Source of the DNA: Planctomycetota bacterium
GTDB lineage: Bacteria; Planctomycetota; Phycisphaerae; Phycisphaerales; UBA1924
Length of the DNA stretch: 64,000 bases
Assembly (NCBI GenBank): GCA_013285505.1
Contig: CP053450.1
Location: forward strand, 3,580,796-3,644,795
Reading direction: 5' to 3'
Of the stretch, positions 1 through 64,000 are shown in pieces. The notes beneath the pieces were generated by a model. That model searched no databases and was not told the origin of the DNA. It saw nothing but the letters and a program-made list of their open reading frames with translations. Made by a program: the position numbers and the translations under genes. Positions within the stretch are counted from its first letter, which is position 1, and every line of letters starts with the position of its first letter.

Positions 1-1881
1 ACCGGGCCCGGGCCGACCCCGCGGCCGAGGCGATCCTGACGGGCGTGGACCTGACCGCCGACCTGACCGCCGGCGAACTGGCCAACCTCGAGCCCTCCGA
101 GCCGCTCGCGCTCAACGGCCCACTGACGCTCGCGTCGAGGCAGCACAGCTTCGACATGTACAGCCGCGACTTCTTCGACCACGAGAACCCCGACGGCGAC
201 CGGGCCCAGGAGCGGGCCGACGCCAACGGCTACGACGGCTCGGCCGGCGAGAACATCGCGGCCGGGTACGACGACATCGACGAGGCCCACGTCGCGTGGC
301 TCGATTCGGTCGGCCACCGCAAGAACGTGCTGAGCCTCTGGGAGAGCTTCTCGCAGAACTTCCACTACGACGAGATCGGTGTCGGGTTCTACTTCCCCGG
401 CTCGTCTGGCTCGTCGACCTACCACACCTACTTCACACAGGTGTTCGGCTATTCGGGCCGGCCGCCGCGGACGTACATCCTCGGCGTGGTCTACGACGAC
501 GCCAACAGCAACGACTTCTATTCGATCGGCGAGGGCCGGGGCAGCGTGCGGGTGGACGTGACCGACATCGACACCGGCGTCCTGGTCGGCTCGTACACCA
601 CCGACGAGGCCGGCAACTACCAGATCGAGGTCGACGGCGGCGACTACTACGTCACCTTCGTGGACGAGACCACCGGGCTCGGCCGGCGCGTCTCGACGAC
701 GGTCACGACCAACACCAACGTCAAGGTCGATGCGCTCGGTGCCGAGCTGGTCGACCAGCTCGCCCCGTCGGACAACATCGCCGCGACCGGCGCCGCCATC
801 ACCGGCTCGGCGGTCAGCAACGGCGAGCTCACCGTCACCACGCTCAACAACAGCGGCCGCCCGATCGCGTTCTTCCAAGACGACGGGACCTGGACGGTCG
901 CCGATCTGCAGACCCTGGCCGGCACGCCGACGGTCTCGGGGCAGATCCAGACCTTCACCGACCCGCGCGACGGCCTGACCTACGCCGCGGCGACCAGCGA
1001 CGACGGCCTGCTGCTGTTCCGCCGGTCCGCCGAGGGTGTCTGGACCTACCGCAACCTCAACACCGAACTCGAGAGCGCCGGCCTGCTCGAGGGAGACATC
1101 ACGGTCTTTGTCAGCAAGGGCAACAAGGTCCACATCGCGGGCATCGACTCCAACAACGACATCCACCTCTTCAACCAGACCGGCGCGACCGACGACGACG
1201 GCGCGGTCTGGGTCTCGCGCAACCTCTCCGAGGTCGATCTCCGGCTCGACGGCAAAGAGACGCCGATCTTCTCGAGCCCGCTGATCAGCTTCGTCACGCC
1301 CTGGAACGCGCTGAACGTCGCCGGCCTCGACTCAGACGGCAACATCCAGGCGGTCTGGTACCACCAGAGCCTGTCGCGCTGGACGGTCAGCAACCTCAGC
1401 GCCTCAACCGGCGCCCCGCCGCTGACCGGCGGCCTCACCGCCTACCTCACCTCGTGGAGCCGCGATCAACCTCGTCGGCACCGACGCCGACGGCAACGTC
1501 AGCGTCACCTGGTGGGTGCCCAGCTTCGGGCCCGACTGGACGACCAGCAACCTCACCACCCTGTTCGGCGGCCCCGAACTCCGAGCGTCCAGTCTCGCCA
1601 GCTTCGTCACGCCTTGGGGCGCGACCAACATCGCCGGGCTCGACGCCGACGGCAACCTGTCGGTCTACTGGTGGGCCCCCACCAGCGGCGGCTGGAACAT
1701 CTCCACGCTCAGCGACGTCGTCGAAGACGCCGTCCTCCCCGTCGGCAAGCTCTCCGGGCTCACCGTCAACTCCACCGGCACGATCAACATCCTCGGCGCG
1801 TCCGAGGACGGCGAGGTGCTGCGGTACTGGTGGAAGCCCGGCGGATCCTGGGCCATGCAGAACCTGACCGATCTGACCTGA
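1..1881 (+). CDS. Secreted CAP-domain protein with C-terminal propeller-like repeats (5' partial, one frameshift)
   Basis: The reading frame is open at the window edge, so the N-terminus lies outside. The first part is a CAP (SCP/PR-1) domain: RARADPAAEA at the very start is the usual opening helix, followed by DHENPDGDR, GENIAAGY and VGHRKN, which hold the conserved His/Glu residues. An SdrD-B-like segment follows (GVVYDDANSND to YYVTFVDE). The C-terminal half has about four repeats of roughly 55 residues (FVTPWNALNVAGLDSDGN, LVGTDADGNVSVTWW, GATNIAGLDADGNLSVYWW), which suggests a beta-propeller or lectin-like module. The frame must change near 1457: LTAYLTSW runs in one frame and INLVGTDADGN continues in another. 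CAP proteins are usually extracellular, so this is probably secreted. Its substrate is unknown. Confidence 0.8.
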
Positions 1882-1918
1882 CCCAAGCAGACCAGACCAG
1901 CGAAGGCCCAAAAAAGAC

Positions 1919-1952
1919 AACGACCGGCGTCGAGCGATTGACGCCGGTCGTT
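1919..1952. terminator. Bidirectional terminator hairpin between the CAP gene and the tRNA
   Basis: A perfect 13-bp stem (1919-1931 with 1940-1952) and an 8-base loop lie between two convergent genes. An A-run at 1910-1915 gives a T-run after the stem on the minus strand, so it best fits termination of the tRNA transcript. It can also stop the CAP gene transcript. Confidence 0.7.
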
Positions 1953-1961
1953 GCATTTCAG

Positions 1962-2048
1962 AGGCCGCAGTGGGATTCGAACCCACGATTGGGCTTACGC
2001 CACAACGGATTTGCAATCCGTTCCCTTAGACCACTCGGGCACACGGCC
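1962..2048 (-). tRNA. tRNA-Cys (anticodon GCA) with a long variable arm
   Basis: The minus strand folds into an 87-base tRNA. The acceptor stem is GGCCGTG/TGCGGCC, the D arm is CCC-GAGTGGTCTAA-GGG, the anticodon arm is ACGGA-TTGCAAA-TCCGT, and the T arm is GTGGG-TTCGAAT-CCCAC. The anticodon GCA reads Cys codons, and the discriminator base is T, as in known tRNA-Cys. The variable region is 18 bases and can form a GGC-GTAA-GCC stem, which is a class II (Ser/Leu/Tyr-like) shape rather than the short arm usual for tRNA-Cys. CCA is not encoded. All stems pair fully, with two G-T wobbles in the acceptor, so it looks functional. Confidence 0.93.
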
Positions 2049-2063
2049 GTGCTTCCGACACAG

Positions 2064-2092
2064 ACCGTATCGGCGCAGCCGAGCCGGGTCAA
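2064..2092 (-). promoter_or_regulatory. Sigma70-type promoter of the tRNA gene
   Basis: On the minus strand TTGACC (2087-2092) and TACGGT (2064-2069) are separated by exactly 17 bases. They lie 15 bases upstream of the mature tRNA 5' end. Confidence 0.7.
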
Positions 2093-2217
2093 TGGTCGCC
2101 GCCGCCCGGACGCCAAGGGCACGCCGCCCGCGGCGCGGTACGATCCCACCTCAGAAGCCCGCCCGCGCCGCCCAACTCTCGCCCCGGGGCGGGGATCAGG
2201 CCGACAAGGAGGTCGTG

Positions 2218-3358
2218 ATGATGCCCATACCCCAGCCGACCACATCCCAGCAGACCAGACCCCGCCGCCCCCGGCCCGCGACGCTCATGCTCTGCCTGCT
2301 GGCCGGGCTGCCGCTGGCCGGCGGCCCCTGCGCCGCCCAGGACGACCCTCCGGAAGCCACCCCGGACCGTCGCCCCGACGCCCGGCTCGACCCGCTCCTG
2401 ACCGACATCAGCGCCGACGAGCACATGCGGGACCTCCTCTCGCGGCCGCTCAACGGCGTCCCGGTCAAGCCCTCCTCCCTGCCCGTCGTGCAGCAGGTCG
2501 TCCCCAACCTCGACACCAACACCGACCGGGTCCGGCTCGCCGATGGCTCCGCAGCGACGGCCGATCAGGGCACGCTCCGCCCCGAGGGCACCTTCCTCGT
2601 CGGCTGGACCGGCGAGATCGTCAGAATGCGCACCGGCGGGCTGGCCTTCCTGCCCGCCACCAGGACCGGTGCCACCGCGCCCGAACCCGCGATGGCCCTG
2701 CTGCCCTGCAGCACCTACGCCCGCATCGAGACCCTGCTGGGCGAGAGCACCCGGGGCCTCTGGCTCAGCCTGACCGGCGAGGTGCTCGAATACCAAGACC
2801 GCAACTGGCTGCTGCCCACGGTCTTCGCCTCCGCCGACACGCCCGCCCCCGGCGAGCCAGCGCCCGGCCGAGCCGACCCCCGCCGAACCCACGCCCGACC
2901 AGCCGGAGGACACCGACACCGTGCCGCCGACCAGCGGCGACCGCGTCGAGGACTTGATCCGCCAGCTCGAGGCCCAGCGCGAGGAACGCCGCGGCATCGA
3001 CACGACGTTTGCCACACCCGCCGACGAACAATCCGAAGAGGCCGCCCCCGCCCCCGGCCCGCGGCTCGAGGGCCGCATGCTGCTCAACCAGCGCGGCCGG
3101 ATGGTCCGGAGCATCAACGGCGACTGGGTCATCGCCATCGACAACGACGGCGGCGCCTCCAACGTCGGCACCCTGCCCAACCGCCTGCGCCTGCTGCCGT
3201 GCAAACTCGTCGAGGTCATGGAACGCAGGGCCGAGGACCAGGGCGAGAGCTGGACCTTCGAGATCAGCGGCCACCTCTACCGGCACGGCGAGACGGTGTA
3301 CCTGCTGCCGCGGATGTTCGTCTCGCAGCAGACCGACGAGGTCAAGGCACTGCAATAG
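2218..3358 (+). CDS. Exported protein with two copies of the same domain (one frameshift)
   Basis: Family not recognised. AAGGAGG sits 5 bases before an ATG-ATG start. A twin-arginine-free signal peptide follows (LMLCLLAGLPLAGG, cleavage near CAAQD), so the product is exported. Two related modules of about 90 residues can be aligned. The first has LRPEGTFLVGWTGEIV, ALLPCSTY and LSLTGEVLEYQ..WLLPTVF. The second has LEGRMLLNQRGRMV, RLLPCKLV and FEISGHLYRHG..YLLPRMF. The linker is rich in Pro, Ala and Glu, and the frame has to change within it (about 2861-2876). The second module is read in the frame that ends at 3358. The last 17 bases overlap the 3' end of nuoH on the opposite strand. Confidence 0.75.
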
Positions 3359-4724
3359 CGTCGCCCGGAGCGGCCACCCGACCGATCAGACCGACGGCGC
3401 CGTCCCCTGCACCGGCCGGTCCTCCAGCCGCGACCACGTTGGTCGGACGCGTCATCACCCGCTCGCCCTCGGTCGGGCTGAAGCGCGAGCCGTAGATCGC
3501 GATGCGTTTGTTGGTCTTGGTCGGCTTGAGCAGCGGCAGCACGAGCAGGCACACGACGCCCAGCACCGCGTTGGCCGCGAGCATCGGGCCCACGCCACGC
3601 AGGTCGAGGTAGACCATCACGGCGGTCATCACCAGCACCACCATCGACAGCGGGATGATCGCCTGCCACGCCATCATCATGACCTGGTCGTACCGCAGCC
3701 GCGGCAGAGTCCAGCGGATCACCATCATGAAGCAGACCAGCAGCACCACCTTGCCGAACAGCACGCCGAACTTGGCCAGCACCGCAAAGATGCTGGTCGC
3801 CTCGGGGCTCGTCAGCGGGTCGCCGAGAAACGGCACCATCTGGTACCCACCCAGGAAGATCAGCGCGAAGAACGCGCTGCTCGTGATCATGTGGGCGTAC
3901 TCGGCCAGGAAGAACATCGCAAACCGCATCGCCGAATACTCGGTGTGGTAGCCGCCGACGAGCTCCTGCTCGGCCTCGGCGTTGTCGAACGGGGCACGGT
4001 TGGCCTCGGCGAGAATGGCGATGAAGAATACAAATGCCGCAATCGGCTGGCTAAAGATGAGCCAGCCGTTCTCGGCCTGATACCGCATGATCCCCTCGGG
4101 CATGACGGTGCCCATCAGCAGCAGGGCCGCCAGCAGGCTCACGCCCAGCGGGATCTCGTAGCTGATCATCTGGGCGGTGCAGCGCAGGCCGCCGAGGAAC
4201 GAGTACTTGTTGTTGCTGGCCCAGCCGCCGAGCGTGATGCCGTAGACACCCAGCGAGGCGACCGCGAGCAGGTAGATGATGCCCACATTGGCTGCGAGGC
4301 CCGTGACGTAGACCGGGCCGCCCTGGATCTCACCGATCAGCGGCAGCGTGAAGTCGGGGCACATCCAGACGCCCCCCCACGGGATGATCGCAAAGCCGAT
4401 CAGCGCCGGAACGATGCTGGCCATCGGCGCGAGCGTGAACAGGTACTTGTCCACGCGGGTCGGCGCATAGTCCTCTTTGAGCATGAACTTGATGCCGTCG
4501 GCCAGCGGCTGGCCCAGCCCGAGCGCTCCCTTGAGGAAGCTCAGGTAGGGCAGGCCGAAGTCGAACCCCACGCGGTTGGGGCCCACCCGGTCCTGGATGT
4601 AGGCAGAGATCTTCCGCTCCAGATAGATCAGGTACGCGACCGTGATCAGGATCGTGTGGATCACCACGAGGATGACGGCCACGTTCACAAGCAACTGGGC
4701 GGTGACGATTTTCGACAGGTCCAT
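3342..4724 (-). CDS. nuoH: NADH-quinone oxidoreductase subunit H
   Basis: This is the membrane subunit of respiratory complex I that, together with the peripheral arm, forms the quinone-binding cavity. Family hallmarks are present: LERKISAYIQDRVGPNRVG near residue 35, an AEANRAPFDNAEAEQELVGG motif in the middle, and about eight to nine hydrophobic segments. It is 460 residues, longer than the usual 320-400. The excess is a Gly/Ala-rich C-terminal tail of about 45 residues after the last membrane helix. The ATG at 4724 was preferred over an upstream in-frame ATG at 4748 because a TACAGT hexamer lies 8 bases before it. No other nuo gene is adjacent. Confidence 0.95.
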   Translation of the reverse strand: MDLSKIVTAQLLVNVAVILVVIHTILITVAYLIYLERKISAYIQDRVGPNRVGFDFGLPYLSFLKGALGLGQPLADGIKFMLKEDYAPTRVDKYLFTLAPMASIVPALIGFAIIPWGGVWMCPDFTLPLIGEIQGGPVYVTGLAANVGIIYLLAVASLGVYGITLGGWASNNKYSFLGGLRCTAQMISYEIPLGVSLLAALLLMGTVMPEGIMRYQAENGWLIFSQPIAAFVFFIAILAEANRAPFDNAEAEQELVGGYHTEYSAMRFAMFFLAEYAHMITSSAFFALIFLGGYQMVPFLGDPLTSPEATSIFAVLAKFGVLFGKVVLLVCFMMVIRWTLPRLRYDQVMMMAWQAIIPLSMVVLVMTAVMVYLDLRGVGPMLAANAVLGVVCLLVLPLLKPTKTNKRIAIYGSRFSPTEGERVMTRPTNVVAAGGPAGAGDGAVGLIGRVAAPGDAIAVP

Positions 4725-4732
4725 GGGGCGAC

Positions 4733-4738
4733 ACTGTA
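4733..4738 (-). promoter_or_regulatory. -10 element of nuoH (leaderless type)
   Basis: TACAGT on the minus strand, 8 bases before the nuoH ATG. Transcription should start at or next to the start codon. Confidence 0.5.
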
Positions 4739-4811
4739 GTGGGCCCAAGCGCAGGAGGGAAGCCGCCTCACGAGGCCAGAGGCCGATCCGAAGCCCGTGT
4801 CAGGCCCGTCC

Positions 4812-5582
4812 TCAGTCCCGACGCCCGGAACCGCCCAGGATCGACTCGGACAGGTCCACCGGCTCGTAGTCCATCTCGACCTCGAAAAGCCGGCGGCTGC
4901 CGTCCTCGACATCCTCCGCGTCGACCGGGAGCATCTCGATCGTCGTCACGCTGATCGTCCTCGCCCCGGGCCTTTCCATGAACACGCTGATCTCGGGCCG
5001 GTCGGGCCAGATGTGGGCGTGGTAGGCGTCCTGGGTCTCCGGGTTCGCCCCGTCCTCGGCGATCATCTCCTCGAACAGCGGCAGCCGGGGCTCCACCCGC
5101 TCGTCACCCAGCCCGCTCGAGGCAAAGCACGCCGGCCCGGACCCGATCTCGGTCGTCCGCAGCTCGCACCCGTCCCAGCGGCACTCGATGATCCGCAGGC
5201 CATTCAGCCGGTCGGCCGCGACCAGACGGAATGGCTCGAACCTGTCCAGCTCCAGCTCGGCCAGGGCCTCGGCCGCCTCGCCGGCATCGGCCAGGCGGAT
5301 CAGCCTCGGGATGATGCTGCCGCGGCTGACCCTGCGGTCCTCGCTGGGCATCGGCGGATCGGCCAGATTGACATTCAGCACCGTGAGCACCAGCCCGTGC
5401 TCGCCGGCCGCGACCCAGGTCCCGCCGGCCAGCCCGTCGATGGGCCAGATTGCGCGGGCGTCGCCGGCGATCCGGTCAACCCATCTGGGGTGTGTGGCGC
5501 GGGGCCGTGTGGGGCTCTCGTCGCGGCTTGCGACCATGCGGAACCCGCCGCCGGGAACTTTGAGAATCGTGACCGTACACAT
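4812..5582 (-). CDS. NRDE/TANGO2-like protein
   Basis: The protein begins MCTVTILKVPGGGFRMV and has ASRDESPTRPR near residue 20, which is the NRDE signature of the TANGO2 superfamily. The N-terminal Cys at position 2 is typical. Animal and bacterial relatives have been linked to haem handling, but the bacterial role is not settled. It is 256 residues, normal for the family. It starts 8 bases after the DinB-like gene and is the last gene of a minus-strand run with DUF2339 and DinB, so it is probably co-transcribed with them. Confidence 0.85.
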   Translation of the reverse strand: MCTVTILKVPGGGFRMVASRDESPTRPRATHPRWVDRIAGDARAIWPIDGLAGGTWVAAGEHGLVLTVLNVNLADPPMPSEDRRVSRGSIIPRLIRLADAGEAAEALAELELDRFEPFRLVAADRLNGLRIIECRWDGCELRTTEIGSGPACFASSGLGDERVEPRLPLFEEMIAEDGANPETQDAYHAHIWPDRPEISVFMERPGARTISVTTIEMLPVDAEDVEDGSRRLFEVEMDYEPVDLSESILGGSGRRD

Positions 5583-5590
5583 ACGCGGCG

Positions 5591-6193
5591 CTATGCCCCC
5601 GTCTGAGTTTGAGTTGCAGTGTTCGCGCCGCGCTCGTGCTGAATCGTCGAGGGCGCCTTCCCAATATCCCCGTCCAACGAGACCCCCATCTCGCCCGCGA
5701 TCGCTTTCATCATCGCGACGTGGTGGATGCCGTGGTGGGTGGCGAACGCCACCTCGCGGACGACTGTCGAATCGAGCTCGGCCTCGGTGCCGTCGCCGGA
5801 GAGCATCACGCGGATGCGCACCGGCCCGCCGAGATCGTTTTGCAGGCCGGTGAGCCCGGAGCGCAGACCGTCGATCTGTTCGATGGCCGCGGACCGGTCG
5901 GTCTCGACCGCGACGCCGCGCGCACGGTGGTCGTAGTCGATCGCCTCGTCGCGCTGCGTCCCCGTCAGGATCGCGCCGAAATGATCGAGCGTGTGGCGGA
6001 GGTGCTTGCCGATCGTGCCGCCGGCGAGAACTGTCGACGTGCAGCAATACGACTCATCGTCCATCGCTTCAACAATCCGGCCGCACTGACCGAGCAGGCC
6101 AGCCGCGGCATCAAGCACGTGTTCGGCGTCACAGGTCGGTACGTCTTTGCGCGGGGTTTCCGCGCTCGCGGTGTTCAAATCAATCCCTTTCAT
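5591..6193 (-). CDS. DinB-like (YfiT-type) metal-binding protein
   Basis: A 200-residue helical-bundle protein of the DinB/YfiT superfamily. The expected metal-binding histidines are visible in RHTLDHFGAIL (about residue 70) and HHGIHHVAMMK (about residue 160). Members include thiol transferases and many proteins of unknown function, so the substrate cannot be given. The ATG is 3 bases past the DUF2339 stop, and its own TAGACT hexamer lies 5 bases upstream, so it may be transcribed both from the upstream gene and from an internal leaderless promoter. Confidence 0.8.
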   Translation of the reverse strand: MKGIDLNTASAETPRKDVPTCDAEHVLDAAAGLLGQCGRIVEAMDDESYCCTSTVLAGGTIGKHLRHTLDHFGAILTGTQRDEAIDYDHRARGVAVETDRSAAIEQIDGLRSGLTGLQNDLGGPVRIRVMLSGDGTEAELDSTVVREVAFATHHGIHHVAMMKAIAGEMGVSLDGDIGKAPSTIQHERGANTATQTQTGA

Positions 6194-6196
6194 GGG

Positions 6197-8553
6197 TCAG
6201 TCTAGCATGCTCGGTCGCGACGAGGCAGAAGACGCCTCCGGAGCGTCTTTCTCCGCGTTTTTGTCCCGTACCACGCCGCTGACACGCCCGTACAGCACCG
6301 CAACGCCCAGCATCAGCACGCCGAGACCAACAAAGCTCGCCACGCGCCAGACCGGCGGAACACCCGCAAGATCAAGCACGACCGCCTTGATCGCGGCGAC
6401 ACCAAGCAGAACCAGACCCACATATCGGACCGGCGCACAACGACCCGCAAAGCCGCCCACGATCAGCGAAACTCCCCACAAACCCCACCAGATCGACACC
6501 GCCGCGCGCCGCGCCGTTTCGTCCGCGGCAAGCAGCGACGCCGAGCGAGCCACCTCGATCGACGATGCGCCAAACGCCACAACCCCCGCCGCCGAAGCGA
6601 GCACCGGCCACGGCGATCCAAACTCCGACCATGTGCACCAACGCCGCGCCGCCCACGCATGCACCAGCAGCGTCGTGGTCACACCGCACGCCAACCAGAA
6701 CGCCGGATGCGTCGCCGGAGCAGCCGTGTCCTCGAGCCAACCCGCCGGCGACGACGAGATCACCCACGGCACAATCGCGCCGCACGCCAGCACCGCGCCC
6801 AACGCGTCAAAGTGCAGCCTCGGCTCGACCCGCGCGACAGCACGCCACACCAGCGACAGCCCCAACCAGACCAGACACACCGCCGCCGCGGCCGAGCCCC
6901 GGGTGCGCGGGCGCTACGCCGATAGACGCCACACCCGCCGCCGCCGCGGCAAACGCGAACCACGGCCGTGGCGAGGTCGCCTCCCGGTCCCCGTTCTCGT
7001 TCGTTTCGTCACGAACCGTCCGCAGCATCAGGAACGCCGTCGCCAGCCACGCCGCGCCCGCGCCCAGCATCAACACCGTCCACGGCGAGATTACGACCCC
7101 GCCGGCGACCCGCCACGGCACGCCCGCCGCCCCGGCAAACAGGTCGTAGGTCACCAGCCGCACGGTGGCGATGCACAGAAGCACCACGCCGTACACATCC
7201 AGCGACCGCGCACCGATCCACCGCCCCGCGACGACCGCGCCCGACGCCCATCGCCAACCACGACACCACCTCGACCCAGCCGCCGAGCCGCCAACGCAAC
7301 GGTCACGATGAGCAGCGCCCCCGCCTGGGCCGCGTGCGCCGCCGCGAGCATCTCGAGCCCGTCCCGGGGCTTGTCCCGCAGCACCCGCAGGTGCCCCCCG
7401 AACATCGACGCCAGCACACTCGTCACGACAAACGCCGACGCCGGCGAGAGCCAGTCCGGCAGAGCCGTTTCCTGCCTGAGCACGATCGCCGCGATCCCGA
7501 CCGCCCCCGTCGTCGTCGCGACCGAGAGCAGCACGGGCTCGACACGCCGGTGCCACCGCCGGCGCGGTGCGCCGGACGCGTTGACCAACGCCGCGCCCGG
7601 GCGCTCAACAACAATTCCGCCTGGTGCAGCCCCCACGCAACAGCCCAGAACGCCAGCACGATCCACGTGTTGTCGCCGCTCTCAGCCAGTGTCCAGAAGA
7701 ACCCAAGCACCCCGGTGCCGATCCAGACCACATCGCGCAGCCGACCGAACGGCTGCGGGCGGAACACCACCAGCGAGAGCGACGCCACCGAGAGCAGCAG
7801 CACGTACACCGGCAGCACCAGCGGGCTCGCGTCAGACCGCGCCAACAGGATCGGCACGAGATAGGCACCGATCAGAGAAAGCATCGCCGTCGAGAGAAAC
7901 CCGTGACGCATCGCGATCGCAAAGCCGATCGCCGCAACCCCCGCCATCAGCACAAACGCCACGGGAGCCGAAACCAGGCCAAAGACGCCGAAGGAGGCAA
8001 ACGCCGCGACGTACATCGCGCCCAGCCCCGCGGCATTGCACCCCGCGACCGCGATCGCCCGCACCCGCGTCCGGAGCCACTCGCCCGCACCAAGGAACGC
8101 GACACCCAGCAACGCGATGCCCACACACCGAAGCCCCGGCGGCAACAACCGGAACCACCCGGCATCAATCGCGACCTTGACCGCCAACGCCAGACCGATC
8201 ACCACGATCAACGCGCCGGCGATCGCGAAGAGCTGCCCCCCGATCCGCCGCTCCAGACCCACCCGCCCGCGATCGGACGCCACCGGTGCATCGGCGACGG
8301 GAGGCACAACGACGCCATGGGCTTCCTCGACCCCCACCACGGCCGCCTCTTCCGGTGGCGGCCCGGCAACGATCGGCGGCACAGCCGGCCTCGACACGCT
8401 CGGCGTGTCCACCACCCGCTCCTCAGCCACCTCGTCAGCTTCACCCGAGGCCCCGAGCCGGTCCTGCAGCGCCCGGATCTGCAGCCGCAGCAGCGCAACA
8501 CTCTTCTCCAGCCGCTCGACCCGCTCGTCCACGCTCTGCCGCTCGCCGGCCAT
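6197..8553 (-). CDS. DUF2339 polytopic membrane protein (about four frameshifts)
   Basis: The first 90 residues form a coiled-coil segment (VDERVERLEKSVALLRLQI) and an acidic, Pro-rich linker. Then LERRIGGQLFAIAGALIV opens a long series of membrane helices typical of DUF2339 proteins. The function of this family is unknown. The protein is recovered only by joining segments across frame changes near 7600 (after WGLHQAELLLSAR), about 7285, about 7250 (after VSWLAMG) and about 6895. The C-terminal part from MCLVWLGLSLVWRAV to the stop is intact. All segments stay hydrophobic and in register with the family, which favours sequence errors over decay. AAGGAG lies about 8 bases before the ATG. Confidence 0.75.
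6199..6204 (-). promoter_or_regulatory. Internal -10 element of the DinB-like gene (leaderless type)
   Basis: TAGACT on the minus strand ends 5 bases before the ATG and overlaps the end of the DUF2339 gene. Confidence 0.4.
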
Positions 8554-8581
8554 GCGAAGTCTCCTTCAAAAGCTAGTATTC

Positions 8582-8587
8582 ACTATA
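8582..8587 (-). promoter_or_regulatory. -10 element of the DUF2339-DinB-NRDE run
   Basis: TATAGT on the minus strand in a short AT-rich patch, 28 bases before the ATG. The leader carries a Shine-Dalgarno sequence (AAGGAG). No convincing -35 was seen. Confidence 0.45.
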
Positions 8588-8637
8588 CTTCATTCGGTGG
8601 AGACACCGGTCGATTTCGCCGGCGATAGGAACTTGCG

Positions 8638-10302
8638 TTATCGGACGGATCGGGCGCCGCCCACCAGAGCCGGCCCCGCCGACGCCACGACATCCTCGAT
8701 GATCTCGCGGTGGTTGGCGCACCTTGGGCACTTGTGCTGCCCCCCCAGCTTGCCGCGAGAGGCCAGCCAGCCGTGAAACGCCCCGATCGGCAGCGGCGTC
8801 ACCGTGGGCGGCCCCATCCCCAGGTCGTCCCGCCGCTTGGTCGTGTAGTCCACGTTGATCGCCTTCACCGCCGCATCAAACGCACCGGCAAATTCGGCGA
8901 GCTGACGCCCGCCCGGGGCGCTCCCCGCAAACTCCACTGCCACCTGCAGCCCGGCCTTCTGCCCCGCTTCGGGATAGACCGGAGCCGCGGTGAACTCCCC
9001 CACCACCAGCCCGGTCCGGCGTGCGGCCTCGGCGACGCCGTGCTCGATGTGCTCGACGATCAGATTCTCACCAAACGCGTTGATGAAGTGCCGGTGACGC
9101 CCCACGATCCGCATCCGCGCCGGGCCGACCCCGGGCCCGCGCATCCCCGCTCGCGGCACGGACTCAAACTCGACCACGTCGCCCAATACGTACCGCCACA
9201 GACCGGCGCACGTGCTCATCACCACCACATACCGCTCGCCGAGATCGACCTCATCGGCCGTGAATGCGCGCGCGCCCGGATCATCGATCTCCGACAGCGG
9301 CACGAACTCGTAGAAGATCCCGATGTCGGGGATGAGCCGGAGCGGCGGCTGCGTGCCAGCCATCAGCGGCCCGTCCTGCATCGCCACAAACCCCTCGCTT
9401 GCCGGGTACAGCTCAAACCGCGTCGGGATATCCGCCCCGTCCGGCGCGCCCGAATAGAGCGTGCGCACACGGGCATCAAACGGCTGGTACTTCACCCCGC
9501 CGTGCACGAACACCCGCAGGTTGGGCCAGACATCCGCGAGCGTCTCGGCCGGCAGGCCGTGCTCGCGGGCGATCTCGACGACCCGTCTGAACAGCACGAT
9601 GCCCCAGCTGGGCATGCCGCTGATGAACCGGACATCCTCGTTCCAGATCGCCCTGGCCATCACCTCGATCTTGGTGGTCCAGTCGCTCAGCAGCGCGATC
9701 TCCTTGCCGGGCAGATAGATCTCGCTGAGTGGCCACGTAATCAGGTTTGTCACGAGCCCGGACAGGTCGCCCGTGCGCACGCCGTGGATGTTGGTCTCGA
9801 CATCGCTTGAGCCGCCGATGAACAGACACTTGCCGCACAGCAGCCCGGGCAGCGACTCACCCAGACGCATCAGATTCGCAAAGATGTCCATGCTGGCCAG
9901 GTAGTTCGACCGCATCATCTCGCGGCTCAGCGGGATGAACTTGTCCCCCGCCGTCGTGCCGCTGGTCTGGGCGAAGTCCTCCACCAGCCCCGGCCACAGC
10001 AGATCCGGCTCGCCGCCCTCGCGCATGCGTCCCAGCCTGTCGGCAAAGGCGTACCAGTCGGCCAGCGGCGTAGCTTTGCGGTAGGCCGCGAGCATCTCGC
10101 CGCCGTCGCGGATCCGCGCGATACGGCCGAACCCGCACTCCCGCCCGATCTCTGTCCCCGCAGCCTTGCGCAGATTGGCCCGGAGCTGGGCGAGTTGGAT
10201 CCGCCGCGTGCGCTCAATCCACCGCGCCTCGTCGTCGAGCAGGACGGCCCGGTGCGCCACCCGCGCCGCGAGGGCAGCACCGACAAGCCCGGTCCAGCGC
10301 AC
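8638..10302 (-). CDS. GH3-family acyl-adenylating enzyme
   Basis: The protein belongs to the GH3 (auxin-responsive) adenylate-forming superfamily, whose plant members join amino acids to acyl acids such as auxin or jasmonate. The nucleotide motif QTSGTTAGDKFIPLS is near residue 105, an EGFVAMQDG-type segment is in the middle, and YVLGDVVEF stands for the YRxGD motif. The C-terminus contains Cys pairs (KCPRC) not expected in plant enzymes. The bacterial substrate is unknown. A GTG start at 10302 was chosen because VRWTGLVGAAL matches the usual N-terminus and avoids overlap with the hydrolase gene 35 bases upstream; this start is uncertain. The size (554 residues) fits the family. Confidence 0.85.
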   Translation of the reverse strand: MRWTGLVGAALAARVAHRAVLLDDEARWIERTRRIQLAQLRANLRKAAGTEIGRECGFGRIARIRDGGEMLAAYRKATPLADWYAFADRLGRMREGGEPDLLWPGLVEDFAQTSGTTAGDKFIPLSREMMRSNYLASMDIFANLMRLGESLPGLLCGKCLFIGGSSDVETNIHGVRTGDLSGLVTNLITWPLSEIYLPGKEIALLSDWTTKIEVMARAIWNEDVRFISGMPSWGIVLFRRVVEIAREHGLPAETLADVWPNLRVFVHGGVKYQPFDARVRTLYSGAPDGADIPTRFELYPASEGFVAMQDGPLMAGTQPPLRLIPDIGIFYEFVPLSEIDDPGARAFTADEVDLGERYVVVMSTCAGLWRYVLGDVVEFESVPRAGMRGPGVGPARMRIVGRHRHFINAFGENLIVEHIEHGVAEAARRTGLVVGEFTAAPVYPEAGQKAGLQVAVEFAGSAPGGRQLAEFAGAFDAAVKAINVDYTTKRRDDLGMGPPTVTPLPIGAFHGWLASRGKLGGQHKCPRCANHREIIEDVVASAGPALVGGARSVR

Positions 10303-10337
10303 CGCGTTCGGCTCGACGGGTTGAACGCGTGGCCGGC

Positions 10338-11164
10338 TCACGAGGTGCGCGACTGGGAGATCTCTTCGGTGAATCGCACGAGCTCGGTGGCGAACCCGTC
10401 GGCCTGCTCGACCATCGGGACATGCCCGCACTGGTCGAACCACACCAGGCGCGAGTCAGGCAGCAGCCTGTGGAACTGCTCGGCCGCCTCGGGGGGCGTG
10501 ACGACATCCTGACGGCCCCACATCAGGAGCGCCGGCGAATGGATCTGCGTGATCTGGTTGCCGAGGTGGTTGCGTCGGGCGCTGCGGGAGAGCCGCACCA
10601 TCGCCCGTGCGCGCTGCGCCGGCTCAGCTCCTTGTGCGCGCGCTCGAGGTCCGCGTCCCGCATGTGGGCCCGGTCGAAGAACAGCTCGCCGATCTTCTCA
10701 CTCAGCCACTCGCGGCTCGGCCTGATCTGCACCTCGCGCACCATCGATCGCTCGATCAGCCCGCTCGACCCCGCGAGCACGAGGCCCGACACGATCTCCG
10801 GGTGCTCGAGCGCCACACGCAGCGCCACATGGCCGCCGAACGAGTTGCCCACCAGCACCGCCGGCTCGTCGAGGTTCTCACGCACGAACCGCTGGGTCAG
10901 GTCGGCGACGCCCTCGATAGAGCAGATGTCGCGCGGAAGGTTCAGCAGCGGCAGTTCGAGCAGGACGCACCGGACGTTCGGGTGCACCCTCGCGACGACC
11001 TCTTCCCAGTGATCGTTGAGCCCGACCAGACCGTGCAAGAAGACCACCGCGGGGCCCGAGCCCACCTCGGTGACCCGCGCCGCGATCTCGTGCTGCCCGT
11101 CGGCAGACTGCACACCGACCACCCGGGCGGGGGGAGGGGTGTAGGTGGTCGGGGATCCGCTCAA
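10338..11164 (-). CDS. Alpha/beta hydrolase (one frameshift)
   Basis: A compact alpha/beta-fold hydrolase. The oxyanion-side [10 protein letters not shown] is near residue 45, the nucleophile elbow GNSFGG is at about residue 105, the acid is in GRQDVVTPP, and the catalytic His is in CGHVPMVE. The frame must shift near 10610-10625: [10 protein letters not shown] is in one frame and [14 protein letters not shown] in the next. The start is probably the TTG at 11164, with low certainty. It lies 35 bases upstream of the GH3-family gene and is probably co-transcribed, so the two may act on the same acyl compound, one forming and one breaking a bond. That link is inferred. Confidence 0.8.
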
Positions 11165-11318
11165 ACAATGGCTCCAGAGACAGTTTCGATAGTAAGCACA
11201 AACCGGGGGCCGCGACGAGGGGGGGTGGGTGGAAACCGCCCCGGGGGACCTTCACGCACGATTCTTGCTCGGCTTCCGCCCCATCGTCCCCAAAAGCGCG
11301 GCCGGAACGGCCGGCCGC

Positions 11319-12089
11319 TCAGTCTTTCTGCGCCGCCACCCGGCCGTCCACCAGTTCGACGATCCGGTCTGCCCTGGCCGCGATCTCGGGGTCATGGGTG
11401 ACCATGAGCATGGTTTGTCCCCGCTCCCGCCGGATTTCAGCGAGCACATCGAGGATGGCCGCCCCGGTCTTGCGGTCGAGGTTGCCGGTCGGCTCGTCGG
11501 CCAGCAGCAGGGACGGGTCGTTGATCAGCGCCCTGGCGATCGCCACCCGCTGCCGCTCGCCGCCGGAGAGCTGCGCGGGCTTGTGGCGGAGGCGGTTCTT
11601 GAGCCCGAAGGCGTCCAGCAGCCGGGCCGCGGTCTCGTGCAACGCCGCACGCTCCGACATGTACCCGAACCGCCCCAGCCGGATCATCGCGCCCAGCAGC
11701 ACGTTGTCGGTCACCGTCAGCTCGGGCAGCAGGTGGTAGAACTGAAACACAAACCCCACGTCGCGGCAGCGGTACCGGTTCAGCTCCGCGTGCGAGAACG
11801 CGACCACGTCCTGTGACTCAAACCGGATCGTCGCGCCGGGCCTGCCCCCGGAGGGCTTGTCCGGGCGGTCGAGCCCGCCGATCAGGTGGAGCAGCGTGCT
11901 CTTGCCCGACCCCGACGCGCCCAGAATCGCCACCCACTCGCCGCGGCCAAGCTCGATATCCACACCGTGAAGCACCGGGACATCGACACGCCCGAGGCGG
12001 TAGGTCTTGTGCAGCCCGGCGACACGCAGCAACGGCCCCGACGAAGCGGGCTCGGTGGGGACGGGGGTTTGGGCGGTCACGGTGGACAT
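11319..12089 (-). CDS. LolD-type ABC transporter ATP-binding protein
   Basis: The ATPase of a type VII (MacB/LolCDE-like) ABC system. Walker A is GASGSGKST, the signature is LSGGERQR, Walker B is [12 protein letters not shown] and the switch His is in VTHDPE. The 256-residue size and the [16 protein letters not shown] start are typical of LolD. It begins 37 bases after the permease gene, preceded by GAGGAG, so both are probably one operon. The likely role is lipoprotein release from, or mechanical transmission across, the inner membrane. Which substrate is moved cannot be told from sequence. Confidence 0.88.
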
Positions 12090-12126
12090 TCGGCTGGGAG
12101 GCTCCTCGCTGGCGTATCGGGCTCGG

Positions 12127-13728
12127 TTACTCAAATCGCAGGGCCTGCACGGGGTGCATCCGCGCGGCACGGGCCGCGGGCAGTAGCGCACCGAGCAGGC
12201 ACGACACGAGACCCCCGATGAGCACGAACGCCGCCTTCCACGGCTCGATGCTGTGCGGGATCTCCTTGAAGACATAGACCTTGGGGTCCCAGATGTACCA
12301 GTTCCACGGCGTGCCGGTGAGGTTCCGGCCGAGCCAGTCGCCGCTGAGCGCGATGCCCTCGTGGATCTCGTTGATGTTCGTCACGATCGCCCACGCCAGC
12401 AGCCCGCCGAAGAGCGAGCCGACCACGCCGATCGCCAGGCCGTAGCGCAGCCACACCCACGCCACACCCATGCGGCTCGCGCCCAATGCCCGCAGCACGC
12501 CGATGTCCTTGGTCTTCTCGCTGATCATCGCCCAGAAGATCGCAAACACCAAAAACACCGCGGTAAACGAGATGAACGTGAAGATGATGAGCACCAGCCC
12601 GGTCTCTTTCTTGACCGCGCCGATCATCATCCGGTTGGCATCCTCCCAGGTCTCGACGCCGATGCTGCCGGCACCGGGCACATCGGGGTGGTCGGCCGCG
12701 AACTCGGCGTAGATCGCCCGGCACCGCTCGCGGAACGCCTCGACGTCTCCATCAGGGTCGGCCTGCTTGACCAGCACCGCCGTCACCCGGCCCGGGTCCT
12801 CGACGATTTCGGGTTCCGGAGCGGCGTTGGCCGTGTCATCCTCTTCAAAGAAGCCGCCGAGCGGGTCCGCCTCGTCCCGATCCGACCGCACCACCCGCTT
12901 GGCCGGGTGCATGCGGAGCATCCGCTGCAGGGCCTTGAGGTCCATCAGCACCGTCTGGCGGTCAACGTCGTAGAGGCCGCTCTCGAACTCGTTGGCGACC
13001 GGCAGCCGGGAGGTCACCGCCTCCATCGGCCGGCCCCGCGAGTCGAGCGGCACGACCAGCACGGTCAGCTCTCCCCCCGCGGGCATGAACAGGTTCTGCA
13101 TCTCGCTGGACCCGTCCGAGCCGGTGATGAACTGGACCCGCGGGTAGTAGCCGCCCCAGTCGGTCCTGACGTTCCAGCCTCCGACCTCGATGCCGAGCAC
13201 GAGCGCACTCTCCCGTACCCCGGTGTCGGGGTCGATCTCGGTCAGGGAGAGCCCGTCGTCGTAGACCCGCCGCAGGAGGTCGCGGTCGCCGGGCTCGAGC
13301 CGCACGTCGTCGCCCGCCTTGTCCTTCTGCATGGGCTCGTCGAGGGGCTTCCACCACAGGGTGTCGGCGTAGTTGGTGACGCGGGCGAAGCTCTCGCCGT
13401 CTATGCCGCGGATCAGGATGCCCTCGGTCCGGTTCTCCAGCAGCGTGATCATGCCGAAGGTCTCGATGATCGGCGAGGCCGCCTCGACCTCGGGATGCTC
13501 CTCGAGCCGCTGGATGAGGTCCTCGTAGTGCGGGAAGCCGACGTTGGGCCAGGCGATCCGGACATCCCCGATCAGCGAGCGCCCGGCCTGGGTCAGGTTG
13601 AGCAGGAACCCCCCCATCACCGACCACGTGATCAGCACCATCGCGGTGCACAACACCACCGCCAGCGAGGCGAGCAGGGGCATGACCTTGCTGGTCAGGT
13701 AGCGGCGTGTGAGCAGGGCCTGGTACAC
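12127..13728 (-). CDS. LolC/LolE-type ABC transporter permease
   Basis: The membrane partner of the LolD-like ATPase. One helix is at the N-terminus (MPLLASLAVVLCTAMVL), a large periplasmic domain of about 350 residues follows, and three C-terminal helices make up an FtsX domain (ISFTAVFLVFAIFWAMI, IGVVGSLFGGLLAWAI, FVLIGGLVSCLLGALL). EKTKDIGVLRALGAS is the coupling-helix region and the protein ends HPVQALRFE, as LolC/E proteins do. An upstream ATG at 13743 is in frame, but its codons 2-3 are the TACAGT hexamer. The GTG at 13728, 6 bases downstream of TACAGT, fits the start rule seen across the window. Confidence 0.88.
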   Translation of the reverse strand: MYQALLTRRYLTSKVMPLLASLAVVLCTAMVLITWSVMGGFLLNLTQAGRSLIGDVRIAWPNVGFPHYEDLIQRLEEHPEVEAASPIIETFGMITLLENRTEGILIRGIDGESFARVTNYADTLWWKPLDEPMQKDKAGDDVRLEPGDRDLLRRVYDDGLSLTEIDPDTGVRESALVLGIEVGGWNVRTDWGGYYPRVQFITGSDGSSEMQNLFMPAGGELTVLVVPLDSRGRPMEAVTSRLPVANEFESGLYDVDRQTVLMDLKALQRMLRMHPAKRVVRSDRDEADPLGGFFEEDDTANAAPEPEIVEDPGRVTAVLVKQADPDGDVEAFRERCRAIYAEFAADHPDVPGAGSIGVETWEDANRMMIGAVKKETGLVLIIFTFISFTAVFLVFAIFWAMISEKTKDIGVLRALGASRMGVAWVWLRYGLAIGVVGSLFGGLLAWAIVTNINEIHEGIALSGDWLGRNLTGTPWNWYIWDPKVYVFKEIPHSIEPWKAAFVLIGGLVSCLLGALLPAARAARMHPVQALRFE

Positions 13729-13734
13729 GGGTGG

Positions 13735-13740
13735 ACTGTA
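13735..13740 (-). promoter_or_regulatory. -10 element of the Lol-type operon (leaderless type)
   Basis: TACAGT on the minus strand, 6 bases before the GTG at 13728. Confidence 0.5.
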
Positions 13741-13865
13741 CACATCGGCCGCCGGGGGTGTTCGGCGCCACCCGGCAAATGACGCACGCCCGCGCAGAGC
13801 CGCTGGCGTGCCGGAGGAGTCAGAGTTCGCACGGCATCAGAGCCGCGGGGCGGCGCCCGCCGGGA

Positions 13866-14690
13866 TCAGCCGCACCCGGAGGTCCACAGATTCAGGAACG
13901 CCAGCACGTCCTGGGTGTTGACGGTCTGGTCCGCGTTGATATCCGCCGAGGCGTCGCCGGCGTTCCACGCGTTGAGGAAGGCCAGGACGTCCTGCGTGTT
14001 GACGAACGTGTCGTCGTTGAAGTCGGCGAGGCAGCCCTCCACCGAGAGCAGCGTGAACGTGAACGTGCCCAGCGGCGGCGTGCCCTCGAACGGGTACTCA
14101 TCGGACAGGTCGAAGATCGGCTCCGGCGGCTGGGTGTCCTGGTTGAACGAGCTGTAGCTCACCCCGCTGTCGGTGCCCGAGTCGTAGGGCGCGAGGCTCA
14201 CGACGACCTCGTCGAGCCAGACCCCGGCGACGGCCAGAGGCAGCGAATCGACGCCGACAAACCAGTCCGGGCTCGGCGCGATCATCGAGACGATCGAGGC
14301 CAGCGGGTGCGAGGCGCTCACCTGGAAGGTCATGCTCGCCGATCCGGGCGAGTTGCCGATGCCGGGGCCGGAGAGGAGGTACTCCGCCTCGCCGGACCCG
14401 ATCGCGCTGTTGACCTCGCCGGTCAGGGCCGACTTGGAGCCCGTCTCGGCCATGCTCTCGATGCCCGGGGAGGCCAGCTCACCCATCTCCCAGAAGTGGA
14501 TGCCGGCGTGGTGCGTGCCGCCGATCAGGCCGGAGAAGTGCGGGTTGTTCGGGAAGTCGAGCGGGTGGTTCTGGGCGCTCCACGTCGCGTCGAAATCGAC
14601 GCGGTAGGTGGCGACCGAATCGCCCGCGAGGGCCGAGCCCGAGGCTCCGAGGATGGCGGCGAGGGCGAGCAGCGAGTATCGGTGGCGCAT
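13866..14690 (-). CDS. Secreted spondin-domain protein with GC-type dockerin
   Basis: A signal peptide ([19 protein letters not shown]) is followed by a spondin-N-like domain: YRVDFDATWSAQNHP, GTHHAGIHFWEMGELAS and GIESMAETGS. The C-terminus holds two dockerin-like repeats, DFNDDTFVNTQDVLAFLNAW and DINADQTVNTQDVLAFLNLW, ending SGCG. The Asp/Asn spacing in each repeat is that of a calcium loop. The protein is 274 residues. It is probably exported and held at the cell surface through the C-terminal tag. AAGGAAC precedes the ATG. Confidence 0.85.
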   Translation of the reverse strand: MRHRYSLLALAAILGASGSALAGDSVATYRVDFDATWSAQNHPLDFPNNPHFSGLIGGTHHAGIHFWEMGELASPGIESMAETGSKSALTGEVNSAIGSGEAEYLLSGPGIGNSPGSASMTFQVSASHPLASIVSMIAPSPDWFVGVDSLPLAVAGVWLDEVVVSLAPYDSGTDSGVSYSSFNQDTQPPEPIFDLSDEYPFEGTPPLGTFTFTLLSVEGCLADFNDDTFVNTQDVLAFLNAWNAGDASADINADQTVNTQDVLAFLNLWTSGCG

Positions 14691-14743
14691 GGTCGAGAGT
14701 TCCTTGTTCTGGCCCGAAACAGATGGGGAGGTCGGCGACAAAA

Positions 14744-14759
14744 GTACACGACTGTGTAC
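14744..14759. repeat. Small inverted repeat upstream of the spondin gene
   Basis: GTACAC and GTGTAC flank GACT, 54 bases upstream of the spondin start. It may be an operator or part of the promoter (TACACA on the minus strand). It is short enough to be chance. Confidence 0.3.
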
Positions 14760-14840
14760 CTGCACAGGGCCAACACCCCCCGGGGCGGGGTATTCCGAGA
14801 ACTCCAGAGACTTTTGCCGGGTCGGGGCTCCCGCCGCCCC

Positions 14841-16524
14841 TCAGCCGCAGCCGAGCACCCACTCGTTCAGAAAGAGCAGCACATCGCGGGTGTCGTTCGC
14901 CCCGTCGCCGTTGAGATCGGCCCGGGGGTCGCCCGCGTTCCAGCCGTTGAGAAAGGCCAGCACATCGCGGGTGTTCGAGGCCCCGTCCCCGTCGAAATCG
15001 GCGAGACAGCCGTTGAGGAGCGTGACGATCTGGTTGGCCGCGAGAGGGCCATCGAACCGCTCGGTGCGGGACTCGACGCTGCCCATCCGGGGCCAGACCA
15101 CCTCGACCCAGTCCACCTCGGCCGCCGAGCCGAGACCAAAGTGCCCGGAGGTCCTCGGTCGAGCAGGTCGAGGACCCGCTGACGATCTCGCGGTGGCGGG
15201 TCACGCCGCCGGCCCGGACGCGAACCACCGCGCCCAGCCCGTCGGAGTTCACCAGCCGCCCGTCGCCGACCAGATCGATCGCGATCCAGGCCCCCGCCTC
15301 CGCTGAGACATTCTCGAGCAGGTTGGTGCGGGTGTCGTCTCCGGCCGGGTTGATCACGACCAGATCGAGCAGGCCGTCGTTGTCGAAGTCGATCCGCACG
15401 GCGTTCTTGCTGTCCTGGGCCGCGTCGTTGAGGGCGTCCGAGACATCCTCGAACGCGCCGCCGCCGAGATTGCGGTAGAGCAGGTTGTGGTTGGGCCCGC
15501 TCCCGAGGCTGCCGGCGTGGAAGAGGTCGAGCAGGCCGTCGTTGTCGGCGTCAAGCCAGCTGACCCCCCATGCCCAGTAGCCCGTCACCGGGAAGACCCG
15601 AGCGAGCGTGCCGCCGAGATTCTCGTAGTAGACACCCTCGGCGCCGTTGGAGATGGCCAGATCGAAATCGCCGTCGTTGTCGTAATCGCCGGCGCTGATG
15701 CCCATCGGTGCAGGGCCGAGGAACGTGTACCCGGCGTCGCCCGCGATCTCGTCAAACATCCGTCCGCCGGCACCGTCGGGGCTGTTGTGCAGCAGCGTCG
15801 GCCCGATGCCCGTCGTCAGCAGCACGACGTCGCTCCACCCGTCGAGGTCGAGATCGGTCACGGTCATCGAATAGCAGTGCCCGGGCACGCCGAGAGCCGC
15901 GAGCCGGTCGTTGGCCAGCACGAATGTCCCGTCGCCCTCGTTCTGGAACAGGTTGAGCGCGCGCGCACTCTCGCCGGTGTAGGCGACGAGCAGGTCGGCG
16001 TCGCCATCAAGGTCGAAGTCGAGCCACGCCGCGGCCTCGGGATCGCCGCCGGTCGTGCGCACGCCGGAGGCAACGCTGACATCGGTGAACGCCCCGCCCC
16101 CGTCGTTGCGGTAGAGTAGGCCGGCGGAGGTGTCGCCCGCCAACCAGCCGAGCACGAACAGATCGTGATCGCCGTCGTTGTCGTAATCGGCGACGACCGT
16201 GCCGCGGCCGATGCGGCTCTGCCCGTCGCCGAGGTCGAGCCCGCTCCCGGCGGTGACATCCTCGAACGTGCGCTCGCCGGGTCGGGACACATCCTCGATG
16301 TTGTGGTAGAGCCGGTGGGTGCCGTTGGAGCGGCCGGCGATGTAGAGGTCCATCCAGCCGTCGCCATCGAAGTCGATCACCGCGGGCCCGCCGCGGAGCG
16401 AGCCGAGATCGACCTCGCCGGAGAAGACGCGGTCGGTGAAGCAGGGGCCGCCGGGGCAGGTCTGGCCGGCGGCCGCGGCGGCGAACACGACGTGCGGGGC
16501 AACTCGCTGGATCCATCGGGACAT
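14841..16524 (-). CDS. Secreted FG-GAP/ASPIC-UnbV protein with GC-type dockerin (one frameshift)
   Basis: After a signal peptide the protein has about six FG-GAP (VCBS) repeats, each with a calcium loop such as DFDGDGWMDLY, DYDNDGDHDLF, DLDLDGWSDVV and DYDNDGDFDLA. These should form an integrin-alpha-like beta-propeller. An ASPIC/UnbV domain follows (GAVVRVRAGGVTRHRE...EVDWVEVVWP). Two dockerin-like repeats close it (DFDGDGASNTRDVLAFLNGW, DLNGDGANDTRDVLLFLNEW, ending GCG). The frame changes near 15145 inside the ASPIC domain, between STEDLR and HFGLGSAAEVDW. The layout resembles CRTAC1-type proteins. Probably surface-exposed; ligand unknown. Confidence 0.82.
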
Positions 16525-16661
16525 CGTGCGTTCTCCGCGCGGGTGGTGCTGGCCGGGGCTGGGAGGGGAAACCCCCGCAGAGTGTCCGGATATTCCCGCC
16601 GACGGTTTCGGTCACGCCGCTTGAGCGGCCGCTGGAGCGGGGGATTTGCGCCCGGCAGGAG

Positions 16662-16667
16662 TATGCT
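16662..16667 (+). promoter_or_regulatory. Probable -10 element of the dus gene
   Basis: TATGCT. With a start of transcription about 7 bases on, the leader before the first in-frame GTG (16686) is about 12 bases. Confidence 0.35.
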
Positions 16668-16685
16668 TGGGTCTGTGCCGGAATT

Positions 16686-17844
16686 GTGAGATTTGTGCCG
16701 GGAATGGTCCCGGCATGGGCCCCGAACCGGCCCTTAAAGGTCCCTGAGAGCCCCGACTTGACGAGCGTCCCCCTTCAGATCGGCCCGGTTCGTCTTGCGA
16801 CGAACCTGATGCTCGCCCCGATTGCCGGGTGGTGCGATCTGGCGTGGCGGATGACCTGCCGCGAGCTCGGGGGGGTGGGGCTGGCGTGCACCGATCTGCT
16901 GAGCCCGCAGGGGCTGCTCTGCGGCTCGGACGCCTCGCTCGATCTTGCGCGCACAAACGAGTTCGACCAGCCGATCGGGATGCAGCTCTACGGGTCTGAC
17001 CCCGGGCTGCTGGCGGATGGGGCGCGGTGGTGTGTGGATCACGGCGCGACTGTCGTGGACATCAACATGGGCTGCCCGGTGGACAAGGTCTGCAAGAAGG
17101 ACGGCGGGTCGAAGCTGATGTGCATCCCCGACACGGCGGTCGAGATTGCGCGCGCGGTGCGGTCGGCGATGCCCGATTCGGTGCCGCTGACGGCCAAGAT
17201 GCGCCTGGGCTGGGCCGAGGTCGATGCCGAGCGGAACGCTGCGGGCGACCTGGCGTGCCGGCTGATCGACGAAGGTGTCGCGTTGATCACGGTTCACGGG
17301 CGGACGACGGAGCAGCGGTTCAAGGGCCAGTGCCGGGCGCGAGGGGATTCGGCGGGTCGTGGAGGCGGTGGAGGCCAGGACCGGGCGGTACACCGGCGAG
17401 CCCGGCGGCGGCGTGCCGGTGGTCGGCAACGGGGACATCCGCTCGCCCGACGATGTCGTCTCCATGATCGAGGAGACCGGGTGCGCCGGCGTCATGATCG
17501 GGCGCGGGGCGTTCGCGATGCCGTGGATCTTCCGCACGGCGTGGGAGGCCCAGGGCGGCGTGCTTGAGGACGGGGCGTCCGGCGAGCCGAGCGAGACCGA
17601 GAAGATCGAGATCGTGCGGCGCTATTACGACCGGATGCGAGAGTACCGCAACGAGTTGTCGGCGATGCACCGGCTCCGGGCCAAGATCTCGTGGCTGGGC
17701 AAGGGGATCAACGGCTCGCACTGCCGGCCGCTCAAGGACGGGATCCGCACGGCGACGTGCGCCGAGGAGGTCTACGCGGCCCTCGACGGCTGGCTGGAGA
17801 GGGCGGCGGGCGACCTGCAGCCCGACGCCGCGGCGGTGAGCTAG
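16686..17844 (+). CDS. dus: tRNA-dihydrouridine synthase (one frameshift)
   Basis: A flavin enzyme that reduces uridine to dihydrouridine in the tRNA D-loop. Motifs: APIAGWCDLAWR (FMN site), QLYGSDP, DINMGCPVDKVCKKDGG with the catalytic Cys in GCP, TVHGRTTEQRFKG, VGNGDI and MIGRGA. It is closest to the DusB group. The frame changes between 17320 and 17341: QRFKGQCR is in the first frame and GIRRVVEAVEART continues in the second to the stop at 17844. The start is unclear; GTG 16686, ATG 16704 and TTG 16758 are in frame, and the last would leave LTSVPLQIGPVRL at the N-terminus, as in relatives. Confidence 0.87.
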
Positions 17845-17959
17845 CCGGACCAGCCGGGCGCAGCGGTACCCGCTCCCGGCCCCCGGAATAGCGGGCCGGT
17901 ACACGGGTGTTCACTTCGAAGCGACCCTAAGTGTCTGACCAAACCGGAGAGACCGCCCG

Positions 17960-18550
17960 ATGGCTTCAACCGCACCCAAGCCTGGCACCCCGAAGCGGGA
18001 CACCAAGGAAGAGTTGGTGAACGCGACGATCAAGCTCGCTTCTCGCGGCGGGATGGAGGCCGCGAGCGTGCGGTCGATCACCCGCGAGGCGGGGGTCACC
18101 GAGGGGGCGCTTTACCGGCACTACCGCTCGAAGGAGCAGCTGTGGGTCGAGGTGTACACGCGGATCGTCGGGGCGATGGCCGAGGACAAGGCGGTGCTCC
18201 TGGACGCCGACCTGCCGGCCCGCGAGTGTCTGGGCGAGTGGATCCGACTGACGTACGCCTATTACGACGGCAACCGGGACGCGTTTAACTATGTGCTGCT
18301 GGCCCCCAGGAGCCTGTCGGAGTCGCTCGGCGAGGTGTACGAGCGACAGGGGCGGCTGTTTGTGGAGCTGTTCACGCGGCTGGCTGCGAGGGGTGAGGTC
18401 CGGGAGATGGACCCGAAGCTGGCGCTGGCGGTGTTCGGCGGCATCGTGCTGGCGGTGCCGCGGCTGGTCAACGAGGGGGGGCTGGAGCCGCCGGCGTCGG
18501 GCTACACGGAAGAGATCACCGACGCGGTGTGGCGGGCGATCGGGAATTGA
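17960..18550 (+). CDS. TetR/AcrR-family transcriptional regulator
   Basis: A 196-residue protein with the N-terminal helix-turn-helix of TetR repressors: LVNATIKLASRGGMEAASV, SITREAGVTEGALYRHYRS and KEQLWVEVY. The C-terminal half is the ligand-binding region, with no clear clue to the effector. CGGAGAG lies 8 bases before the ATG. No efflux or catabolic gene is next to it, so its target cannot be read from context. It may act on itself. Confidence 0.88.
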   Translation: MASTAPKPGTPKRDTKEELVNATIKLASRGGMEAASVRSITREAGVTEGALYRHYRSKEQLWVEVYTRIVGAMAEDKAVLLDADLPARECLGEWIRLTYAYYDGNRDAFNYVLLAPRSLSESLGEVYERQGRLFVELFTRLAARGEVREMDPKLALAVFGGIVLAVPRLVNEGGLEPPASGYTEEITDAVWRAIGN

Positions 18551-18739
18551 ATCGGCGGGGCGGGGGTTGTCCTGCCGATGGAAGCAGCGGCGGCCGGCTC
18601 ACAAGTTCGGGCTTTGCGAGGGTGCTGTGGGCGTCTGCGGTGCATCACCCGATCCGGGCTTTCGAGGAGGGGAACTCACGCCCGGACGGGTCGTACACTC
18701 AAGAAGTGCAACCTGTCGCCCGACGTGGAGATATGTAGG

Positions 18740-18773
18740 GGTGGCAGGGGACAGTTCGAGTGGTCCTGCCACC
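18740..18773. terminator. Hairpin in the 350-base gap after the TetR gene
   Basis: GGTGGCAGG (18740-18748) pairs with CCTGCCACC (18765-18773). There is no T-run, so it may be a terminator for tetR or a leader structure for the DUF1573 operon. A second short hairpin (GGGGGAGCTTTCCCCT, about 18859-18875) lies just upstream of the next gene. I see no gene in 18551-18901. Confidence 0.4.
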
Positions 18774-18901
18774 GCCGGTCGGCGGCTGAAGAATGTGTTT
18801 TGTTTGGCACATGGCAGGCGTGCATCGCCGGCCACCTGCCGAAGTAGAAGTAGAGAGATCCGGGGGAGCTTTCCCCTCCAACGCTATCCAAGGAGTGCCC
18901 C

Positions 18902-20062
18902 ATGTTCGGTCCGTCGGCACGTCGTATCGCTCTTCTCGCCGGGTTGTCGGTTGCCGTGGCGAGCCCCGCGCTCGCGCAGTCTCGCGACCTCGCTGACGAC
19001 CCGGGCATCGTCCCCACCTACATCAACCCGGAAGAGCCGGCGGACATGTCGTTCCCGGTGATGTCGCACGACTTCGGCACCATCTCCGACGACGCCAAGG
19101 CCGAGTACGTGTTCAAGTTCACCAACACCGGCAAGGGCGTGCTGCGGATCGCGAGCACCAAGGGCAGCTGCTCCTGCACGGTGCCCGCGCCGTCGAAGCG
19201 GGAGTTCGCTCCCGGCGAGAGCGGCGAGCTCCGCGTGATCTTCGACCCCAAGGGCAAGGCCGGCGACCAGCACCAGACGGTGACCGTCAACACCAACGAC
19301 GCGGAGACCCCGGTGATCTCGCTGCAGATCTCGGCGATGGTCGTGCCGCAGGTGATGGTGACCCCGCGCGTCGGCCACTTCGGCGAGGTCGCCAAGGACC
19401 ACGAGGCGGAGATCGAGCTGACCATCATCGGCCGCAAGGCCGACTTTGCGGTGACGGGCATCGAGCTGTCGGACCCCGAGCTCTTCGAAGCCGAGTTCTC
19501 CGAGACCTACGAGGCCGAGCTGGTCAGCGATTCCGAGGCGCTGCTGGCCGAGGGTGTCGAGACCGAGGCCCGCGAGCCGGAGATGGTCCGCGAGTGCAAG
19601 ATCAAGGTCACGATGAAGCCCGGCCAGGACATCGGCCTGATCCGCAACAAGACCATTGTCATCATGACCAACGACGAGAAGAACCCGTCGATGACGGTCG
19701 AGCTGATGGCCCAGCACTCCGGCGACATCCTGCTGACCCCCAAGCGGATCACCCTCGGCTCGATCCCCGCCGGCGGGGAGTTCCACCGCGAGGTGACGAT
19801 CCGCTCGCTCTCGGGCCAGCCGTTCAAGGTGCTCGGGATCGAGCACACCGCCGTCGCCGCGGACGCGGTGGAGTACTCCTTCACCCCGGTCGACCCGGCC
19901 AACCCGGTCGCGTACAAGCTGGTGATCGACGGCGAGATGCCGGCGGACGCCCGCGTGCTCCGCGGCCGTTTCGTGCTGACCACCGATGTCGAGCGCGAGG
20001 AGCAGCTGTACCTGCACTACTACGGGCAGCAGCGCCCGTCTGCGCAGACCAGCGGCCGATGA
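18902..20062 (+). CDS. Exported DUF1573 protein
   Basis: A signal peptide (RRIALLAGLSVAVASPALAQ) is followed by immunoglobulin-like DUF1573 repeats. MSHDFGTISDDAKAEYVFKF and GSCSCTVPAP are the hallmark of the first repeat, with its Cys pair; PRVGHFGEVAKDHEAEI and PKRITLGSIPAGGEFHREV open the next two. It is 386 residues. The family is common in planctomycetes and bacteroidetes, with unknown role. It shares an ATGA overlap with the rhodanese gene, so it is the first gene of a three-gene operon. AAGGAG precedes the ATG. Confidence 0.88.
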   Translation: MFGPSARRIALLAGLSVAVASPALAQSRDLADDPGIVPTYINPEEPADMSFPVMSHDFGTISDDAKAEYVFKFTNTGKGVLRIASTKGSCSCTVPAPSKREFAPGESGELRVIFDPKGKAGDQHQTVTVNTNDAETPVISLQISAMVVPQVMVTPRVGHFGEVAKDHEAEIELTIIGRKADFAVTGIELSDPELFEAEFSETYEAELVSDSEALLAEGVETEAREPEMVRECKIKVTMKPGQDIGLIRNKTIVIMTNDEKNPSMTVELMAQHSGDILLTPKRITLGSIPAGGEFHREVTIRSLSGQPFKVLGIEHTAVAADAVEYSFTPVDPANPVAYKLVIDGEMPADARVLRGRFVLTTDVEREEQLYLHYYGQQRPSAQTSGR

Positions 20063-20619
20063 GCTGGGGCGGCAACACCATCGCGCGTTCACTCGCGCTC
20101 GTTACCGTCGCGACGGGCGTGGCGTTCGTGGACTGGGGCTTCCGTCCCATCGTGACGACGCTCGCGCCCCCGAAGCAGGACGAGCCGGGCGATGTCACGA
20201 TGCCGCCGGTAGCCGACGGCGACGAGCCGGCGCCCTTCGACGCGAACACGCTCGGCACCGAGATCGGTACCGAGGACGCCTACCAGTTGTGGCTCGGGGG
20301 CATGACCACCTTCATCGACGCCCGCCCGCAGCATGAGTATGTCGAGGGACACATCCCCTTTGCGTTTCTCGTGCCGCCGGACAGCCTCGGTGACGGGCGG
20401 CTGGGCGAGATGATGGAGCTCGGCGGCGTCTTCCCGGAGATGCGGGTCGTGGTCTATTGCGAGGGTGGCAGCTGCGACGCCAGCCACTTGGTCGCCCTGA
20501 ACCTCCAGGACATGGGCTTCACGAAGATCCATATCGACGTGGACGGCTACCCGAGCTGGGTCGAGGCCGGCTACGAGATCGAGACCGGACCGGACGCGGT
20601 GCTCGGAGAGTTGCCATGA
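20059..20619 (+). CDS. Membrane-anchored rhodanese-like protein
   Basis: An N-terminal hydrophobic segment (SLALVTVATGVAFVDWGF) is followed by a single rhodanese domain: TTFIDARPQHEYVEGHIP near residue 90 and the active-site loop VYCEGGSCDAS with the catalytic Cys. The loop is longer than in classical sulfurtransferases. It is 186 residues. The start overlaps the DUF1573 stop and the stop overlaps the MauE start (both ATGA), so translation of all three is probably coupled. It should face the periplasm, handling sulfur or redox chemistry with its neighbours; the substrate is unknown. Confidence 0.87.
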   Translation: MSWGGNTIARSLALVTVATGVAFVDWGFRPIVTTLAPPKQDEPGDVTMPPVADGDEPAPFDANTLGTEIGTEDAYQLWLGGMTTFIDARPQHEYVEGHIPFAFLVPPDSLGDGRLGEMMELGGVFPEMRVVVYCEGGSCDASHLVALNLQDMGFTKIHIDVDGYPSWVEAGYEIETGPDAVLGELP

Positions 20620-21136
20620 GCGGAGCCGCCCGCACCTTCGGGGTGCCACACTGCTGGTCCTCAGGCTCGCCACCGCGGGGCTGTTCATCTGGGCCGCGAG
20701 CGTGAAGCTGAGCGACCCGGTGGCGTTTGCGACCAGCATCAACGGGTTCAAGATCCTGCCGCATCAGCACGGGATGCTCCAGCCGCTGGCGTTCATGGTG
20801 CCGTGGACCGAGCTGGTCTGTGCGGCGGCGCTGGTGGTCGGCTTCTGGGGCCGCTCGGCGGCTCTGGTGCTCGGGGGCATGCTGGCGGTCTTTGCCGCGG
20901 CCGTGGTCTCGGTGATCCTGCGTCCGGGGATCAGCGTTGAGTGCGGGTGTTTCGGCAAGTTCACGCTGCTGTGCCCGCCGGGTGAGGCGGACTGGTGCAA
21001 TGTGATCCAGAACGGCATCCTGATCGCGATCGCCCTGCCGGTGATGATCTGGGGTCCGGGGCTGTTCTCGTGGGACCGGTGGGCCGAGCACAGGTGCCGC
21101 ATGGCCCGTGCGGAGGCGGCCGAGCCAGCGGCGTAG
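20616..21136 (+). CDS. MauE/DoxX-family membrane protein (one frameshift)
   Basis: Four membrane helices, with KLSDPVAFATSINGFKILP and a VECGCFGKF motif, identify a MauE-like DoxX protein. MauE is needed for disulfide formation in methylamine dehydrogenase, and relatives partner thiol-redox proteins. The ATG at 20616 overlaps the rhodanese stop. The frame changes near 20641-20645 in a GGGG run: MSGAARTFG is followed by ATLLVLRLATAGLF in another frame. Further Cys residues (LLCPPGEADWC) lie in a loop before the last helix. With the rhodanese and DUF1573 proteins it may form a periplasmic thiol-redox unit; this is inferred from operon structure. Confidence 0.8.
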
Positions 21137-21147
21137 GGCGGGTTTCG

Positions 21148-21178
21148 GCCCAGTCCGGGTGCCCGGGCCTCCCTTTTG
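21148..21178 (+). terminator. Probable terminator of the DUF1573 operon
   Basis: GGCCC (21148-21152) pairs with GGGCC (21165-21169), followed by CTCCCTTTT 11 bases after the operon's last stop codon. Confidence 0.5.
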
Positions 21179-21344
21179 CGTGCTGACGCCCGCGGGTCTG
21201 GTCAGGCCTGAGACGGCCGGTCTGGACGCTGGCGGGGAAGCCTCCTAACCTTCTGACCGGGCCATCGAGGGCCCTTGAGTACGTACACCCACCGTCGTCC
21301 GGGGGATTGACCCCCGGGCCGCACAGCCCAGGACGGAGACCGAT

Positions 21345-21587
21345 ATGAGCAAGTTCAACCGTTTCCAGCAGCAGCCGCACATCAAGATGGTCCACGAGTC
21401 GGGCAAGGGCGTGCCCTATGTCGACTGGAAGGACATCGAGAACCTCCGCCGGCTGATGACCCCCAACGGCAAGATCCACGGGCGGAAGCGTCTGAGCGCG
21501 ACGCAGCGCGAGCAGAAGATGATCGCCCAGGCGATCAAGCGGGCGCGGTTCATGGCCCTGCTGCCCTACACCAGCGCGACGCTCTGA
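21345..21587 (+). CDS. rpsR: 30S ribosomal protein bS18
   Basis: An 80-residue basic protein with YVDWKDIENLRRLMTPNGKI and the conserved C-terminal segment AIKRARFMALLPYT of bS18. It binds the platform of the small subunit next to bS6. There are no CxxC zinc ligands. ACGGAG precedes the ATG by 5 bases. In most bacteria it sits with rpsF, ssb and rplI; here none of those is adjacent, and it appears to be its own transcription unit between two terminators. Confidence 0.95.
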   Translation: MSKFNRFQQQPHIKMVHESGKGVPYVDWKDIENLRRLMTPNGKIHGRKRLSATQREQKMIAQAIKRARFMALLPYTSATL

Positions 21588-21615
21588 GTCACGCGGTTCA
21601 TTGACGACACGATCA

Positions 21616-21651
21616 GGGTCCCCTCGCGAGTGCGAGGGGCTCTGTGTTTTT
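21616..21651 (+). terminator. Intrinsic terminator of rpsR
   Basis: CCCCTCGC-GAGT-GCGAGGGG (8-bp perfect stem, 4-base loop) followed by TGTGTTTTT. Confidence 0.85.
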
Positions 21652-21688
21652 GGGCCGCGGGCGCGCCATCGGGCGGGCGTGGTGCCGC

Positions 21689-21694
21689 TACGGT
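21689..21694 (+). promoter_or_regulatory. -10 element of the GAF gene (leaderless type)
   Basis: TACGGT ends 5 bases before the ATG at 21700. Confidence 0.45.
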
Positions 21695-21699
21695 TTGTC

Positions 21700-22187
21700 A
21701 TGCCCGACCGAGACTACGACGCGATCCCCGTCCCCGCCTGCGGCACGCGAACCGATCGCATGACGGCGCTTGCCGATGCGCTGTGGGGGGCGTTTGCGGG
21801 CGCGGGGTATTCGTGGGTGGGCTTTTACACCAAGGAGGCGGGTGCCGAGGAGATGATCCTCGGGCCGCGACGGGACAAGCCGGCGTGCTCGCCGATCGGG
21901 CTGCACGGCATGTGCGGGTATTGCTGGCGTGAGCGCCGGTGCGTGGTCGTGCGTGATGTGCGTGAGATCGGTGAGAGCTATGTCGCGTGCGACCCGCGGG
22001 ACATGGCCGAGGTGGTCGTGCCGCTGCTGGAGGCCGACGGCTCGTGCTGGGGGGTGCTGGATGTGGACTCGTTCGAGGTCGGGGCGTTCGGTGAGGCCGA
22101 CGCGATCGGGCTGCGCGGCTGGTGGAGCGGGCGGGGCTGAGCGAGCCGCTGGGCAACCGGGCGTGGCCGATCTTGGCCGGCGGGTGA
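21700..22187 (+). CDS. GAF-domain protein, free-methionine-(R)-sulfoxide-reductase-like
   Basis: The GAF domain follows the fRMsr pattern: WVGFYTKE, LGPRRDKPAC, GLHGMCG, VVVRDV, YVACDP, EVVVPLL and GVLDVDSF. The Cys residues of KPAC, GMCG and ACD match the three Cys positions of the reductase, which repairs oxidised free methionine. The start at 21700 rests on the TACGGT hexamer and on alignment. The frame as written stops at 22140, ending LRGWWSGRG. A shift near 22113 would give RLVERAGLSEPLGN and a stop at 22187, a more natural helical end; this shift is probable, not certain. Confidence 0.72.
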
Positions 22188-22222
22188 CAGGCGAGCCTCC
22201 GCCGCGACGCGGTGTCGCGCGG

Positions 22223-22228
22223 TAGCAT
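22223..22228 (+). promoter_or_regulatory. -10 element of the sulfatase gene (leaderless type)
   Basis: TAGCAT ends 6 bases before the ATG at 22235. Confidence 0.45.
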
Positions 22229-22234
22229 GGGCGC

Positions 22235-23758
22235 ATGCATGCACACGCGCTGATGTTCGTCTTGGCCGGCCTCCTGCTGCTCTCCGGCTGCGCGAGGCAC
22301 TCACGCTCTGATGCGGCCCGGGCGGCACGCGAGGCCGCGGGGCCGCCGAACATCGTCTTCATCATGGCCGACGACCACGCGTGGCAGGCGATCAGCGCGT
22401 ACGGCTCGAACCGGAACGTGACGCCCCACATCGACCGGCTCGCGGCCGAGGGGGTGCGGTTTGACCGGGCGTTTGTGACCAACTCGATCTGCGCGCCCAG
22501 CCGGGCGGTGATCCTGACCGGGCTGCACAGCCACCTCAACGGCGTGCGGACCAACGCCGAGACGTTCGATGGCGAGCAGCTGACCTTCCCCAAGCTGCTG
22601 ACCAGGGCGGGCTATTCGACGGCGATGATCGGCAAGTGGCACCTCAAGAGTCGGCCGACCGGGTTTGACCACTACGAAGTGCTGATCGGGCAGGGGCCCT
22701 ACTACAACCCGGCGATGATCCGCGATGGTGAGCAGGTGGAGCACCGCGGGTACACGACGGAGATCATCACCGAGCTGGCGATCGACTGGCTCCGCGAGGG
22801 GCGCGAGCCGGGCAAGCCGTTCCTGATGATGGTGCAGCACAAGGCCCCGCACCGCAACTGGATGCCGGCGGCCGCCCACCTGACCGACTTCGATGGTGTG
22901 GACCTGCCGGAGCCGGCGACGCTGTTTGACGACTATGCCGACAACGCCTCGCCGGCGCGCGCGCAGGAGATGACCATTGCCAACCACCTGAGCCCGCACG
23001 ATCTCAAGCTGGCACCGCAGCGGCGGCTCGACGCCGAGCAGCAGGCGGTGTGGGACGCGGCGTATGCGCCGAAGAACGAGGCGTATCACGAAGCGGTGGA
23101 GGCGGGCGAGCTGACCGGCGACGACCTGGTTCGCTGGAATTATCAGCGGTACGCCAAGGACTATCTGCGGTGCGTGCAGTCGGTGGACGACAGCGTGGGC
23201 ACGCTGCTCGACGAGCTGGACGCGATGGGTCTGGCCGAGAACACGATCGTGGTGTATACCTCCGACCAGGGCTGGTATCTCGGCGAGCACGGGTGGTACG
23301 ACAAGCGGTGGATGTACGAGGAGAGTTTCCGCACGCCGCTGCTGGTGCGGTGGCCGGGGGTTGCCGAGCCGGGCGGGGTGAACACGGACTTGGTGCAGAA
23401 TCTCGACTTTGCGCCGACGTTTCTCGAGGCGGCCGGGGTCCCGGTTCCGGTGCCGATGCAGGGCCGCAGCATGGTGGATGTGATCGCGGGCCCGACCCCC
23501 GCGGACTGGCGGTCGAGCGTGTACTACCACTACTACGAGAACCCCGGTGCGCACAATGTGGCCCGGCACGAGGGCGTGCGAACGGCGACGCACAAGCTGA
23601 TCCGGTTTTACGACACCGACGAGTGGGAGCTGTACGACCTGGTGGCGGACCCGGACGAGCTGACGAATCTGCATGGGCGGGCGGGCACCGAGGCGCTGAC
23701 GGCCCGGCTGGAAGCGGAGTTGGTGAAACTGCGGGCTGCGTATGCGGTGACGGACTAG
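22235..23758 (+). CDS. Lipoprotein sulfatase
   Basis: A type I sulfatase that should cleave sulfate esters, probably from sulfated polysaccharides. The lipobox LLLLSGC near residue 20 predicts a lipoprotein. [16 protein letters not shown] carries the metal-binding Asp pair. [19 protein letters not shown] is the sulfatase signature, with Cys in CxPSR as the site converted to formylglycine. GKWHLK and [17 protein letters not shown] are later metal and substrate motifs. It is 507 residues, normal for the S1 family. No maturation enzyme is adjacent. The subfamily and substrate cannot be assigned by eye. Sulfatase abundance is typical of planctomycetes. Confidence 0.92.
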
Positions 23759-23768
23759 GGGCACCCGC

Positions 23769-23787
23769 GGCCCCGGTGAACCGGGGC
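23769..23787 (+). terminator. Possible terminator after the sulfatase
   Basis: GCCCCGG-TGAA-CCGGGGC (7-bp stem) 12 bases after the stop. There is no T-run, so confidence is limited. Confidence 0.35.
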
Positions 23788-23816
23788 GGTGCCGCCGGTG
23801 GCGGGTCCCTTTGGAC

Positions 23817-23822
23817 TACCAT
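23817..23822 (+). promoter_or_regulatory. -10 element of glyA (leaderless type)
   Basis: TACCAT ends 6 bases before the ATG at 23829. Confidence 0.45.
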
Positions 23823-23828
23823 CCGGCC

Positions 23829-25115
23829 ATGAGTCACGACCTTATTGCCGACAGCGTGCTCGCGTTTCTCCGCGAGCGTGACCCGAAGGCCGCGGAGATC
23901 CTCGCGGCCGAGTCCGACCGCCAGGCCACGACGCTCGAGCTGATCGCCAGCGAGAACCACGCGAGCCCCGCGGTGATGCACGCGATGGGGACGTGCTTTA
24001 CGAACAAGTACGCCGAGGGGTATCCGGGTGCCCGGTACTACGGCGGGTGCGCCCACCACGATCAGATCGAGGACCTCGCCCGCGAGCGGGCCAAGGAGCT
24101 GTTCGGGTGCCAGTTTGCCAACGTGCAGCCGCACTCGGGCGCGCAGGCCAACGCCTCGGCGTTTCTGGCGATGCTCAAGCCGGGCGACACGTTCTGCTCG
24201 CTGAACCTCGCCGACGGCGGGCACCTGAGCCACGGGCTGAAGGTGAACATGTCGGGCAAGTGGTTCAACCCGGTGTTCTACCCGCTGCACTACGACGAGG
24301 GTCACGACGAGTTTGAGCAGATCGACTACGACGCGGTGGAGGAGGTCTGCCGCGAGCACAAGCCGAAGCTGCTGATGTGCGGCTATTCGGCGTATCCGCG
24401 GGTGATCGACTTTGCGCGGTTCCGCGAGATCGCCGACAACTGCGGAGCGCTGCTGATGGCGGACATCGCGCACATCGCCGGGCTTGTCGCGGCCGGGGTC
24501 CACCCGTCCCCGTTCCCGCACTGCGATATTGTGACGACGACCACGCACAAGACCCTCCGCGGCCCTCGAGGCGGGCTCGTCATGACCAACGACCCGGAGC
24601 TGGCCAAGAAGATCGACCGGGCGGTGTTCCCCGGCATGCAGGGCGGGCCGTTGATGCACGTGGTCTTTGCCAAGGCGATCGCGTTTGGTGAGGCGCTCAG
24701 CCCGGAGTTCAGGACGTACCAGCAGCAGGTGGTCAAGAACGCACAGGCGCTGGCCAAGGCCCTGACCGCCCGCGCCTACCGCATCACCAGCCGCGGCACG
24801 GACAACCACCTCATGCTCGTCGATCTCCGCACCCGCGACGCCGACCTGACCGGGGCCGATGCCGAGCTGTGGCTGGAGCGTTCGGGGATCATCACCAACA
24901 AGAACGGCGTGCCGCAGGACCCGCGGCCGCCGAAGGTCACCAGCGGCCTGCGCCTGGGCACGCCGGCGCTGACCACCCGCGGCCTGACCGAGGGTGACAT
25001 GGAGACCGTGGCGGACCTGATCGACCGGGCGCTGGCCTCCAAGGGCGACGAGGGGGTCTGTGCCCAAGTGCGGAACGACGTCGCGCAGATGTGCGGACGG
25101 TTCCCGCTCCCGTGA
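23829..25115 (+). CDS. glyA: Serine hydroxymethyltransferase
   Basis: A PLP enzyme that interconverts serine and glycine and feeds one-carbon units into folate. [16 protein letters not shown] is near residue 38, [15 protein letters not shown] near residue 58, the PLP lysine is in [14 protein letters not shown] near residue 240, and [14 protein letters not shown] is near the C-terminus. It is 428 residues with no frame problem, a useful control for sequence quality. It stands alone and is convergent with the envelope operon downstream. Confidence 0.96.
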
Positions 25116-25119
25116 CGGA

Positions 25120-25155
25120 GACGGCGCCCCCGAGAGCTTGCCTGGGGTCGCCGTC
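25120..25155. terminator. Hairpin between glyA and the convergent envelope operon
   Basis: GACGGCGCCCC pairs with GGGGTCGCCGTC (one bulged base). It starts 5 bases after the glyA stop and could serve both strands. Confidence 0.45.
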
Positions 25156-25210
25156 GGTCGCTTGATCGCTCGCATCAGGCGTGTGCCTGTGCTTGTGTGC
25201 AAGGCTCGAC

Positions 25211-26914
25211 TTACTGCGCCCAGACCGCGGCGAGGTCCTCGGCGAGCCTCGCGCCGGCCTGGTCGGCCAACACGCCCAGCACCTCGTTGATCTCCTCGAT
25301 GTCGGCCCGGTCGTCGATCTCGACGGCTGCGGGCGCGACGGCGAGCACCTCGCCGGTCTCCAGTTCGATCGCGCGGAGGGTGTAGCGGACCGTCGAGTAG
25401 CCCTGCTCGCGTTCGAGGCGGCCGTCGCCCAGGATCGCGATGTCGGCCATGCCGGTCTCGCGGATGAGCTCGATCATTTCGGCCTCGCGGAAGACGAATC
25501 GCGGGTTCTCGGCCAGCGCGCGCTCGCGGAGCGTGACGGCGTCGACCATCCGCAGGCCCAGCCCGCCCGGGCCGAGTCGGTCGAGCATGAGGTCTTCGAG
25601 GCGGCGGGTCTCGAGCAGGCGGTGCTCGGGAGCTCGGGGCTCGTAGTCGGGGGTGACGATGCCGCCCCAGCGGTCGGACCGGCGGCTGCCGAGCGAAGAG
25701 TTGCCCTGCCGGATCTGCTCACCGATGTTGATGAAGACGTTGCTGCCGCCGAGGGTAGCGGTGATGTCGTTACCCGTGCCGCGACCGTCGAGCCCGAGGC
25801 CCGGGCCGTAGCGGTCGAAGAACCAGGGCTGCTTGAGTTCCCACGGGCTGAGTGCGCGGCCGATGAGCATCGCGATGCGGGGCTCGCCGGCGTTCTGGTA
25901 CGCCTGGTTGAGCGCGCGCACGTCGATGTCGTCAAGGGACGTCGTCGATCCGCGCATCCGCCAGTTCGCGGCGCTCCGCATCTGCCCTTCGCCTGAGACC
26001 GCACGCACGACGATGGTGCCGCTGGTCATGTCGAGGCTGTCGAGCTCGAGGCGGTTGGCATCGCCGGCGTCGAGCAGGTCGCTGGTGAGGTCGAAGGCGC
26101 TGCCGATGTAGCGCACACGCAGCTCGGCGATCGAGGTATCCCGCGACTGCTGGCGCTGGCCGACGGAGACCCGCTCGACGCCGGGGGCACGCTCGAGCAA
26201 GTCCACCATGTCGCGCAGGCCCCGCACATCGGCCCCGAGCACGCGGACGGTGTAGGGCATCGCGATGCCGTAGCCGCCGAGGTGCCGCTCGTAGCCGTCG
26301 ACGAAGTCGTTGGCCAGCAGACGGGCGTACCGCTTGATGGCGCGGGCGTCATCGCCGCCCTGCCAGTCGAAGGCGACGGTGCTGATCGTGCGGCCCCGCG
26401 GCACGTCGATCGCCTCGAAAGTCACGCGGTACTTCGCCCCGCCGCGTGCGCCGGGCTGCAGGCGGGCGACCAGGGCGAGCGGCGCGTCGAGCGCCGAGGA
26501 GAGCAGGTCCACGGCGTCACGCTCGCGGTTGAGCATGAGCAGGTTGGCATCGCGCCGGTCCATATCGCTGATCGCGTCGAGGTTGGCGATCTCCACGCCG
26601 CGGCCCTCGAGCAGCGTGCGCTCGAGCTCGCTCTTGAGGATGAATGCGTCGCCCTGGGCGTCCATCGACATCAGCGATGCGCCCACGCCGCGCCCGGCTC
26701 GTTCGGCGGTCGAGACCCCGGCCAGGACCATCACCGTCGGCGTACCGCCCTGTTCGTAGAGCCGCTCCCAGCGCTGAGCGTCGAAGACGTAGCGGTCGTC
26801 GACGCGGATGGGGGCGGCGTCGGGCTTGCGTGTGACCTGCGCGTGAGTGGCGGTGACGGTCATTCCAACCGCGAGGCCGGCGAGCAGTGCGATTGCGGTG
26901 TGCTGTGTACGCAT
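25211..26914 (-). CDS. Exported protein of unknown function, last gene of the Lpo-like operon
   Basis: A signal peptide (AIALLAGLAVGMTVTATHAQ) is followed by 545 residues with no family I can name. Two segments resemble the closing strands of LpoB/CsgG-type domains: RVTFEAIDVPRGRTISTVAF and YTLRAIELETGEVLAVAP. A central region (ERVSVGQRQQSRDTSIAELR, RVRYIGSAFDLTSDLLDA) looks like a secretin-style or FlgT-like alpha/beta unit. No lipobox is seen, so it is probably periplasmic. It follows the YcfL-like gene by 138 bases, with a repeat element between them. GGGAGAAG precedes the ATG. Confidence 0.6.
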   Translation of the reverse strand: MRTQHTAIALLAGLAVGMTVTATHAQVTRKPDAAPIRVDDRYVFDAQRWERLYEQGGTPTVMVLAGVSTAERAGRGVGASLMSMDAQGDAFILKSELERTLLEGRGVEIANLDAISDMDRRDANLLMLNRERDAVDLLSSALDAPLALVARLQPGARGGAKYRVTFEAIDVPRGRTISTVAFDWQGGDDARAIKRYARLLANDFVDGYERHLGGYGIAMPYTVRVLGADVRGLRDMVDLLERAPGVERVSVGQRQQSRDTSIAELRVRYIGSAFDLTSDLLDAGDANRLELDSLDMTSGTIVVRAVSGEGQMRSAANWRMRGSTTSLDDIDVRALNQAYQNAGEPRIAMLIGRALSPWELKQPWFFDRYGPGLGLDGRGTGNDITATLGGSNVFINIGEQIRQGNSSLGSRRSDRWGGIVTPDYEPRAPEHRLLETRRLEDLMLDRLGPGGLGLRMVDAVTLRERALAENPRFVFREAEMIELIRETGMADIAILGDGRLEREQGYSTVRYTLRAIELETGEVLAVAPAAVEIDDRADIEEINEVLGVLADQAGARLAEDLAAVWAQ

Positions 26915-26924
26915 GAGTCTTCTC

Positions 26925-27047
26925 CCGTGGCACCGGCTTCCAGCCGGTGACCGTTGCGCCGCGGAGGCGGCGCGGATGTACTTGAGACGCACGTTTGCGG
27001 AGACAGTTCCAAACCGGAGGCGCACCGGCTGGGAGCCGGTGCCACGG
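26925..27047. repeat. Inverted repeat pair (GTGGCACC type) between two genes of the envelope operon
   Basis: Arms at 26925-26949 and 27023-27047 are 25 bases long and pair with one mismatch. Each arm is itself an imperfect palindrome (CACCGGCT...AGCCGGTG). The right arm lies 5 bases past the YcfL-like stop. It may be a REP-like element, a processing site or a partial terminator. Confidence 0.75.
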
Positions 27048-27052
27048 TGTGG

Positions 27053-27472
27053 CTAGCTCGCCGGGCGCACGGTCAGGCGCCAGTCCTTGGCGGTCGTCGA
27101 GAGCGCGTTGGACTCAAGGAAGACCTGCGTGCGTGCCGGGATGACGACGTACTTCCAGCCGCTCTCACCGACGGGGCGTCCGGCCTCGTCGAACCACTCG
27201 TACTGGTACTGCACGCGCGTGGTGCCGTCCTGGGTGGAGCGGCAGGGTGTCACCACGTGCAGTGGAGTGCTGCCGACGCCGGGGGTGACCGTCGGCTCGG
27301 TAAACGCGATGAGGTTGGCGAGCACGGGCGCGTTGGAGACCTTGGGGTAGGGCTGGGCCGGATCGACCCGGCCGCCGAAGGGGGCGGCGGTGGTGTCGCA
27401 CCCGGTCAGGCTCAGCGCGGCGGTCGCCGTGCCGAGGCTCAGCGCCGTGATCAGGATTCGTGTGGTGTTCAT
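27053..27472 (-). CDS. YcfL-like (DUF1425) lipoprotein
   Basis: A 139-residue lipoprotein: lipobox LSLTGC near residue 22. The pattern RVQYQYEWFDEAGRPV, ESGWKYVVIPARTQVFLE and AKDWRLTVRP is that of YcfL/DUF1425, a small beta-sandwich often encoded beside LpoB. It shares an ATGA overlap with the upstream COG3014-like gene. GGGAGGAGAA precedes the ATG. Its job is unknown even in enterobacteria, but its constant pairing with LpoB and COG3014 suggests one envelope complex. Confidence 0.75.
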   Translation of the reverse strand: MNTTRILITALSLGTATAALSLTGCDTTAAPFGGRVDPAQPYPKVSNAPVLANLIAFTEPTVTPGVGSTPLHVVTPCRSTQDGTTRVQYQYEWFDEAGRPVGESGWKYVVIPARTQVFLESNALSTTAKDWRLTVRPAS

Positions 27473-29191
27473 CGTGCGTTCTCCTCCCGCAGCCCTCCGG
27501 CTGCGCGTGCGGTTTCGGTGGTCGGTCCATCAACGTGCTGCGCGATGAACTCGCGCAGCTGCTCGGTCTCGGGGCGGTAGGGGCTGTGGCGGCGGGCGAA
27601 GAGCCGGGAGAACCCGGTCGTGCCGGGCAGCGGCGTGAAGAGCGAGTGCCCGCCCTCGAAGATGTGGCCGGTGACCAGCCGCGTGTCGTCCGGCGGGAAC
27701 AGCCGGATCCCCTCGGCCCGGTAGAGCTCGCGGATCTCGCCGAGGGTGTCGGTGATCGGGTCGGTGGCGCTCCGGGTCCGCAGCCCCGCGCGCTCGGCGT
27801 CATAGGCGACTTCCTGCGTGGGGTACCGCGCGTCCCGCCCGCCGAGGATCCAGGGCAGCGAGGGCGCGGGAAGCCCGCCGGTGGCGTCGTTGGCGTACTC
27901 GATCGTGTCGGCCGCGGCCCACTCGACGCGTGAGGTCGGCAGCCGCACATAGCGGAACAGCGTCTCGCCGGGCACGCGCCCGAGCCCGAGACCGTGGAGC
28001 GTCATGAGGCTTTCGGGGCGGTTGTCGACCTGCACGCGGACCGGCCCGGTGTGGCCGCCGAGCGTGAAGGGCACGACGTAGACACGCTGGGGCAGCAGTT
28101 CGTTGTGCCGCGTGTCGGCGCGAGAGTTGGACTGGGCGATCGCGCCGATCGCCATCATCCCCGCGCCCGCAGCCAGCCTGGCGATGTCGTCGTCGCCCTC
28201 GGTCCCGCCGGTCGAGGCCAGCACCAGCCCGCCGAGCAGCATCGCGTCGCCGAAACCCTTCTTGAATCGGCGGATGCTCTCGCGGCTCTGCCAGCGGGCG
28301 TCGAGGGCCATCGTGTTGACATCGCAGGCCGGCGGGAACCGCTTGGTGCCCGAGCCGAAAGTCACCGAGACCGCGGCGTTGTCCGACCGGGTCCGGGGCG
28401 AATACCGCACGGCCACGCCGCCGTCGCCCACGGCCTCGCGACGGGGGCCGAAGCCGTAGTCGACCACCAGGATTGTGTCGTAGTCGCCGGCCAGCAACGT
28501 GTCGCGGACGGTCGCGAGCGCGGCGTTGGCCGCGACGGGCGCGGCCGAGTTCTTCCTCGGCCTCTTCGCGGCGGTGCATCTCGATCGCGGCGATGCCCTT
28601 GAGCAGATAGCCCAGCGCGAAGTCCGACCGTACCGAGCGGTATTCGATCTCTTCGCTTGTCGTGTCGGACTCGCTGTAGTCGCGAAGATGGAAGAGCGCG
28701 TTCTCGGAGGTCGCGCGCAGGTTGCCCCAGTCGCCGCGGCTGGCGTCGGCCAGGCCGATGGCGGTGTAGGCCATCGCCTGCTCGAAGGGCTCGCCCTTCC
28801 AGATCCGCACGCCCTCTTCGTTGACGAAGATCGACTCGGTCGTGCGGTCGGCGTTGAGGCCCTGGGTCCGGAGCGTCTCGAAGACGACCTCGAAATCGCG
28901 GTCGGCGGCGTCGGGCAGGCCGTCGGCCAGCGCCATCATCCCCCGCTTGGTCGCGTTGAGCAGGTCGGTGCGGGTGTTGCTCGGGGTCTGCGTGGCCAGC
29001 AGTTCGCGGGCCCTGCCGAACTCGGCGCGGGCGGCGAACCCGAGCACTCTCGCGTCGGCCTGATAGCCCGCACCGCCGCACCCGACGAGCGGGAGTGTGG
29101 CACCGACGACGCAGACCAGGGCGAGGCGTGTGCGCCGTCTCGTGCCGGCCGGGGCGCGGTGCCTCCGTGATGTGCCGGCGACGCTAATCAA
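27469..29191 (-). CDS. COG3014-like TPR lipoprotein (one frameshift)
   Basis: A lipobox (LPLVGC) is followed by helical TPR-like repeats (FGRARELLATQTPSNT, RGMMALADGLPDAADRDFE, FEQAMAYTAIGLADASRG). The C-terminal half includes DYDTILVVDYGFGPRREA, which matches the conserved core of COG3014 proteins. The frame changes near 28543-28552, between EEAEEELGRAR and ANAALATVRDTL. The start appears to be a TTG at 29191 overlapping the stop of the gene before. The stop overlaps the YcfL-like start by ATGA. The predicted place is the outer membrane or periplasm. Confidence 0.72.
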
Positions 29192-29831
29192 GGACAGACC
29201 CCCACACCTCGCGCGCGACTTCGGTGGTGCCCTGCCAGACGAGCGCCCGGCTCTGCACCTCTTCGACGGCGAAGCTCAGCAGGTAGTACTCCTTGCGGAT
29301 GTCGGCGTCGCGCCCACCGGTGAGCGATCCGGCGCGTGTGGCCGAGGCGATCTGTGCCTCGAGCAGGTGGGTCGGCCAGCTCTCTTGCTGGAACTCGCCA
29401 AACGTCAGCCCGCCGCGCTCGAGCAGCCGCACCTTCTCGGGCGGCAACTGCACGGTGATGTTTTTGCTCCGCAGCAGGTCCTGCATGCCCTCGGCCGCGA
29501 GCACGCGGGAGACGAGCGACCACTGCTCGGCCTCGGGGATACGGTCGGTTGAGAGGTTCTCGACGCGTCGGACGACGAGCCGCGCCTCGGGTGAACCAGC
29601 GTCTCGCGATGTGAGGAACGCGCTGCCGGCGAGTTGGTCGCGGATCGTCAGCACCGCCTGTGTGAGGTCGGCGTCGGCCAGGCGGGTGGTGCGGGGGCCG
29701 GGCGTGCTCGCACAGCCGCCGGCGACGCTCAGCAGGAGCATGGCCGCTGCCGGCAACACCATCGCTCGGCGTGCGGCACGGCGTTCGCGAATCGGTCTCT
29801 GGCTTCGTGGGTTGTGCTGCGATCGGCGCAT
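29184..29831 (-). CDS. Second LpoB-like lipoprotein
   Basis: A 215-residue protein: basic N-terminus, then VLPAAAMLLLSVAGGC with a lipobox Cys. The core (LVVRRVENLSTDRIP, EQWSLVSRVLAAEGMQDLL, KEYYLLSFAVEEVQSRALVWQG) has the layout of PF13036-type LpoB domains: a strand with V..ENxS, a helix, then a pair of long strands ending W. It may be a diverged paralogue of the gene upstream. It overlaps the next gene's start by 8 bases and follows the first LpoB-like gene by 58 bases. Confidence 0.62.
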   Translation of the reverse strand: MRRSQHNPRSQRPIRERRAARRAMVLPAAAMLLLSVAGGCASTPGPRTTRLADADLTQAVLTIRDQLAGSAFLTSRDAGSPEARLVVRRVENLSTDRIPEAEQWSLVSRVLAAEGMQDLLRSKNITVQLPPEKVRLLERGGLTFGEFQQESWPTHLLEAQIASATRAGSLTGGRDADIRKEYYLLSFAVEEVQSRALVWQGTTEVAREVWGSVLD

Positions 29832-29889
29832 GACATCACCTCTTGCGGCTCCGCGCCGGCCGTTCACGACGAACGCCGTGCGCGAGCGG

Positions 29890-30525
29890 TCACCGCTGCT
29901 GGGCGAGATCGAACGCCTCGTTGAAGACGATCTCGCGGTCCTGCAGGTTGGTCATGTTGAACTCGAAGAAGTACCGCCTCGTGTCGCTGCGCTTGGACTC
30001 GAAGAACGCGCCGCGGAGGACGTAGGTGTTCGCCGGGTCGTAGCGGTCGGTCTGGCCGCCGCCGTAGTCGCGCTGCAGCGGGTCGGTCTCGCCGCCGCGA
30101 ACGCGCCGGGCCTCGGCGTCCATCGCCTGCACGCTCTCGACGAACTTCATGTTGGCCGCGGCGATGTCGCTGTTGATGAGCTTGCTGCGGAGGCGGCGCT
30201 GGATCAGCTCGAAATCGCTCCGCGGCGTGTCGGTCTGGTTCTCGATCGCCCCGAGCTCGACGATGACCCGCGTGGGGGCGTTGGCGATGCGGGGGATGTT
30301 CGAGAGCCGACGCGTGAGTGCCTCGGCGACCTGGTCGGAGTATTCGAGCATCGCCGGCATGCTCGCAGCCGTCGAGACCGCGTCGCCCCGCGTGCTCGCG
30401 TAGGGGTTGATCCGCCCGCCGGACTGCCCCACGCTCTCGTTGCGTGTGCACCCGGCGAGTGCCGCGGCCCCGATGAGCGCGGCGGCGGCAAGGGTCGTCG
30501 TTGCGGTGTTCATGGCCCGTCGCAT
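29890..30525 (-). CDS. LpoB-like penicillin-binding protein activator lipoprotein
   Basis: A lipobox (ALAGC) is followed by an LpoB-type domain: RVIVELGAIENQTDTPRSD, FELIQRRLRSKLINS, a YVLRGAFF strand and DTRRYFFEFNMTNLQDREI. In enterobacteria LpoB spans the periplasm and switches on the peptidoglycan synthase PBP1b. Here the protein is 211 residues. AGGAGG lies 7 bases before the first ATG. It is the first gene of a five-gene minus-strand run. The assignment rests on the fold pattern and on neighbours of the COG3014 and YcfL families. Confidence 0.75.
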   Translation of the reverse strand: MRRAMNTATTTLAAAALIGAAALAGCTRNESVGQSGGRINPYASTRGDAVSTAASMPAMLEYSDQVAEALTRRLSNIPRIANAPTRVIVELGAIENQTDTPRSDFELIQRRLRSKLINSDIAAANMKFVESVQAMDAEARRVRGGETDPLQRDYGGGQTDRYDPANTYVLRGAFFESKRSDTRRYFFEFNMTNLQDREIVFNEAFDLAQQR

Positions 30526-30570
30526 ACTCCAGCCTCCTTTGTGCGGCCCGGAAACCCCCGGGACCTCTCC

Positions 30571-30577
30571 ATTCATA
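30571..30577 (-). promoter_or_regulatory. Possible extended -10 of the Lpo-like operon
   Basis: TGGTATGAAT on the minus strand, about 46 bases before the first ATG. No clear -35. Confidence 0.35.
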
Positions 30578-30740
30578 CCACGGCCCGGACGATTAAGTTC
30601 CGTGACCACTAACTTTGGGCATCCGGACCCCGAGATTTCTCGCAGCGGGAAGGATATTCCAGGTCCATATACCGAACGTTTTCCTATCGACAGGATGGGC
30701 AGTCCGAGTTCACGGGCGCGGGCCTGCCCCCAACGAAACA

Positions 30741-30766
30741 CCCCCCCGGGCGCAGGCCCGGGGGGG
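30741..30766 (-). terminator. Terminator hairpin of the dockerin gene
   Basis: CCCCCCCGGGC-GCAG-GCCCGGGGGGG: a perfect 11-bp stem with a 4-base loop, 40 bases past the stop, followed on the minus strand by TGTTTCGTT. Confidence 0.7.
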
Positions 30767-30805
30767 ATGAAGGAGTTGACTCGGATCATCAGTCGTCAGA
30801 CCGGC

Positions 30806-32398
30806 TCAGCAGGGGATGTTCCACCGGTTGAGGAAGGCCAGGACGTCCTGGGTGTTGATCACGCCGTCACCGTTGATGTCGGCGGCGGGCAGCCCGGCGT
30901 TCCAGGCGTTGAGGAACGCGAGCACGTCCTGGGTGTTGCGGACGCCGTCCATGTTGAAGTCGCCGAGGCAGGGGCGGCCGCCGTTGATGCAGAAGGCGTG
31001 ATCGGCCTGATGGCAGCTGCGGCTCCCGTCGTCCAAGTTGAAGGAATACGAGTTGAGGCCGTAGATCGCGTCGGTCAGGCCCCAGCAGAAGAGTTCGGGG
31101 TCGTTCGGATCGGCGGGGATTCCGTAGACGCCGAGGATGTAGGTGTTCCCAGCGGTCAAGGCGTAGACGTTCGCGGGGATATTGACGGTGAATTCATACA
31201 GAGGGATGCCGAACGCATCGATGCACTGGAAGACCGGGCGTGCATCGGCCATCGTGACCTGGTACGCACCGAGGAAGGTCCCCAGACCGACACCACAGTC
31301 CTGGTTCCCGTCAGCCGAGCCGTTGTAGAGTTCGATGTAGAACCCGGCAGTATTGCCGAGCAGGGTCGGCGTTCCGGCGCCAACGTTCCAGCCACCGCCC
31401 GTGAACTGGAGCTGGCGCAGGTCTGTGTTTGCGGGTGCGACGAAGTCATCGGCGGCGATGAACGGGTTGTTGTTGTTGGTGAAGTTGCTGAAGTAGCAGT
31501 CGGGAGCGGCGCAGTCGAGTTCGAAGCAATCGGAGCCGACGTTGGTCGTAAATGCCATGTCGGGGCTGCAGCGAATGTAGTCGCCTGTGGTGCGGTCCCA
31601 CGACGTTGCATCGCGGAAGTTCGACATGTCGCTCTGGCACCAGGCGAACAGGCCCGAGCCGTTCGGGTCAACCAGCGTGGCGTAGACCAGCACCATGTAG
31701 ATCTCACCGGGATTGAGCGCGATGGGCGTGTCGAAGTTGGCGGTCATCTCGTAGAAGTCGAGATCGCCGGTGCAGAAGAACGTCGGCGAGACTTCTGAAA
31801 CCGCGTAGGTCTGCCTGCCGGCGAGCGAGGCGTAGGTCCAGCCGCACGTGTCGCCGCTGGCCTGTGTCGACCAGATCTCGACTCCGATCGTCGAGATCTC
31901 GTTGAGTGAACCGGTGCCGCCAAAGATGCCGGCGTAGAACTGCACGTTGCGCAGCGGTTCGCTTCCCGCGCGGAAATCGTCGAACACGAGGTACGGGTTC
32001 GAGGCGTGGTTGTTGTTGCTGAACCAGCCTGATGTGCAGGAGGGGTCCTGGCTGATGAACCGCGTTCCCCCGCCGCCTCCGGCGATGTCACCCTGCTGGA
32101 AGCCGCCGGGGTTGGTGCTCGCCGGCTGGCGCGTGCCGCCGATGATCTCGGGCTGCGAATCCAAGCTGAACAGCACAGAATCGCGCGGATCGGTGCTGAA
32201 AGTCGAGAACTTGCTTTCCGACGGCACACGGTGGAAATCACCCGGTCCGGCCGGCTGCCAACCGGATTGCGGCGCATCCAAGATGTGCTGCTGCGAAAGC
32301 AGAGGCACGGCGTCGGAAACGACCTGCCCGAATGCCGTGGCCGCGGTCGCGGCTGCGGCGGCTGTGGCCCAGAGAGCCCTTCCAAGGAACCTGTTCAT
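30806..32398 (-). CDS. Secreted protein with duplicated domain and GC-type dockerin
   Basis: A signal peptide (ATAAAAATAATAFGQ) is followed by two related modules of about 190 residues. The first contains NPYLVFDDFRAGSEPLRNVQF and the second NPFIAADDFVAPANTDLRQL; both go on with a G.GT...I.IELY-type strand and Cys residues. The C-terminus has two dockerin-like repeats, DFNMDGVRNTQDVLAFLNAW and DINGDGVINTQDVLAFLNRW, ending PC. It is 530 residues, rich in Asn, Cys and aromatic residues. The module family was not recognised; it may bind carbohydrate. GGGAG lies 8 bases before the ATG. Confidence 0.8.
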   Translation of the reverse strand: MNRFLGRALWATAAAAATAATAFGQVVSDAVPLLSQQHILDAPQSGWQPAGPGDFHRVPSESKFSTFSTDPRDSVLFSLDSQPEIIGGTRQPASTNPGGFQQGDIAGGGGGTRFISQDPSCTSGWFSNNNHASNPYLVFDDFRAGSEPLRNVQFYAGIFGGTGSLNEISTIGVEIWSTQASGDTCGWTYASLAGRQTYAVSEVSPTFFCTGDLDFYEMTANFDTPIALNPGEIYMVLVYATLVDPNGSGLFAWCQSDMSNFRDATSWDRTTGDYIRCSPDMAFTTNVGSDCFELDCAAPDCYFSNFTNNNNPFIAADDFVAPANTDLRQLQFTGGGWNVGAGTPTLLGNTAGFYIELYNGSADGNQDCGVGLGTFLGAYQVTMADARPVFQCIDAFGIPLYEFTVNIPANVYALTAGNTYILGVYGIPADPNDPELFCWGLTDAIYGLNSYSFNLDDGSRSCHQADHAFCINGGRPCLGDFNMDGVRNTQDVLAFLNAWNAGLPAADINGDGVINTQDVLAFLNRWNIPC

Positions 32399-32650
32399 CA
32401 CACAATCTCCCAATCATTGGGGTGAGGAAGCCAACAACTCACGCCACACCCCGAGTTCACGAGCCGGATACCTCCACATCTGGCAACCGGAAGAAGCCAT
32501 GGTACCAGAAGCTGGGTAAAGACACGCAGAAATCGCGTGAATTTGCACAGTTTGCGCAACTCAGGTATTGACAAATACTTAGGCGTGCTCGTTCACTGAG
32601 GATTCGGCCAGACTCTGGAACGTGTCGGCGAAGCGACGGGGGTGTTTCCC

Positions 32651-32884
32651 TCAGCCACCGAAGGCGCGGTCACCGCCCCGGGTCGTGATCGACTCGGTGT
32701 TCAGGCTCTGCGCCATGTGCTCGGCGGCGCCGCGATCGTCGCACCGGCGCATGGTGGCCCAGCCGTTCTGGCCGAGTCGGCGCCAGACGTACCAATCGCC
32801 GTGCTGGTCGGTGTCGGCACGGAACAGGCTCTTCGGCTCGATCTCTTGGCCCGAGCCTCTCGGATTCGGATGGAATTCCTGCAC
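32651..32884 (-). CDS. Small hypothetical protein with a strong ribosome binding site
   Basis: A 77-residue reading frame starting at GTG 32884, with AAGGAGGTG about 4-10 bases before it. The centre (HGDWYVWRRLGQNGWATMR, CDDRGAAEHMAQSLN) has the look of a folded small domain, rich in Trp. No signal peptide or metal motif is seen. It stands alone between the dockerin gene and the peptidase pair. The remaining gaps 32399-32650 and 32885-33218 show no further gene; a TTGACA at 32570 may be part of a promoter, but no matching -10 is clear. Confidence 0.55.
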   Translation of the reverse strand: MQEFHPNPRGSGQEIEPKSLFRADTDQHGDWYVWRRLGQNGWATMRRCDDRGAAEHMAQSLNTESITTRGGDRAFGG

Positions 32885-33218
32885 TGCACACCTCCTTGTG
32901 GTCGGGCGTGCGTCACTCCCACGAGCTCGCCCGAAATCAGCACACATTTCCGCCCCACGCGGCTGTACCGAGAAGAAGTCTCGGCGGTCGCTGACTGCCC
33001 CACCATTTGCGCCGATTTGCCCCGGTTTGTCAAGCGGGGAAAGACAAGAAAGTCCGTTGTTTGTTAGTGTTAGCGAACATGGTGCGTGCAGATCCCCGCT
33101 GAGAGACTCCCAGGCGGGATACCGGGCAGAGACACTCCGAACGCCACGTCGCGGCGGATTCGATATGGTGTGCGACCCTTGTGGAACAGCGTCGGGGGAC
33201 GCGACCGGAGTTTCATTG

Positions 33219-35241
33219 ATGCACCAGAGATTGATGTGGAGTGCCGCGGCATTGCTCGCCCTCGCGGGCACCAGCCTCGGCGAGGCCGGCCCGATCACGG
33301 CGAGCCGCCAGCCCCGTGGAGACCTTTGAGATCGGCTCGAGCCTGGGCGGCAAGCTGATCACCGGCTGGCGGGTGGGCTCGACCGAGCCGGACGAGCTGG
33401 GCCGCGGGCCGGACGAGCGTCCGGCGCTGCTGATCGTCGCCGGGCTGAACGGCCGGCACGACTTCGGCTCCCGGGTGGCGATCTCGATCGTGGACCGGCT
33501 GGTGACCGATCACCCCGAGCTGCTCGACCGGTACACCGTCTACGTGGTGCCGGATCTCAATCCGGACAACGACGCGATGTTTGACCGCCCGGGCACGCCC
33601 CGCGCCGAGTTTGGGCGCGCGCCGCGGTCGGCCGACGCCGACAGGGACGGGCGGTACGACGAGGACCCGGCGGACGATCTCAACGGCGACGGCGTGATCA
33701 CGATGATGCGGGTGAAGAACCCGGCACCGGGCACGGGGCTGCGGCCGACGCTGGTGCTCGATCCCGACGAGCCGCGGCTGCTGCGGGAGCCCGACGGCGA
33801 CAAGGGCGAGATCGCCGAGTACGCCGTGCTCATCGAGGGCATCGACAACGACGGCGACGGGGCGTTCAACGAGGACGGGATCGCGGGCAGCGCCGGCGGC
33901 GGCGTGGACCTGGACCGAAACTTCCCCTCGCTGTGGCCTGAGTACGCCGACGGCGCCGGCCCGCACGCGCTCTCTGAGCCGGAGACCCGCCGGCTCGTCG
34001 AGTGGATGATGACGCGGGACAACATCATCTGTGCGCTCGCGTATACGCCGGGCGACAACATCCTCAACACGCCCGCTTCGGGCAAGTACGACAAGGACGG
34101 GCGCGAGCCGACCGGCATCGAGGACGGCGATAAGAACACGTACGAGCGCGTGCAGACGCTCTTTAAGGAGACGACGAACCAGACCGGCGCCCCCAAGGGT
34201 GAGTGGGCCGGGTCGTTCACGCAGTTTGCCTATGGCCAGTTCGGGGTGTGGAGCTTCGCGACGCCCGGGTGGGTGCGGCCCGATCTGGTCAAGGAAGCGG
34301 ACGCTGAGGGCGGGGAGAAGGACGAGTCCGCTCCGGCCGACAACGCCCCCAAGGGCGACGGCGGCCTCGACATCGAGGCCGAGCGGAAGGCGCTGCAGGC
34401 GCAGGGCACGCCCGGGTTCATCATCGACTTCATCGTCGCGACCCCCGAGGAGCGTGCGGCGTACATGGCGAGCTTCGAGGACATGTCCGAGGCCGAGCGG
34501 GCGTCGAACATGCAGGCGGTGATGGCGCTGCCCGAGTCGATCCAGCTCCGCGTGCGGGCGCTGATCTCGGGCCAGCCCGATCCCGGTCCGTTTGCCAGCG
34601 GGGGTGGCGGCCGCGAGAGCGTCGGCGGCGAAGGACGCGGCGGGCGGGGCGCACGCGGTGCGGGGGGGGGCGCGGCTGGCGGCAAGTCTTCCGACTCTGA
34701 CGACGCCAAGTGGCTGGAGTACTCCGACGAGCACCTGGACGGGCGCGGGTTTGTCGAGTGGGCCGCGTTCGACCATCCGCAGCTCGGCGAGGTGGAGATC
34801 GGCGGCCTGGTGCCGGGCATCAAGCACGAGCCCCGCGAGAGCGAGTGGGTGCGCGTGGTGGACGAGCAGGCGACGTTCGTGGCGGGCCTGGTCGGCATGC
34901 TGCCCTCGCTGGAGGTGGAAGTGACGGGAGTCGAGCGGATCGCTCCGGGCGTGTGGCGGGTCCGCCTCCGCGGGACGAACTCCGGCACGCTGCCGACGCG
35001 TGCGGCGATCGGGGCCAAGGCCCGACGCCTCGCGCCGATCGTGGTCGACCTCGGCGTCGACGTGGACGACATCGTCACCGGCGACCGGCTCAACAGCTGG
35101 GAGTCGATCGCGGGCAACGGCGGGTACGAGGAGATCGAGTGGGTCGTGCGTGCGCCGGACGGCGCGAGCCTGCCGGTCGAGATCCGCTCGAGCGTCTTCG
35201 GCAACCGCACCCTTTCCGTCGAACTGACGCAGGACAACTGA
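33219..35241 (+). CDS. M14 carboxypeptidase-like secreted protein, probably inactive (one frameshift)
   Basis: Signal peptide LMWSAAALLALAGTSLGEA, then an M14-like fold that aligns well with the next gene. A frame change near 33300-33310 joins the signal peptide to SPVETFEIGSSLGG. Where the next protein has GNVHGNE (zinc HxxE), this one has GLNGRHDFGS. Where that one has QSYHNSGG (zinc His), this has LAYTPGDN. Where that one has FTNEMW (catalytic Glu), this has FATPGW. Calcium-loop inserts (DADRDGRYDEDP, DNDGDGAFNEDG) are shared. A Gly-rich linker near residue 460 separates a C-terminal beta domain. Likely a pseudo-peptidase, perhaps a partner of the next protein. Confidence 0.8.
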
Positions 35242-35253
35242 GGAATGACACCG

Positions 35254-37008
35254 ATGTTCACACGAACTCTCAAAGCAGCGCTCTGTGCCGCTCTCGCCGC
35301 CGCGTCCGTTTCGGCGCCGGCGGTTGCGCAGGAATTCATACCCGCCAAGGTCGATATCGCGTTCAACCGGTATTACACCTACACCGAGTTGGTTGATCAC
35401 ATGCACGCGATCGCCAACGCGTATCCCGAGATCGTCACGCTGGAGCAGATCGGCTTGAGCGGGCTTGGCAGACCGCTCTATGTCGCGACGGTCAACGCGC
35501 CCAACACGGGCCCGGCCGGGTCGAAGCCCGCGATGTGGATCGACGGCAACGTCCACGGCAACGAGATTCAGGCCGCCGAGGTGGTGCTCTACTCGCTCTG
35601 GTATCTCACCCGGGCCTACGGCCACAACGAGGACCTGACCGAGCTGCTCGACAACTACTCGTTCTACTTCATGGTGAGCCAGAACCCCGACGGGCGTGAC
35701 TATTGGTTCGAGGAGGCCAACACGCCCAACTCGTCGCGCTCCAACCAGCGCCCCGTGGACAACGACCGGGACGGGTTCTTCGACGAGGACCCGCCGGACG
35801 ACCTCGACGGCGACGGCTCGATCACCACGATGTGGAAGCCAGACCCCGACGGCCGCTGGAAGCGCGACGAGAAGGACCCGCGGGTCTTCTACCGCGTTGG
35901 GCAGGACGAGGTCGGCGAGTGGACGAGGCTCGGCTCGGAGGGCATCGACAACGACGGCGACGGGCGGACCAACGAGGACGGCCCCGGCGGCGACGACATG
36001 AACCGCAACTGGCCCAGCGACTGGAAGCCCAACTACGTCCAGTACGGCGCCGGCGAGTTCCCGCTCTCCAACCCCGAGACGCGGGCGATCGCCGAGTTCA
36101 TCCTCGCGCGGCCCAACATCGCGGCCGGGCAGAGCTACCACAATTCCGGCGGCATGATCCTCCGCGGCCCCGGCGCCAACTACGCCGAGAGCCTCTACCC
36201 GCGCGAGGACATCCGTGTGTACGACGAGATCGGCACCGTCGCCGAGGACATCCTCCCGTATTACAACTACTGGGTGATCTACAAGGACCTGTACACCGTG
36301 CACGGCGGGTTCGTGAACTGGCTGGCCGAGGGTCTCGGCGTGTTCAGCTTCACCAACGAGATGTGGGCCGCGTCCAAGTACTTCCAGCGCGACATCTCCC
36401 GCCCGAGCGAAGAGCAGATGTGGCTCTTCCGCGACCGGCTGCAGTTCGGGCAGGACTTCAAGGACTACACCGAGATCGACCACCCCGAGCACGGCAAGGT
36501 GCTCGTCGGCGGGCTCAACAAGTGGGCCAGCCGCAACACCCCCACCTTCGCGCTCGAGGAGGAGTGCCACCGCAACTTCGCGTTCACGATGTTCCACGCC
36601 GACCAGATGCCGGTCGTCGAGTGGGGCCCGATCGAGGCCGAGCAGGTGGGCGACGGCGACCTGTGGATGGTGACCGTCGAGGTCAAGAACACCAAGCTCA
36701 TGCCGACTCGGTCGGGCATCCAGGCCAACAACAACATCGGCCGCAACGACATCCTCACCTGCGAGCCCTCGGAGGGGCGTGTGGCGATGTCGGGGTCGAT
36801 CCGCGAGCGCACGGACAAGCAGCTCAACGAAACCAGGTTCGAGCCCGGGCGTGTGCAGCTGCGGCGGGGCGTGCCGAGCAAGGGCAGCGTGCTGCACCGG
36901 TTCCTGATCGAAGGGCCGCGGGGCGGGGCGGTGACCCTGCGGTACGAATCCGAGAAGGCCAAAGACCTCGAGACGACGTTCACACTCGAGCCGCGCAGCC
37001 GGGACTGA
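35254..37008 (+). CDS. Secreted M14-family zinc carboxypeptidase
   Basis: Signal peptide (LKAALCAALAAASVSAPAVA), then RYYTYTELVDHMHAIA and the M14 motifs: GNVHGNE (zinc His and Glu), NPDGRDYW, QSYHNSGG (zinc His) and SFTNEMW (catalytic Glu). It should remove C-terminal residues from peptides outside the cytoplasm. Two calcium-loop inserts (DNDRDGFFDEDPPDDLDGDG, DNDGDGRTNEDG) interrupt the fold. The C-terminal 130 residues form a beta domain (VVEWGPIEAEQVGDGDLW). The ATG at 35254 was chosen over 35245 because GAGGA lies at proper spacing only from the former. It follows the paralogue at once, so they are co-transcribed. Confidence 0.88.
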   Translation: MFTRTLKAALCAALAAASVSAPAVAQEFIPAKVDIAFNRYYTYTELVDHMHAIANAYPEIVTLEQIGLSGLGRPLYVATVNAPNTGPAGSKPAMWIDGNVHGNEIQAAEVVLYSLWYLTRAYGHNEDLTELLDNYSFYFMVSQNPDGRDYWFEEANTPNSSRSNQRPVDNDRDGFFDEDPPDDLDGDGSITTMWKPDPDGRWKRDEKDPRVFYRVGQDEVGEWTRLGSEGIDNDGDGRTNEDGPGGDDMNRNWPSDWKPNYVQYGAGEFPLSNPETRAIAEFILARPNIAAGQSYHNSGGMILRGPGANYAESLYPREDIRVYDEIGTVAEDILPYYNYWVIYKDLYTVHGGFVNWLAEGLGVFSFTNEMWAASKYFQRDISRPSEEQMWLFRDRLQFGQDFKDYTEIDHPEHGKVLVGGLNKWASRNTPTFALEEECHRNFAFTMFHADQMPVVEWGPIEAEQVGDGDLWMVTVEVKNTKLMPTRSGIQANNNIGRNDILTCEPSEGRVAMSGSIRERTDKQLNETRFEPGRVQLRRGVPSKGSVLHRFLIEGPRGGAVTLRYESEKAKDLETTFTLEPRSRD

Positions 37009-37194
37009 GACGATCGCGTCGGCCATCGTGTGCTCTCACTCGCGGCCCTCGCCGCGCAGTGATGCCGAACGCACGGCACGACTGCGCCGCAGAGGATGCG
37101 GAGCCGCGAAAGGGATTGAGTCGCGGCGAGTCGTGGCACCCACCTCACCGATTCGGGCCATCCGCCGAGCCCGTCGGAGAACGCCCCCTCGTGC

Positions 37195-37457
37195 CACCAA
37201 GATCGGCTTTGCGATCTTGGTGCCTGCGGGGAGGACGCCGGATCAAGGAAGATGGGTGCTGGCGGAGGCACCAAGGAGCGGCCCAAAGCCGCCGCACCTT
37301 GGTGGCACGGGTCGGGGGCCTCGGGGATGTTGATGCCACCTGCCACCTTGCCCAGACGCGGCAGGTGGCACCGCCGACGCCCCTGTGCCACGGGTGGCTT
37401 TGCACCCGTGTTGCCCGTCCGCGCGCCGCCGCACGGGTGCAAAGCCACCCGTGGCAC
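37195..37457. repeat. Cluster of four inverted repeats in a 675-base gene-free gap
   Basis: Four perfect hairpin-forming pairs follow one another: 37195-37205/37212-37222 (CACCAAGATCG), 37269-37276/37297-37304 (CACCAAGG), 37334-37344/37360-37370 (TGCCACCTGCC) and the largest, 37385-37410/37432-37457, where 26 of 26 bases pair. All share a GTGCCAC or CACCAAG edge. I see no gene in 37009-37683. Probably REP-like mobile intergenic elements. Confidence 0.8.
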
Positions 37458-37546
37458 CAAGCCCTCCTCCGCCTCCCCCCCGAACCCGCGCCTTCCGCCA
37501 CGCCGCCGAAGCCCACGCTGGCGCGTTGGGCCTCCTTCCTTGGCGT

Positions 37547-37574
37547 CCTCTGCGTTTCCTCTGCGGCCTCTGCG
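37547..37574. repeat. Tandem CCTCTGCG repeats
   Basis: Three copies of CCTCTGCG within 28 bases, in a pattern like the widespread intergenic 'cctctgcgttc' elements of planctomycete and verrucomicrobial genomes. Confidence 0.5.
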
Positions 37575-37619
37575 TTCTGCCTCCCCTCCGGGGGCAGCAC
37601 GACACCAGCGCAACAACAA

Positions 37620-37641
37620 GGCCCGGGCGTGTGCCCGGGCC
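37620..37641 (-). terminator. Terminator hairpin of the DUF3467 gene
   Basis: GGCCCGGGC-GTGT-GCCCGGGCC: 9-bp perfect stem, followed on the minus strand by TTGTTGTTG. Confidence 0.65.
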
Positions 37642-37683
37642 CTGTTCATATTCGAGTCTGATGGATCAGGATGCCGCGGCGCG

Positions 37684-38010
37684 TCAGTCGGCCAGCTTGG
37701 GGGCCTGGGCGTCGCCCGGGGCCGGGGCCTGCTGGATCTTGATCTCGCCGTTGCGCTCCTCGTACTGGCGGATGACCTGCCCGAGGCTGATGGCCAGGCG
37801 CTTGGCGGCCGGCCAGTTCATGATGACGCGCGAGCCGACCGAGAACAGCAGCGCCGGCTCGTTGTTCTGGCCCTGCACCGGCAGGTTCATGCCGAAGTCG
37901 AGCACGACCTCGTCGTGGGTGGACGACGTGCGGATCGTGTTGGCGTAGGTGCTGGTCATCTTCGTTTCGTCGATGCGGAGCTGGATCTGACGGGATTCCT
38001 GGTCGGCCAT
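37684..38010 (-). CDS. DUF3467 protein
   Basis: A 108-residue protein: IQLRIDETKMTSTYANTIR, EVVLDFGMNLP and PAAKRLAISLGQVIRQYEE are the DUF3467 core. The family is small, cytoplasmic and without known function. The C-terminus is a Pro/Ala-rich tail. A weak AGAAAGG precedes the ATG. The 236-base gap to the sulfotransferase holds no visible gene. Confidence 0.85.
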   Translation of the reverse strand: MADQESRQIQLRIDETKMTSTYANTIRTSSTHDEVVLDFGMNLPVQGQNNEPALLFSVGSRVIMNWPAAKRLAISLGQVIRQYEERNGEIKIQQAPAPGDAQAPKLAD

Positions 38011-38246
38011 GGTGCTGGTGCCTTTCTCTGTCGCGTGAATCGCGTGCGCTGTGGAGCGCGGGTTATGGAAGTCTGGTTGTCGTTTGGGCCGCGCCCCGTG
38101 TGGCGTGTGCGGCGATCACCGGCCGGAGGGGATCCGACCGCGCCTCTGACGGTAGCGCGTCCGAGGGCGTGCTTCGACCTGCTTTCCGTCGGGGAGGGAC
38201 GCCCGGTTCCGCCGGCTGCGGGCCGGAATCCGTCCCGCAAGGGCGG

Positions 38247-39071
38247 TCAGGCGGTCGGATAGCCGGCCCGCTCGCGGGGCCATCCCGCGGCGGCGAAGAC
38301 CTCCCGCATCAGCGGGTCGGCCAGGTACGCCGCGACGATCCGCTCGGGCACCGCCCACGCCCGCTCGCTCCGCACCGCGTCCGGCGCGTCGCCGGGCTGG
38401 GCACCGCCGGTGGACTTGGACGAGTGGTGGTAGTTCCCGGCGGCATAGGCGATCGCGGCCTCGATCCGCGCGGGGGTCGGCTCCTCGCCCCACGCGGTCA
38501 GCAACCGCCCGAAGTACGCCGCGGGATCGCGACGGAAGTCCTCGTAGACCAGCCGGTTGGGATCGGCCAGCCACCGCTCGCCGATCGCCGAGAAGTAGCC
38601 GAGCATGTCGCCGCCGCCGGTCGCCTCGTCCCAGCCGCGGACAAAGAGGCTGTTAAGCGCGAAGATTGGATTACGAAGCAGGACGACCGTGCGGTGGTCC
38701 GGGCGGGCGGCCAGCCCGGCGGTTGGCCCGGCGGCCCAGTGGGCCGCGACATCCTCCGGCCCGATCGAGGCGTGCGGGTGCTTGCTGATCACGCCCGGCG
38801 CCGGCGGCTCGTGCCCGGCCGCGACCTCGGCAAACACGGTGTCTGCGAGCCCCGCGATCTCTGGCGTGAGCTTCTCGCCCGATGCCTTGAACGCCTCGAG
38901 CAGCGTGACGTGCGAACGGGGGTAGTGGTACGGCGGCCCGGTGCGGTCCCACGGGCCGAAGACCTCGTCGGCGACGGGCCAGCCGAGCGCCGCGCCCGCG
39001 GCATAGACCGTGATCGACGAGCCGCTGCGGATCGGTGAGAAGAGCCAGCAGACTCGGGGGCGTGGCGTCAT
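38247..39071 (-). CDS. Sulfotransferase-family protein
   Basis: A 274-residue P-loop sulfotransferase-like protein. SPIRSGSSITVYAAG near the N-terminus stands for the 5'-phosphosulfate-binding loop of PAPS enzymes, and TVVLLRNPIFALNSLF stands for the 3'-phosphate motif. The acceptor is unknown. The ATG at 39071 lies 6 bases after TACCGT, so it looks leaderless. It is divergent from the choice-of-anchor I gene, and the two -10 elements are only 17 bases apart. Confidence 0.8.
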   Translation of the reverse strand: MTPRPRVCWLFSPIRSGSSITVYAAGAALGWPVADEVFGPWDRTGPPYHYPRSHVTLLEAFKASGEKLTPEIAGLADTVFAEVAAGHEPPAPGVISKHPHASIGPEDVAAHWAAGPTAGLAARPDHRTVVLLRNPIFALNSLFVRGWDEATGGGDMLGYFSAIGERWLADPNRLVYEDFRRDPAAYFGRLLTAWGEEPTPARIEAAIAYAAGNYHHSSKSTGGAQPGDAPDAVRSERAWAVPERIVAAYLADPLMREVFAAAGWPRERAGYPTA

Positions 39072-39077
39072 GCCGGG

Positions 39078-39083
39078 ACGGTA
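39078..39083 (-). promoter_or_regulatory. -10 element of the sulfotransferase gene (leaderless type)
   Basis: TACCGT on the minus strand ends 6 bases before the ATG. Confidence 0.45.
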
Positions 39084-39100
39084 GGCGACCGACGCGGGTC

Positions 39101-39106
39101 TACACT
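39101..39106 (+). promoter_or_regulatory. -10 element of the choice-of-anchor I gene (leaderless type)
   Basis: TACACT ends 6 bases before the ATG at 39113. Confidence 0.45.
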
Positions 39107-39112
39107 CGGCGC

Positions 39113-40746
39113 ATGAGCCGCAGAGCACCGAAACAGGCCGCCGCGATGGCGAGCGGTGAACTTTCAGAACGTCGTGCGGTTGGCCGCGGTGAGCGCAGCC
39201 GCGCTGGCGAACGCGGCCCCCGCCCAGCCAAGCCTTAAGCACGTCGCCACGACCATCGCCACCTCCGGCGGCGCCGAGATCCTCACCTTCGAGCCCGACT
39301 CCGGCACGCTCTACGCCACGCACGCCGGGGGCCTCGATCTCTACCGGTTCGACGCCGGCACCCTCACACCCGCCGGCTCGATCGACCTGCACGGCGCGGT
39401 GCCCGCGCTCGCCGACGTTTCCAGCGTCGCGATCGATCCGTCCGGTCGCGGGTTCGGCGTTGCCGCGGCCATCCCGGAGCACAGCGACACCACGCCGGGC
39501 ACCCTGATCATCTTTGAGACCGCGACCGGCTCGGTGGTCGCGCAGGTCCGCGTGGGCTTTCACCCGGACATGGTGACCTTCACACCCGACGGCCGCGCGG
39601 TGCTGGTCGCCAACGAGGGCGAGCCGGGCGAGGAGGCCGACCCCGCGGGGGGGATCACCGTTGTTGATCTCGGCGGGGTTTTGACCCTCGACGATGTGCG
39701 CACTCGGCGATACCGACGCCGCGACGTACGACCTGTCGCCGAGCAATCTCGCCGCGGGCGTCACGCTCGACGGCCTGCGCATCGGCCCGGCCAACCGCGA
39801 CACGCCCTGGCTCGACCTGGAGCCGGAGTACATCGCCCCCGACAACGGGGGCGCGTGGGTGAGCCTGCAGGAAAACAACGCGCTCGCCCGGTTCGACCTC
39901 GCCGGCCGCACGTGGACGGCCGTGCACAGCCTCGGCGTGCACATCCAGACCATCGACGCCTCCGACGCCGACGGGCAAGCCCGGATCGACGACGAGGTCG
40001 CCGGCATGCCGATGCCGGACGCGATCGCCAGCTACGTGGTGGACGGCGCCCGCTACATCGTGACCGCCAACGAGGGCGATGTCCGAGCCGACGACCGCGT
40101 CCGGCTCGGCGACGCGAGGCTCGACCCGGCGGTGGTGTCGATCCTGGACCTGCTCTACCCCGACCTCGCCGGCGGCGTCCGCGACGACGCGGCGCTCGGC
40201 CGTCTCGAGATCTCCTCGATCGACGGCGACCGCGACGGCGACGGTGACATCGACGTGCCGACCATGTTCGGAACGCGCTCGATGAGCATCTTCGACGAGC
40301 AGGGGCGGGCGGTCAGCGACTCCGGTGTCTTCCTCCGGAGTGTCACCGCGCTCCTGTTCCCCGATCGCTTCAACAGCAACGGGGACCCCGCGACGTTCGA
40401 CACCCGCTCGGACGACCGGGGCCTCGAGCCCGAGGGCCTCGCGCTCGCCACAATCGACGGCCGGGTCTACGCGTTTCTCGGGCTCGAACGCACCAGCGGC
40501 GTGGCGATGTTCGACATCACCGACCCGCGCGCCGTGGGGTCGCCGACCGAGATCGGCCTGCCGATCTACATCAACACCGCGGCATACTCCGACGCCCCCG
40601 GCGGCGGCGTGGGCCCGGAAGGGCTGTGCGTGGTGCAGAGCCGCGGCGAGCACTACGTGCTCGTCGCCTGCGAGGTCTCCGCCACCATCGAGGTGCTGCA
40701 GGTGGTGCGCGATGCCCCGACAGCCGACCCGCCCGCAAGCAACTAG
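39113..40746 (+). CDS. Secreted choice-of-anchor I protein, phytase/propeller-like (one or two frameshifts)
   Basis: A beta-propeller protein of the choice-of-anchor I family, often labelled alkaline-phosphatase-like. Motifs: FTPDGRAVLVANEGEPGEE, IVTANEGDVRADD, FGTRSMSIFDEQG and NSNGDPATFDTRSDDRGLEP. A frame change near 39690 joins TLDDVRT to GDTDAATYDLSP. The start is unsettled. GTG 39156 is in frame and gives a signal peptide (NVVRLAAVSAAALANAAPAQ). The ATG at 39113, 6 bases past TACACT, is in another frame and would need one more shift near 39155; I favour the latter. The stop overlaps the convergent prepilin-like gene by 4 bases. Confidence 0.75.
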
Positions 40747-41673
40747 CGGGCGAAGTATTCCGGAAGGCTCTTGCCCTTGTAGGTGAAGCTCCGCTTGCCG
40801 TACCCCGCGGCCTCGAGCAAATCGAGGTACGCCGGGTCATCGCCGGAGAAGCCGTCGGCGCTCTCCATGTACGCCTCAACAAGCCCCGCCGAATTCACCC
40901 ACCGGGCGCTGCCGTCGCACATCGCGGCGTTGACCCCGTCCCTGCCGTGGTTGTTCCACGCGTCGGGATAGTTGTTCACGCCGTCGGTCCGGCCGAAGCC
41001 GAGGCTGTCGCCCGGCGGCTGCACGTCGTCGTTGTCGTTGTCGATCACAATGATCGTGCGGTCGGGATAGCGCACGCTGATCTGCGTCTTGAGCACGCCG
41101 TCGGGATAATCGTCGAGGATCTCGATCCCGCCGCCGGGTGTGTAGTTCCACCCGAGCTGCCCGCCGATCGTCCCGCGCTCGCGCCCGTAGATCACGGTGC
41201 CGTCGGGATATTTCCCGTCGCTAAACCACGCGAACGTCTCGTAGCTGTGGCCCCCACCGTCGTCGTCGCGATCTTTGGCCGCGACGAAGGTGTCGATCAG
41301 GAAGTCACGCCCATAAAGCAGCGGCACGTCGCCGAGCACGGGGTGGTCGCTGAGCATCTCGTTCTCGCGGATGATGTTGCTGGTCGCGGGGCACAGCGCG
41401 ACCTCGTAGCTGCTGATGTAGTCGGGGAACAGCCAGCCGACGTTGTCCTCGAAGGTGAAGATCGCCGGCAGGAACACCTCACGCTTCGTCTCGTTGCTGT
41501 AACTCTGGCACGCCTGCCCGAGCTGCCGCGTGTTCGAGAGGCACGCGGCTCCGCCGGCCCGCCGCCCGGGCCTTGCCCAGCGCCGGCAGCAGGATGCCGA
41601 TCAAGAGCGCGATGATCGCGATGACCACCAGCAGTTCGATAAGTGTGAACGCGCGGACGCGTCTGGAGAGCAT
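40743..41673 (-). CDS. Type II secretion/prepilin-like protein (one frameshift)
   Basis: The N-terminus is a prepilin leader, [19 protein letters not shown], which is cleaved and methylated at Phe, followed by a single helix. The frame changes near 41550: [13 protein letters not shown] is followed by [16 protein letters not shown] in another frame. The C-terminal domain has [19 protein letters not shown], typical of the secreted planctomycete pseudopilin-like (DUF1559-like) proteins found in many copies per genome. The role may be in a surface structure or secretion. The ATG is 6 bases after TAGGCT. Confidence 0.8.
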
Positions 41674-41679
41674 CGGGCC

Positions 41680-41685
41680 AGCCTA
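41680..41685 (-). promoter_or_regulatory. -10 element of the prepilin-like gene (leaderless type)
   Basis: TAGGCT on the minus strand ends 6 bases before the ATG. Confidence 0.4.
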
Positions 41686-41846
41686 CCACATCCCGGCCGC
41701 GGGCTCCAAGGTTCACCCCGAGACGGCGTCCCCCGCGGACACTGATCCGCGGCATGGGCCTTGGGGAGAGCCCACTGATCCGATACCATGCCTCCTCGGC
41801 CCGCTGTCAGCGGCTCGCCGCGACAACGCCCCGAAGGAGACGACCC

Positions 41847-43571
41847 ATGCCGACCACACGCCGCACATCAACTCTCGCCCGCGCGCTGGTCGCCGCCGGC
41901 GGCCTCTCGGTCGCAGCACCTCAGACCTCGCTCGCCCAGGCCGACAACGATGTGCTCTTCAGCCTCGACGGCATGCGGCTTCGGTGCGAGCTCTTCGGCG
42001 AGTGCTTCCCCGACCAGTCGCGCAACAGCGCCGACAACCCGCTCCCCCCCGGCACGCCCCAGACCATCCTGCCCAGCAGCGGCTACCGCTACACGCTCGA
42101 CGGCACCGTCCGCTCGTCCGGCCTCATCGGCGGCATCATCCCCGACGGCTCGAGCCTCGGCGAGATGATGGACATCCTGCAGGCCGGGCAGTCGCGCATG
42201 CTCACCGGCTACATGCGCAACCCCACCGGCGGCTTGCCCGACGCCAAGAACACCGTCTGGCTGCAGACCTTCGCCGACGAGATCATCGGCATCGAACTGG
42301 CCATCACCCTCGAGACCTCCATCTCCGACCAGGGCGTCGGGCTCTTCGAGATCCGCGACATCGACATCGGCCTGGGCATCCTGTTCGGCGAGATCCGTGT
42401 CGAGAACGGCACGTGCCTGATCGAGACGTGGGAGCCCTCTCCCCGCCAGCAGACCGAGTGGCACTTCGACAGCGCCCTGACCAGCGTCCCCAACTCCGGG
42501 CCGGCGCGGCTCGACTATCTCGACAACCCCGCCTTCGGCACCGTCCTCGGCGGCATCGGTTCCGAGGACACACCAAACCCCAACGCCCCCACCGGCGTCA
42601 CCGAGGCGCAGTCCTCCTTCACCACCACCGCCTCGCTCGGCATCCCCGGCCCCGGCGGTGAAGACGCCGACGTCTACGTCACAAGCCCGGCACGCAACCT
42701 CGCCGACCCGGACCCCGACCTCTACCGCGGCATCGGGCTCGCGCTGTTCCCGGCCAGCAAACCCGCATTCCCCGGCGGCTTCCTCGGCCAGTGGACGCTC
42801 ATCTACGACCTCTACATCCCGTCAGAAAGCTGGAACACCGAGTGGCCCCTCGCCCTCGTCCACGGGTCGCACAACAACGACGGCCGCGCCGACTGCCTCA
42901 TCCGCAACCCCGGCAACGGCAACGGTGCGATCGGCTACATCGCCGAGCCCGGCGACTATCTCGAATCCAACGCCATCGGCCCCGACCGCTGGATGCGCCT
43001 CGCCCTGGTCAGCAACTTCATGCAGACCAACGAGACCGCGATCTACGTTGACGGCCAGCTCGTCGGCGTGACCAACTCCGACTGGCACTACAACTCCGTC
43101 GATCCCACCGCGCCCGTGTTCGGCGACGGCGAGCCCGTCGAGAGCGCCGACTGGCTGGCCTGGGGCGAGTTCCCCTCGCCGTGGGCGTTCAGCTCGGGCA
43201 ACTACCCCGACTCGATCGGCCCCTCGCCGCTGGCCTCCACGCTCGGGCTCTTCTGCGACCTCGGCGACGCCGACCTCGGCCCCGGAGGCCGCTCGGAGGT
43301 CGCCTACCTCGCCAATCTCTACTTCGCCGACGACATGCTCACCCCCGCCGAGATCGCCGCCCTCGGCGGTGCCGACGCCGATGGCATCGTCTTCACCACC
43401 GCCCCCTGCCCGCCCGATTTCAACGGCGAGGGCAACGTCAACACCCAGGACTTCATCGCCTTCCTCAACGAGTGGGTCGCCCAGGGCTCCCGCGCCGACT
43501 GGAACGGCGACGGCACCGTCAACACCCAGGACTTTATCGCGTTTCTGAACGAGTGGGTCGCGGGTTGCTGA
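41847..43571 (+). CDS. Secreted LamG-like protein with GC-type dockerin
   Basis: Signal peptide (LARALVAAGGLSVAAPQTSLA), then a 250-residue N-terminal region (VLFSLDGMRLRCELFGECF). A concanavalin/LamG-like domain follows: WTLIYDLYIPSESWNTEWP, PDRWMRLALVSNFMQ, ETAIYVDGQLVGV and VAYLANLYFADDMLTPAEI. The C-terminus has DFNGEGNVNTQDFIAFLNEW and DWNGDGTVNTQDFIAFLNEW, ending AGC. It is 574 residues. LamG folds often bind sugars. AAGGAG lies 7 bases before the ATG, and TACCAT at about 41785 may be the -10, giving a normal leader. Confidence 0.83.
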   Translation: MPTTRRTSTLARALVAAGGLSVAAPQTSLAQADNDVLFSLDGMRLRCELFGECFPDQSRNSADNPLPPGTPQTILPSSGYRYTLDGTVRSSGLIGGIIPDGSSLGEMMDILQAGQSRMLTGYMRNPTGGLPDAKNTVWLQTFADEIIGIELAITLETSISDQGVGLFEIRDIDIGLGILFGEIRVENGTCLIETWEPSPRQQTEWHFDSALTSVPNSGPARLDYLDNPAFGTVLGGIGSEDTPNPNAPTGVTEAQSSFTTTASLGIPGPGGEDADVYVTSPARNLADPDPDLYRGIGLALFPASKPAFPGGFLGQWTLIYDLYIPSESWNTEWPLALVHGSHNNDGRADCLIRNPGNGNGAIGYIAEPGDYLESNAIGPDRWMRLALVSNFMQTNETAIYVDGQLVGVTNSDWHYNSVDPTAPVFGDGEPVESADWLAWGEFPSPWAFSSGNYPDSIGPSPLASTLGLFCDLGDADLGPGGRSEVAYLANLYFADDMLTPAEIAALGGADADGIVFTTAPCPPDFNGEGNVNTQDFIAFLNEWVAQGSRADWNGDGTVNTQDFIAFLNEWVAGC

Positions 43572-43804
43572 CCCGCGCCGCGATGCGCATCCAGTGCTTT
43601 CCTGCGGTTGTGCATAGCCGGTTCGCCCACTGCTAGGAGAATCGCGGCATGTCTATGTAAGAACGCCGGCAACCATGCGTCTGGCGTGGACTGTCCGGTT
43701 GCTTCTACACGCGATGCCCTGTACATTGGCCGATGCCCAATTCGCGCCGTCGAGGCGCGTGAGCCGGCGGACGAGAGAAAGTTCCTGGATTTTGGAGGTG
43801 TCGT

Positions 43805-45043
43805 GTGAAGAAAGTAAACTCGTGGCTTGCATTGTCCCTTATGGCCGCCGCGTCGGCCCCGGCGTGTGCGCAGCTCTTTGGCCCGGGTGACCCGATCCTG
43901 GCGGTCGATCCAGACACCGGCGTGGAGAGCGATTACCCCGACGGCGAGGCCCCGGTCTTCGCGCTGGACCAGGACTCCTTCACCAAGTACTTGAACTTCG
44001 GTCAGGAGGGCACCGGGCTGATCGTCACTCCCGCCTACGGCGCCTCGATCATCCGCAGCTTCAACATGACCACGGCCAACGACGCGCCCGAGCGCGACCC
44101 GGCTACGTGGGAGATCTACGGCACCAACGACCCCATCACCAGCGCCGACAACAGCGGCGGCGACGAGGAGAGCTGGACGCTCATCGCTTCCGGCGACGCC
44201 GACCTTCCCGAGGACCGCTTCCTCTGGGGGCCGTTCTACGACTTCGCCAACGGCACGGCGTACACCTCCTACAAGATCGTGTTCCCAACCGTGCGCGATC
44301 TCTCCGCCAACTCGATGCAGATCGGCGACCTCTCGCTGTTCACAGGCACCGGCGGCGGGGGCGATCAGATCCTCGACGATGTTGACGCGGTCATCGCGGT
44401 CGGCACCTTCGGCTCGCTCAGCCGCTACCCCGGCGCCGAGGGTCCCACCAACGCCATCGACGGCGACAACTTCAACAAATACCTCAACTTCGGACGCGAG
44501 AACTCCGGCTTTATCGTCAGCCGCGCAGACGACACCGCCGTCGTGGTCGGACAGCTCACGATGGTCACCGCAAACGACTTCTCCGAGCGCGACCCCACCA
44601 CGTGGGAGCTCTACGGCACCAACGACGCGATCGTCAGCGAGGACAACAGCACCGGCGAGGCCGAGAACTGGACCCTCGTCGACTCCGGCTCGATCGATCT
44701 TCCCGAAGACCGCAACACCGCCGGCCCGACCGTCCCGGTCAACAACTCCACCGCCTACACCTCCTACAAACTGCTCATCCCGAGCATCAAGGTCTCCGGC
44801 GGCTTCCCCGGCGACGCGGTGCAGTACTCCGAGGTCATCTTCGAGGAAGGCAGCAACGACTGCTACGCCGACTGCAACGGCGACACGTTCGTGGACACAC
44901 GCGACTTCCTGTGCTTCCTCAACAAGTGGACCGAGGCCACCGGCTCGGGCATCTACGACCCCGAGGCCGACTGCAACGACGACAACACCAACAACACCCA
45001 GGACGTCATCTGCTTCCTGAACCTCTGGACCGGCGGCTGCTGA
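43805..45043 (+). CDS. Secreted discoidin-like protein with GC-type dockerin
   Basis: Signal peptide (SWLALSLMAAASAPACAQ), then two repeats of about 150 residues. Each has SFTKYLNFG or NFNKYLNFG, followed by ATWEIYGTNDPI or TTWELYGTNDAI and AYTSYKI or AYTSYKL, as in F5/8-type (discoidin) sugar-binding folds. The C-terminus has two Cys-rich dockerin-like repeats (DCNGDTFVDTRDFLCFLNKW, DCNDDNTNNTQDVICFLNLW) ending GGC. It is 412 residues. A GTG start is used, with TTGGAGG 5 bases before it. The 233-base gap upstream holds no clear gene. Confidence 0.82.
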   Translation: MKKVNSWLALSLMAAASAPACAQLFGPGDPILAVDPDTGVESDYPDGEAPVFALDQDSFTKYLNFGQEGTGLIVTPAYGASIIRSFNMTTANDAPERDPATWEIYGTNDPITSADNSGGDEESWTLIASGDADLPEDRFLWGPFYDFANGTAYTSYKIVFPTVRDLSANSMQIGDLSLFTGTGGGGDQILDDVDAVIAVGTFGSLSRYPGAEGPTNAIDGDNFNKYLNFGRENSGFIVSRADDTAVVVGQLTMVTANDFSERDPTTWELYGTNDAIVSEDNSTGEAENWTLVDSGSIDLPEDRNTAGPTVPVNNSTAYTSYKLLIPSIKVSGGFPGDAVQYSEVIFEEGSNDCYADCNGDTFVDTRDFLCFLNKWTEATGSGIYDPEADCNDDNTNNTQDVICFLNLWTGGC

Positions 45044-45066
45044 ACCGCTCCACTCCGTGCGCTCTC

Positions 45067-45092
45067 GCGGCCCCGGCCTGTGCCGGGGCCGC
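45067..45092 (+). terminator. Terminator hairpin after the discoidin-like gene
   Basis: GCGGCCCCGGC-CTGT-GCCGGGGCCGC: perfect 11-bp stem and 4-base loop, 23 bases after the stop, followed by GTCTCT. Confidence 0.7.
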
Positions 45093-45127
45093 GTCTCTGC
45101 GCCCGCACTCGCGGGGGCCCGGCCCCC

Positions 45128-45133
45128 TACAGT
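45128..45133 (+). promoter_or_regulatory. -10 element of the FAD oxidoreductase gene (leaderless type)
   Basis: TACAGT ends 6 bases before the GTG at 45140. Confidence 0.45.
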
Positions 45134-45139
45134 CCGGCC

Positions 45140-46373
45140 GTGCCGATCCCTCTCGACTGTCTCATCCTGGGCGGCGGAATCGCGGGGCTCTGGACCCTGC
45201 GCACGCTCGTAGACGCGGGCGTCAACGCCGCCCTCGTCGAGCACGACGCGCTCGGGCACGGCCAGACCATCGCCAGCCAGGGCATTCTCCACGCCGGGAC
45301 CAAGTACGCGCTCTCCGGAGACGCCTCCCGAGCGAGCAAGTCCGCGGCCGATGCGGCCGCGATCTGGCGCGACTGCCTGGCCGGAACCGGCCCGATCGAC
45401 CTCCGCAACGCCGGCGTGCTCTCACCCAACACCTGCATGTTCACCACGCCCGGAATCGGCTCCCGCCTGGCCGGGCTCGCAGCATCCAAAGCGCTGACCA
45501 GCGGCCCTCAGAAACTCACCCGCGCCGAATACCCACCGGCATTCGCCGGCGCACCGGCGGGCGTCAGCGTCTACCAGCTCGACGAGCCGGTGATGGACCT
45601 GCCGGCACTGCTGGAGACACTCGCCGGCCCGGTCCGCGACCGTCTGCTGCGCGCGCGCACAGTGCAACTCCGCTGGCAGAACAACAAAGACCAGCCCGCT
45701 GAAACCAGCCCCGGCCCGCAGCACGGCGTGGCGGCACACCTCACCACGGACGCCGGAGAGTTCAGCATCACCCCCCGTGCGATCGTCTGCACCGCCGGTG
45801 CCGGCAACGAGAATCTCCTCGCCCAGCTCGGCCTCGACAGCGAGATCCGCATGCAGCGTCGCCCGCTCCACATGGTGCTCGCCCGGGGCCCGCTCCCCCA
45901 CCTCTACGCCCACTGCGTCGGCCTCTCCGACAAACCCCGCGCCACGATTACCTCCGCCACCGACGCCGCGGGACGCACCGTCTGGTACATCGGCGGCACG
46001 CTCGCCGAGACAGGAATCGATCGCGCCCCCGCCGAGCAGATCGCGTCGGCCAAGCGTGAACTCGCCGAGATCGTGCCGTGGATCTCGCTTGACGGCGTCG
46101 AGTTCGCCACACTCCGGGTTGACCGGGCCGAGGGATTCGACGAATCGGGGCGGCGGCCGGACACCCCGGTCGTGCGCGCACGGGCCGGTCATCGCCTGCT
46201 GGCCGACGAAACTCGTCCTCGCCCCGCTCGCGGCGGCCGAGGTCGCCGAACTCGTCGGCCGCTCGCCCGTATCTCCCGCACCGCCCGCCTCCGTCCACGA
46301 CCCGCTTCACACCCAACCCCGCCCCGAGCCCGCAACACCGATCTGGGACCGCGACGGCATTTCCTGGAGCTGA
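45140..46373 (+). CDS. FAD-dependent oxidoreductase, DAO family (one frameshift)
   Basis: The N-terminal dinucleotide site is ILGGGIAGLWTLRTL, then EHDALGHGQTIASQGILHAG. Both are usual in the DAO family (glycine oxidase or 2-hydroxyglutarate oxidase relatives). The substrate is unknown. The frame changes near 46180: RRPDTPVVRA is followed by HGPVIACWPTKLVLAPLAA in another frame, with the stop at 46373. The GTG start follows from the TACAGT hexamer 6 bases before it. The aldo/keto reductase gene starts 8 bases later, so both are probably one transcript. Confidence 0.82.
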
Positions 46374-46381
46374 CCGCCACC

Positions 46382-47183
46382 ATGCAACTCCGGCCACTCG
46401 GCAATTCCGGTCTCGATGTCTCGGCCCTCAGTCTCGGCACCGTCAAGCTCGGCCGCACCGAGGGGATGAAGTATCCCGCGCCCTACGACCTGCCCAGCGA
46501 CGAAACCGCGCGCGCGCTCCTGACACTCGCGGCTGATCTCGGGATCAACCTCATCGACACCGCTCCCGCCTACGGCACCAGCGAGGCGAGACTGGGGGAG
46601 TTGCTGCCGGCCGTTGGCGACCGTTTCCTCCTCTCGACCAAGGTCGGCGAGGAGTTCGAGGACGGCGTCTCCCGGTTCGACTTCTCCCCGGAGTACACCC
46701 GCCGCAGCGTCGAACGGAGCCTCAAGCGACTCGGCCGCGACTCGCTCGACATGGTGCTCGTGCACTCCGACGGCAACGACCTCGACATCATCGAACGCCA
46801 TGGCACGGTCGAGGCCCTGCGATCGCTACAGCGGGCCGGTGTGGTCCGGGCCGTCGGCTTCTCGCCCAAGACCGTCGAGGGCGCGCGCGCAGCGGTGGCC
46901 TGCTGCGATGTCGTCATGCTCGCGCTCAACCCGCGCGACACCGAGATGCTGCCCGTGCTGCGGGAGGCCCACGCCGCGGGTGTGGGCGTCCTCGTCAAGA
47001 AGGGCCTGCTCTCGGGGCACCTGAGCCGCGGTCGCCGGCACCGAGCCCGCGGCGGACCCCATCGAGGCGTGCCTTGCCTACCTGCTCGGCGAGCCGGGGG
47101 TCTCGTCGGTGGTCGCGGGGACGATCAACCCCGATCACCTGCGGCATAACGTCGAGGCCGCGGAGCGGGTGCTCACCCGCTGA
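46382..47183 (+). CDS. Aldo/keto reductase (one frameshift)
   Basis: An NAD(P)H-dependent carbonyl reductase of the AKR family. Catalytic residues can be placed: Asp and Tyr in IDTAPAYGTSE, Lys in LSTKVGEE and His in LVHSDG. The frame changes near 47030 in a C/G-rich stretch: VLVKKGLLSGHL is followed by VAGTEPAADPIEACLAYLL and VVAGTINPDHLRHNVEAAE, ending at 47183. It is probably cytoplasmic and co-transcribed with the FAD enzyme. The substrate is unknown. Confidence 0.85.
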
Positions 47184-47269
47184 CCCCGGATCACCCGCAT
47201 GCCGCCGCCCGACCCGCTGCGCCGCTCCCCCGCTGGCGTGTATGCTCCCGACCCCGGGAGGTACCGCGT

Positions 47270-48319
47270 GTGAAGCACTCTTGCTGGCTCACTGTGTTCG
47301 TCGCCATGTTGGCCTGCCTGCTGTCCTCGACGACGCGGGCCCAGGACAACGAGACGCCGAACTTCGACATCCCCGCGATTCCCGAGCCGGCCGGCGACCT
47401 CCGCGTCATGGTCTGGAACGTGCAGCGCGGATCGAACGGATTCGCCCACGGGCCCGAAAAGACCCTCGCGTGGATCCGTGCCGCGAACCCCGACCTCGTG
47501 CTCATGCAGGAGAGCTACGACATCGACGGCGACCGTGCCCGGCTGGGCCCGTGGCTCGCAGCCGAGCTCGGGTGGGACCACCACCAGGGCGACAGCACAC
47601 ACCTGTGCATCCTCTCCCCGCTGGTGTTCGAGCAGACCTACTTCCACGAGGCGTGGCACGGCATCGGCGCTCGGCTCCGCGACGAACAGGGCCGCACGCT
47701 CGTGGCCTATTCGATCTGGATCGACTACAACGCCTACACGCCGTACGCGCTCCGCGACGATCCGGCGATCACCGACGGCGCCCTGCTGGCCAAAGAGACA
47801 GACGAGTCCGACCGCTACACCCAGACGCTCGCGCTGCTCGAGCACCTCCGCGGGGTCGGCCATCTCGGCGGACCGGACGCGCCCGGCGGCCCGTTCCCCC
47901 TGCTGGTCGGCGGCGATTGGAATTGCCCGTCCCACCTGGACTGGACCGGCGAGGCCGAACTGGTCTTCCGGTTCCGCCGCGACCTCCCGCTGCCGGTCAG
48001 CACCGCGATGCAGCGCGCAGGCTTCACCGACACCTTCCGCGAGGTCCATCCCTCACCGCTCGCCGCGCCGGGCATCACGTGGTCGCCGCTCTTTAGGGGC
48101 ACGCGCGACGAGCCCGGCACCGCCGACCGGATCGATCGGCTCTACGCGCTGCCCGCGGCACCGGCCGCAACACCCGAGGGCGAGGCCGCCACCACCCGTC
48201 TCCGGGCGATCGGCGCGATGACACTCCCGGCGGTCTACGAGAGCGAGGACGTCGAGCAGGTTGATCGGCTCTTCCCGAGCGATCACGCGGCACTGATCGT
48301 CGATCTGGTCTGGGAGTGA
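47270..48319 (+). CDS. Secreted endonuclease/exonuclease/phosphatase-family protein
   Basis: Signal peptide (WLTVFVAMLACLLSSTTRAQ), then the EEP fold: VMVWNVQRG, DLVLMQESYDIDG with the metal-binding Glu, LVGGDWNCP with the catalytic Asp and Asn, and FPSDHAALIVDL with the catalytic His. The family cleaves phosphodiesters in DNA, RNA, phosphoinositides or phospholipids. The secreted location favours an extracellular nuclease or lipid phosphatase. It is 349 residues. GGGAGG lies 7 bases before the GTG start. TATGCT (47241-47246) is a probable -10 with a leader of about 17 bases. Confidence 0.85.
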   Translation: MKHSCWLTVFVAMLACLLSSTTRAQDNETPNFDIPAIPEPAGDLRVMVWNVQRGSNGFAHGPEKTLAWIRAANPDLVLMQESYDIDGDRARLGPWLAAELGWDHHQGDSTHLCILSPLVFEQTYFHEAWHGIGARLRDEQGRTLVAYSIWIDYNAYTPYALRDDPAITDGALLAKETDESDRYTQTLALLEHLRGVGHLGGPDAPGGPFPLLVGGDWNCPSHLDWTGEAELVFRFRRDLPLPVSTAMQRAGFTDTFREVHPSPLAAPGITWSPLFRGTRDEPGTADRIDRLYALPAAPAATPEGEAATTRLRAIGAMTLPAVYESEDVEQVDRLFPSDHAALIVDLVWE

Positions 48320-48381
48320 ACCGAAAGGCCGCCCGAGGCGCACCGCGCGGTGGTGCCGCCGCAGCACTCCGGCGCGACCTC

Positions 48382-48387
48382 TACACT
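48382..48387 (+). promoter_or_regulatory. -10 element of nfo (leaderless type)
   Basis: TACACT ends 6 bases before the ATG at 48394. Confidence 0.45.
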
Positions 48388-48393
48388 GCCCGC

Positions 48394-49323
48394 ATGTTCG
48401 GATCCCACCTCTCCATCGCCGACGGCATGGCCGCCGCGGCCCGCAAGGCCGACGAACTCGGCTTCGACTGCGTGCAGATTTTCACCAAGAATCAGCGTCA
48501 GTGGAAGGTCAAGCCGCTCGACGAGCAGGCCGCGGACGACTGGATCAGCGCGATCGATGAGCTGGGCTGGGCCGGCCGCACGGTCAGCCACGCCTCCTAT
48601 CTGATCAATCTTGCGAGCCCGGACGATGAGCTCTGGCACAAGTCGATCGACCTGATGACCGAAGAGATCAATCGGTGCGAGCGGATGCAGATCCCGTTCC
48701 TTGTCCACCACCCCGGTGCCTACACGACCAGCACCGCCGAGGAGGGCCTCGAACGGATCGCGTCGGCCTACCGCCATCTGCTTCGCCGCACAGCCGGGCA
48801 CGCGACGGTGCTGTGCCTGGAGGACACCGTCGGATCGGGCTCGAATATGGGCCGCACGTTTGAGGAGCTGGCCGCCTTGCGGAGCCTGATCATCGACAAG
48901 ACCGGGGCCGGCCACCGCGTGGGCTTCTGTTTTGACACCTGCCACGCCCACGCCGGCGGGTACGACATGGCCAGCCGCGAGTCGGCCGAGGGCGTGCTGG
49001 CCGAGTTCGACCGGCTCTGCGGCCTCGAGCACCTGCGGGTGGTTCATCTCAACGACTCGATCGGCGAACTGGGCAGCCGCCGCGACCGCCACGCCCACAT
49101 CGGCGAGGGCACCATCGGCGGCGGGACGACCTCCAGGAGCCTGCTGGCGAGCGGATTCGCGGCCGTGGTGAACCATAAGGCCCTGAAAAACGTACCGAAG
49201 ATCCTCGAAACGCCGAAGGAACCGACGGAGGCGGGCACGCCGATGGACGTGATCAATCTGCGCCGCCTCCGGCGTCTGCAAAGCTCTCCACCCAAGCGCA
49301 CTGCCGCGGGAACCGCACGATGA
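48394..49323 (+). CDS. nfo: Deoxyribonuclease IV (AP endonuclease)
   Basis: Endonuclease IV cuts DNA 5' of abasic sites in base excision repair. The zinc ligands are in FGSHLSIADG, FLVHHPGAY, LCLEDTVGSG, CFDTCHAHAGGYD, VVHLNDSIGELGSRRDRH, IGEGTIGG and LETPKE. It is 309 residues, a little longer than the E. coli enzyme because of a basic C-terminal tail. The start at 48394 is set by the TACACT hexamer and the usual MFGSHLS start. It overlaps the TPR gene by ATGA. Confidence 0.94.
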   Translation: MFGSHLSIADGMAAAARKADELGFDCVQIFTKNQRQWKVKPLDEQAADDWISAIDELGWAGRTVSHASYLINLASPDDELWHKSIDLMTEEINRCERMQIPFLVHHPGAYTTSTAEEGLERIASAYRHLLRRTAGHATVLCLEDTVGSGSNMGRTFEELAALRSLIIDKTGAGHRVGFCFDTCHAHAGGYDMASRESAEGVLAEFDRLCGLEHLRVVHLNDSIGELGSRRDRHAHIGEGTIGGGTTSRSLLASGFAAVVNHKALKNVPKILETPKEPTEAGTPMDVINLRRLRRLQSSPPKRTAAGTAR

Positions 49324-50327
49324 CGACCAAAGACCTCCTCGTTGCTCTCTCACTCACCGCGCTCACAGCCGCCCCGCTCGGCCTTGTCGGCTGCAAGGGC
49401 AGCGGCCGCTCCGGCGAATCGAGCTTCCGCTCGTCGACCCGCGCCGACACCCGGGCGACCGAGGCCGCGGAACTCGCCGCGAGGCTCAAGAACGAGGGGC
49501 TGGTCGATCAGGCGCTCCGCGAGTTCGAGCGGGCCATCGAGATCAACCCGACGATGACCACCGCCTACATGGGTGCCGGTGACATCTACCGTGAGCGCGG
49601 CGACTTTGAGGGTGCCGAGCGGCACTACGGCGACGCCGCCCGAGTCTCCCCCAATGAGTTCGACCCGAACTACTGGCACGGCCACGCGCTGCAGATGCTC
49701 AACCGCATCACCGAGGCCGTGCGTGCCTACCTGCGGGCCCTGGCGATCCGCCCCGACGATTTCAACGCCAACCTCAACCTCGCGACCGCGTATCTGCAGC
49801 TCGGCGAGGACGCCCAGGCCGTGATCTACGCCGAGCGTGCGGTGCGGATCAACGCGAGCGACGGCCCGGCCCGGGTCAACCTCGGGGCCGCGTACGCCAA
49901 CGCCGGCCGGCACGGGGAGGCGATCGAGCAGTACGAGGCCGCGGCCGAGCTCATGCCGCTGACCCCGGAACTGCTGCTCAATCTCGCCGAGAGTCTGGGC
50001 AAGGTGGGTCGGCATCAGGAAATGGCCGGCACCATCCGCGAGGTGCTGCGGCAGTCTCCCTCGGCCATGGCGCAGGAACGCCTGGGCTCGGCTCTCTTCC
50101 GCATGCGCGAGTACGACAACGCCATCGAGGCCTTCCGCGGCGCGACACGGATGGACCCCAACCACTACCCCGCCTGGAACGGCATCGGCGTCTGCCTGCT
50201 CAACCGCTACGTCTGGTCGGACAAGTCAGACCTGGTCGCGCTCGACGAGGCCCGCAACGCGCTGCGGCGGAGCCTGCAGATCGAACGCAACCAGCCGCGG
50301 ATCGCCGAGCTTCTCACCCGCTACTGA
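49320..50327 (+). CDS. TPR-repeat lipoprotein
   Basis: A lipobox (PLGLVGC) near residue 24 predicts a lipoprotein. About seven TPR units follow, for example LVDQALREFERAIEINPTM, DFEGAERHYGDAARVSPNE and YDNAIEAFRGATRMDPNHY. TPR arrays bind other proteins. It is 335 residues. The ATG overlaps the nfo stop, so expression is coupled with a DNA repair gene, though a functional link is not obvious. Confidence 0.85.
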   Translation: MTTKDLLVALSLTALTAAPLGLVGCKGSGRSGESSFRSSTRADTRATEAAELAARLKNEGLVDQALREFERAIEINPTMTTAYMGAGDIYRERGDFEGAERHYGDAARVSPNEFDPNYWHGHALQMLNRITEAVRAYLRALAIRPDDFNANLNLATAYLQLGEDAQAVIYAERAVRINASDGPARVNLGAAYANAGRHGEAIEQYEAAAELMPLTPELLLNLAESLGKVGRHQEMAGTIREVLRQSPSAMAQERLGSALFRMREYDNAIEAFRGATRMDPNHYPAWNGIGVCLLNRYVWSDKSDLVALDEARNALRRSLQIERNQPRIAELLTRY

Positions 50328-50363
50328 TTTCTGGCCATTCGCGGGCTGATTGCCAAGAGGGGC

Positions 50364-50393
50364 TTGACCGGGATCCCCTCGATCGATTACGCT
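50364..50393 (+). promoter_or_regulatory. Promoter of queF (leaderless type)
   Basis: TTGACC (50364-50369), an 18-base spacer, and TACGCT (50388-50393), which ends 5 bases before the ATG. This is the clearest -35/-10 pair among the leaderless-type promoters. Confidence 0.6.
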
Positions 50394-50398
50394 GCGAC

Positions 50399-50784
50399 AT
50401 GCCCGATGTGTCGCTCTTAGAAGTTTTCCCTTCACCGGGCGATGCGCCCTACGTCATCGAGCACATCAACGAGGAATTCACCTCGGTGTGTCCGAAGACC
50501 GGTCACCCGGACTTCGGCGAGATCACCCTGCGCTACCAGCCCGCGCCGGCCTCCTCCGGGGGCACCTGCATCGAGCTCAAGAGCCTCAAGCTCTACGCCC
50601 AGAGCTTCCGCAACGAGGGCATCTTCTACGAGGCGGTCACCAACCGCATCCGCGATGATCTGGTCACGCTGCTGAACCCCGATTGGCTCCAGATCGTGAC
50701 CAACTGGCGCGGCCGCGGCGGCATCCGTTCGATCATCCGCGCGCCGATTTCGGCAGCGTGCCCTCCCACTTCCGGGGGCGTTGA
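50399..50784 (+). CDS. queF: NADPH-dependent 7-cyano-7-deazaguanine reductase (probable frameshift)
   Basis: QueF reduces preQ0 to preQ1 in queuosine biosynthesis. FTSVCPKTGHPDFG holds the catalytic Cys and Asp, CIELKSLKLYAQSFRNEG is the core QueF motif, and WRGRGGI is the C-terminal signature. It is close to the short (unimodular) type. Read as written, the frame would run on to 51172 through the next gene. A shift near 50742 gives DFGSVPSHFRGR and a stop at 50784, which is the usual length. No other queuosine gene is adjacent. Confidence 0.88.
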
Positions 50785-50904
50785 GCCGCCCCGCGGGCCC
50801 GGCACGGCCCACGACCATCACCGAGGTCTTTCGGCCACCGCCGCCGCCGGCATCGGTTTTCTCATCCCCCTACCATCTGCCTCCACCAGAACGAAAGGCT
50901 CCGC

Positions 50905-51909
50905 ATGTCCACCATGTTCAAGTCCGACCGCCGCTACGTCCGCGACTTCGGCCCCAACGAGAGGCTCGAGGGCATCTTCACCATCAAGAACGCCCAGCTC
51001 GGCAAAACGCGGCAGGACAAGACCTACCTCCGCTGCCTCATCGCCGACAAGACCGGCGAGCTGCCCGGGCGCATGTGGTCGATCGACGAGACGACCTTCC
51101 ACAAGCTGCCCACCGAGGGCTTCGTGTGGCTCGAGGGCGAGACCCAGCCCTACCAGGGCGAGCTGCAGCTGATCATCCACTCGATCGAACGCACCGAGCC
51201 CTCGCCCGAGCAGATGCGCGAGCTGCTCCCCTCCACCACCCACGACATCGACGCGATGTTCGCGGAGGTCACCGGCGTGCTCGGCACGCTCAAGCACCCC
51301 GCCATGCAGGCCCTCGCCGAAACCTACCTCGAAGACGACGCGCTGATGGACGCCTTCCGCGCCGCCCCTGCCGCCAAGAGCATGCACCACGCCTACCTCG
51401 GCGGCCTGCTCGAGCACACGCTCAACCTGCTCAAGCTCGCCGACGCCGTCTGCCCGCTCTACCCGCGCGTCAACCGCGACATCGTCATCCTCGGCCTGTT
51501 CCTGCATGACCTCGGCAAGACCCGCGAGCTCTTCTACGACCGCGCGTTCGGCTACACCGACCGGGGCGAGCTGATCGGCCACATCGTCGAGGGCGCGATC
51601 ATGCTGCACGACAAGGCCCAGCAGACCATGGCGCTCAAGGGTGTCCGCCTGCCCGCCGGTGCGCTCACCGTGCTGCAGCACATCATCCTCTCACACCACG
51701 GCATCCCCGAATACGGCGCCGCCAAGATCCCCATGACGCCGGAGGCCATCCTCGTCTCCATGCTCGACAACGTGGACGCGAAGCTCGCCATCGCGCTCGA
51801 CGCGGCACGCCCGGAGGAAGAACGCGCCTACGACCTCCGCGGCAACTTCACCGAACGGCTCTGGGCCCTCGACTGCAAGCTCTACCGCCCCGACCCCCTC
51901 GCCGACTGA
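50905..51909 (+). CDS. YhaM-like 3'-5' exoribonuclease (OB-fold plus HD domain)
   Basis: The N-terminal 90 residues are an OB-fold (ERLEGIFTIKNAQLGKTRQ, YLRCLIADKTGELPGRMW). The HD phosphohydrolase domain follows: HHAYLGGLLEHTLNLLKLAD, LFLHDLGKTREL and ILSHHGIPEYG contain its metal-binding His and Asp residues. This order is that of Bacillus YhaM, a 3'-5' exoribonuclease that trims RNA. It is 334 residues. TACCAT (50871-50876) is a likely -10 with a leader of about 20 bases; GAAAGG precedes the ATG. Confidence 0.87.
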   Translation: MSTMFKSDRRYVRDFGPNERLEGIFTIKNAQLGKTRQDKTYLRCLIADKTGELPGRMWSIDETTFHKLPTEGFVWLEGETQPYQGELQLIIHSIERTEPSPEQMRELLPSTTHDIDAMFAEVTGVLGTLKHPAMQALAETYLEDDALMDAFRAAPAAKSMHHAYLGGLLEHTLNLLKLADAVCPLYPRVNRDIVILGLFLHDLGKTRELFYDRAFGYTDRGELIGHIVEGAIMLHDKAQQTMALKGVRLPAGALTVLQHIILSHHGIPEYGAAKIPMTPEAILVSMLDNVDAKLAIALDAARPEEERAYDLRGNFTERLWALDCKLYRPDPLAD

Positions 51910-51983
51910 CAAGCACCCACCCGCGATCGTCGCCGCACGGGCGGCCCGAGCCGTACAATCTCAGGCAGAACGCGGAGCGTGCC

Positions 51984-52691
51984 ATGTCCGAGGAAGTCTC
52001 CATCCAGGTCAACTTCACACGAGCGATGCCGCTCTTCCCCCTCGACACCGCGGTGCTGCTGCCGCAACAGATCCTCCCGCTCCACATCTTCGAGGAACGC
52101 TACCGCCAGATGATCAACCGCGCCCTCGACGGCGCGGGGCAGATCGCTATGGGCGTCTTCCGCGGGCAGCGCTGGAAACAGGAATACCACGCCCGGCCGC
52201 CGGTGCGGCCGGCGGTCTGCGTGGGGCAGATCGTGCAGCACGAGCAGGTCGAGGACGGCCGCTACAACATCCTGCTGCAGGGCATCTGCCGCGCGAAGAT
52301 CGTCGAGGAGGCCGAGCCCTCCGAGGGACAGCTCTACCGCCACGTGATGCTCCAGCCGATCGGCGTGGGCGAGGTGGACGAGGACGAACTCGAAGACCTG
52401 CGCGACTGGCTGGACGAGGCCCTCAGCGAGAGCCCGCTCACACAGATGACGCGGGCCGAGGAGATCCTCGGCTACGTCCGCAAGCCGGAGATCCCGACCT
52501 CGGCCCTGCTCGAACTGGTGTCGTTCTCGATGACGCCCAACGGCGAGCTGCGCTACCGGTTGCTGGCAGAGGGTGACGCGGGCCGACGCGCCCGGCTGGT
52601 CCGCGACGAGCTCGAGCACGTGCAGGGGCTCATCCGCCAGGCCCGGGCCCAGCACCCCGAAGAGTGGCCCAAAGGCTGCAGCTGGAACTGA
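51984..52691 (+). CDS. LON peptidase substrate-binding (LON-N) domain protein
   Basis: A 235-residue protein with only the N-terminal domain of Lon protease: AMPLFPLDTAVLLPQQILPLHIFEERYR is the usual opening (shown here only in part as PLFPLDTAVLLPQQILPLHI). It has QIVQHEQVEDGRYNILLQG in the middle and a helical C-terminus (LVRDELEHVQGLIRQA). No ATPase or protease domain is present. Stand-alone LON-N proteins are common and of unknown role. TACAAT (51954-51959) is a probable -10 with a leader carrying a purine-rich site. Confidence 0.85.
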   Translation: MSEEVSIQVNFTRAMPLFPLDTAVLLPQQILPLHIFEERYRQMINRALDGAGQIAMGVFRGQRWKQEYHARPPVRPAVCVGQIVQHEQVEDGRYNILLQGICRAKIVEEAEPSEGQLYRHVMLQPIGVGEVDEDELEDLRDWLDEALSESPLTQMTRAEEILGYVRKPEIPTSALLELVSFSMTPNGELRYRLLAEGDAGRRARLVRDELEHVQGLIRQARAQHPEEWPKGCSWN

Positions 52692-52763
52692 CCGCCGCGC
52701 CACTTACGAATCCCGGACCGTCGCCAACGACGAGCCCCGCGCGCAAGCTCGGGATTCTGCACA

Positions 52764-54079
52764 TCACGCGCTATCGCCCGTGCGCTCGATACTCGCGCCC
52801 AGCGGACGCAGCCGCTCTTCGAGACGCTCATACCCCCGATCGAGGTGATACACGCGGTTGACGATCGTGGTCCCCTCGGCCGCGAGCCCGGCCAGCACGA
52901 GCCCGGCGCTGGCCCGCAGATCGCTCGCCATCACCTGCGCCCCGGTCAGCTTCTTCACGCCGCTGACGACGACCGTCGGCCCGGCCCTGAAGAGGCTGGC
53001 CCCCATCCGCCCCAGCTCCGCCACGTGCAGGAACCGCTCGGGGAAGATCCGCTCGGTGATCACGCTGTTGCCCCTCGCCAGCGTCAGCATCGCCATGAAC
53101 TGCGCCTGCAGATCCGTCGGGAAGCCTGGGTGTGGCTGGGTCGTGACCTCGATCGGCCGCAGCCCCTCGTGGCTGGACACCCGGCAGGTCGCGTGCAGCG
53201 GGTCGTCGCCGGTCGTCTCGATCTCGACGCCGGCGTGCTCGAGCCGGTCGGCCGCCGCGAGCAGGGTGTCGATCGGGCAGTTCTCGATCGTCACGTCCCC
53301 CTCGGTCATCGCCGCGGCACACAGGAACGTCCCCGCCTCGATGCGGTCGGGGATCACCGCGTGCTCGGCCCCGCCCAGCTTCTCCACACCCCGCACGGTG
53401 ATCCGGGGCGAGCCGCCCCCGTAATCTCCGCCCCCATCTTGCCGAGCAGCCGGGCCAGATCCACGACCTCCGGCTCGCAGGCCGCCGACTCGATGACCGT
53501 CGTGCCCTCGGCAAGGGTCGCCGCACTCATCACGTTGGCCGTTCCCAGCACCGTCGAACCGAAGGGCCCGCCCAGAAAGACCGTCGCCCCCCGCAGACGC
53601 CCGCCGGCCGGTGCGCTGGCGACGATGTCACCGCCCTCCAGCGTGATCTGGGCGCCGAGCGCCCGCAGGCCCCGGAGGTGCAGGTCCACCGGCCGGTCAC
53701 CGATCGCGCACCCGCCCGGCATCGAGACGCGGGCCTTGCCCCTGCGGGCGAGCATCGGGCCAAGCGTGCAGATGCTGGCCCGCATCGTGCGGACGATGTC
53801 GTAGCGGGCGTGTGACTGGCTCTCGTCGGCCGAACGGAGCGTCACGGTGCCGCCGACCGCACCCTCGGGCGCGTCCGCCCCGTCCGTGCGGCCGCACCCG
53901 AGCTCGGCCAGCAGCCGGAGCATGTTGCGGATGTCCGCCAGGTCTGGCACGTCGCGGAGGGTCACCGGCTGGTCGGTCAGCAGCGCCGCCGCGAGCAGGG
54001 GCAGCGCCGCGTTCTTCGAGCCGTGGACCCGGATGGTGCCCGACAGCGGCCGGCCTCCCTGAATAATGAATCTGTCCAT
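52764..54079 (-). CDS. murA: UDP-N-acetylglucosamine 1-carboxyvinyltransferase (one frameshift)
   Basis: MurA makes the first committed step of peptidoglycan synthesis. RVHGSKNAALPLLAAALL is near the N-terminus, and SMPGGCAIGDRPVDLHLRG holds the active-site Cys that fosfomycin attacks, so the enzyme is of the sensitive Cys type. The C-terminal half has HPGFPTDLQAQFMAMLTLA, RIFPERFLHVAELGRMG and DLRASAGLVLAGLAAEG. The frame must change near 53420-53425: LLGKMGAEITG is in one frame, and GSPRITVRGVEKLGG is in the other. As MurA is essential, this break is very likely a sequence error. Its presence argues for a peptidoglycan cell wall. Confidence 0.92.
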
Positions 54080-54365
54080 GTCGCTCCCGGTCGCTCCCGC
54101 GCTCGTGTTGGCATCCCGTGACCTGCTGGTCTTTCGCACACGCCGCTGCGCGCGCAGAGGCCACCGCCGCCCGCGCTGGCGTGTGCTACGTCTTTCGACC
54201 GACCGGCCGCTTTCGCACCAACCACCGCCGCACACTCTCACCCGGCCACCGGGTGCATCCCTGGCGGCCCGCCCGTGGCACCCGCAGCCCCTTCCCGGCT
54301 GCCTGAAATCATGGGCAGAAAACCCCAAACAAAGACTGGATATCATCCCGTCGAACAAAATGCCC

Positions 54366-54394
54366 TTGCATCACAAGTGAGTATCCACTAGTTT
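54366..54394 (+). promoter_or_regulatory. Possible promoter of the glycine-zipper lipoprotein gene
   Basis: TTGCAT (54366-54371), a 17-base spacer and TAGTTT (54389-54394) in the only AT-rich patch of a 438-base gap (54080-54517) that holds no other visible gene. The leader would be about 117 bases. Confidence 0.35.
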
Positions 54395-54517
54395 TTAGCC
54401 GTTCGGTGCTCCGGACTGGGAACCAACCGGAGAATCCGAGCGTTGTACTCAGAGGAACCAACGGACCACAGCCGCCTCGGAATGGGAATCCCGAGCCGGC
54501 CGACAGGAGGATCAGCC

Positions 54518-54806
54518 ATGCAGCAACGCACTTCATCGAACTGGAACGCCCGCAGACTCGGCCTCGCCGTGCTCGCGGGAGGCTCGCTCGCTCTGGCGTC
54601 GGTCGCCGGCGGGTGCAACAACGCGGGTGAGGGTGCCCTCTCGGGTGCCACGCTCGGCGCGCTGGCCGGCATGGGTCTGGGCAGCCTGAGCGGCGATATG
54701 GGCAAGGGTGCCGCCGCGGGGCGCGATCATCGGCGGCGTGGGCGGCGCGGTGCTGGGCGACCAGAACAACCGCAACAACCGCAACTCCAGCAGCAACGAA
54801 TGGTGA
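54518..54806 (+). CDS. Glycine-zipper lipoprotein (one frameshift)
   Basis: AGGAGG lies 7 bases before the ATG. A signal sequence with lipobox (ASVAGGC) is followed by a glycine-zipper helix pair: GATLGALAGMGLGSLSGD and, after a shift at a GGGG run near 54717-54720, AIIGGVGGAVLGDQNN. The product ends NSSSNEW after an Asn-rich tail, at 54806. The zipper pattern suggests a small membrane-inserting envelope protein of about 95 residues, as in many Gram-negative stress lipoproteins. Removing one G restores the frame, a textbook homopolymer error. Confidence 0.8.
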
Positions 54807-54891
54807 TTTCTCCGGCACACCCCGGGGCAACCTCAGGGGCATGCCGACAACGCACGTGACTCCTTCTCTCTGACCCTTTCTACACATCCGG

Positions 54892-54921
54892 CAACCCGCG
54901 GCCGCACAGGGCCGCGGGTTG
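54892..54921 (+). terminator. Intrinsic terminator of the lipoprotein gene
   Basis: CAACCCGCGGCC-GCACAG-GGCCGCGGGTTG: perfect 12-bp stem followed by TCACTTTT. Confidence 0.85.
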
Positions 54922-54969
54922 TCACTTTTCAGCGGCTCCTCCTTCCGAGCGCGTCGCCCCTCTTTGCGC

Positions 54970-54975
54970 TATTGT
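54970..54975 (+). promoter_or_regulatory. -10 element of the DNA methyltransferase gene (leaderless type)
   Basis: TATTGT ends 8 bases before the ATG at 54984. Confidence 0.4.
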
Positions 54976-54983
54976 GAACGCCC

Positions 54984-55982
54984 ATGGGCACCGTCGCGTC
55001 GAAGAAACCCGCCTCCAAATCCACCCGGCGCAAAGCCGGCACGGGCACCCCGCCCAAGGCCGCCAAACCGACCAAGTCGCTCGCCCGCAGCTCCGCCCGG
55101 AGCAAGTCGCCCAAGGGCCGGGTCGCGTTCTACCTCGGCGATTGCCGCGAGGTGCTGCCGCAGATCCCCGAGGTGCAGAAGAAGTCGGTCCGGCTGGTCT
55201 TCGCCGACCCGCCCTTCAACTGGAAGCGCGACTACGACCGGCAGGAGACCGGGCACGCGTGGGACGACGCGATGTCGCGCGAGGAATACCTCGCCTTTAC
55301 CTACGGCTGGCTGGACGCGTGCATCGAGGCCCTCACCGACGACGGCTCGATCTGGGTGAACATCCCCGACGACTCGGCCGCCGAGATCGCGGTGCACCTC
55401 AAAGGCCGCGGGCTGCACATGGTCAACTGGTGCATCTGGCACTACCGCTTCGGGCAGAACACGACCAAGCGGTTCATCAACAGCAAGGTCCACGCGCTCT
55501 ACTTCTGCCGCGACCCCGACAACCGCGTCTGGAACAGCGACGACATCGTCGAGGTCTCCGACCGCCGCGCGATCTACGGCGACCCCCGCACCGAGAGCAA
55601 GCGTGACGGCATGCCCGCGGGCATGCGTGTGCCGATGGACGTGTGGTACGGCCAGTACTGGGGCCGCATCCAGGGCAACAACAAGGAACGCCGCCACCAC
55701 CACGACAACCAGCTCCCCGAGGTCTACCTCGAGCGGGTCATCCTCGCCTGCTCCAACCCCGGCGACATCGTGCTCGACCCCTTCATCGGCAGCGGCACCA
55801 CCGCGGTCGTCGCCCGAGAGCACGGACGCGACTTCGTCGGCACCGAGTTCAGCCGCGAAAACCTCGAGGGGGCGTTCGAACGCACCGGCGAGGGCATGCT
55901 GCGCAAGGGCATGGCCCGCGGCGTGAGTTCGGCGATCCACCCCAACCGCCGCAAACCCCGCAACGACCCCGCGCCGGAATGA
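54984..55982 (+). CDS. Orphan site-specific DNA methyltransferase with basic N-terminal tail
   Basis: An N4-cytosine or N6-adenine methyltransferase. Motif IV is VFADPPFNWKRDY near residue 75 and motif I is DPFIGSGTTAVVAREHG near residue 270, with motif IV before motif I, the beta-class order. The first 45 residues are a Lys/Arg/Ser/Ala/Pro-rich tail (SKKPASKSTRRKAG, PPKAAKPTKSLARSSARSK) like that of histone-H1-like proteins. No restriction endonuclease gene is adjacent, so it is an orphan enzyme, perhaps for regulation. The stop overlaps the DUF167 start by ATGA. It is 332 residues. Confidence 0.9.
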   Translation: MGTVASKKPASKSTRRKAGTGTPPKAAKPTKSLARSSARSKSPKGRVAFYLGDCREVLPQIPEVQKKSVRLVFADPPFNWKRDYDRQETGHAWDDAMSREEYLAFTYGWLDACIEALTDDGSIWVNIPDDSAAEIAVHLKGRGLHMVNWCIWHYRFGQNTTKRFINSKVHALYFCRDPDNRVWNSDDIVEVSDRRAIYGDPRTESKRDGMPAGMRVPMDVWYGQYWGRIQGNNKERRHHHDNQLPEVYLERVILACSNPGDIVLDPFIGSGTTAVVAREHGRDFVGTEFSRENLEGAFERTGEGMLRKGMARGVSSAIHPNRRKPRNDPAPE

Positions 55983-56284
55983 CCGGCGGCGGCGTCATCT
56001 CGCCCGCCGAGCACGGCGTCACCGTCCGCATCAAGGCCGTCCCCGGTGCCAAACGCGACGAGATCGTCGGCGTGCTGGGCGACCGACTCAAGGTCCGCGT
56101 GAGCGCACCGCCCGAGGGCGGCAAGGCCAACAAGGCGATCTGCGCCCTGCTGGCCAAGACCCTCGGCGTCAAACCCCGCGACGTCGAGATCGTCAGCGGG
56201 CTGACCAACCCCGAAAAGGTCGCCCGCGTTCGCGGCATCGACGAAGCAACCGCGAGCAGATACGTGCTGGGTGCGAGGGAGTAG
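55979..56284 (+). CDS. DUF167 (YggU-like) protein
   Basis: A 101-residue protein. VTVRIKAVPGAKRDEIVGVL, LKVRVSAPPEGGKANKAI and VEIVSGLTNPEKVARV are the DUF167 signature. The family is small and universal, with unknown function. Translation is coupled to the methyltransferase by an ATGA overlap. Confidence 0.9.
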   Translation: MTGGGVISPAEHGVTVRIKAVPGAKRDEIVGVLGDRLKVRVSAPPEGGKANKAICALLAKTLGVKPRDVEIVSGLTNPEKVARVRGIDEATASRYVLGARE

Positions 56285-56411
56285 GCCCGCATTCAAACCG
56301 CGTGCCGTGGACTCGCTCACGACGTTCGAGAATGGCAGTGGTCGTCGATCGGTTGGACACCGCGTGGCCTTCGTTCGAAGACTCACTCAGACCACGGCAC
56401 CCCGTAGACAC

Positions 56412-57623
56412 TCAGCCTTCGGCCGCGAGTTCCTGCTTCAGCGCCCTGGCCAGATACTCGTACTGCTCCGGCGTGTTGTACGCCTGCGCACTGATCCGCA
56501 GCAGCCGCCGGCCCTGGCTCGGCAGGCTCCACACCGGCACCTGGATGTGGTGCTTCTCGACGAGCTTCTCCTGCAGCGGGTCCTCGTACCCGCCCGGTGA
56601 CGTGCCGCCGGATTCGAGCCCGACGCCGGGCACGACGATCGTCGCCATCGAGCCGACCAAGTCGTCGGGCGTCGCCGGCTCGCACCCCAGCGCATCGCAG
56701 AGGATCCTGCGCCCCTTGAGCGCGAGCGCGTTGTTGCGCGCGCGCAGCGCGTCCCACGACCCCTCCAGCGTCGCCATGAACTCCAGCGCCTCCGGCACCA
56801 CCAGGAATCGTGTGTAGTCGTCGGTGCCGATGTAGTCGAACAGGCAGCGGAACCGATCACGATCGGGACGCTTGAGGTGGGCCCGGGCCGAGAGCGCGAG
56901 CGGCTCGAAGCCCTCGCGCCGGTCGGGGTGCACCCACAGGAACGCCGAGCCCTTCGGGCAGCACGGCCACTTGTGCAGGTTGGCGGTGTAGTAATCGGCG
57001 TTGGTTGCGCTCACATCGACGGGGATCTGCCCCGGCGCGTGCGCACCGTCGAGCAACACCTCGACGCCCTTGGCCCGCAGCGCCAGCACCAGCCGATCGA
57101 CCGGGAAGATCAACGCCGTCGGGCTGGTGATGTGGCTCAGCAGCACGATGCGGGTGCGGTCGGTCACCGCGTCCATCACCGCGTGGAAAATCTCGTCGGA
57201 GGACTTCGTCGGGAAGGGCACGGACGCGCGGACGACTTTCGCCCCGACGCGCTTGGCCGCCTTGGTAAACGTACTGATGCACGCCGAATACTCGTGATCG
57301 TTCACCACGATCTCGTCGCCGGACTTCAGCCCGAGGTTGTCGATGACGGTCGCGACCGCCTGCGTGACGTTGGGCAGAAACGCCAGCCCCTCCGCGTCGC
57401 ACCCGATGAACTCGGCGAGCGACGCGCGGGCCGCGTCGAGCAACCCCTCGACGTCGAGCATGAAGAACCGCACAAGCTCGCGTTCCATCCGGTCGCGGAA
57501 GCGCTGCTGGGCCTCAAGAATCGGGACCGGGCACGCGCCGTAGCTGCCGTGGTTCAGGAACACCACACCGGGGTCGAGACGCCAGTGACGCGAGTGGGAC
57601 GAGGGAGCGGGAAGTGTTGGCAT
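56412..57623 (-). CDS. Class V aminotransferase, isopenicillin-N-epimerase-like
   Basis: A PLP-dependent enzyme of fold type I. VFLNHGSYGACP is the usual start, VLLDGAHAPGQIPVD holds the PLP-binding Asp and His, and TANLHKWPCCPKGSAFLWV contains the Schiff-base Lys (HK). Members act as isopenicillin N epimerase, cysteine desulfurase or other lyases, so the true reaction is open. It is 403 residues. The ATG is 6 bases after TATGCT. Confidence 0.87.
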   Translation of the reverse strand: MPTLPAPSSHSRHWRLDPGVVFLNHGSYGACPVPILEAQQRFRDRMERELVRFFMLDVEGLLDAARASLAEFIGCDAEGLAFLPNVTQAVATVIDNLGLKSGDEIVVNDHEYSACISTFTKAAKRVGAKVVRASVPFPTKSSDEIFHAVMDAVTDRTRIVLLSHITSPTALIFPVDRLVLALRAKGVEVLLDGAHAPGQIPVDVSATNADYYTANLHKWPCCPKGSAFLWVHPDRREGFEPLALSARAHLKRPDRDRFRCLFDYIGTDDYTRFLVVPEALEFMATLEGSWDALRARNNALALKGRRILCDALGCEPATPDDLVGSMATIVVPGVGLESGGTSPGGYEDPLQEKLVEKHHIQVPVWSLPSQGRRLLRISAQAYNTPEQYEYLARALKQELAAEG

Positions 57624-57629
57624 GGCCGC

Positions 57630-57635
57630 AGCATA
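57630..57635 (-). promoter_or_regulatory. -10 element of the aminotransferase gene (leaderless type)
   Basis: TATGCT on the minus strand ends 6 bases before the ATG. Confidence 0.45.
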
Positions 57636-57645
57636 GCGGCGCGGG

Positions 57646-58002
57646 TCACGCCTCGAAGTCGATCAACCGCCCGGCGTTGACGCCGGTGGCCGCGCCGTTG
57701 CGGGCCGCGGGGTTGGTGTAGATCGGCATTGCGCTCGACGCCTGCGCCGGGGCGTGCCCGTCGAAGCTGACCTGCCCGGGAACCTTCGCCGCCGCGAGCG
57801 GATTGGTCGGGGTCGAACGGGCCTTGGCCGCGGCCGAGAGATCGAACGAGTCGTGCGCGTCGGCCCGCGAGGCACGCTCCGTCGTCGACGTCGCGCCGGG
57901 CTGGGACGCCGCCTGCTGCTGCGGCACGGCCCGGACCATCAGCGGTCGGACATTGCCGTAGGCCTGCGCAGCGGTCGAGAATGGGAGGACGCGGTCACTC
58001 AT
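57646..58002 (-). CDS. Hypothetical protein, low complexity
   Basis: A 118-residue protein starting MSDRVLPFSTAAQAYGNVRP. It is rich in Ala, Pro, Ser and Gln and contains no known domain or membrane segment. The short motif GRLIDFEA ends it. It may be a secretion substrate or a partly disordered adaptor. TAGAGT lies 9 bases before the ATG. An in-frame GTG at 58011 is possible, but is less likely because it sits against the TAGAGT hexamer. It is on the same strand as the aminotransferase gene, which starts 22 bases downstream of its stop. Confidence 0.55.
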   Translation of the reverse strand: MSDRVLPFSTAAQAYGNVRPLMVRAVPQQQAASQPGATSTTERASRADAHDSFDLSAAAKARSTPTNPLAAAKVPGQVSFDGHAPAQASSAMPIYTNPAARNGAATGVNAGRLIDFEA

Positions 58003-58011
58003 AGCGGGCAC

Positions 58012-58017
58012 ACTCTA
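58012..58017 (-). promoter_or_regulatory. Possible -10 element of the hypothetical gene
   Basis: TAGAGT on the minus strand ends 9 bases before the ATG at 58002. Confidence 0.3.
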
Positions 58018-58104
58018 CCCCATGGATCGGCGCGGCTGTAGGTCCCGCGTGAGTTATAGTTGCGCGCGCAAACCAACGACCGGATAACCCGCCCTTCGGG
58101 CGGC

Positions 58105-59252
58105 TCAGCTCCAGTCGAGCCCCTCGGGCAGCGTGTTCAGGTTGCGGCAGCCGTCGGCGGTCACCACCACCATGTCCTCGATCCGGACACCGCCGATCGC
58201 CGCCGAGTAGAGCCCCGGCTCGATCGTCAGCGCGTCACCAACGACTAATTCCGGCCCGTTCCGGTCCAGCAGCGGCGGCTCGTGGACCTCGAGCCCGATG
58301 CCGTGGCCCGTGCCGTGGGGCATGCACGTGAACGTGTCCGCCGCCCCCTCGGGCGGCGCCGTCATGTGGTACCCGTGCGCCGTGAGCACGCGTGAGGTCT
58401 CGGCGTGCACCGCGTCGCCGGTCACGCCGGCCTTGGTCGCCGCGATCGCCGCGGCCTTGGCCTCGACCACCGCCGTGTGCATCCGGGCGATCTCGTCGGG
58501 CACGTCGCCGTGCACGACCACCCGCGTGCAGTCGCCGTTGTAGAGCGTCGCCTTGTTCTGCGGGAACACGTCCACGATGACCGGCTTGCCCGTGTACAGC
58601 GGGCCGGAGCCGCGGTTGTGGCAGTCGCCGCCCTCCGTGCCGCAGGCGACGATCGCGTCCGGGCTCGAATAGCCCAGCTCCAGCAGCCAGATGTCCATCA
58701 TGGCGCGCACACGGTCACCGGTCAGCGGCTCGCCGCCGTGCAGCAGCACGCCGTCGGTGTCGGCCGGGGCCCTAGCGATCATCTGCAGCGTCCGCAGCAT
58801 GACCTGTTCGGTCGTCGCCTGCGCCTCGGCGAGCCAGGCGATCTCCTGCTCGTCCTTGGCGCGACGATCGAGCACACCCTTGTCGGCGTCGTACTCGAGC
58901 GTGAGCCCCGCCTCCTGGATGTGGTGGGCGAAGATGAAGGGGAGCGAGCGGTCGGTGACGACCTTGGTCACGCCGTTGCGGCGGAGGCACTCGACCACCG
59001 CCTGAGCCGTGCCGGTCTCGCGGTCGCCGCTCAGGCCGCCCTCGGGGGTGAAGTCTGCGTAGCCGAAGACGGCGTCGGGCGCGGGCGTGCGCGCGCACGG
59101 TCCATCTCGATCTCCCGCAGGATGAGCGAACGCCGCGGCGTGGCCCCCTCGATCTCGATCAACGCCGCGGGGTCGCCCACGTTAAAGCGGATGGCGTGGT
59201 ACAGGATCGCGTTCTTCGCGGGGATGCCGGCGGTGAGTGTGGCGGTGGTCAT
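58105..59252 (-). CDS. M24-family Xaa-Pro peptidase (one frameshift)
   Basis: An M24 (pita-bread) metallopeptidase that should cleave X-Pro bonds. Metal ligands are in PVIVDVFPQNK and NGDCTRV (Asp), HGTGHGIGLEVHE (His), LTIEPGLYS (Glu) and GVRIEDM (Glu). The N-terminal creatinase-like domain begins MTTATLTAGIPAKNAILYH. The frame changes near 59090, between LILREIEMDRAR and APDAVFGYADFTPEGG, in a run of CG repeats. It is about 380 residues, normal for Xaa-Pro dipeptidases. Cytoplasmic; no signal peptide. Confidence 0.86.
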
Positions 59253-59317
59253 GAGGGATTATTGTCACAGACTCGCGCCCGCTCGGCCCCGAACCCCCAC
59301 CGACCCCCGCCGACCTG

Positions 59318-60319
59318 TCAGAGCTGGCTGGCGGTGAAGCTGGAACCGACCTCTTCCCGGTCCCAGTTGTGGCTCACGCCACGCTTGGTCTCGTAATAGT
59401 CCCAGATTTCAAACCAGTAGCTCTTGAACCGGAATTCGCCGAACGGCTCGTAGTGGGCCGCCAGGCGCTTCATGATCGACGCGTCGGTGCCCTTCATGCC
59501 CAGCACGGCCTTGCCGTGGCGCAGGCTCTCAGAATCGAGCGCCAGGCGGGAGTAGCGTCCCAGCAGTTGCATGATGTTGCCCGCGGCATACGGCCCGATG
59601 CCGGGAAGCGATTTCAGGAACCCGAACGCCTCGTCGTCCGTCGTGGCCGGGTCGGTGAGCCACGCCTCGTCCACCTCGGCGGGCCTGCCGCCCCGGGGGA
59701 CGAACATCTTGGCGAGTTCCACCATCCGCTGGTCGCGGTATCCGACGCGGCAGCGGGGCGCGGAGCGTGCCGGGGCGGGCGCGGGACACGCGCTTGGCCG
59801 AGGGGAACGCCCCCGACTCGCCGAGCACTTCGCAAAGCCGGCGGTTCATGTGCACTGTGCTCGGCCAGGTGACGTTGCAGCTGGTGACGGTCTTGAGCAC
59901 GTCCTCGAAGAGCGTCGGCGAGCGGAATAGGCGGCTCCGCCCGGACTGCTTCCATCGCGGGTCGAGCGCGTGGAAAGCACGGGCGTGGGCCTCGTCCTCG
60001 TCGAGGCGGAACATGCGGGCGCACTGCGCGCGCTTCGGCCTGCTCTGCTCGGGTAAGCGCCCGGTCGAACGCGGCTGCGAGCGGAGCCGCCGGGAACGTG
60101 CGGGAAGCTCATCCGCCCGGGCCGGCCGGCGCGGTGGGTCTTGCGGTGTTCCTGAGAGATCGTCGCTCGGGCCGGGCCGCCGGAGAGCAGGAGCGAGCGC
60201 GTCAGCGTCTGCCGGCGGACGTCCCAGTGGTTGGGGGCGAGCAGGAAATAGCCGTAGGAACAGACATCGCGGCTGAGCACGAAGTCTGCGGGGACGCGGA
60301 TGGTCAGGCGGGTGCCCAC
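59318..60319 (-). CDS. HhH-GPD DNA glycosylase, AlkA/OGG-like (about three frameshifts)
   Basis: A base-excision DNA glycosylase. The N-terminal domain holds SYGYFLLAPNHWDVRRQTL, and the helix-hairpin-helix is SLPGIGPYAAGNIMQLLG, followed by the catalytic Asp in RLALDSE. The C-terminus has RLAAHYEPFGEFRFKSYWF. Frame changes are needed near 60090, 60025 and 59770; segments such as RCRVGYRDQRMVELAKMF and TVTSCNVTWPSTVHMNRR then join up. A GTG at 60319 is the likely start, 8 bases after the zinc-ribbon gene, so they are co-transcribed. The lesion could be 3-methyladenine or an oxidised base. Confidence 0.78.
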
Positions 60320-60327
60320 GGGGGCGA

Positions 60328-61083
60328 TCAGCGCTTGCTGGTCGGTGTGATCGCCTCGGCCGACTCGGGGGAGAGGTAGAGGATGCACTGGCAGTTCGGG
60401 CAGTTGGTGAACTGGCCGGTCAGCAGCGCGACGCCGGACTGCATCGGCACGGCCATCATGCACGCGCCGCAGTGGTACTCGTGCCGCTTGACGTCGGCGA
60501 TCTCCATCGGCGCCATCGTGTCCTCTTCGCGGTGCTCGTACAGCCGCTCGTAGTCGGCGAGGACATTGGCCGGGACTTCCTCGGCCGCCTCGATGCGTTC
60601 CTTCTTGAGCAACTCGAGGCGTTCGGCGATCTCGGCCTTGCGCTCCTTGCACTGGGTCTCGGCGACGTCGCGCATCTTGGAACGCTCGGCCCGCTGGGCG
60701 TCGAGCTCGGCCAGCTCGGCCTTCAGCTCGTCGGCGCGGTTCATCTGGCCGAGAGCTTCCTCCTCGACCTTGGCCTTGTCGGCCTTGAGGGTGTTGACCT
60801 CGGTGAGGAAGGTCTGGTAGTCCTTGGTGGTCCGCGCCGTGTCCATCTGCTCGCGGATCTGCTCGAGCCGCTCGTTGGTTGACCGCACGTCGTTTTCTGC
60901 GTTGGCGACCGAGGCGCTGATCTGCTTGACCTGCTTGGCGAGGGCGACGTGCTTGGCGTCCAGGGCCTTGAGCTGCTTGGACTGCTCGGCGAAGAACCGC
61001 TCTGCGGCGCGGAGCCGGGATTGCAGCCCGGCGAGTTGGCGATCAATTTGAAACACACGCAGCAGACGGGTGGTGACGTCCAT
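60328..61083 (-). CDS. Coiled-coil protein with C4 zinc ribbon (COG1579-like)
   Basis: About 180 residues of coiled coil (LAGLQSRLRAAERFFAEQSK, ERLEQIREQMDTARTTKDYQ) end in a zinc ribbon, YHCGACMM...TNCPNCQC, with four Cys. The TKDYQTFLTEV motif is typical of this widespread family of unknown role; some relatives have been linked to secretion or nucleic-acid binding. It is 251 residues. TACACT (61119-61124, minus strand) is a likely -10, with a leader of about 30 bases. Confidence 0.87.
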   Translation of the reverse strand: MDVTTRLLRVFQIDRQLAGLQSRLRAAERFFAEQSKQLKALDAKHVALAKQVKQISASVANAENDVRSTNERLEQIREQMDTARTTKDYQTFLTEVNTLKADKAKVEEEALGQMNRADELKAELAELDAQRAERSKMRDVAETQCKERKAEIAERLELLKKERIEAAEEVPANVLADYERLYEHREEDTMAPMEIADVKRHEYHCGACMMAVPMQSGVALLTGQFTNCPNCQCILYLSPESAEAITPTSKR

Positions 61084-61182
61084 CGAGCACTCCAGGGCGT
61101 TCAGCGGCTTCCACAATGAGTGTACCCCAAGGCGGGTGACAAATCACACATTGGTGCGGAATCAGAGCGCATCCGGGGCAGA

Positions 61183-62079
61183 TCAGGCCAGAAACTCAAG
61201 CAACCAATAGGCCGCCGGGAACACCAGCAGCAGCGAATCGAGCACGTCGATAAGCCCGCCCATGCCCGGGACGGCCGTGCCGGAATCCTTGACCCCTGCG
61301 TCGCGTTTGAGCACGCTGGCCATGAGGTCGCCGGCGTGGCCTACGAGCGAAAACACAACACCGGCCAGCACGCCGACCAGCGGACTGGGGCTCCCCGCGA
61401 CGCCCGCCCGCCCGAGAAGCAACGCCCCGACCGCCCCCACGACGCTCGCCAGGACGATGCCGCCGAAGAGGCCTTCCCACGTTTTTCCGGGGCTGAGCCA
61501 CGGGATGAGCTTGTGCCGCCCGATCGCGCGGCCCGTGAAGTAGGCCCCGGTGTCGCATGACTTGGTCACCAGGAGCACCCAGAGCAGAAGCCAGACCTCG
61601 TTGTGCCGGCGGATGGCCATGAGGAAACCGAACAAGAGGCCGAGATAGACGAACGCCAGCAGCGTCGAGCCGGTGGCGGCAATAACCCCTTCGACCGAGC
61701 AGTGCCGGGCGTGGAAGACCATCGACGCCACCAGCACCCCCACCGCCGCCGAGGCCACCAGGGCGGCCGCGGTCAGGGGGTCGGCCGACTCGGGCACGAA
61801 TGTTGACACCACCAGCCCGACCAACGCTGCGACGGTCGAGGCCCGGGCCGAGGCGGCGATGCCCTTCCGGCGGAGCATCGCGGCCAGCTCCCGAGCGGCC
61901 ACGAGGCTCAGCGCCGCCACCACCGGGAAGAGCAGCGTCCCCGGCGGGAACGTGGCGATCCCGAGCAGGTCGGCCAGCCCGGTGGGCAGCGCGACGCGGT
62001 CGATCAGGCCGTCGAGCCACAGCCCCAGGATCAGGCTGGCGATGAGCAACGAACCGGCAATCACGCGTTTGTGGAGCAC
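61183..62079 (-). CDS. cdsA: Phosphatidate cytidylyltransferase
   Basis: CdsA makes CDP-diacylglycerol, the precursor of phospholipids, in the inner membrane. Eight or so hydrophobic segments are followed by WLSPGKTWEGLFGGI and the signature SVLKRDAGVKDSG...PGMGGLIDVLDSLL. The canonical signature has HGG and D-R-x-D; here they are MGG and D-V-L-D, which is a variant form. The GTG at 62079 gives VLHKRVIAGSLL. It starts 10 bases past the uppS stop, so both are in one operon, the usual uppS-cdsA order. It is 298 residues. Confidence 0.92.
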   Translation of the reverse strand: MLHKRVIAGSLLIASLILGLWLDGLIDRVALPTGLADLLGIATFPPGTLLFPVVAALSLVAARELAAMLRRKGIAASARASTVAALVGLVVSTFVPESADPLTAAALVASAAVGVLVASMVFHARHCSVEGVIAATGSTLLAFVYLGLLFGFLMAIRRHNEVWLLLWVLLVTKSCDTGAYFTGRAIGRHKLIPWLSPGKTWEGLFGGIVLASVVGAVGALLLGRAGVAGSPSPLVGVLAGVVFSLVGHAGDLMASVLKRDAGVKDSGTAVPGMGGLIDVLDSLLLVFPAAYWLLEFLA

Positions 62080-62089
62080 AGCGGGGACT

Positions 62090-62950
62090 TTAGCGGCTCG
62101 TCGCCCGGGGTGCGGGGGCGGGCCTCGCGCCAAACCGGCGGTCCCGGGCCGCGAACGCCCGGATCGCCCCGCGGAAGTGCTCGGCGGAGAACTCGGGCCA
62201 GAAGACATCGCTGACGAACAGCTCCGCGTAGCTGATCTGCCAGAGCAGGAAATTGGACACCCGCATCTCTCCGGCGGTGCGGATCACCAGATCGGGCTCG
62301 GGCAGCCCGGCGGTGCCCAGCGCGTCCGAGATCGTGGTCTCGTCGATGGCGTCAGGCGCGAGCTCGCCCCGCTCGACGCGGCCGGCCAGGTCGCGGACCG
62401 CGTCGGTGATCTCCTGCCGCGAGCCGTAGTTGATGGCCAGGCAGAGCGTCGGCCCGACGATCTTCGACGTCGCCTCGACCAGTTGTCCGAGCGCCGCCCT
62501 GACATCTTCGGGCAGTTCGTGGACGCGGCCGATCACCCGGACCCGCACACCCTCACGGACCAGGCTCTCCCGCTCGCTCTGGCAGTAGGCGATGCAGAGC
62601 TGCATCAGCGCATCGACCTCTTCGCGAGAGCGCTTCCAGTTCTCCGTCGAGAACGAGTAGAGCGTGACCGCCTCGACGCCGAGACGGCCGCCCTCCTCCA
62701 CGATGCGCCGCACCGTCTCTGCGCCGCGGCGGTGGCCCTCGGCGTGGGGCAGCCCCTCGCGGGTCGCCCAGCGCCCGTTGCCGTCCATGATGATGGCCAC
62801 GTGCCGCGGGATGCGTGCCGGGGGCACATCGGGAAGGTGTTCGAGCGGGGCGGCGTGGGGTGTCAGGCGGGCCATCCGGGCGAGGGCCTCCCGGTCGGCG
62901 TCGGTCAGGCTCGCTGGGGCGTCCTTGTGTGCGGTCGGATCAGTGGGCAT
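62090..62950 (-). CDS. uppS: Isoprenyl (undecaprenyl) diphosphate synthase
   Basis: A cis-prenyltransferase that makes the lipid carrier for peptidoglycan and other envelope polymers. Motifs: HVAIIMDGNGRWATREG near residue 50, TLYSFSTENWKRS, CLAINYGSRQEI and DLVIRTAGEMRVSNFLLW (partly quoted as VIRTAGEMRVSNFLLW). The N-terminal 45 residues before IPRHVAIIMDG are an extra tail. TACAGT (62975-62980, minus strand) is a probable -10, giving a short leader. It is 286 residues and is followed by cdsA. Confidence 0.94.
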   Translation of the reverse strand: MPTDPTAHKDAPASLTDADREALARMARLTPHAAPLEHLPDVPPARIPRHVAIIMDGNGRWATREGLPHAEGHRRGAETVRRIVEEGGRLGVEAVTLYSFSTENWKRSREEVDALMQLCIAYCQSERESLVREGVRVRVIGRVHELPEDVRAALGQLVEATSKIVGPTLCLAINYGSRQEITDAVRDLAGRVERGELAPDAIDETTISDALGTAGLPEPDLVIRTAGEMRVSNFLLWQISYAELFVSDVFWPEFSAEHFRGAIRAFAARDRRFGARPAPAPRATSR

Positions 62951-63038
62951 GCGGGCTCCGGTGGTCGGGTGTGGACTGTACCCACAGGGTCTGCACAGAG
63001 TTCGGAATAGGGCTCTGCCGATTCCTCTGTCAAGCAGG

Positions 63039-64000
63039 TCAGCGATCCTCGCGCGCCCGTGTCCGAGCCGCGTTCGGGTCGGACCGCAGGGCCGCGACGA
63101 TGTCGGCGCGGGCGTCGGTCCACGGGCGGGAGGCGACCCGGGGCACCTCCCAACGGACGTCTCGCCCGAACGGCTCGAGCATCGTCGGGTCGGCCGACGC
63201 GACCATCCACCGGCTGGCTTGGCGGCCTGTCTCGGCCACCTGCTCTGAGGTGCGTTCATCTCGCGACTCGATGCACGCCATCCCCGCGGCTCTCGGCAGC
63301 GGCCGCGGCGAAGGGCGCGAGGTCGAGGTGGCGGTTGGAGAGATGAAACAGCAGCACGCCGCCCGGCCTGAGCTTGCGGGCGTAGAGCCGCGACGGCCTC
63401 CTCAGTCAGCAGGTGCACGGGGACCGAATCGGAACTGAACGCGTCGAGGACGAGGCAGTCGTACGTGCCGTCCGGCTCGCGGGCGAGGGTCAGCCGGCCG
63501 TCGCCCTGCACCACACGCACGTCGGCCGCGGACGAATCCAGGAACGAGAACCACGCGGGGTCCTGCGCGATGCGGACAACGGTCGGGTCGATCTCGAAGA
63601 AGTCGAACGCCTGCCCCTCGCGCCCGTAGGCCGCCATCGAGCCGGCGCCCAGGCCGACGAGCCCCACGCGTGCGAAGCGGTCGCCGAGCGTCGCGAAAAC
63701 GTGGCCCGCGGGTCCGCCGCGGTGGTAGTAGGCCAGCGGCTCGCCGCGGGCGACGGGATCGAGCGACTCCGAGCCGTGGACCGCCGTGCCGTGGCTGAGC
63801 TCTCGGAACCGCCCGTCGTGGCTGATGCGCACGGTGTGCACCCCGAAGAACGTCCGCTCGCGGAGTTCGATGCGCGAGCCGTCGCCGCGGGCCACGACAC
63901 CCAGCAGCAACGCGGCCGTCGTCGCCAGAAAGACCCGGGGGTGCACCGACACCAGGAACAGCAGCAGCCGCCGGGACCCCCGCGGTCAGCAGCAGCAACG
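63039..64000 (-). CDS. Membrane protein with spermidine-synthase-like domain (5' partial, two or three frameshifts)
   Basis: The frame continues to the window edge. Hydrophobic segments (RVFLATTAALLLGVVA and upstream Leu-rich sequence) are followed by a class I methyltransferase-like domain of the spermidine synthase family: VGLVGLGAGSMAAYGR, FDFFEIDP, VVQGDGRLTL and YDCLVLDAFSSDSVPVH. Frame changes near 63390 (EEAVAAL to YARKLRPGGVLLFHLSN) and 63285 (AAAAAESRG to MACIESRDERTSE) are needed to reach the stop at 63039. Another is likely near 63970. Such fused membrane proteins are common in planctomycetes and their reaction is unknown. Confidence 0.72.

Follow-up and report, generated by a model that had tools for sequence, protein, structure and literature searches.

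A five-gene locus on the minus strand

The window, a 64,000-nucleotide stretch of contig CP053450.1 from a bacterium of the Phycisphaerales, carries five co-directional genes that encode two LpoB-like lipoproteins (LpoB1 and LpoB2, genes 1 and 2), a COG3014-like protein (gene 3), a YcfL-like lipoprotein (gene 4) and an exported protein (gene 5) (Table 1). As judged by eye, genes 1–4 have lipoboxes, and gene 5 has a signal peptide without one. The preliminary description of this DNA named five minus-strand genes, an ATGA overlap between the COG3014-like and YcfL-like genes and a murA gene in the same window; the five genes are real, the overlap is present at 27472–27469, and murA was found, though in two frames. 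Its proposal that all five genes are co-transcribed is kept with a reservation for gene 5, which is included by synteny only and is separated from the YcfL-like gene by a 138-base gap that holds two palindromes.

Table 1 Features of the locus (positions within the window).
Feature	Coordinates	Strand	Description and basis
Genus-conserved leader block, GTTAGTGGT..GGAACTT	30594..30620	-	In the window, L080, L081 and L136
LpoB1	29890..30525	-	211-residue lipoprotein, PF13036 over cut-off; Cys 26 invariant in 33 rows
LpoB2	29184..29831	-	215-residue lipoprotein, diverged LpoB paralogue; profile match to LpoB1
COG3014-like, N-terminal part (TPR region), first frame	28540..29191	-	Frame plot; tblastn with same-genus orthologues
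COG3014-like, C-terminal part, other frame	27469..28540	-	ORF 28497-27469; frameshift near 28540
YcfL-like lipoprotein, DUF1425	27053..27472	-	Profile over cut-off
Two REP-like palindromes, YcfL/gene 5 gap	26931..27041	.	26931-26949 and 27023-27041
Gene 5, exported 567-residue protein, two predicted TolB-N/CsgG/LpoB-like domains	25211..26914	-	AlphaFold2, structure comparisons

Across Phycisphaerae, the order LpoB1, LpoB2, COG3014-like, YcfL is found repeatedly, sometimes together with gene 5, and the flanks vary. Relatives of the COG3014-like gene occur in 43 of 101 genomes, the window genome included, and two LpoB genes lie ahead of it in 46 of 80 loci. The commonest flanking gene cluster is common to at most 5 of these 80 loci, and the unit therefore stands alone. 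A second arrangement, which we call type A, places the COG3014-like gene before a single LpoB gene in 15 of 20 loci; a YcfL gene could be identified in 7 of the 20. Gene 5 is found in 12 of the 101 genomes, and in 10 of these 12 it lies near the COG3014-like gene. A search of plasmids with one COG3014-like protein (tblastn) found nothing.

The REP-like palindrome has four matches, both strands counted, against 0.01 expected. Of 64 regions upstream of the operon, 8 carry an ECF-sigma-type promoter (element GGAAC-CGTCTA), each of them in a relative, whereas none of 278 control genes has one; the pattern was picked after a first look, and some of the eight loci are closely related. The window's own upstream region lacks such a promoter.

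Gene 3 has no single open frame, as its two parts are read in different frames on the frame plot. Orthologues from two genomes of the same genus (G001 and G003) are single frames, and the split is likely an assembly indel because murA, in the same window, is also split; flgI lies in two pieces in this genome. A programmed frameshift was considered and dropped on the same single-frame orthologues and the split of murA. We give little credence to the view that the COG3014-like gene is truly broken in this species and the operon decaying. The frameshift does appear in the sole assembly of the species examined, but all five genes, both halves of gene 3 among them, are under purifying selection (dN/dS 0.14–0.22, with L080 as comparison partner), and the divided murA and flgI point to assembly indels. 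Genome completeness, 86% against 94%, 84% and 92% in three same-genus genomes, is weakly informative.

Lipoproteins and predicted folds

The family assignments made earlier were borne out for genes 1 and 4, which score over the cut-offs of PF13036 (25.4 bits against 22.3) and DUF1425 (PF07233; 46.9 bits against 28.3), respectively. For gene 2, described as a second LpoB-like gene, homology holds through a profile match to gene 1 (E 2.4e-19), although its PF13036 score of 11.8 bits stays under the cut-off. A six-frame PF13036 search of the genome at E 0.001 missed gene 1. Second LpoB copies form one supported group in the tree (49 rows, support 100/99), and the duplication is old. The two paralogues differ in the linker, with a median of 34 residues in LpoB1 against 8 in LpoB2 (33 rows each). 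A lipobox follows a hydrophobic stretch in 40 of 47 LpoB1 rows and 37 of 47 LpoB2 rows, and the lipid Cys is invariant in the LpoB1, LpoB2 and COG3014-like alignments. Against solved structures, the LpoB1 profile reached LpoB only at E 0.15, ranked under two dynein light chain matches, and the LpoB2 profile had zero matches.

A lipobox is likewise found in 46 of 52 YcfL rows. The lipid Cys is followed by Asp in 10 of 46 YcfL rows and in the YcfL-like protein of the window; in E. coli, an Asp at this position keeps a lipoprotein in the inner membrane, and by that rule the YcfL-like protein would stay there, which speaks against an outer-membrane place for it. Early iterated profiles appeared to link YcfL to LpoB, and this overlap fell to 0 once 25 residues had been trimmed from the N terminus of the query; we attribute the apparent link to signal peptides.

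Neither part of the COG3014-like protein matches a Pfam or NCBIfam model over its cut-off, and its profile gave only weak, seemingly unrelated matches to solved structures. Lipoboxes occur in 48 of 75 rows. A structure model of the L080 orthologue places a TPR array in the N-terminal part, where TPR matches with Z below about 13 may reflect a common arrangement. The C-terminal half is uncovered as a domain among the structure matches listed.

The LpoB/CsgG-like character first ascribed to gene 5 reappears in its predicted structure. In the AlphaFold2 model (pLDDT 73, pTM 0.44), two domains are predicted to be TolB-N/CsgG/LpoB-like. Structure comparison relates gene 5 at the level of fold to the TolB N domain (Z 10.7) and its last domain to PelC (Z 11.2, rmsd 4.0 over 144 residues) and CsgG (Z 10.6, rmsd 4.6 over 135 residues), and LpoB is also among the matches. 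The top Foldseek match is chain 8z5n_0 of the LPHT ring (E 1.3e-4), which aligns with Z 10.6 and rmsd 3.3 over 148 residues; FlgT (3w1e) scores Z 11.2, but with an rmsd of 22.6 over 188 residues. By sequence profile, gene 5 could not be clearly matched to LpoB1 (probability 17), and against solved structures it gave weak, seemingly unrelated matches only. Just 2 of 23 gene 5 rows carry a lipobox.

These folds bring two ring-forming systems into consideration. The operon products could build a periplasmic or outer-membrane ring that exports a polymer or protein, like PelC or CsgG, as the matches of the last gene 5 domain and the numerous LpoB-type domains within one operon might suggest. We regard this as rather unlikely, as the same fold group includes TolB, LptE, FlgT and GNA1162, most operon-bearing genomes lack gene 5, and no export or polymer gene recurs beside the operon, its commonest flanking cluster being that of the 5 loci noted above. 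A flagellar outer ring, comparable to the H ring of Vibrio (FlgT, FlgO, FlgP), would fit the FlgT and LPHT ring matches and the presence of FlgI in 101 of 101 genomes. FlgI is, however, also found in genomes without a COG3014-like or PF13036 match and is non-discriminating, and no recurrent flanking cluster was recognised as flagellar, which leaves a motor ring quite improbable.

Class A PBPs and the operon

In E. coli, LpoB (PF13036) is the activator of PBP1b, and ycfL adjoins lpoB. The preliminary description accordingly read the operon as a PBP1b-type activator set whose target was open, with no PBP gene adjacent. The absence extends well beyond the neighbourhood: a genome search for class A PBPs found no GT51 domain (PF00912) in the window genome or in three same-genus genomes. 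GT51 occurs in 2 of 101 genomes, leaving 98 of 100 relatives without it, in a search that was positive in 10 of 14 controls. Across 294 planctomycete genomes, PF13036 is present in 148 of 252 without GT51 and in 26 of 42 with it, and the two are independent (Fisher p 0.74).

UB2H, the domain through which LpoB1 and LpoB2 would bind a class A PBP, has no match in the window genome. Among the 101 genomes, 61 match it at E 0.001 and 22 exceed the cut-off; most of the matches lie in long open frames, which we infer to be Mfd-like proteins. GT51 is absent from 60 of the 61, and the remaining genome (G065) has both on different contigs. Gene 1 scores 20 bits with the NCBIfam equivalog model for the PBP activator LpoB (TIGR02722), far under the cut-off of 110.55.

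An E. coli-type mechanism, with LpoB1 and LpoB2 docking on UB2H to activate the glycosyltransferase of a class A PBP, is thus highly improbable, even though gene 1 matches PF13036 and shares its operon with a YcfL-like gene, a neighbour of lpoB in E. coli. Since the operon is widely conserved in planctomycetes that apparently lack class A PBPs, its proteins probably do something else. SEDS proteins are present in 101 of 101 genomes. Two transpeptidase domains were identified in the window genome, and one of them immediately precedes a SEDS match.

A proposed envelope complex and its relation to known systems

We tentatively favour a single, self-contained envelope complex whose first candidate client is a SEDS/class B PBP synthase; a class A PBP would not be its target, as none was found. 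LpoB1, LpoB2, the COG3014-like TPR protein and YcfL would come together in the periplasm, for the most part tethered to the outer membrane, with the TPR protein as scaffold. LpoB1, with its longer linker, may reach inward, while LpoB2, with its short one, may stay near the membrane. In some species, the exported gene 5 product would add two more LpoB/TolB-N/CsgG-type domains, and in part of the clade the operon would be under ECF-sigma control. Such a complex could regulate or anchor envelope machinery; SEDS/class B PBP synthases are linked to the operon by co-presence in genomes only, and other conceivable clients of a TPR-scaffolded lipoprotein complex are an export complex and a flagellar ring.

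A bolder form of this proposal, which we consider doubtful, is that the LpoB family is older and broader than PBP1b control. In planctomycetes without class A PBPs, a duplicated LpoB pair on a TPR lipoprotein scaffold, joined by YcfL and in some cases gene 5, would then act from the outer membrane to regulate SEDS/class B PBP synthases, within an envelope response governed by an ECF sigma factor, and the E. coli use of LpoB on PBP1b would be a specialised case. Were the client a SEDS synthase, the complex would exert outer-membrane control over what seems to be the sole type of peptidoglycan polymerase in these bacteria. Through family names, the label 'PBP activator' passes into LpoB annotation, and in planctomycetes it should be read with caution.

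Several known systems share parts of this design. The predicted folds of the two gene 5 domains place them in the fold group that includes PelC, CsgG, the TolB N domain and FlgT, from which gene 5 differs in its domain combination, its weak sequence match even to LpoB1 and its near lack of lipoboxes. The COG3014-like protein shares an N-terminal TPR array with TPR lipoproteins such as NlpI, and has in addition the C-terminal half that the listed matches leave uncovered. Like E. coli LpoB, gene 1 combines a PF13036 domain with a lipobox in an operon with a DUF1425 gene; unlike it, gene 1 scores under the equivalog cut-off, in a genome without a class A PBP, and its operon has two LpoB paralogues, a TPR lipoprotein and gene 5.

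The COG3014–YcfL–LpoB trio is known from gammaproteobacteria; our literature search found no paper on the trio or on COG3014. The kinds of gene are the same here, with the COG3014 membership of gene 3 putative, and type A loci share the order of a COG3014-like gene followed by a single LpoB gene. In the window type, by contrast, LpoB is duplicated, the pair usually comes first, and gene 5 may follow. As the LpoB family and its usual neighbours are kept in a lineage without class A PBPs, the original role of the COG3014–YcfL–LpoB set becomes a testable question.

Gene content and conservation

The preliminary description had proposed an LpoB-COG3014-YcfL unit with an exported partner, and its five genes stand as consecutive and co-directional, running from 30525 down to 25211 of the window (68.6% G+C) in a genome of one contig of 4.12 Mb. 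Its family assignments hold in part: LpoB1 and YcfL exceed their Pfam cut-offs, and LpoB2 falls short. Despite that score, LpoB2 is related to LpoB1: an alignment of their two profiles spans 166 columns (probability 99, E 2.4e-19, 14% identity). Against the NCBI equivalog for the PBP activator LpoB, which requires 110.55 bits, LpoB1 reaches 20. PF13036 also matches in Bacteroides ihuae, a control genome; together with the matches here, this shows a wider domain family.

Features of the window, with profile matches and remarks
Feature	Position	Strand	Remarks
LpoB1	30525-29890	-	PF13036, 25.4 bits (Pfam cut-off 22.3)
LpoB2	29831-29184	-	PF13036, 11.8 bits (Pfam cut-off 22.3)
COG3014-like gene	29191-27469	-	split over two frames
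YcfL	27472-27053	-	DUF1425, 46.9 bits (Pfam cut-off 28.3)
Gene 5	26914-25211	-	567 residues
Palindromes, two copies	26931-26949; 27023-27041		CACCGGCT-N-CCAGCCGGTG type, REP-like; gap between YcfL and gene 5
Upstream block	30594-30620		common to window and same-genus loci L080, L081 and L136; has GGAACTT, without CGTCTA
Exported protein	30806-32413	-	535 residues; C-terminal dockerin-type match (PF00404, 23.9 bits)
C-termini akin to that of the 535-residue protein	13872-14177; 14847-15008; 43398-43568; 44849-45040		by blast
Zinc carboxypeptidases	33241-37008	+	PF00246; tandem pair of adjacent genes, one family
murA	52764-54358	-	split between two frames; C-terminal half (PF00275 positions 220-417) in ORF 53396-52764

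We scanned named genomes with a 20-row COG3014-like alignment and kept the best 80 loci, 79 of which lie under planctomycete names, mostly Phycisphaerae. The record of the other, L148 ('Cyanobacteria bacterium'), is probably mislabelled, because both its LpoB copies group in the tree with those of the Phycisphaerales locus L150. Profiles recover 78 COG3014-like, 52 YcfL, 118-122 LpoB-family and 24 gene 5 proteins in the 80 loci. In 46 loci the COG3014-like gene comes after a pair of LpoB genes, and the commonest orders are LpoB-LpoB-COG3014-YcfL (17), LpoB-LpoB-COG3014 (14) and LpoB-LpoB-COG3014-YcfL-gene 5 (10). These counts are too low because some contigs are short and some small genes were missed (LpoB2 of L080, for one, can be read but was left uncalled). 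Flanking genes within four places are unconserved, with the commonest cluster in only 5 of the 80.

A 'type A' arrangement occurs in other genomes: among 20 loci picked because they match PF13036 strongly, a COG3014-like gene is present in 17 and lies ahead of a single LpoB in 15, and YcfL was recognised in seven. Among the relatives, a window-type COG3014 match is missing from all 34 genomes whose PF13036 matches are strong and present in 22 of the 23 whose matches are weak. Gene 5 is present in 12 of 101 genomes (the window's own and 100 relatives), near a COG3014-like gene in ten and elsewhere in two (G065, G075).

LpoB copies and upstream elements

When 117 LpoB proteins are placed in a tree, a supported branch (100/99) sets all 47 second copies, together with two displaced copies, apart from the rest; the 16 type A copies group together (99/93) next to the first copies. 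The duplication is thus old, with both copies retained. The lipid cysteine is separated from the first conserved motif by a median of 34 residues in LpoB1 and 8 in LpoB2 (33 rows each), so the two are unlikely to share one job at the same distance. In E. coli, Asp after the lipid cysteine directs inner-membrane retention; because Asp often follows the cysteine of YcfL (10 of 46 rows, and the window), this protein may by the same rule sit in the inner membrane.

Of 64 upstream regions of the operon (63 loci plus the window), 8 contain the two-part pattern GGAAC-N14-18-CGTCTA, which has the form of an ECF-sigma promoter. None of 278 other genes from these loci has it, the reverse strand gives 0 and shuffles predict 0.05, although the p-value is too good because the pattern was picked after a first look and some of the eight loci are close relatives. 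A looser ECF-type element occurs in 14 of 64 regions, compared with 5 of 278 control genes and 4 of 64 regions read on the reverse strand; shuffles predict 2.5. Upstream of the window's own operon GGAAC-N14-18-CGTCTA was not found, and a different block is present there.

Frame breaks and assembly quality

Within the COG3014-like gene the G+C-rich codon position changes near 28,540, giving two frames, and when the orthologues from G001 and G003, of the same genus, serve as tblastn queries, the N and C parts fall in different frames. The C part is matched in 43 of the 101 genomes, and most of the listed open frames matching it span 540-860 residues. Rough Nei-Gojobori dN/dS values against L080 are 0.218 for the N part, 0.159 for the C part and 0.144-0.197 for the remaining operon genes; those against L081 are higher (0.22-0.40). 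The frameshift is a probable assembly indel, with a real, recent mutation as a possible alternative. The split murA, for which MurA-like N-terminal residues, judged by eye, lie in a frame overlapping the ORF of its C-terminal half, is a further sign of indels in the assembly. The window's dus match is partial (profile 185-284 of 311), flgI of the own genome is in two pieces, and completeness is 86%, against 94%, 84% and 92% in three same-genus genomes. More frameshifts are likely at 33004-33316 and 22122-22191, where tblastn with same-genus proteins changes frame.

Predicted folds and candidate clients

The preliminary description cast the unit as an activator set whose class A PBP might be sought in the genome. 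No match to the class A PBP domain GT51 (PF00912) was found in the own genome or the three same-genus genomes, by a search positive in 10 of 14 control genomes. Across the 101 genomes GT51 occurs in two, and 41 of the 43 COG3014-like genomes are without it. The two with GT51 (G065, G070; loci L031-L033) also carry a COG3014-like gene. SEDS proteins occur in all 101 genomes, and the own genome contains a pair of transpeptidase matches, of which one stops 114 bases ahead of a SEDS match. In a phylum sample of 294 genomes, GT51 is found in 42 and PF13036 in 174, the latter a low estimate (the own genome is negative by six-frame search, though its LpoB1 protein passes the Pfam cut-off). The two show no association in this sample (PF13036 in 26 of 42 genomes with GT51 and 148 of 252 without; Fisher p 0.74); only 154 of the genomes reach 90% completeness with contamination of 5% or less, and of these 17 have GT51 and 88 PF13036.

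The COG3014-like model, built for the L080 orthologue (48-row alignment, 550 residues), has pLDDT 88 and pTM 0.89. Its residues 25-219 resemble TPR arrays (best Z 12.8, rmsd 2.3 over 144 residues), a Z that may be common for helical repeats; Foldseek rows include NlpI, and none is below E 0.001. The gene 5 model has pLDDT 73 and pTM 0.44. The first domain of the model is similar in fold to the TolB N domain (Z 10.7, rmsd 3.0, 117 residues) and to LpoB (Z 8.2, rmsd 3.6, 112 residues), the last domain to PelC (Z 11.2, rmsd 4.0, 144 residues) and to CsgG (Z 10.6, rmsd 4.6, 135 residues). The LPHT ring chain 8z5n_0 also aligns (Z 10.6, rmsd 3.3, 148 residues) and leads the Foldseek matches (E 1.3e-4; LpoB, E 7.1e-4), and LptE, GNA1162 and CinA-like proteins match at Z 8-9. 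The LpoB/CsgG-like character first proposed for gene 5 is thus borne out at the level of fold only, since sequence profiles relate it weakly to LpoB1 (probability 17).

As this fold group includes PelC and CsgG, an export ring is an open reading of the operon products. A flagellar ring is likewise open, since the group includes FlgT, which aligns to gene 5 residues 219-566 with Z 11.2 but rmsd 22.6; FlgI, present in 101 of 101 genomes, does not discriminate. In addition to FlgI itself, many of these genomes have a frame of about 600-1000 residues that matches the FlgI profile in part, over about 220 positions.

The reading that fits best is that the operon products form a self-contained envelope complex, made of lipoproteins, with a client other than a class A PBP. 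Some planctomycetes without class A PBPs are described as retaining SEDS/bPBP (PMC8406291), and Lpo goes unmentioned there. The binding site of LpoB is described as the UB2H domain of PBP1B (PMC4632607). Because LpoB, where its function is known, acts on a synthase, the SEDS/bPBP machinery would, purely by analogy, be the first candidate client.
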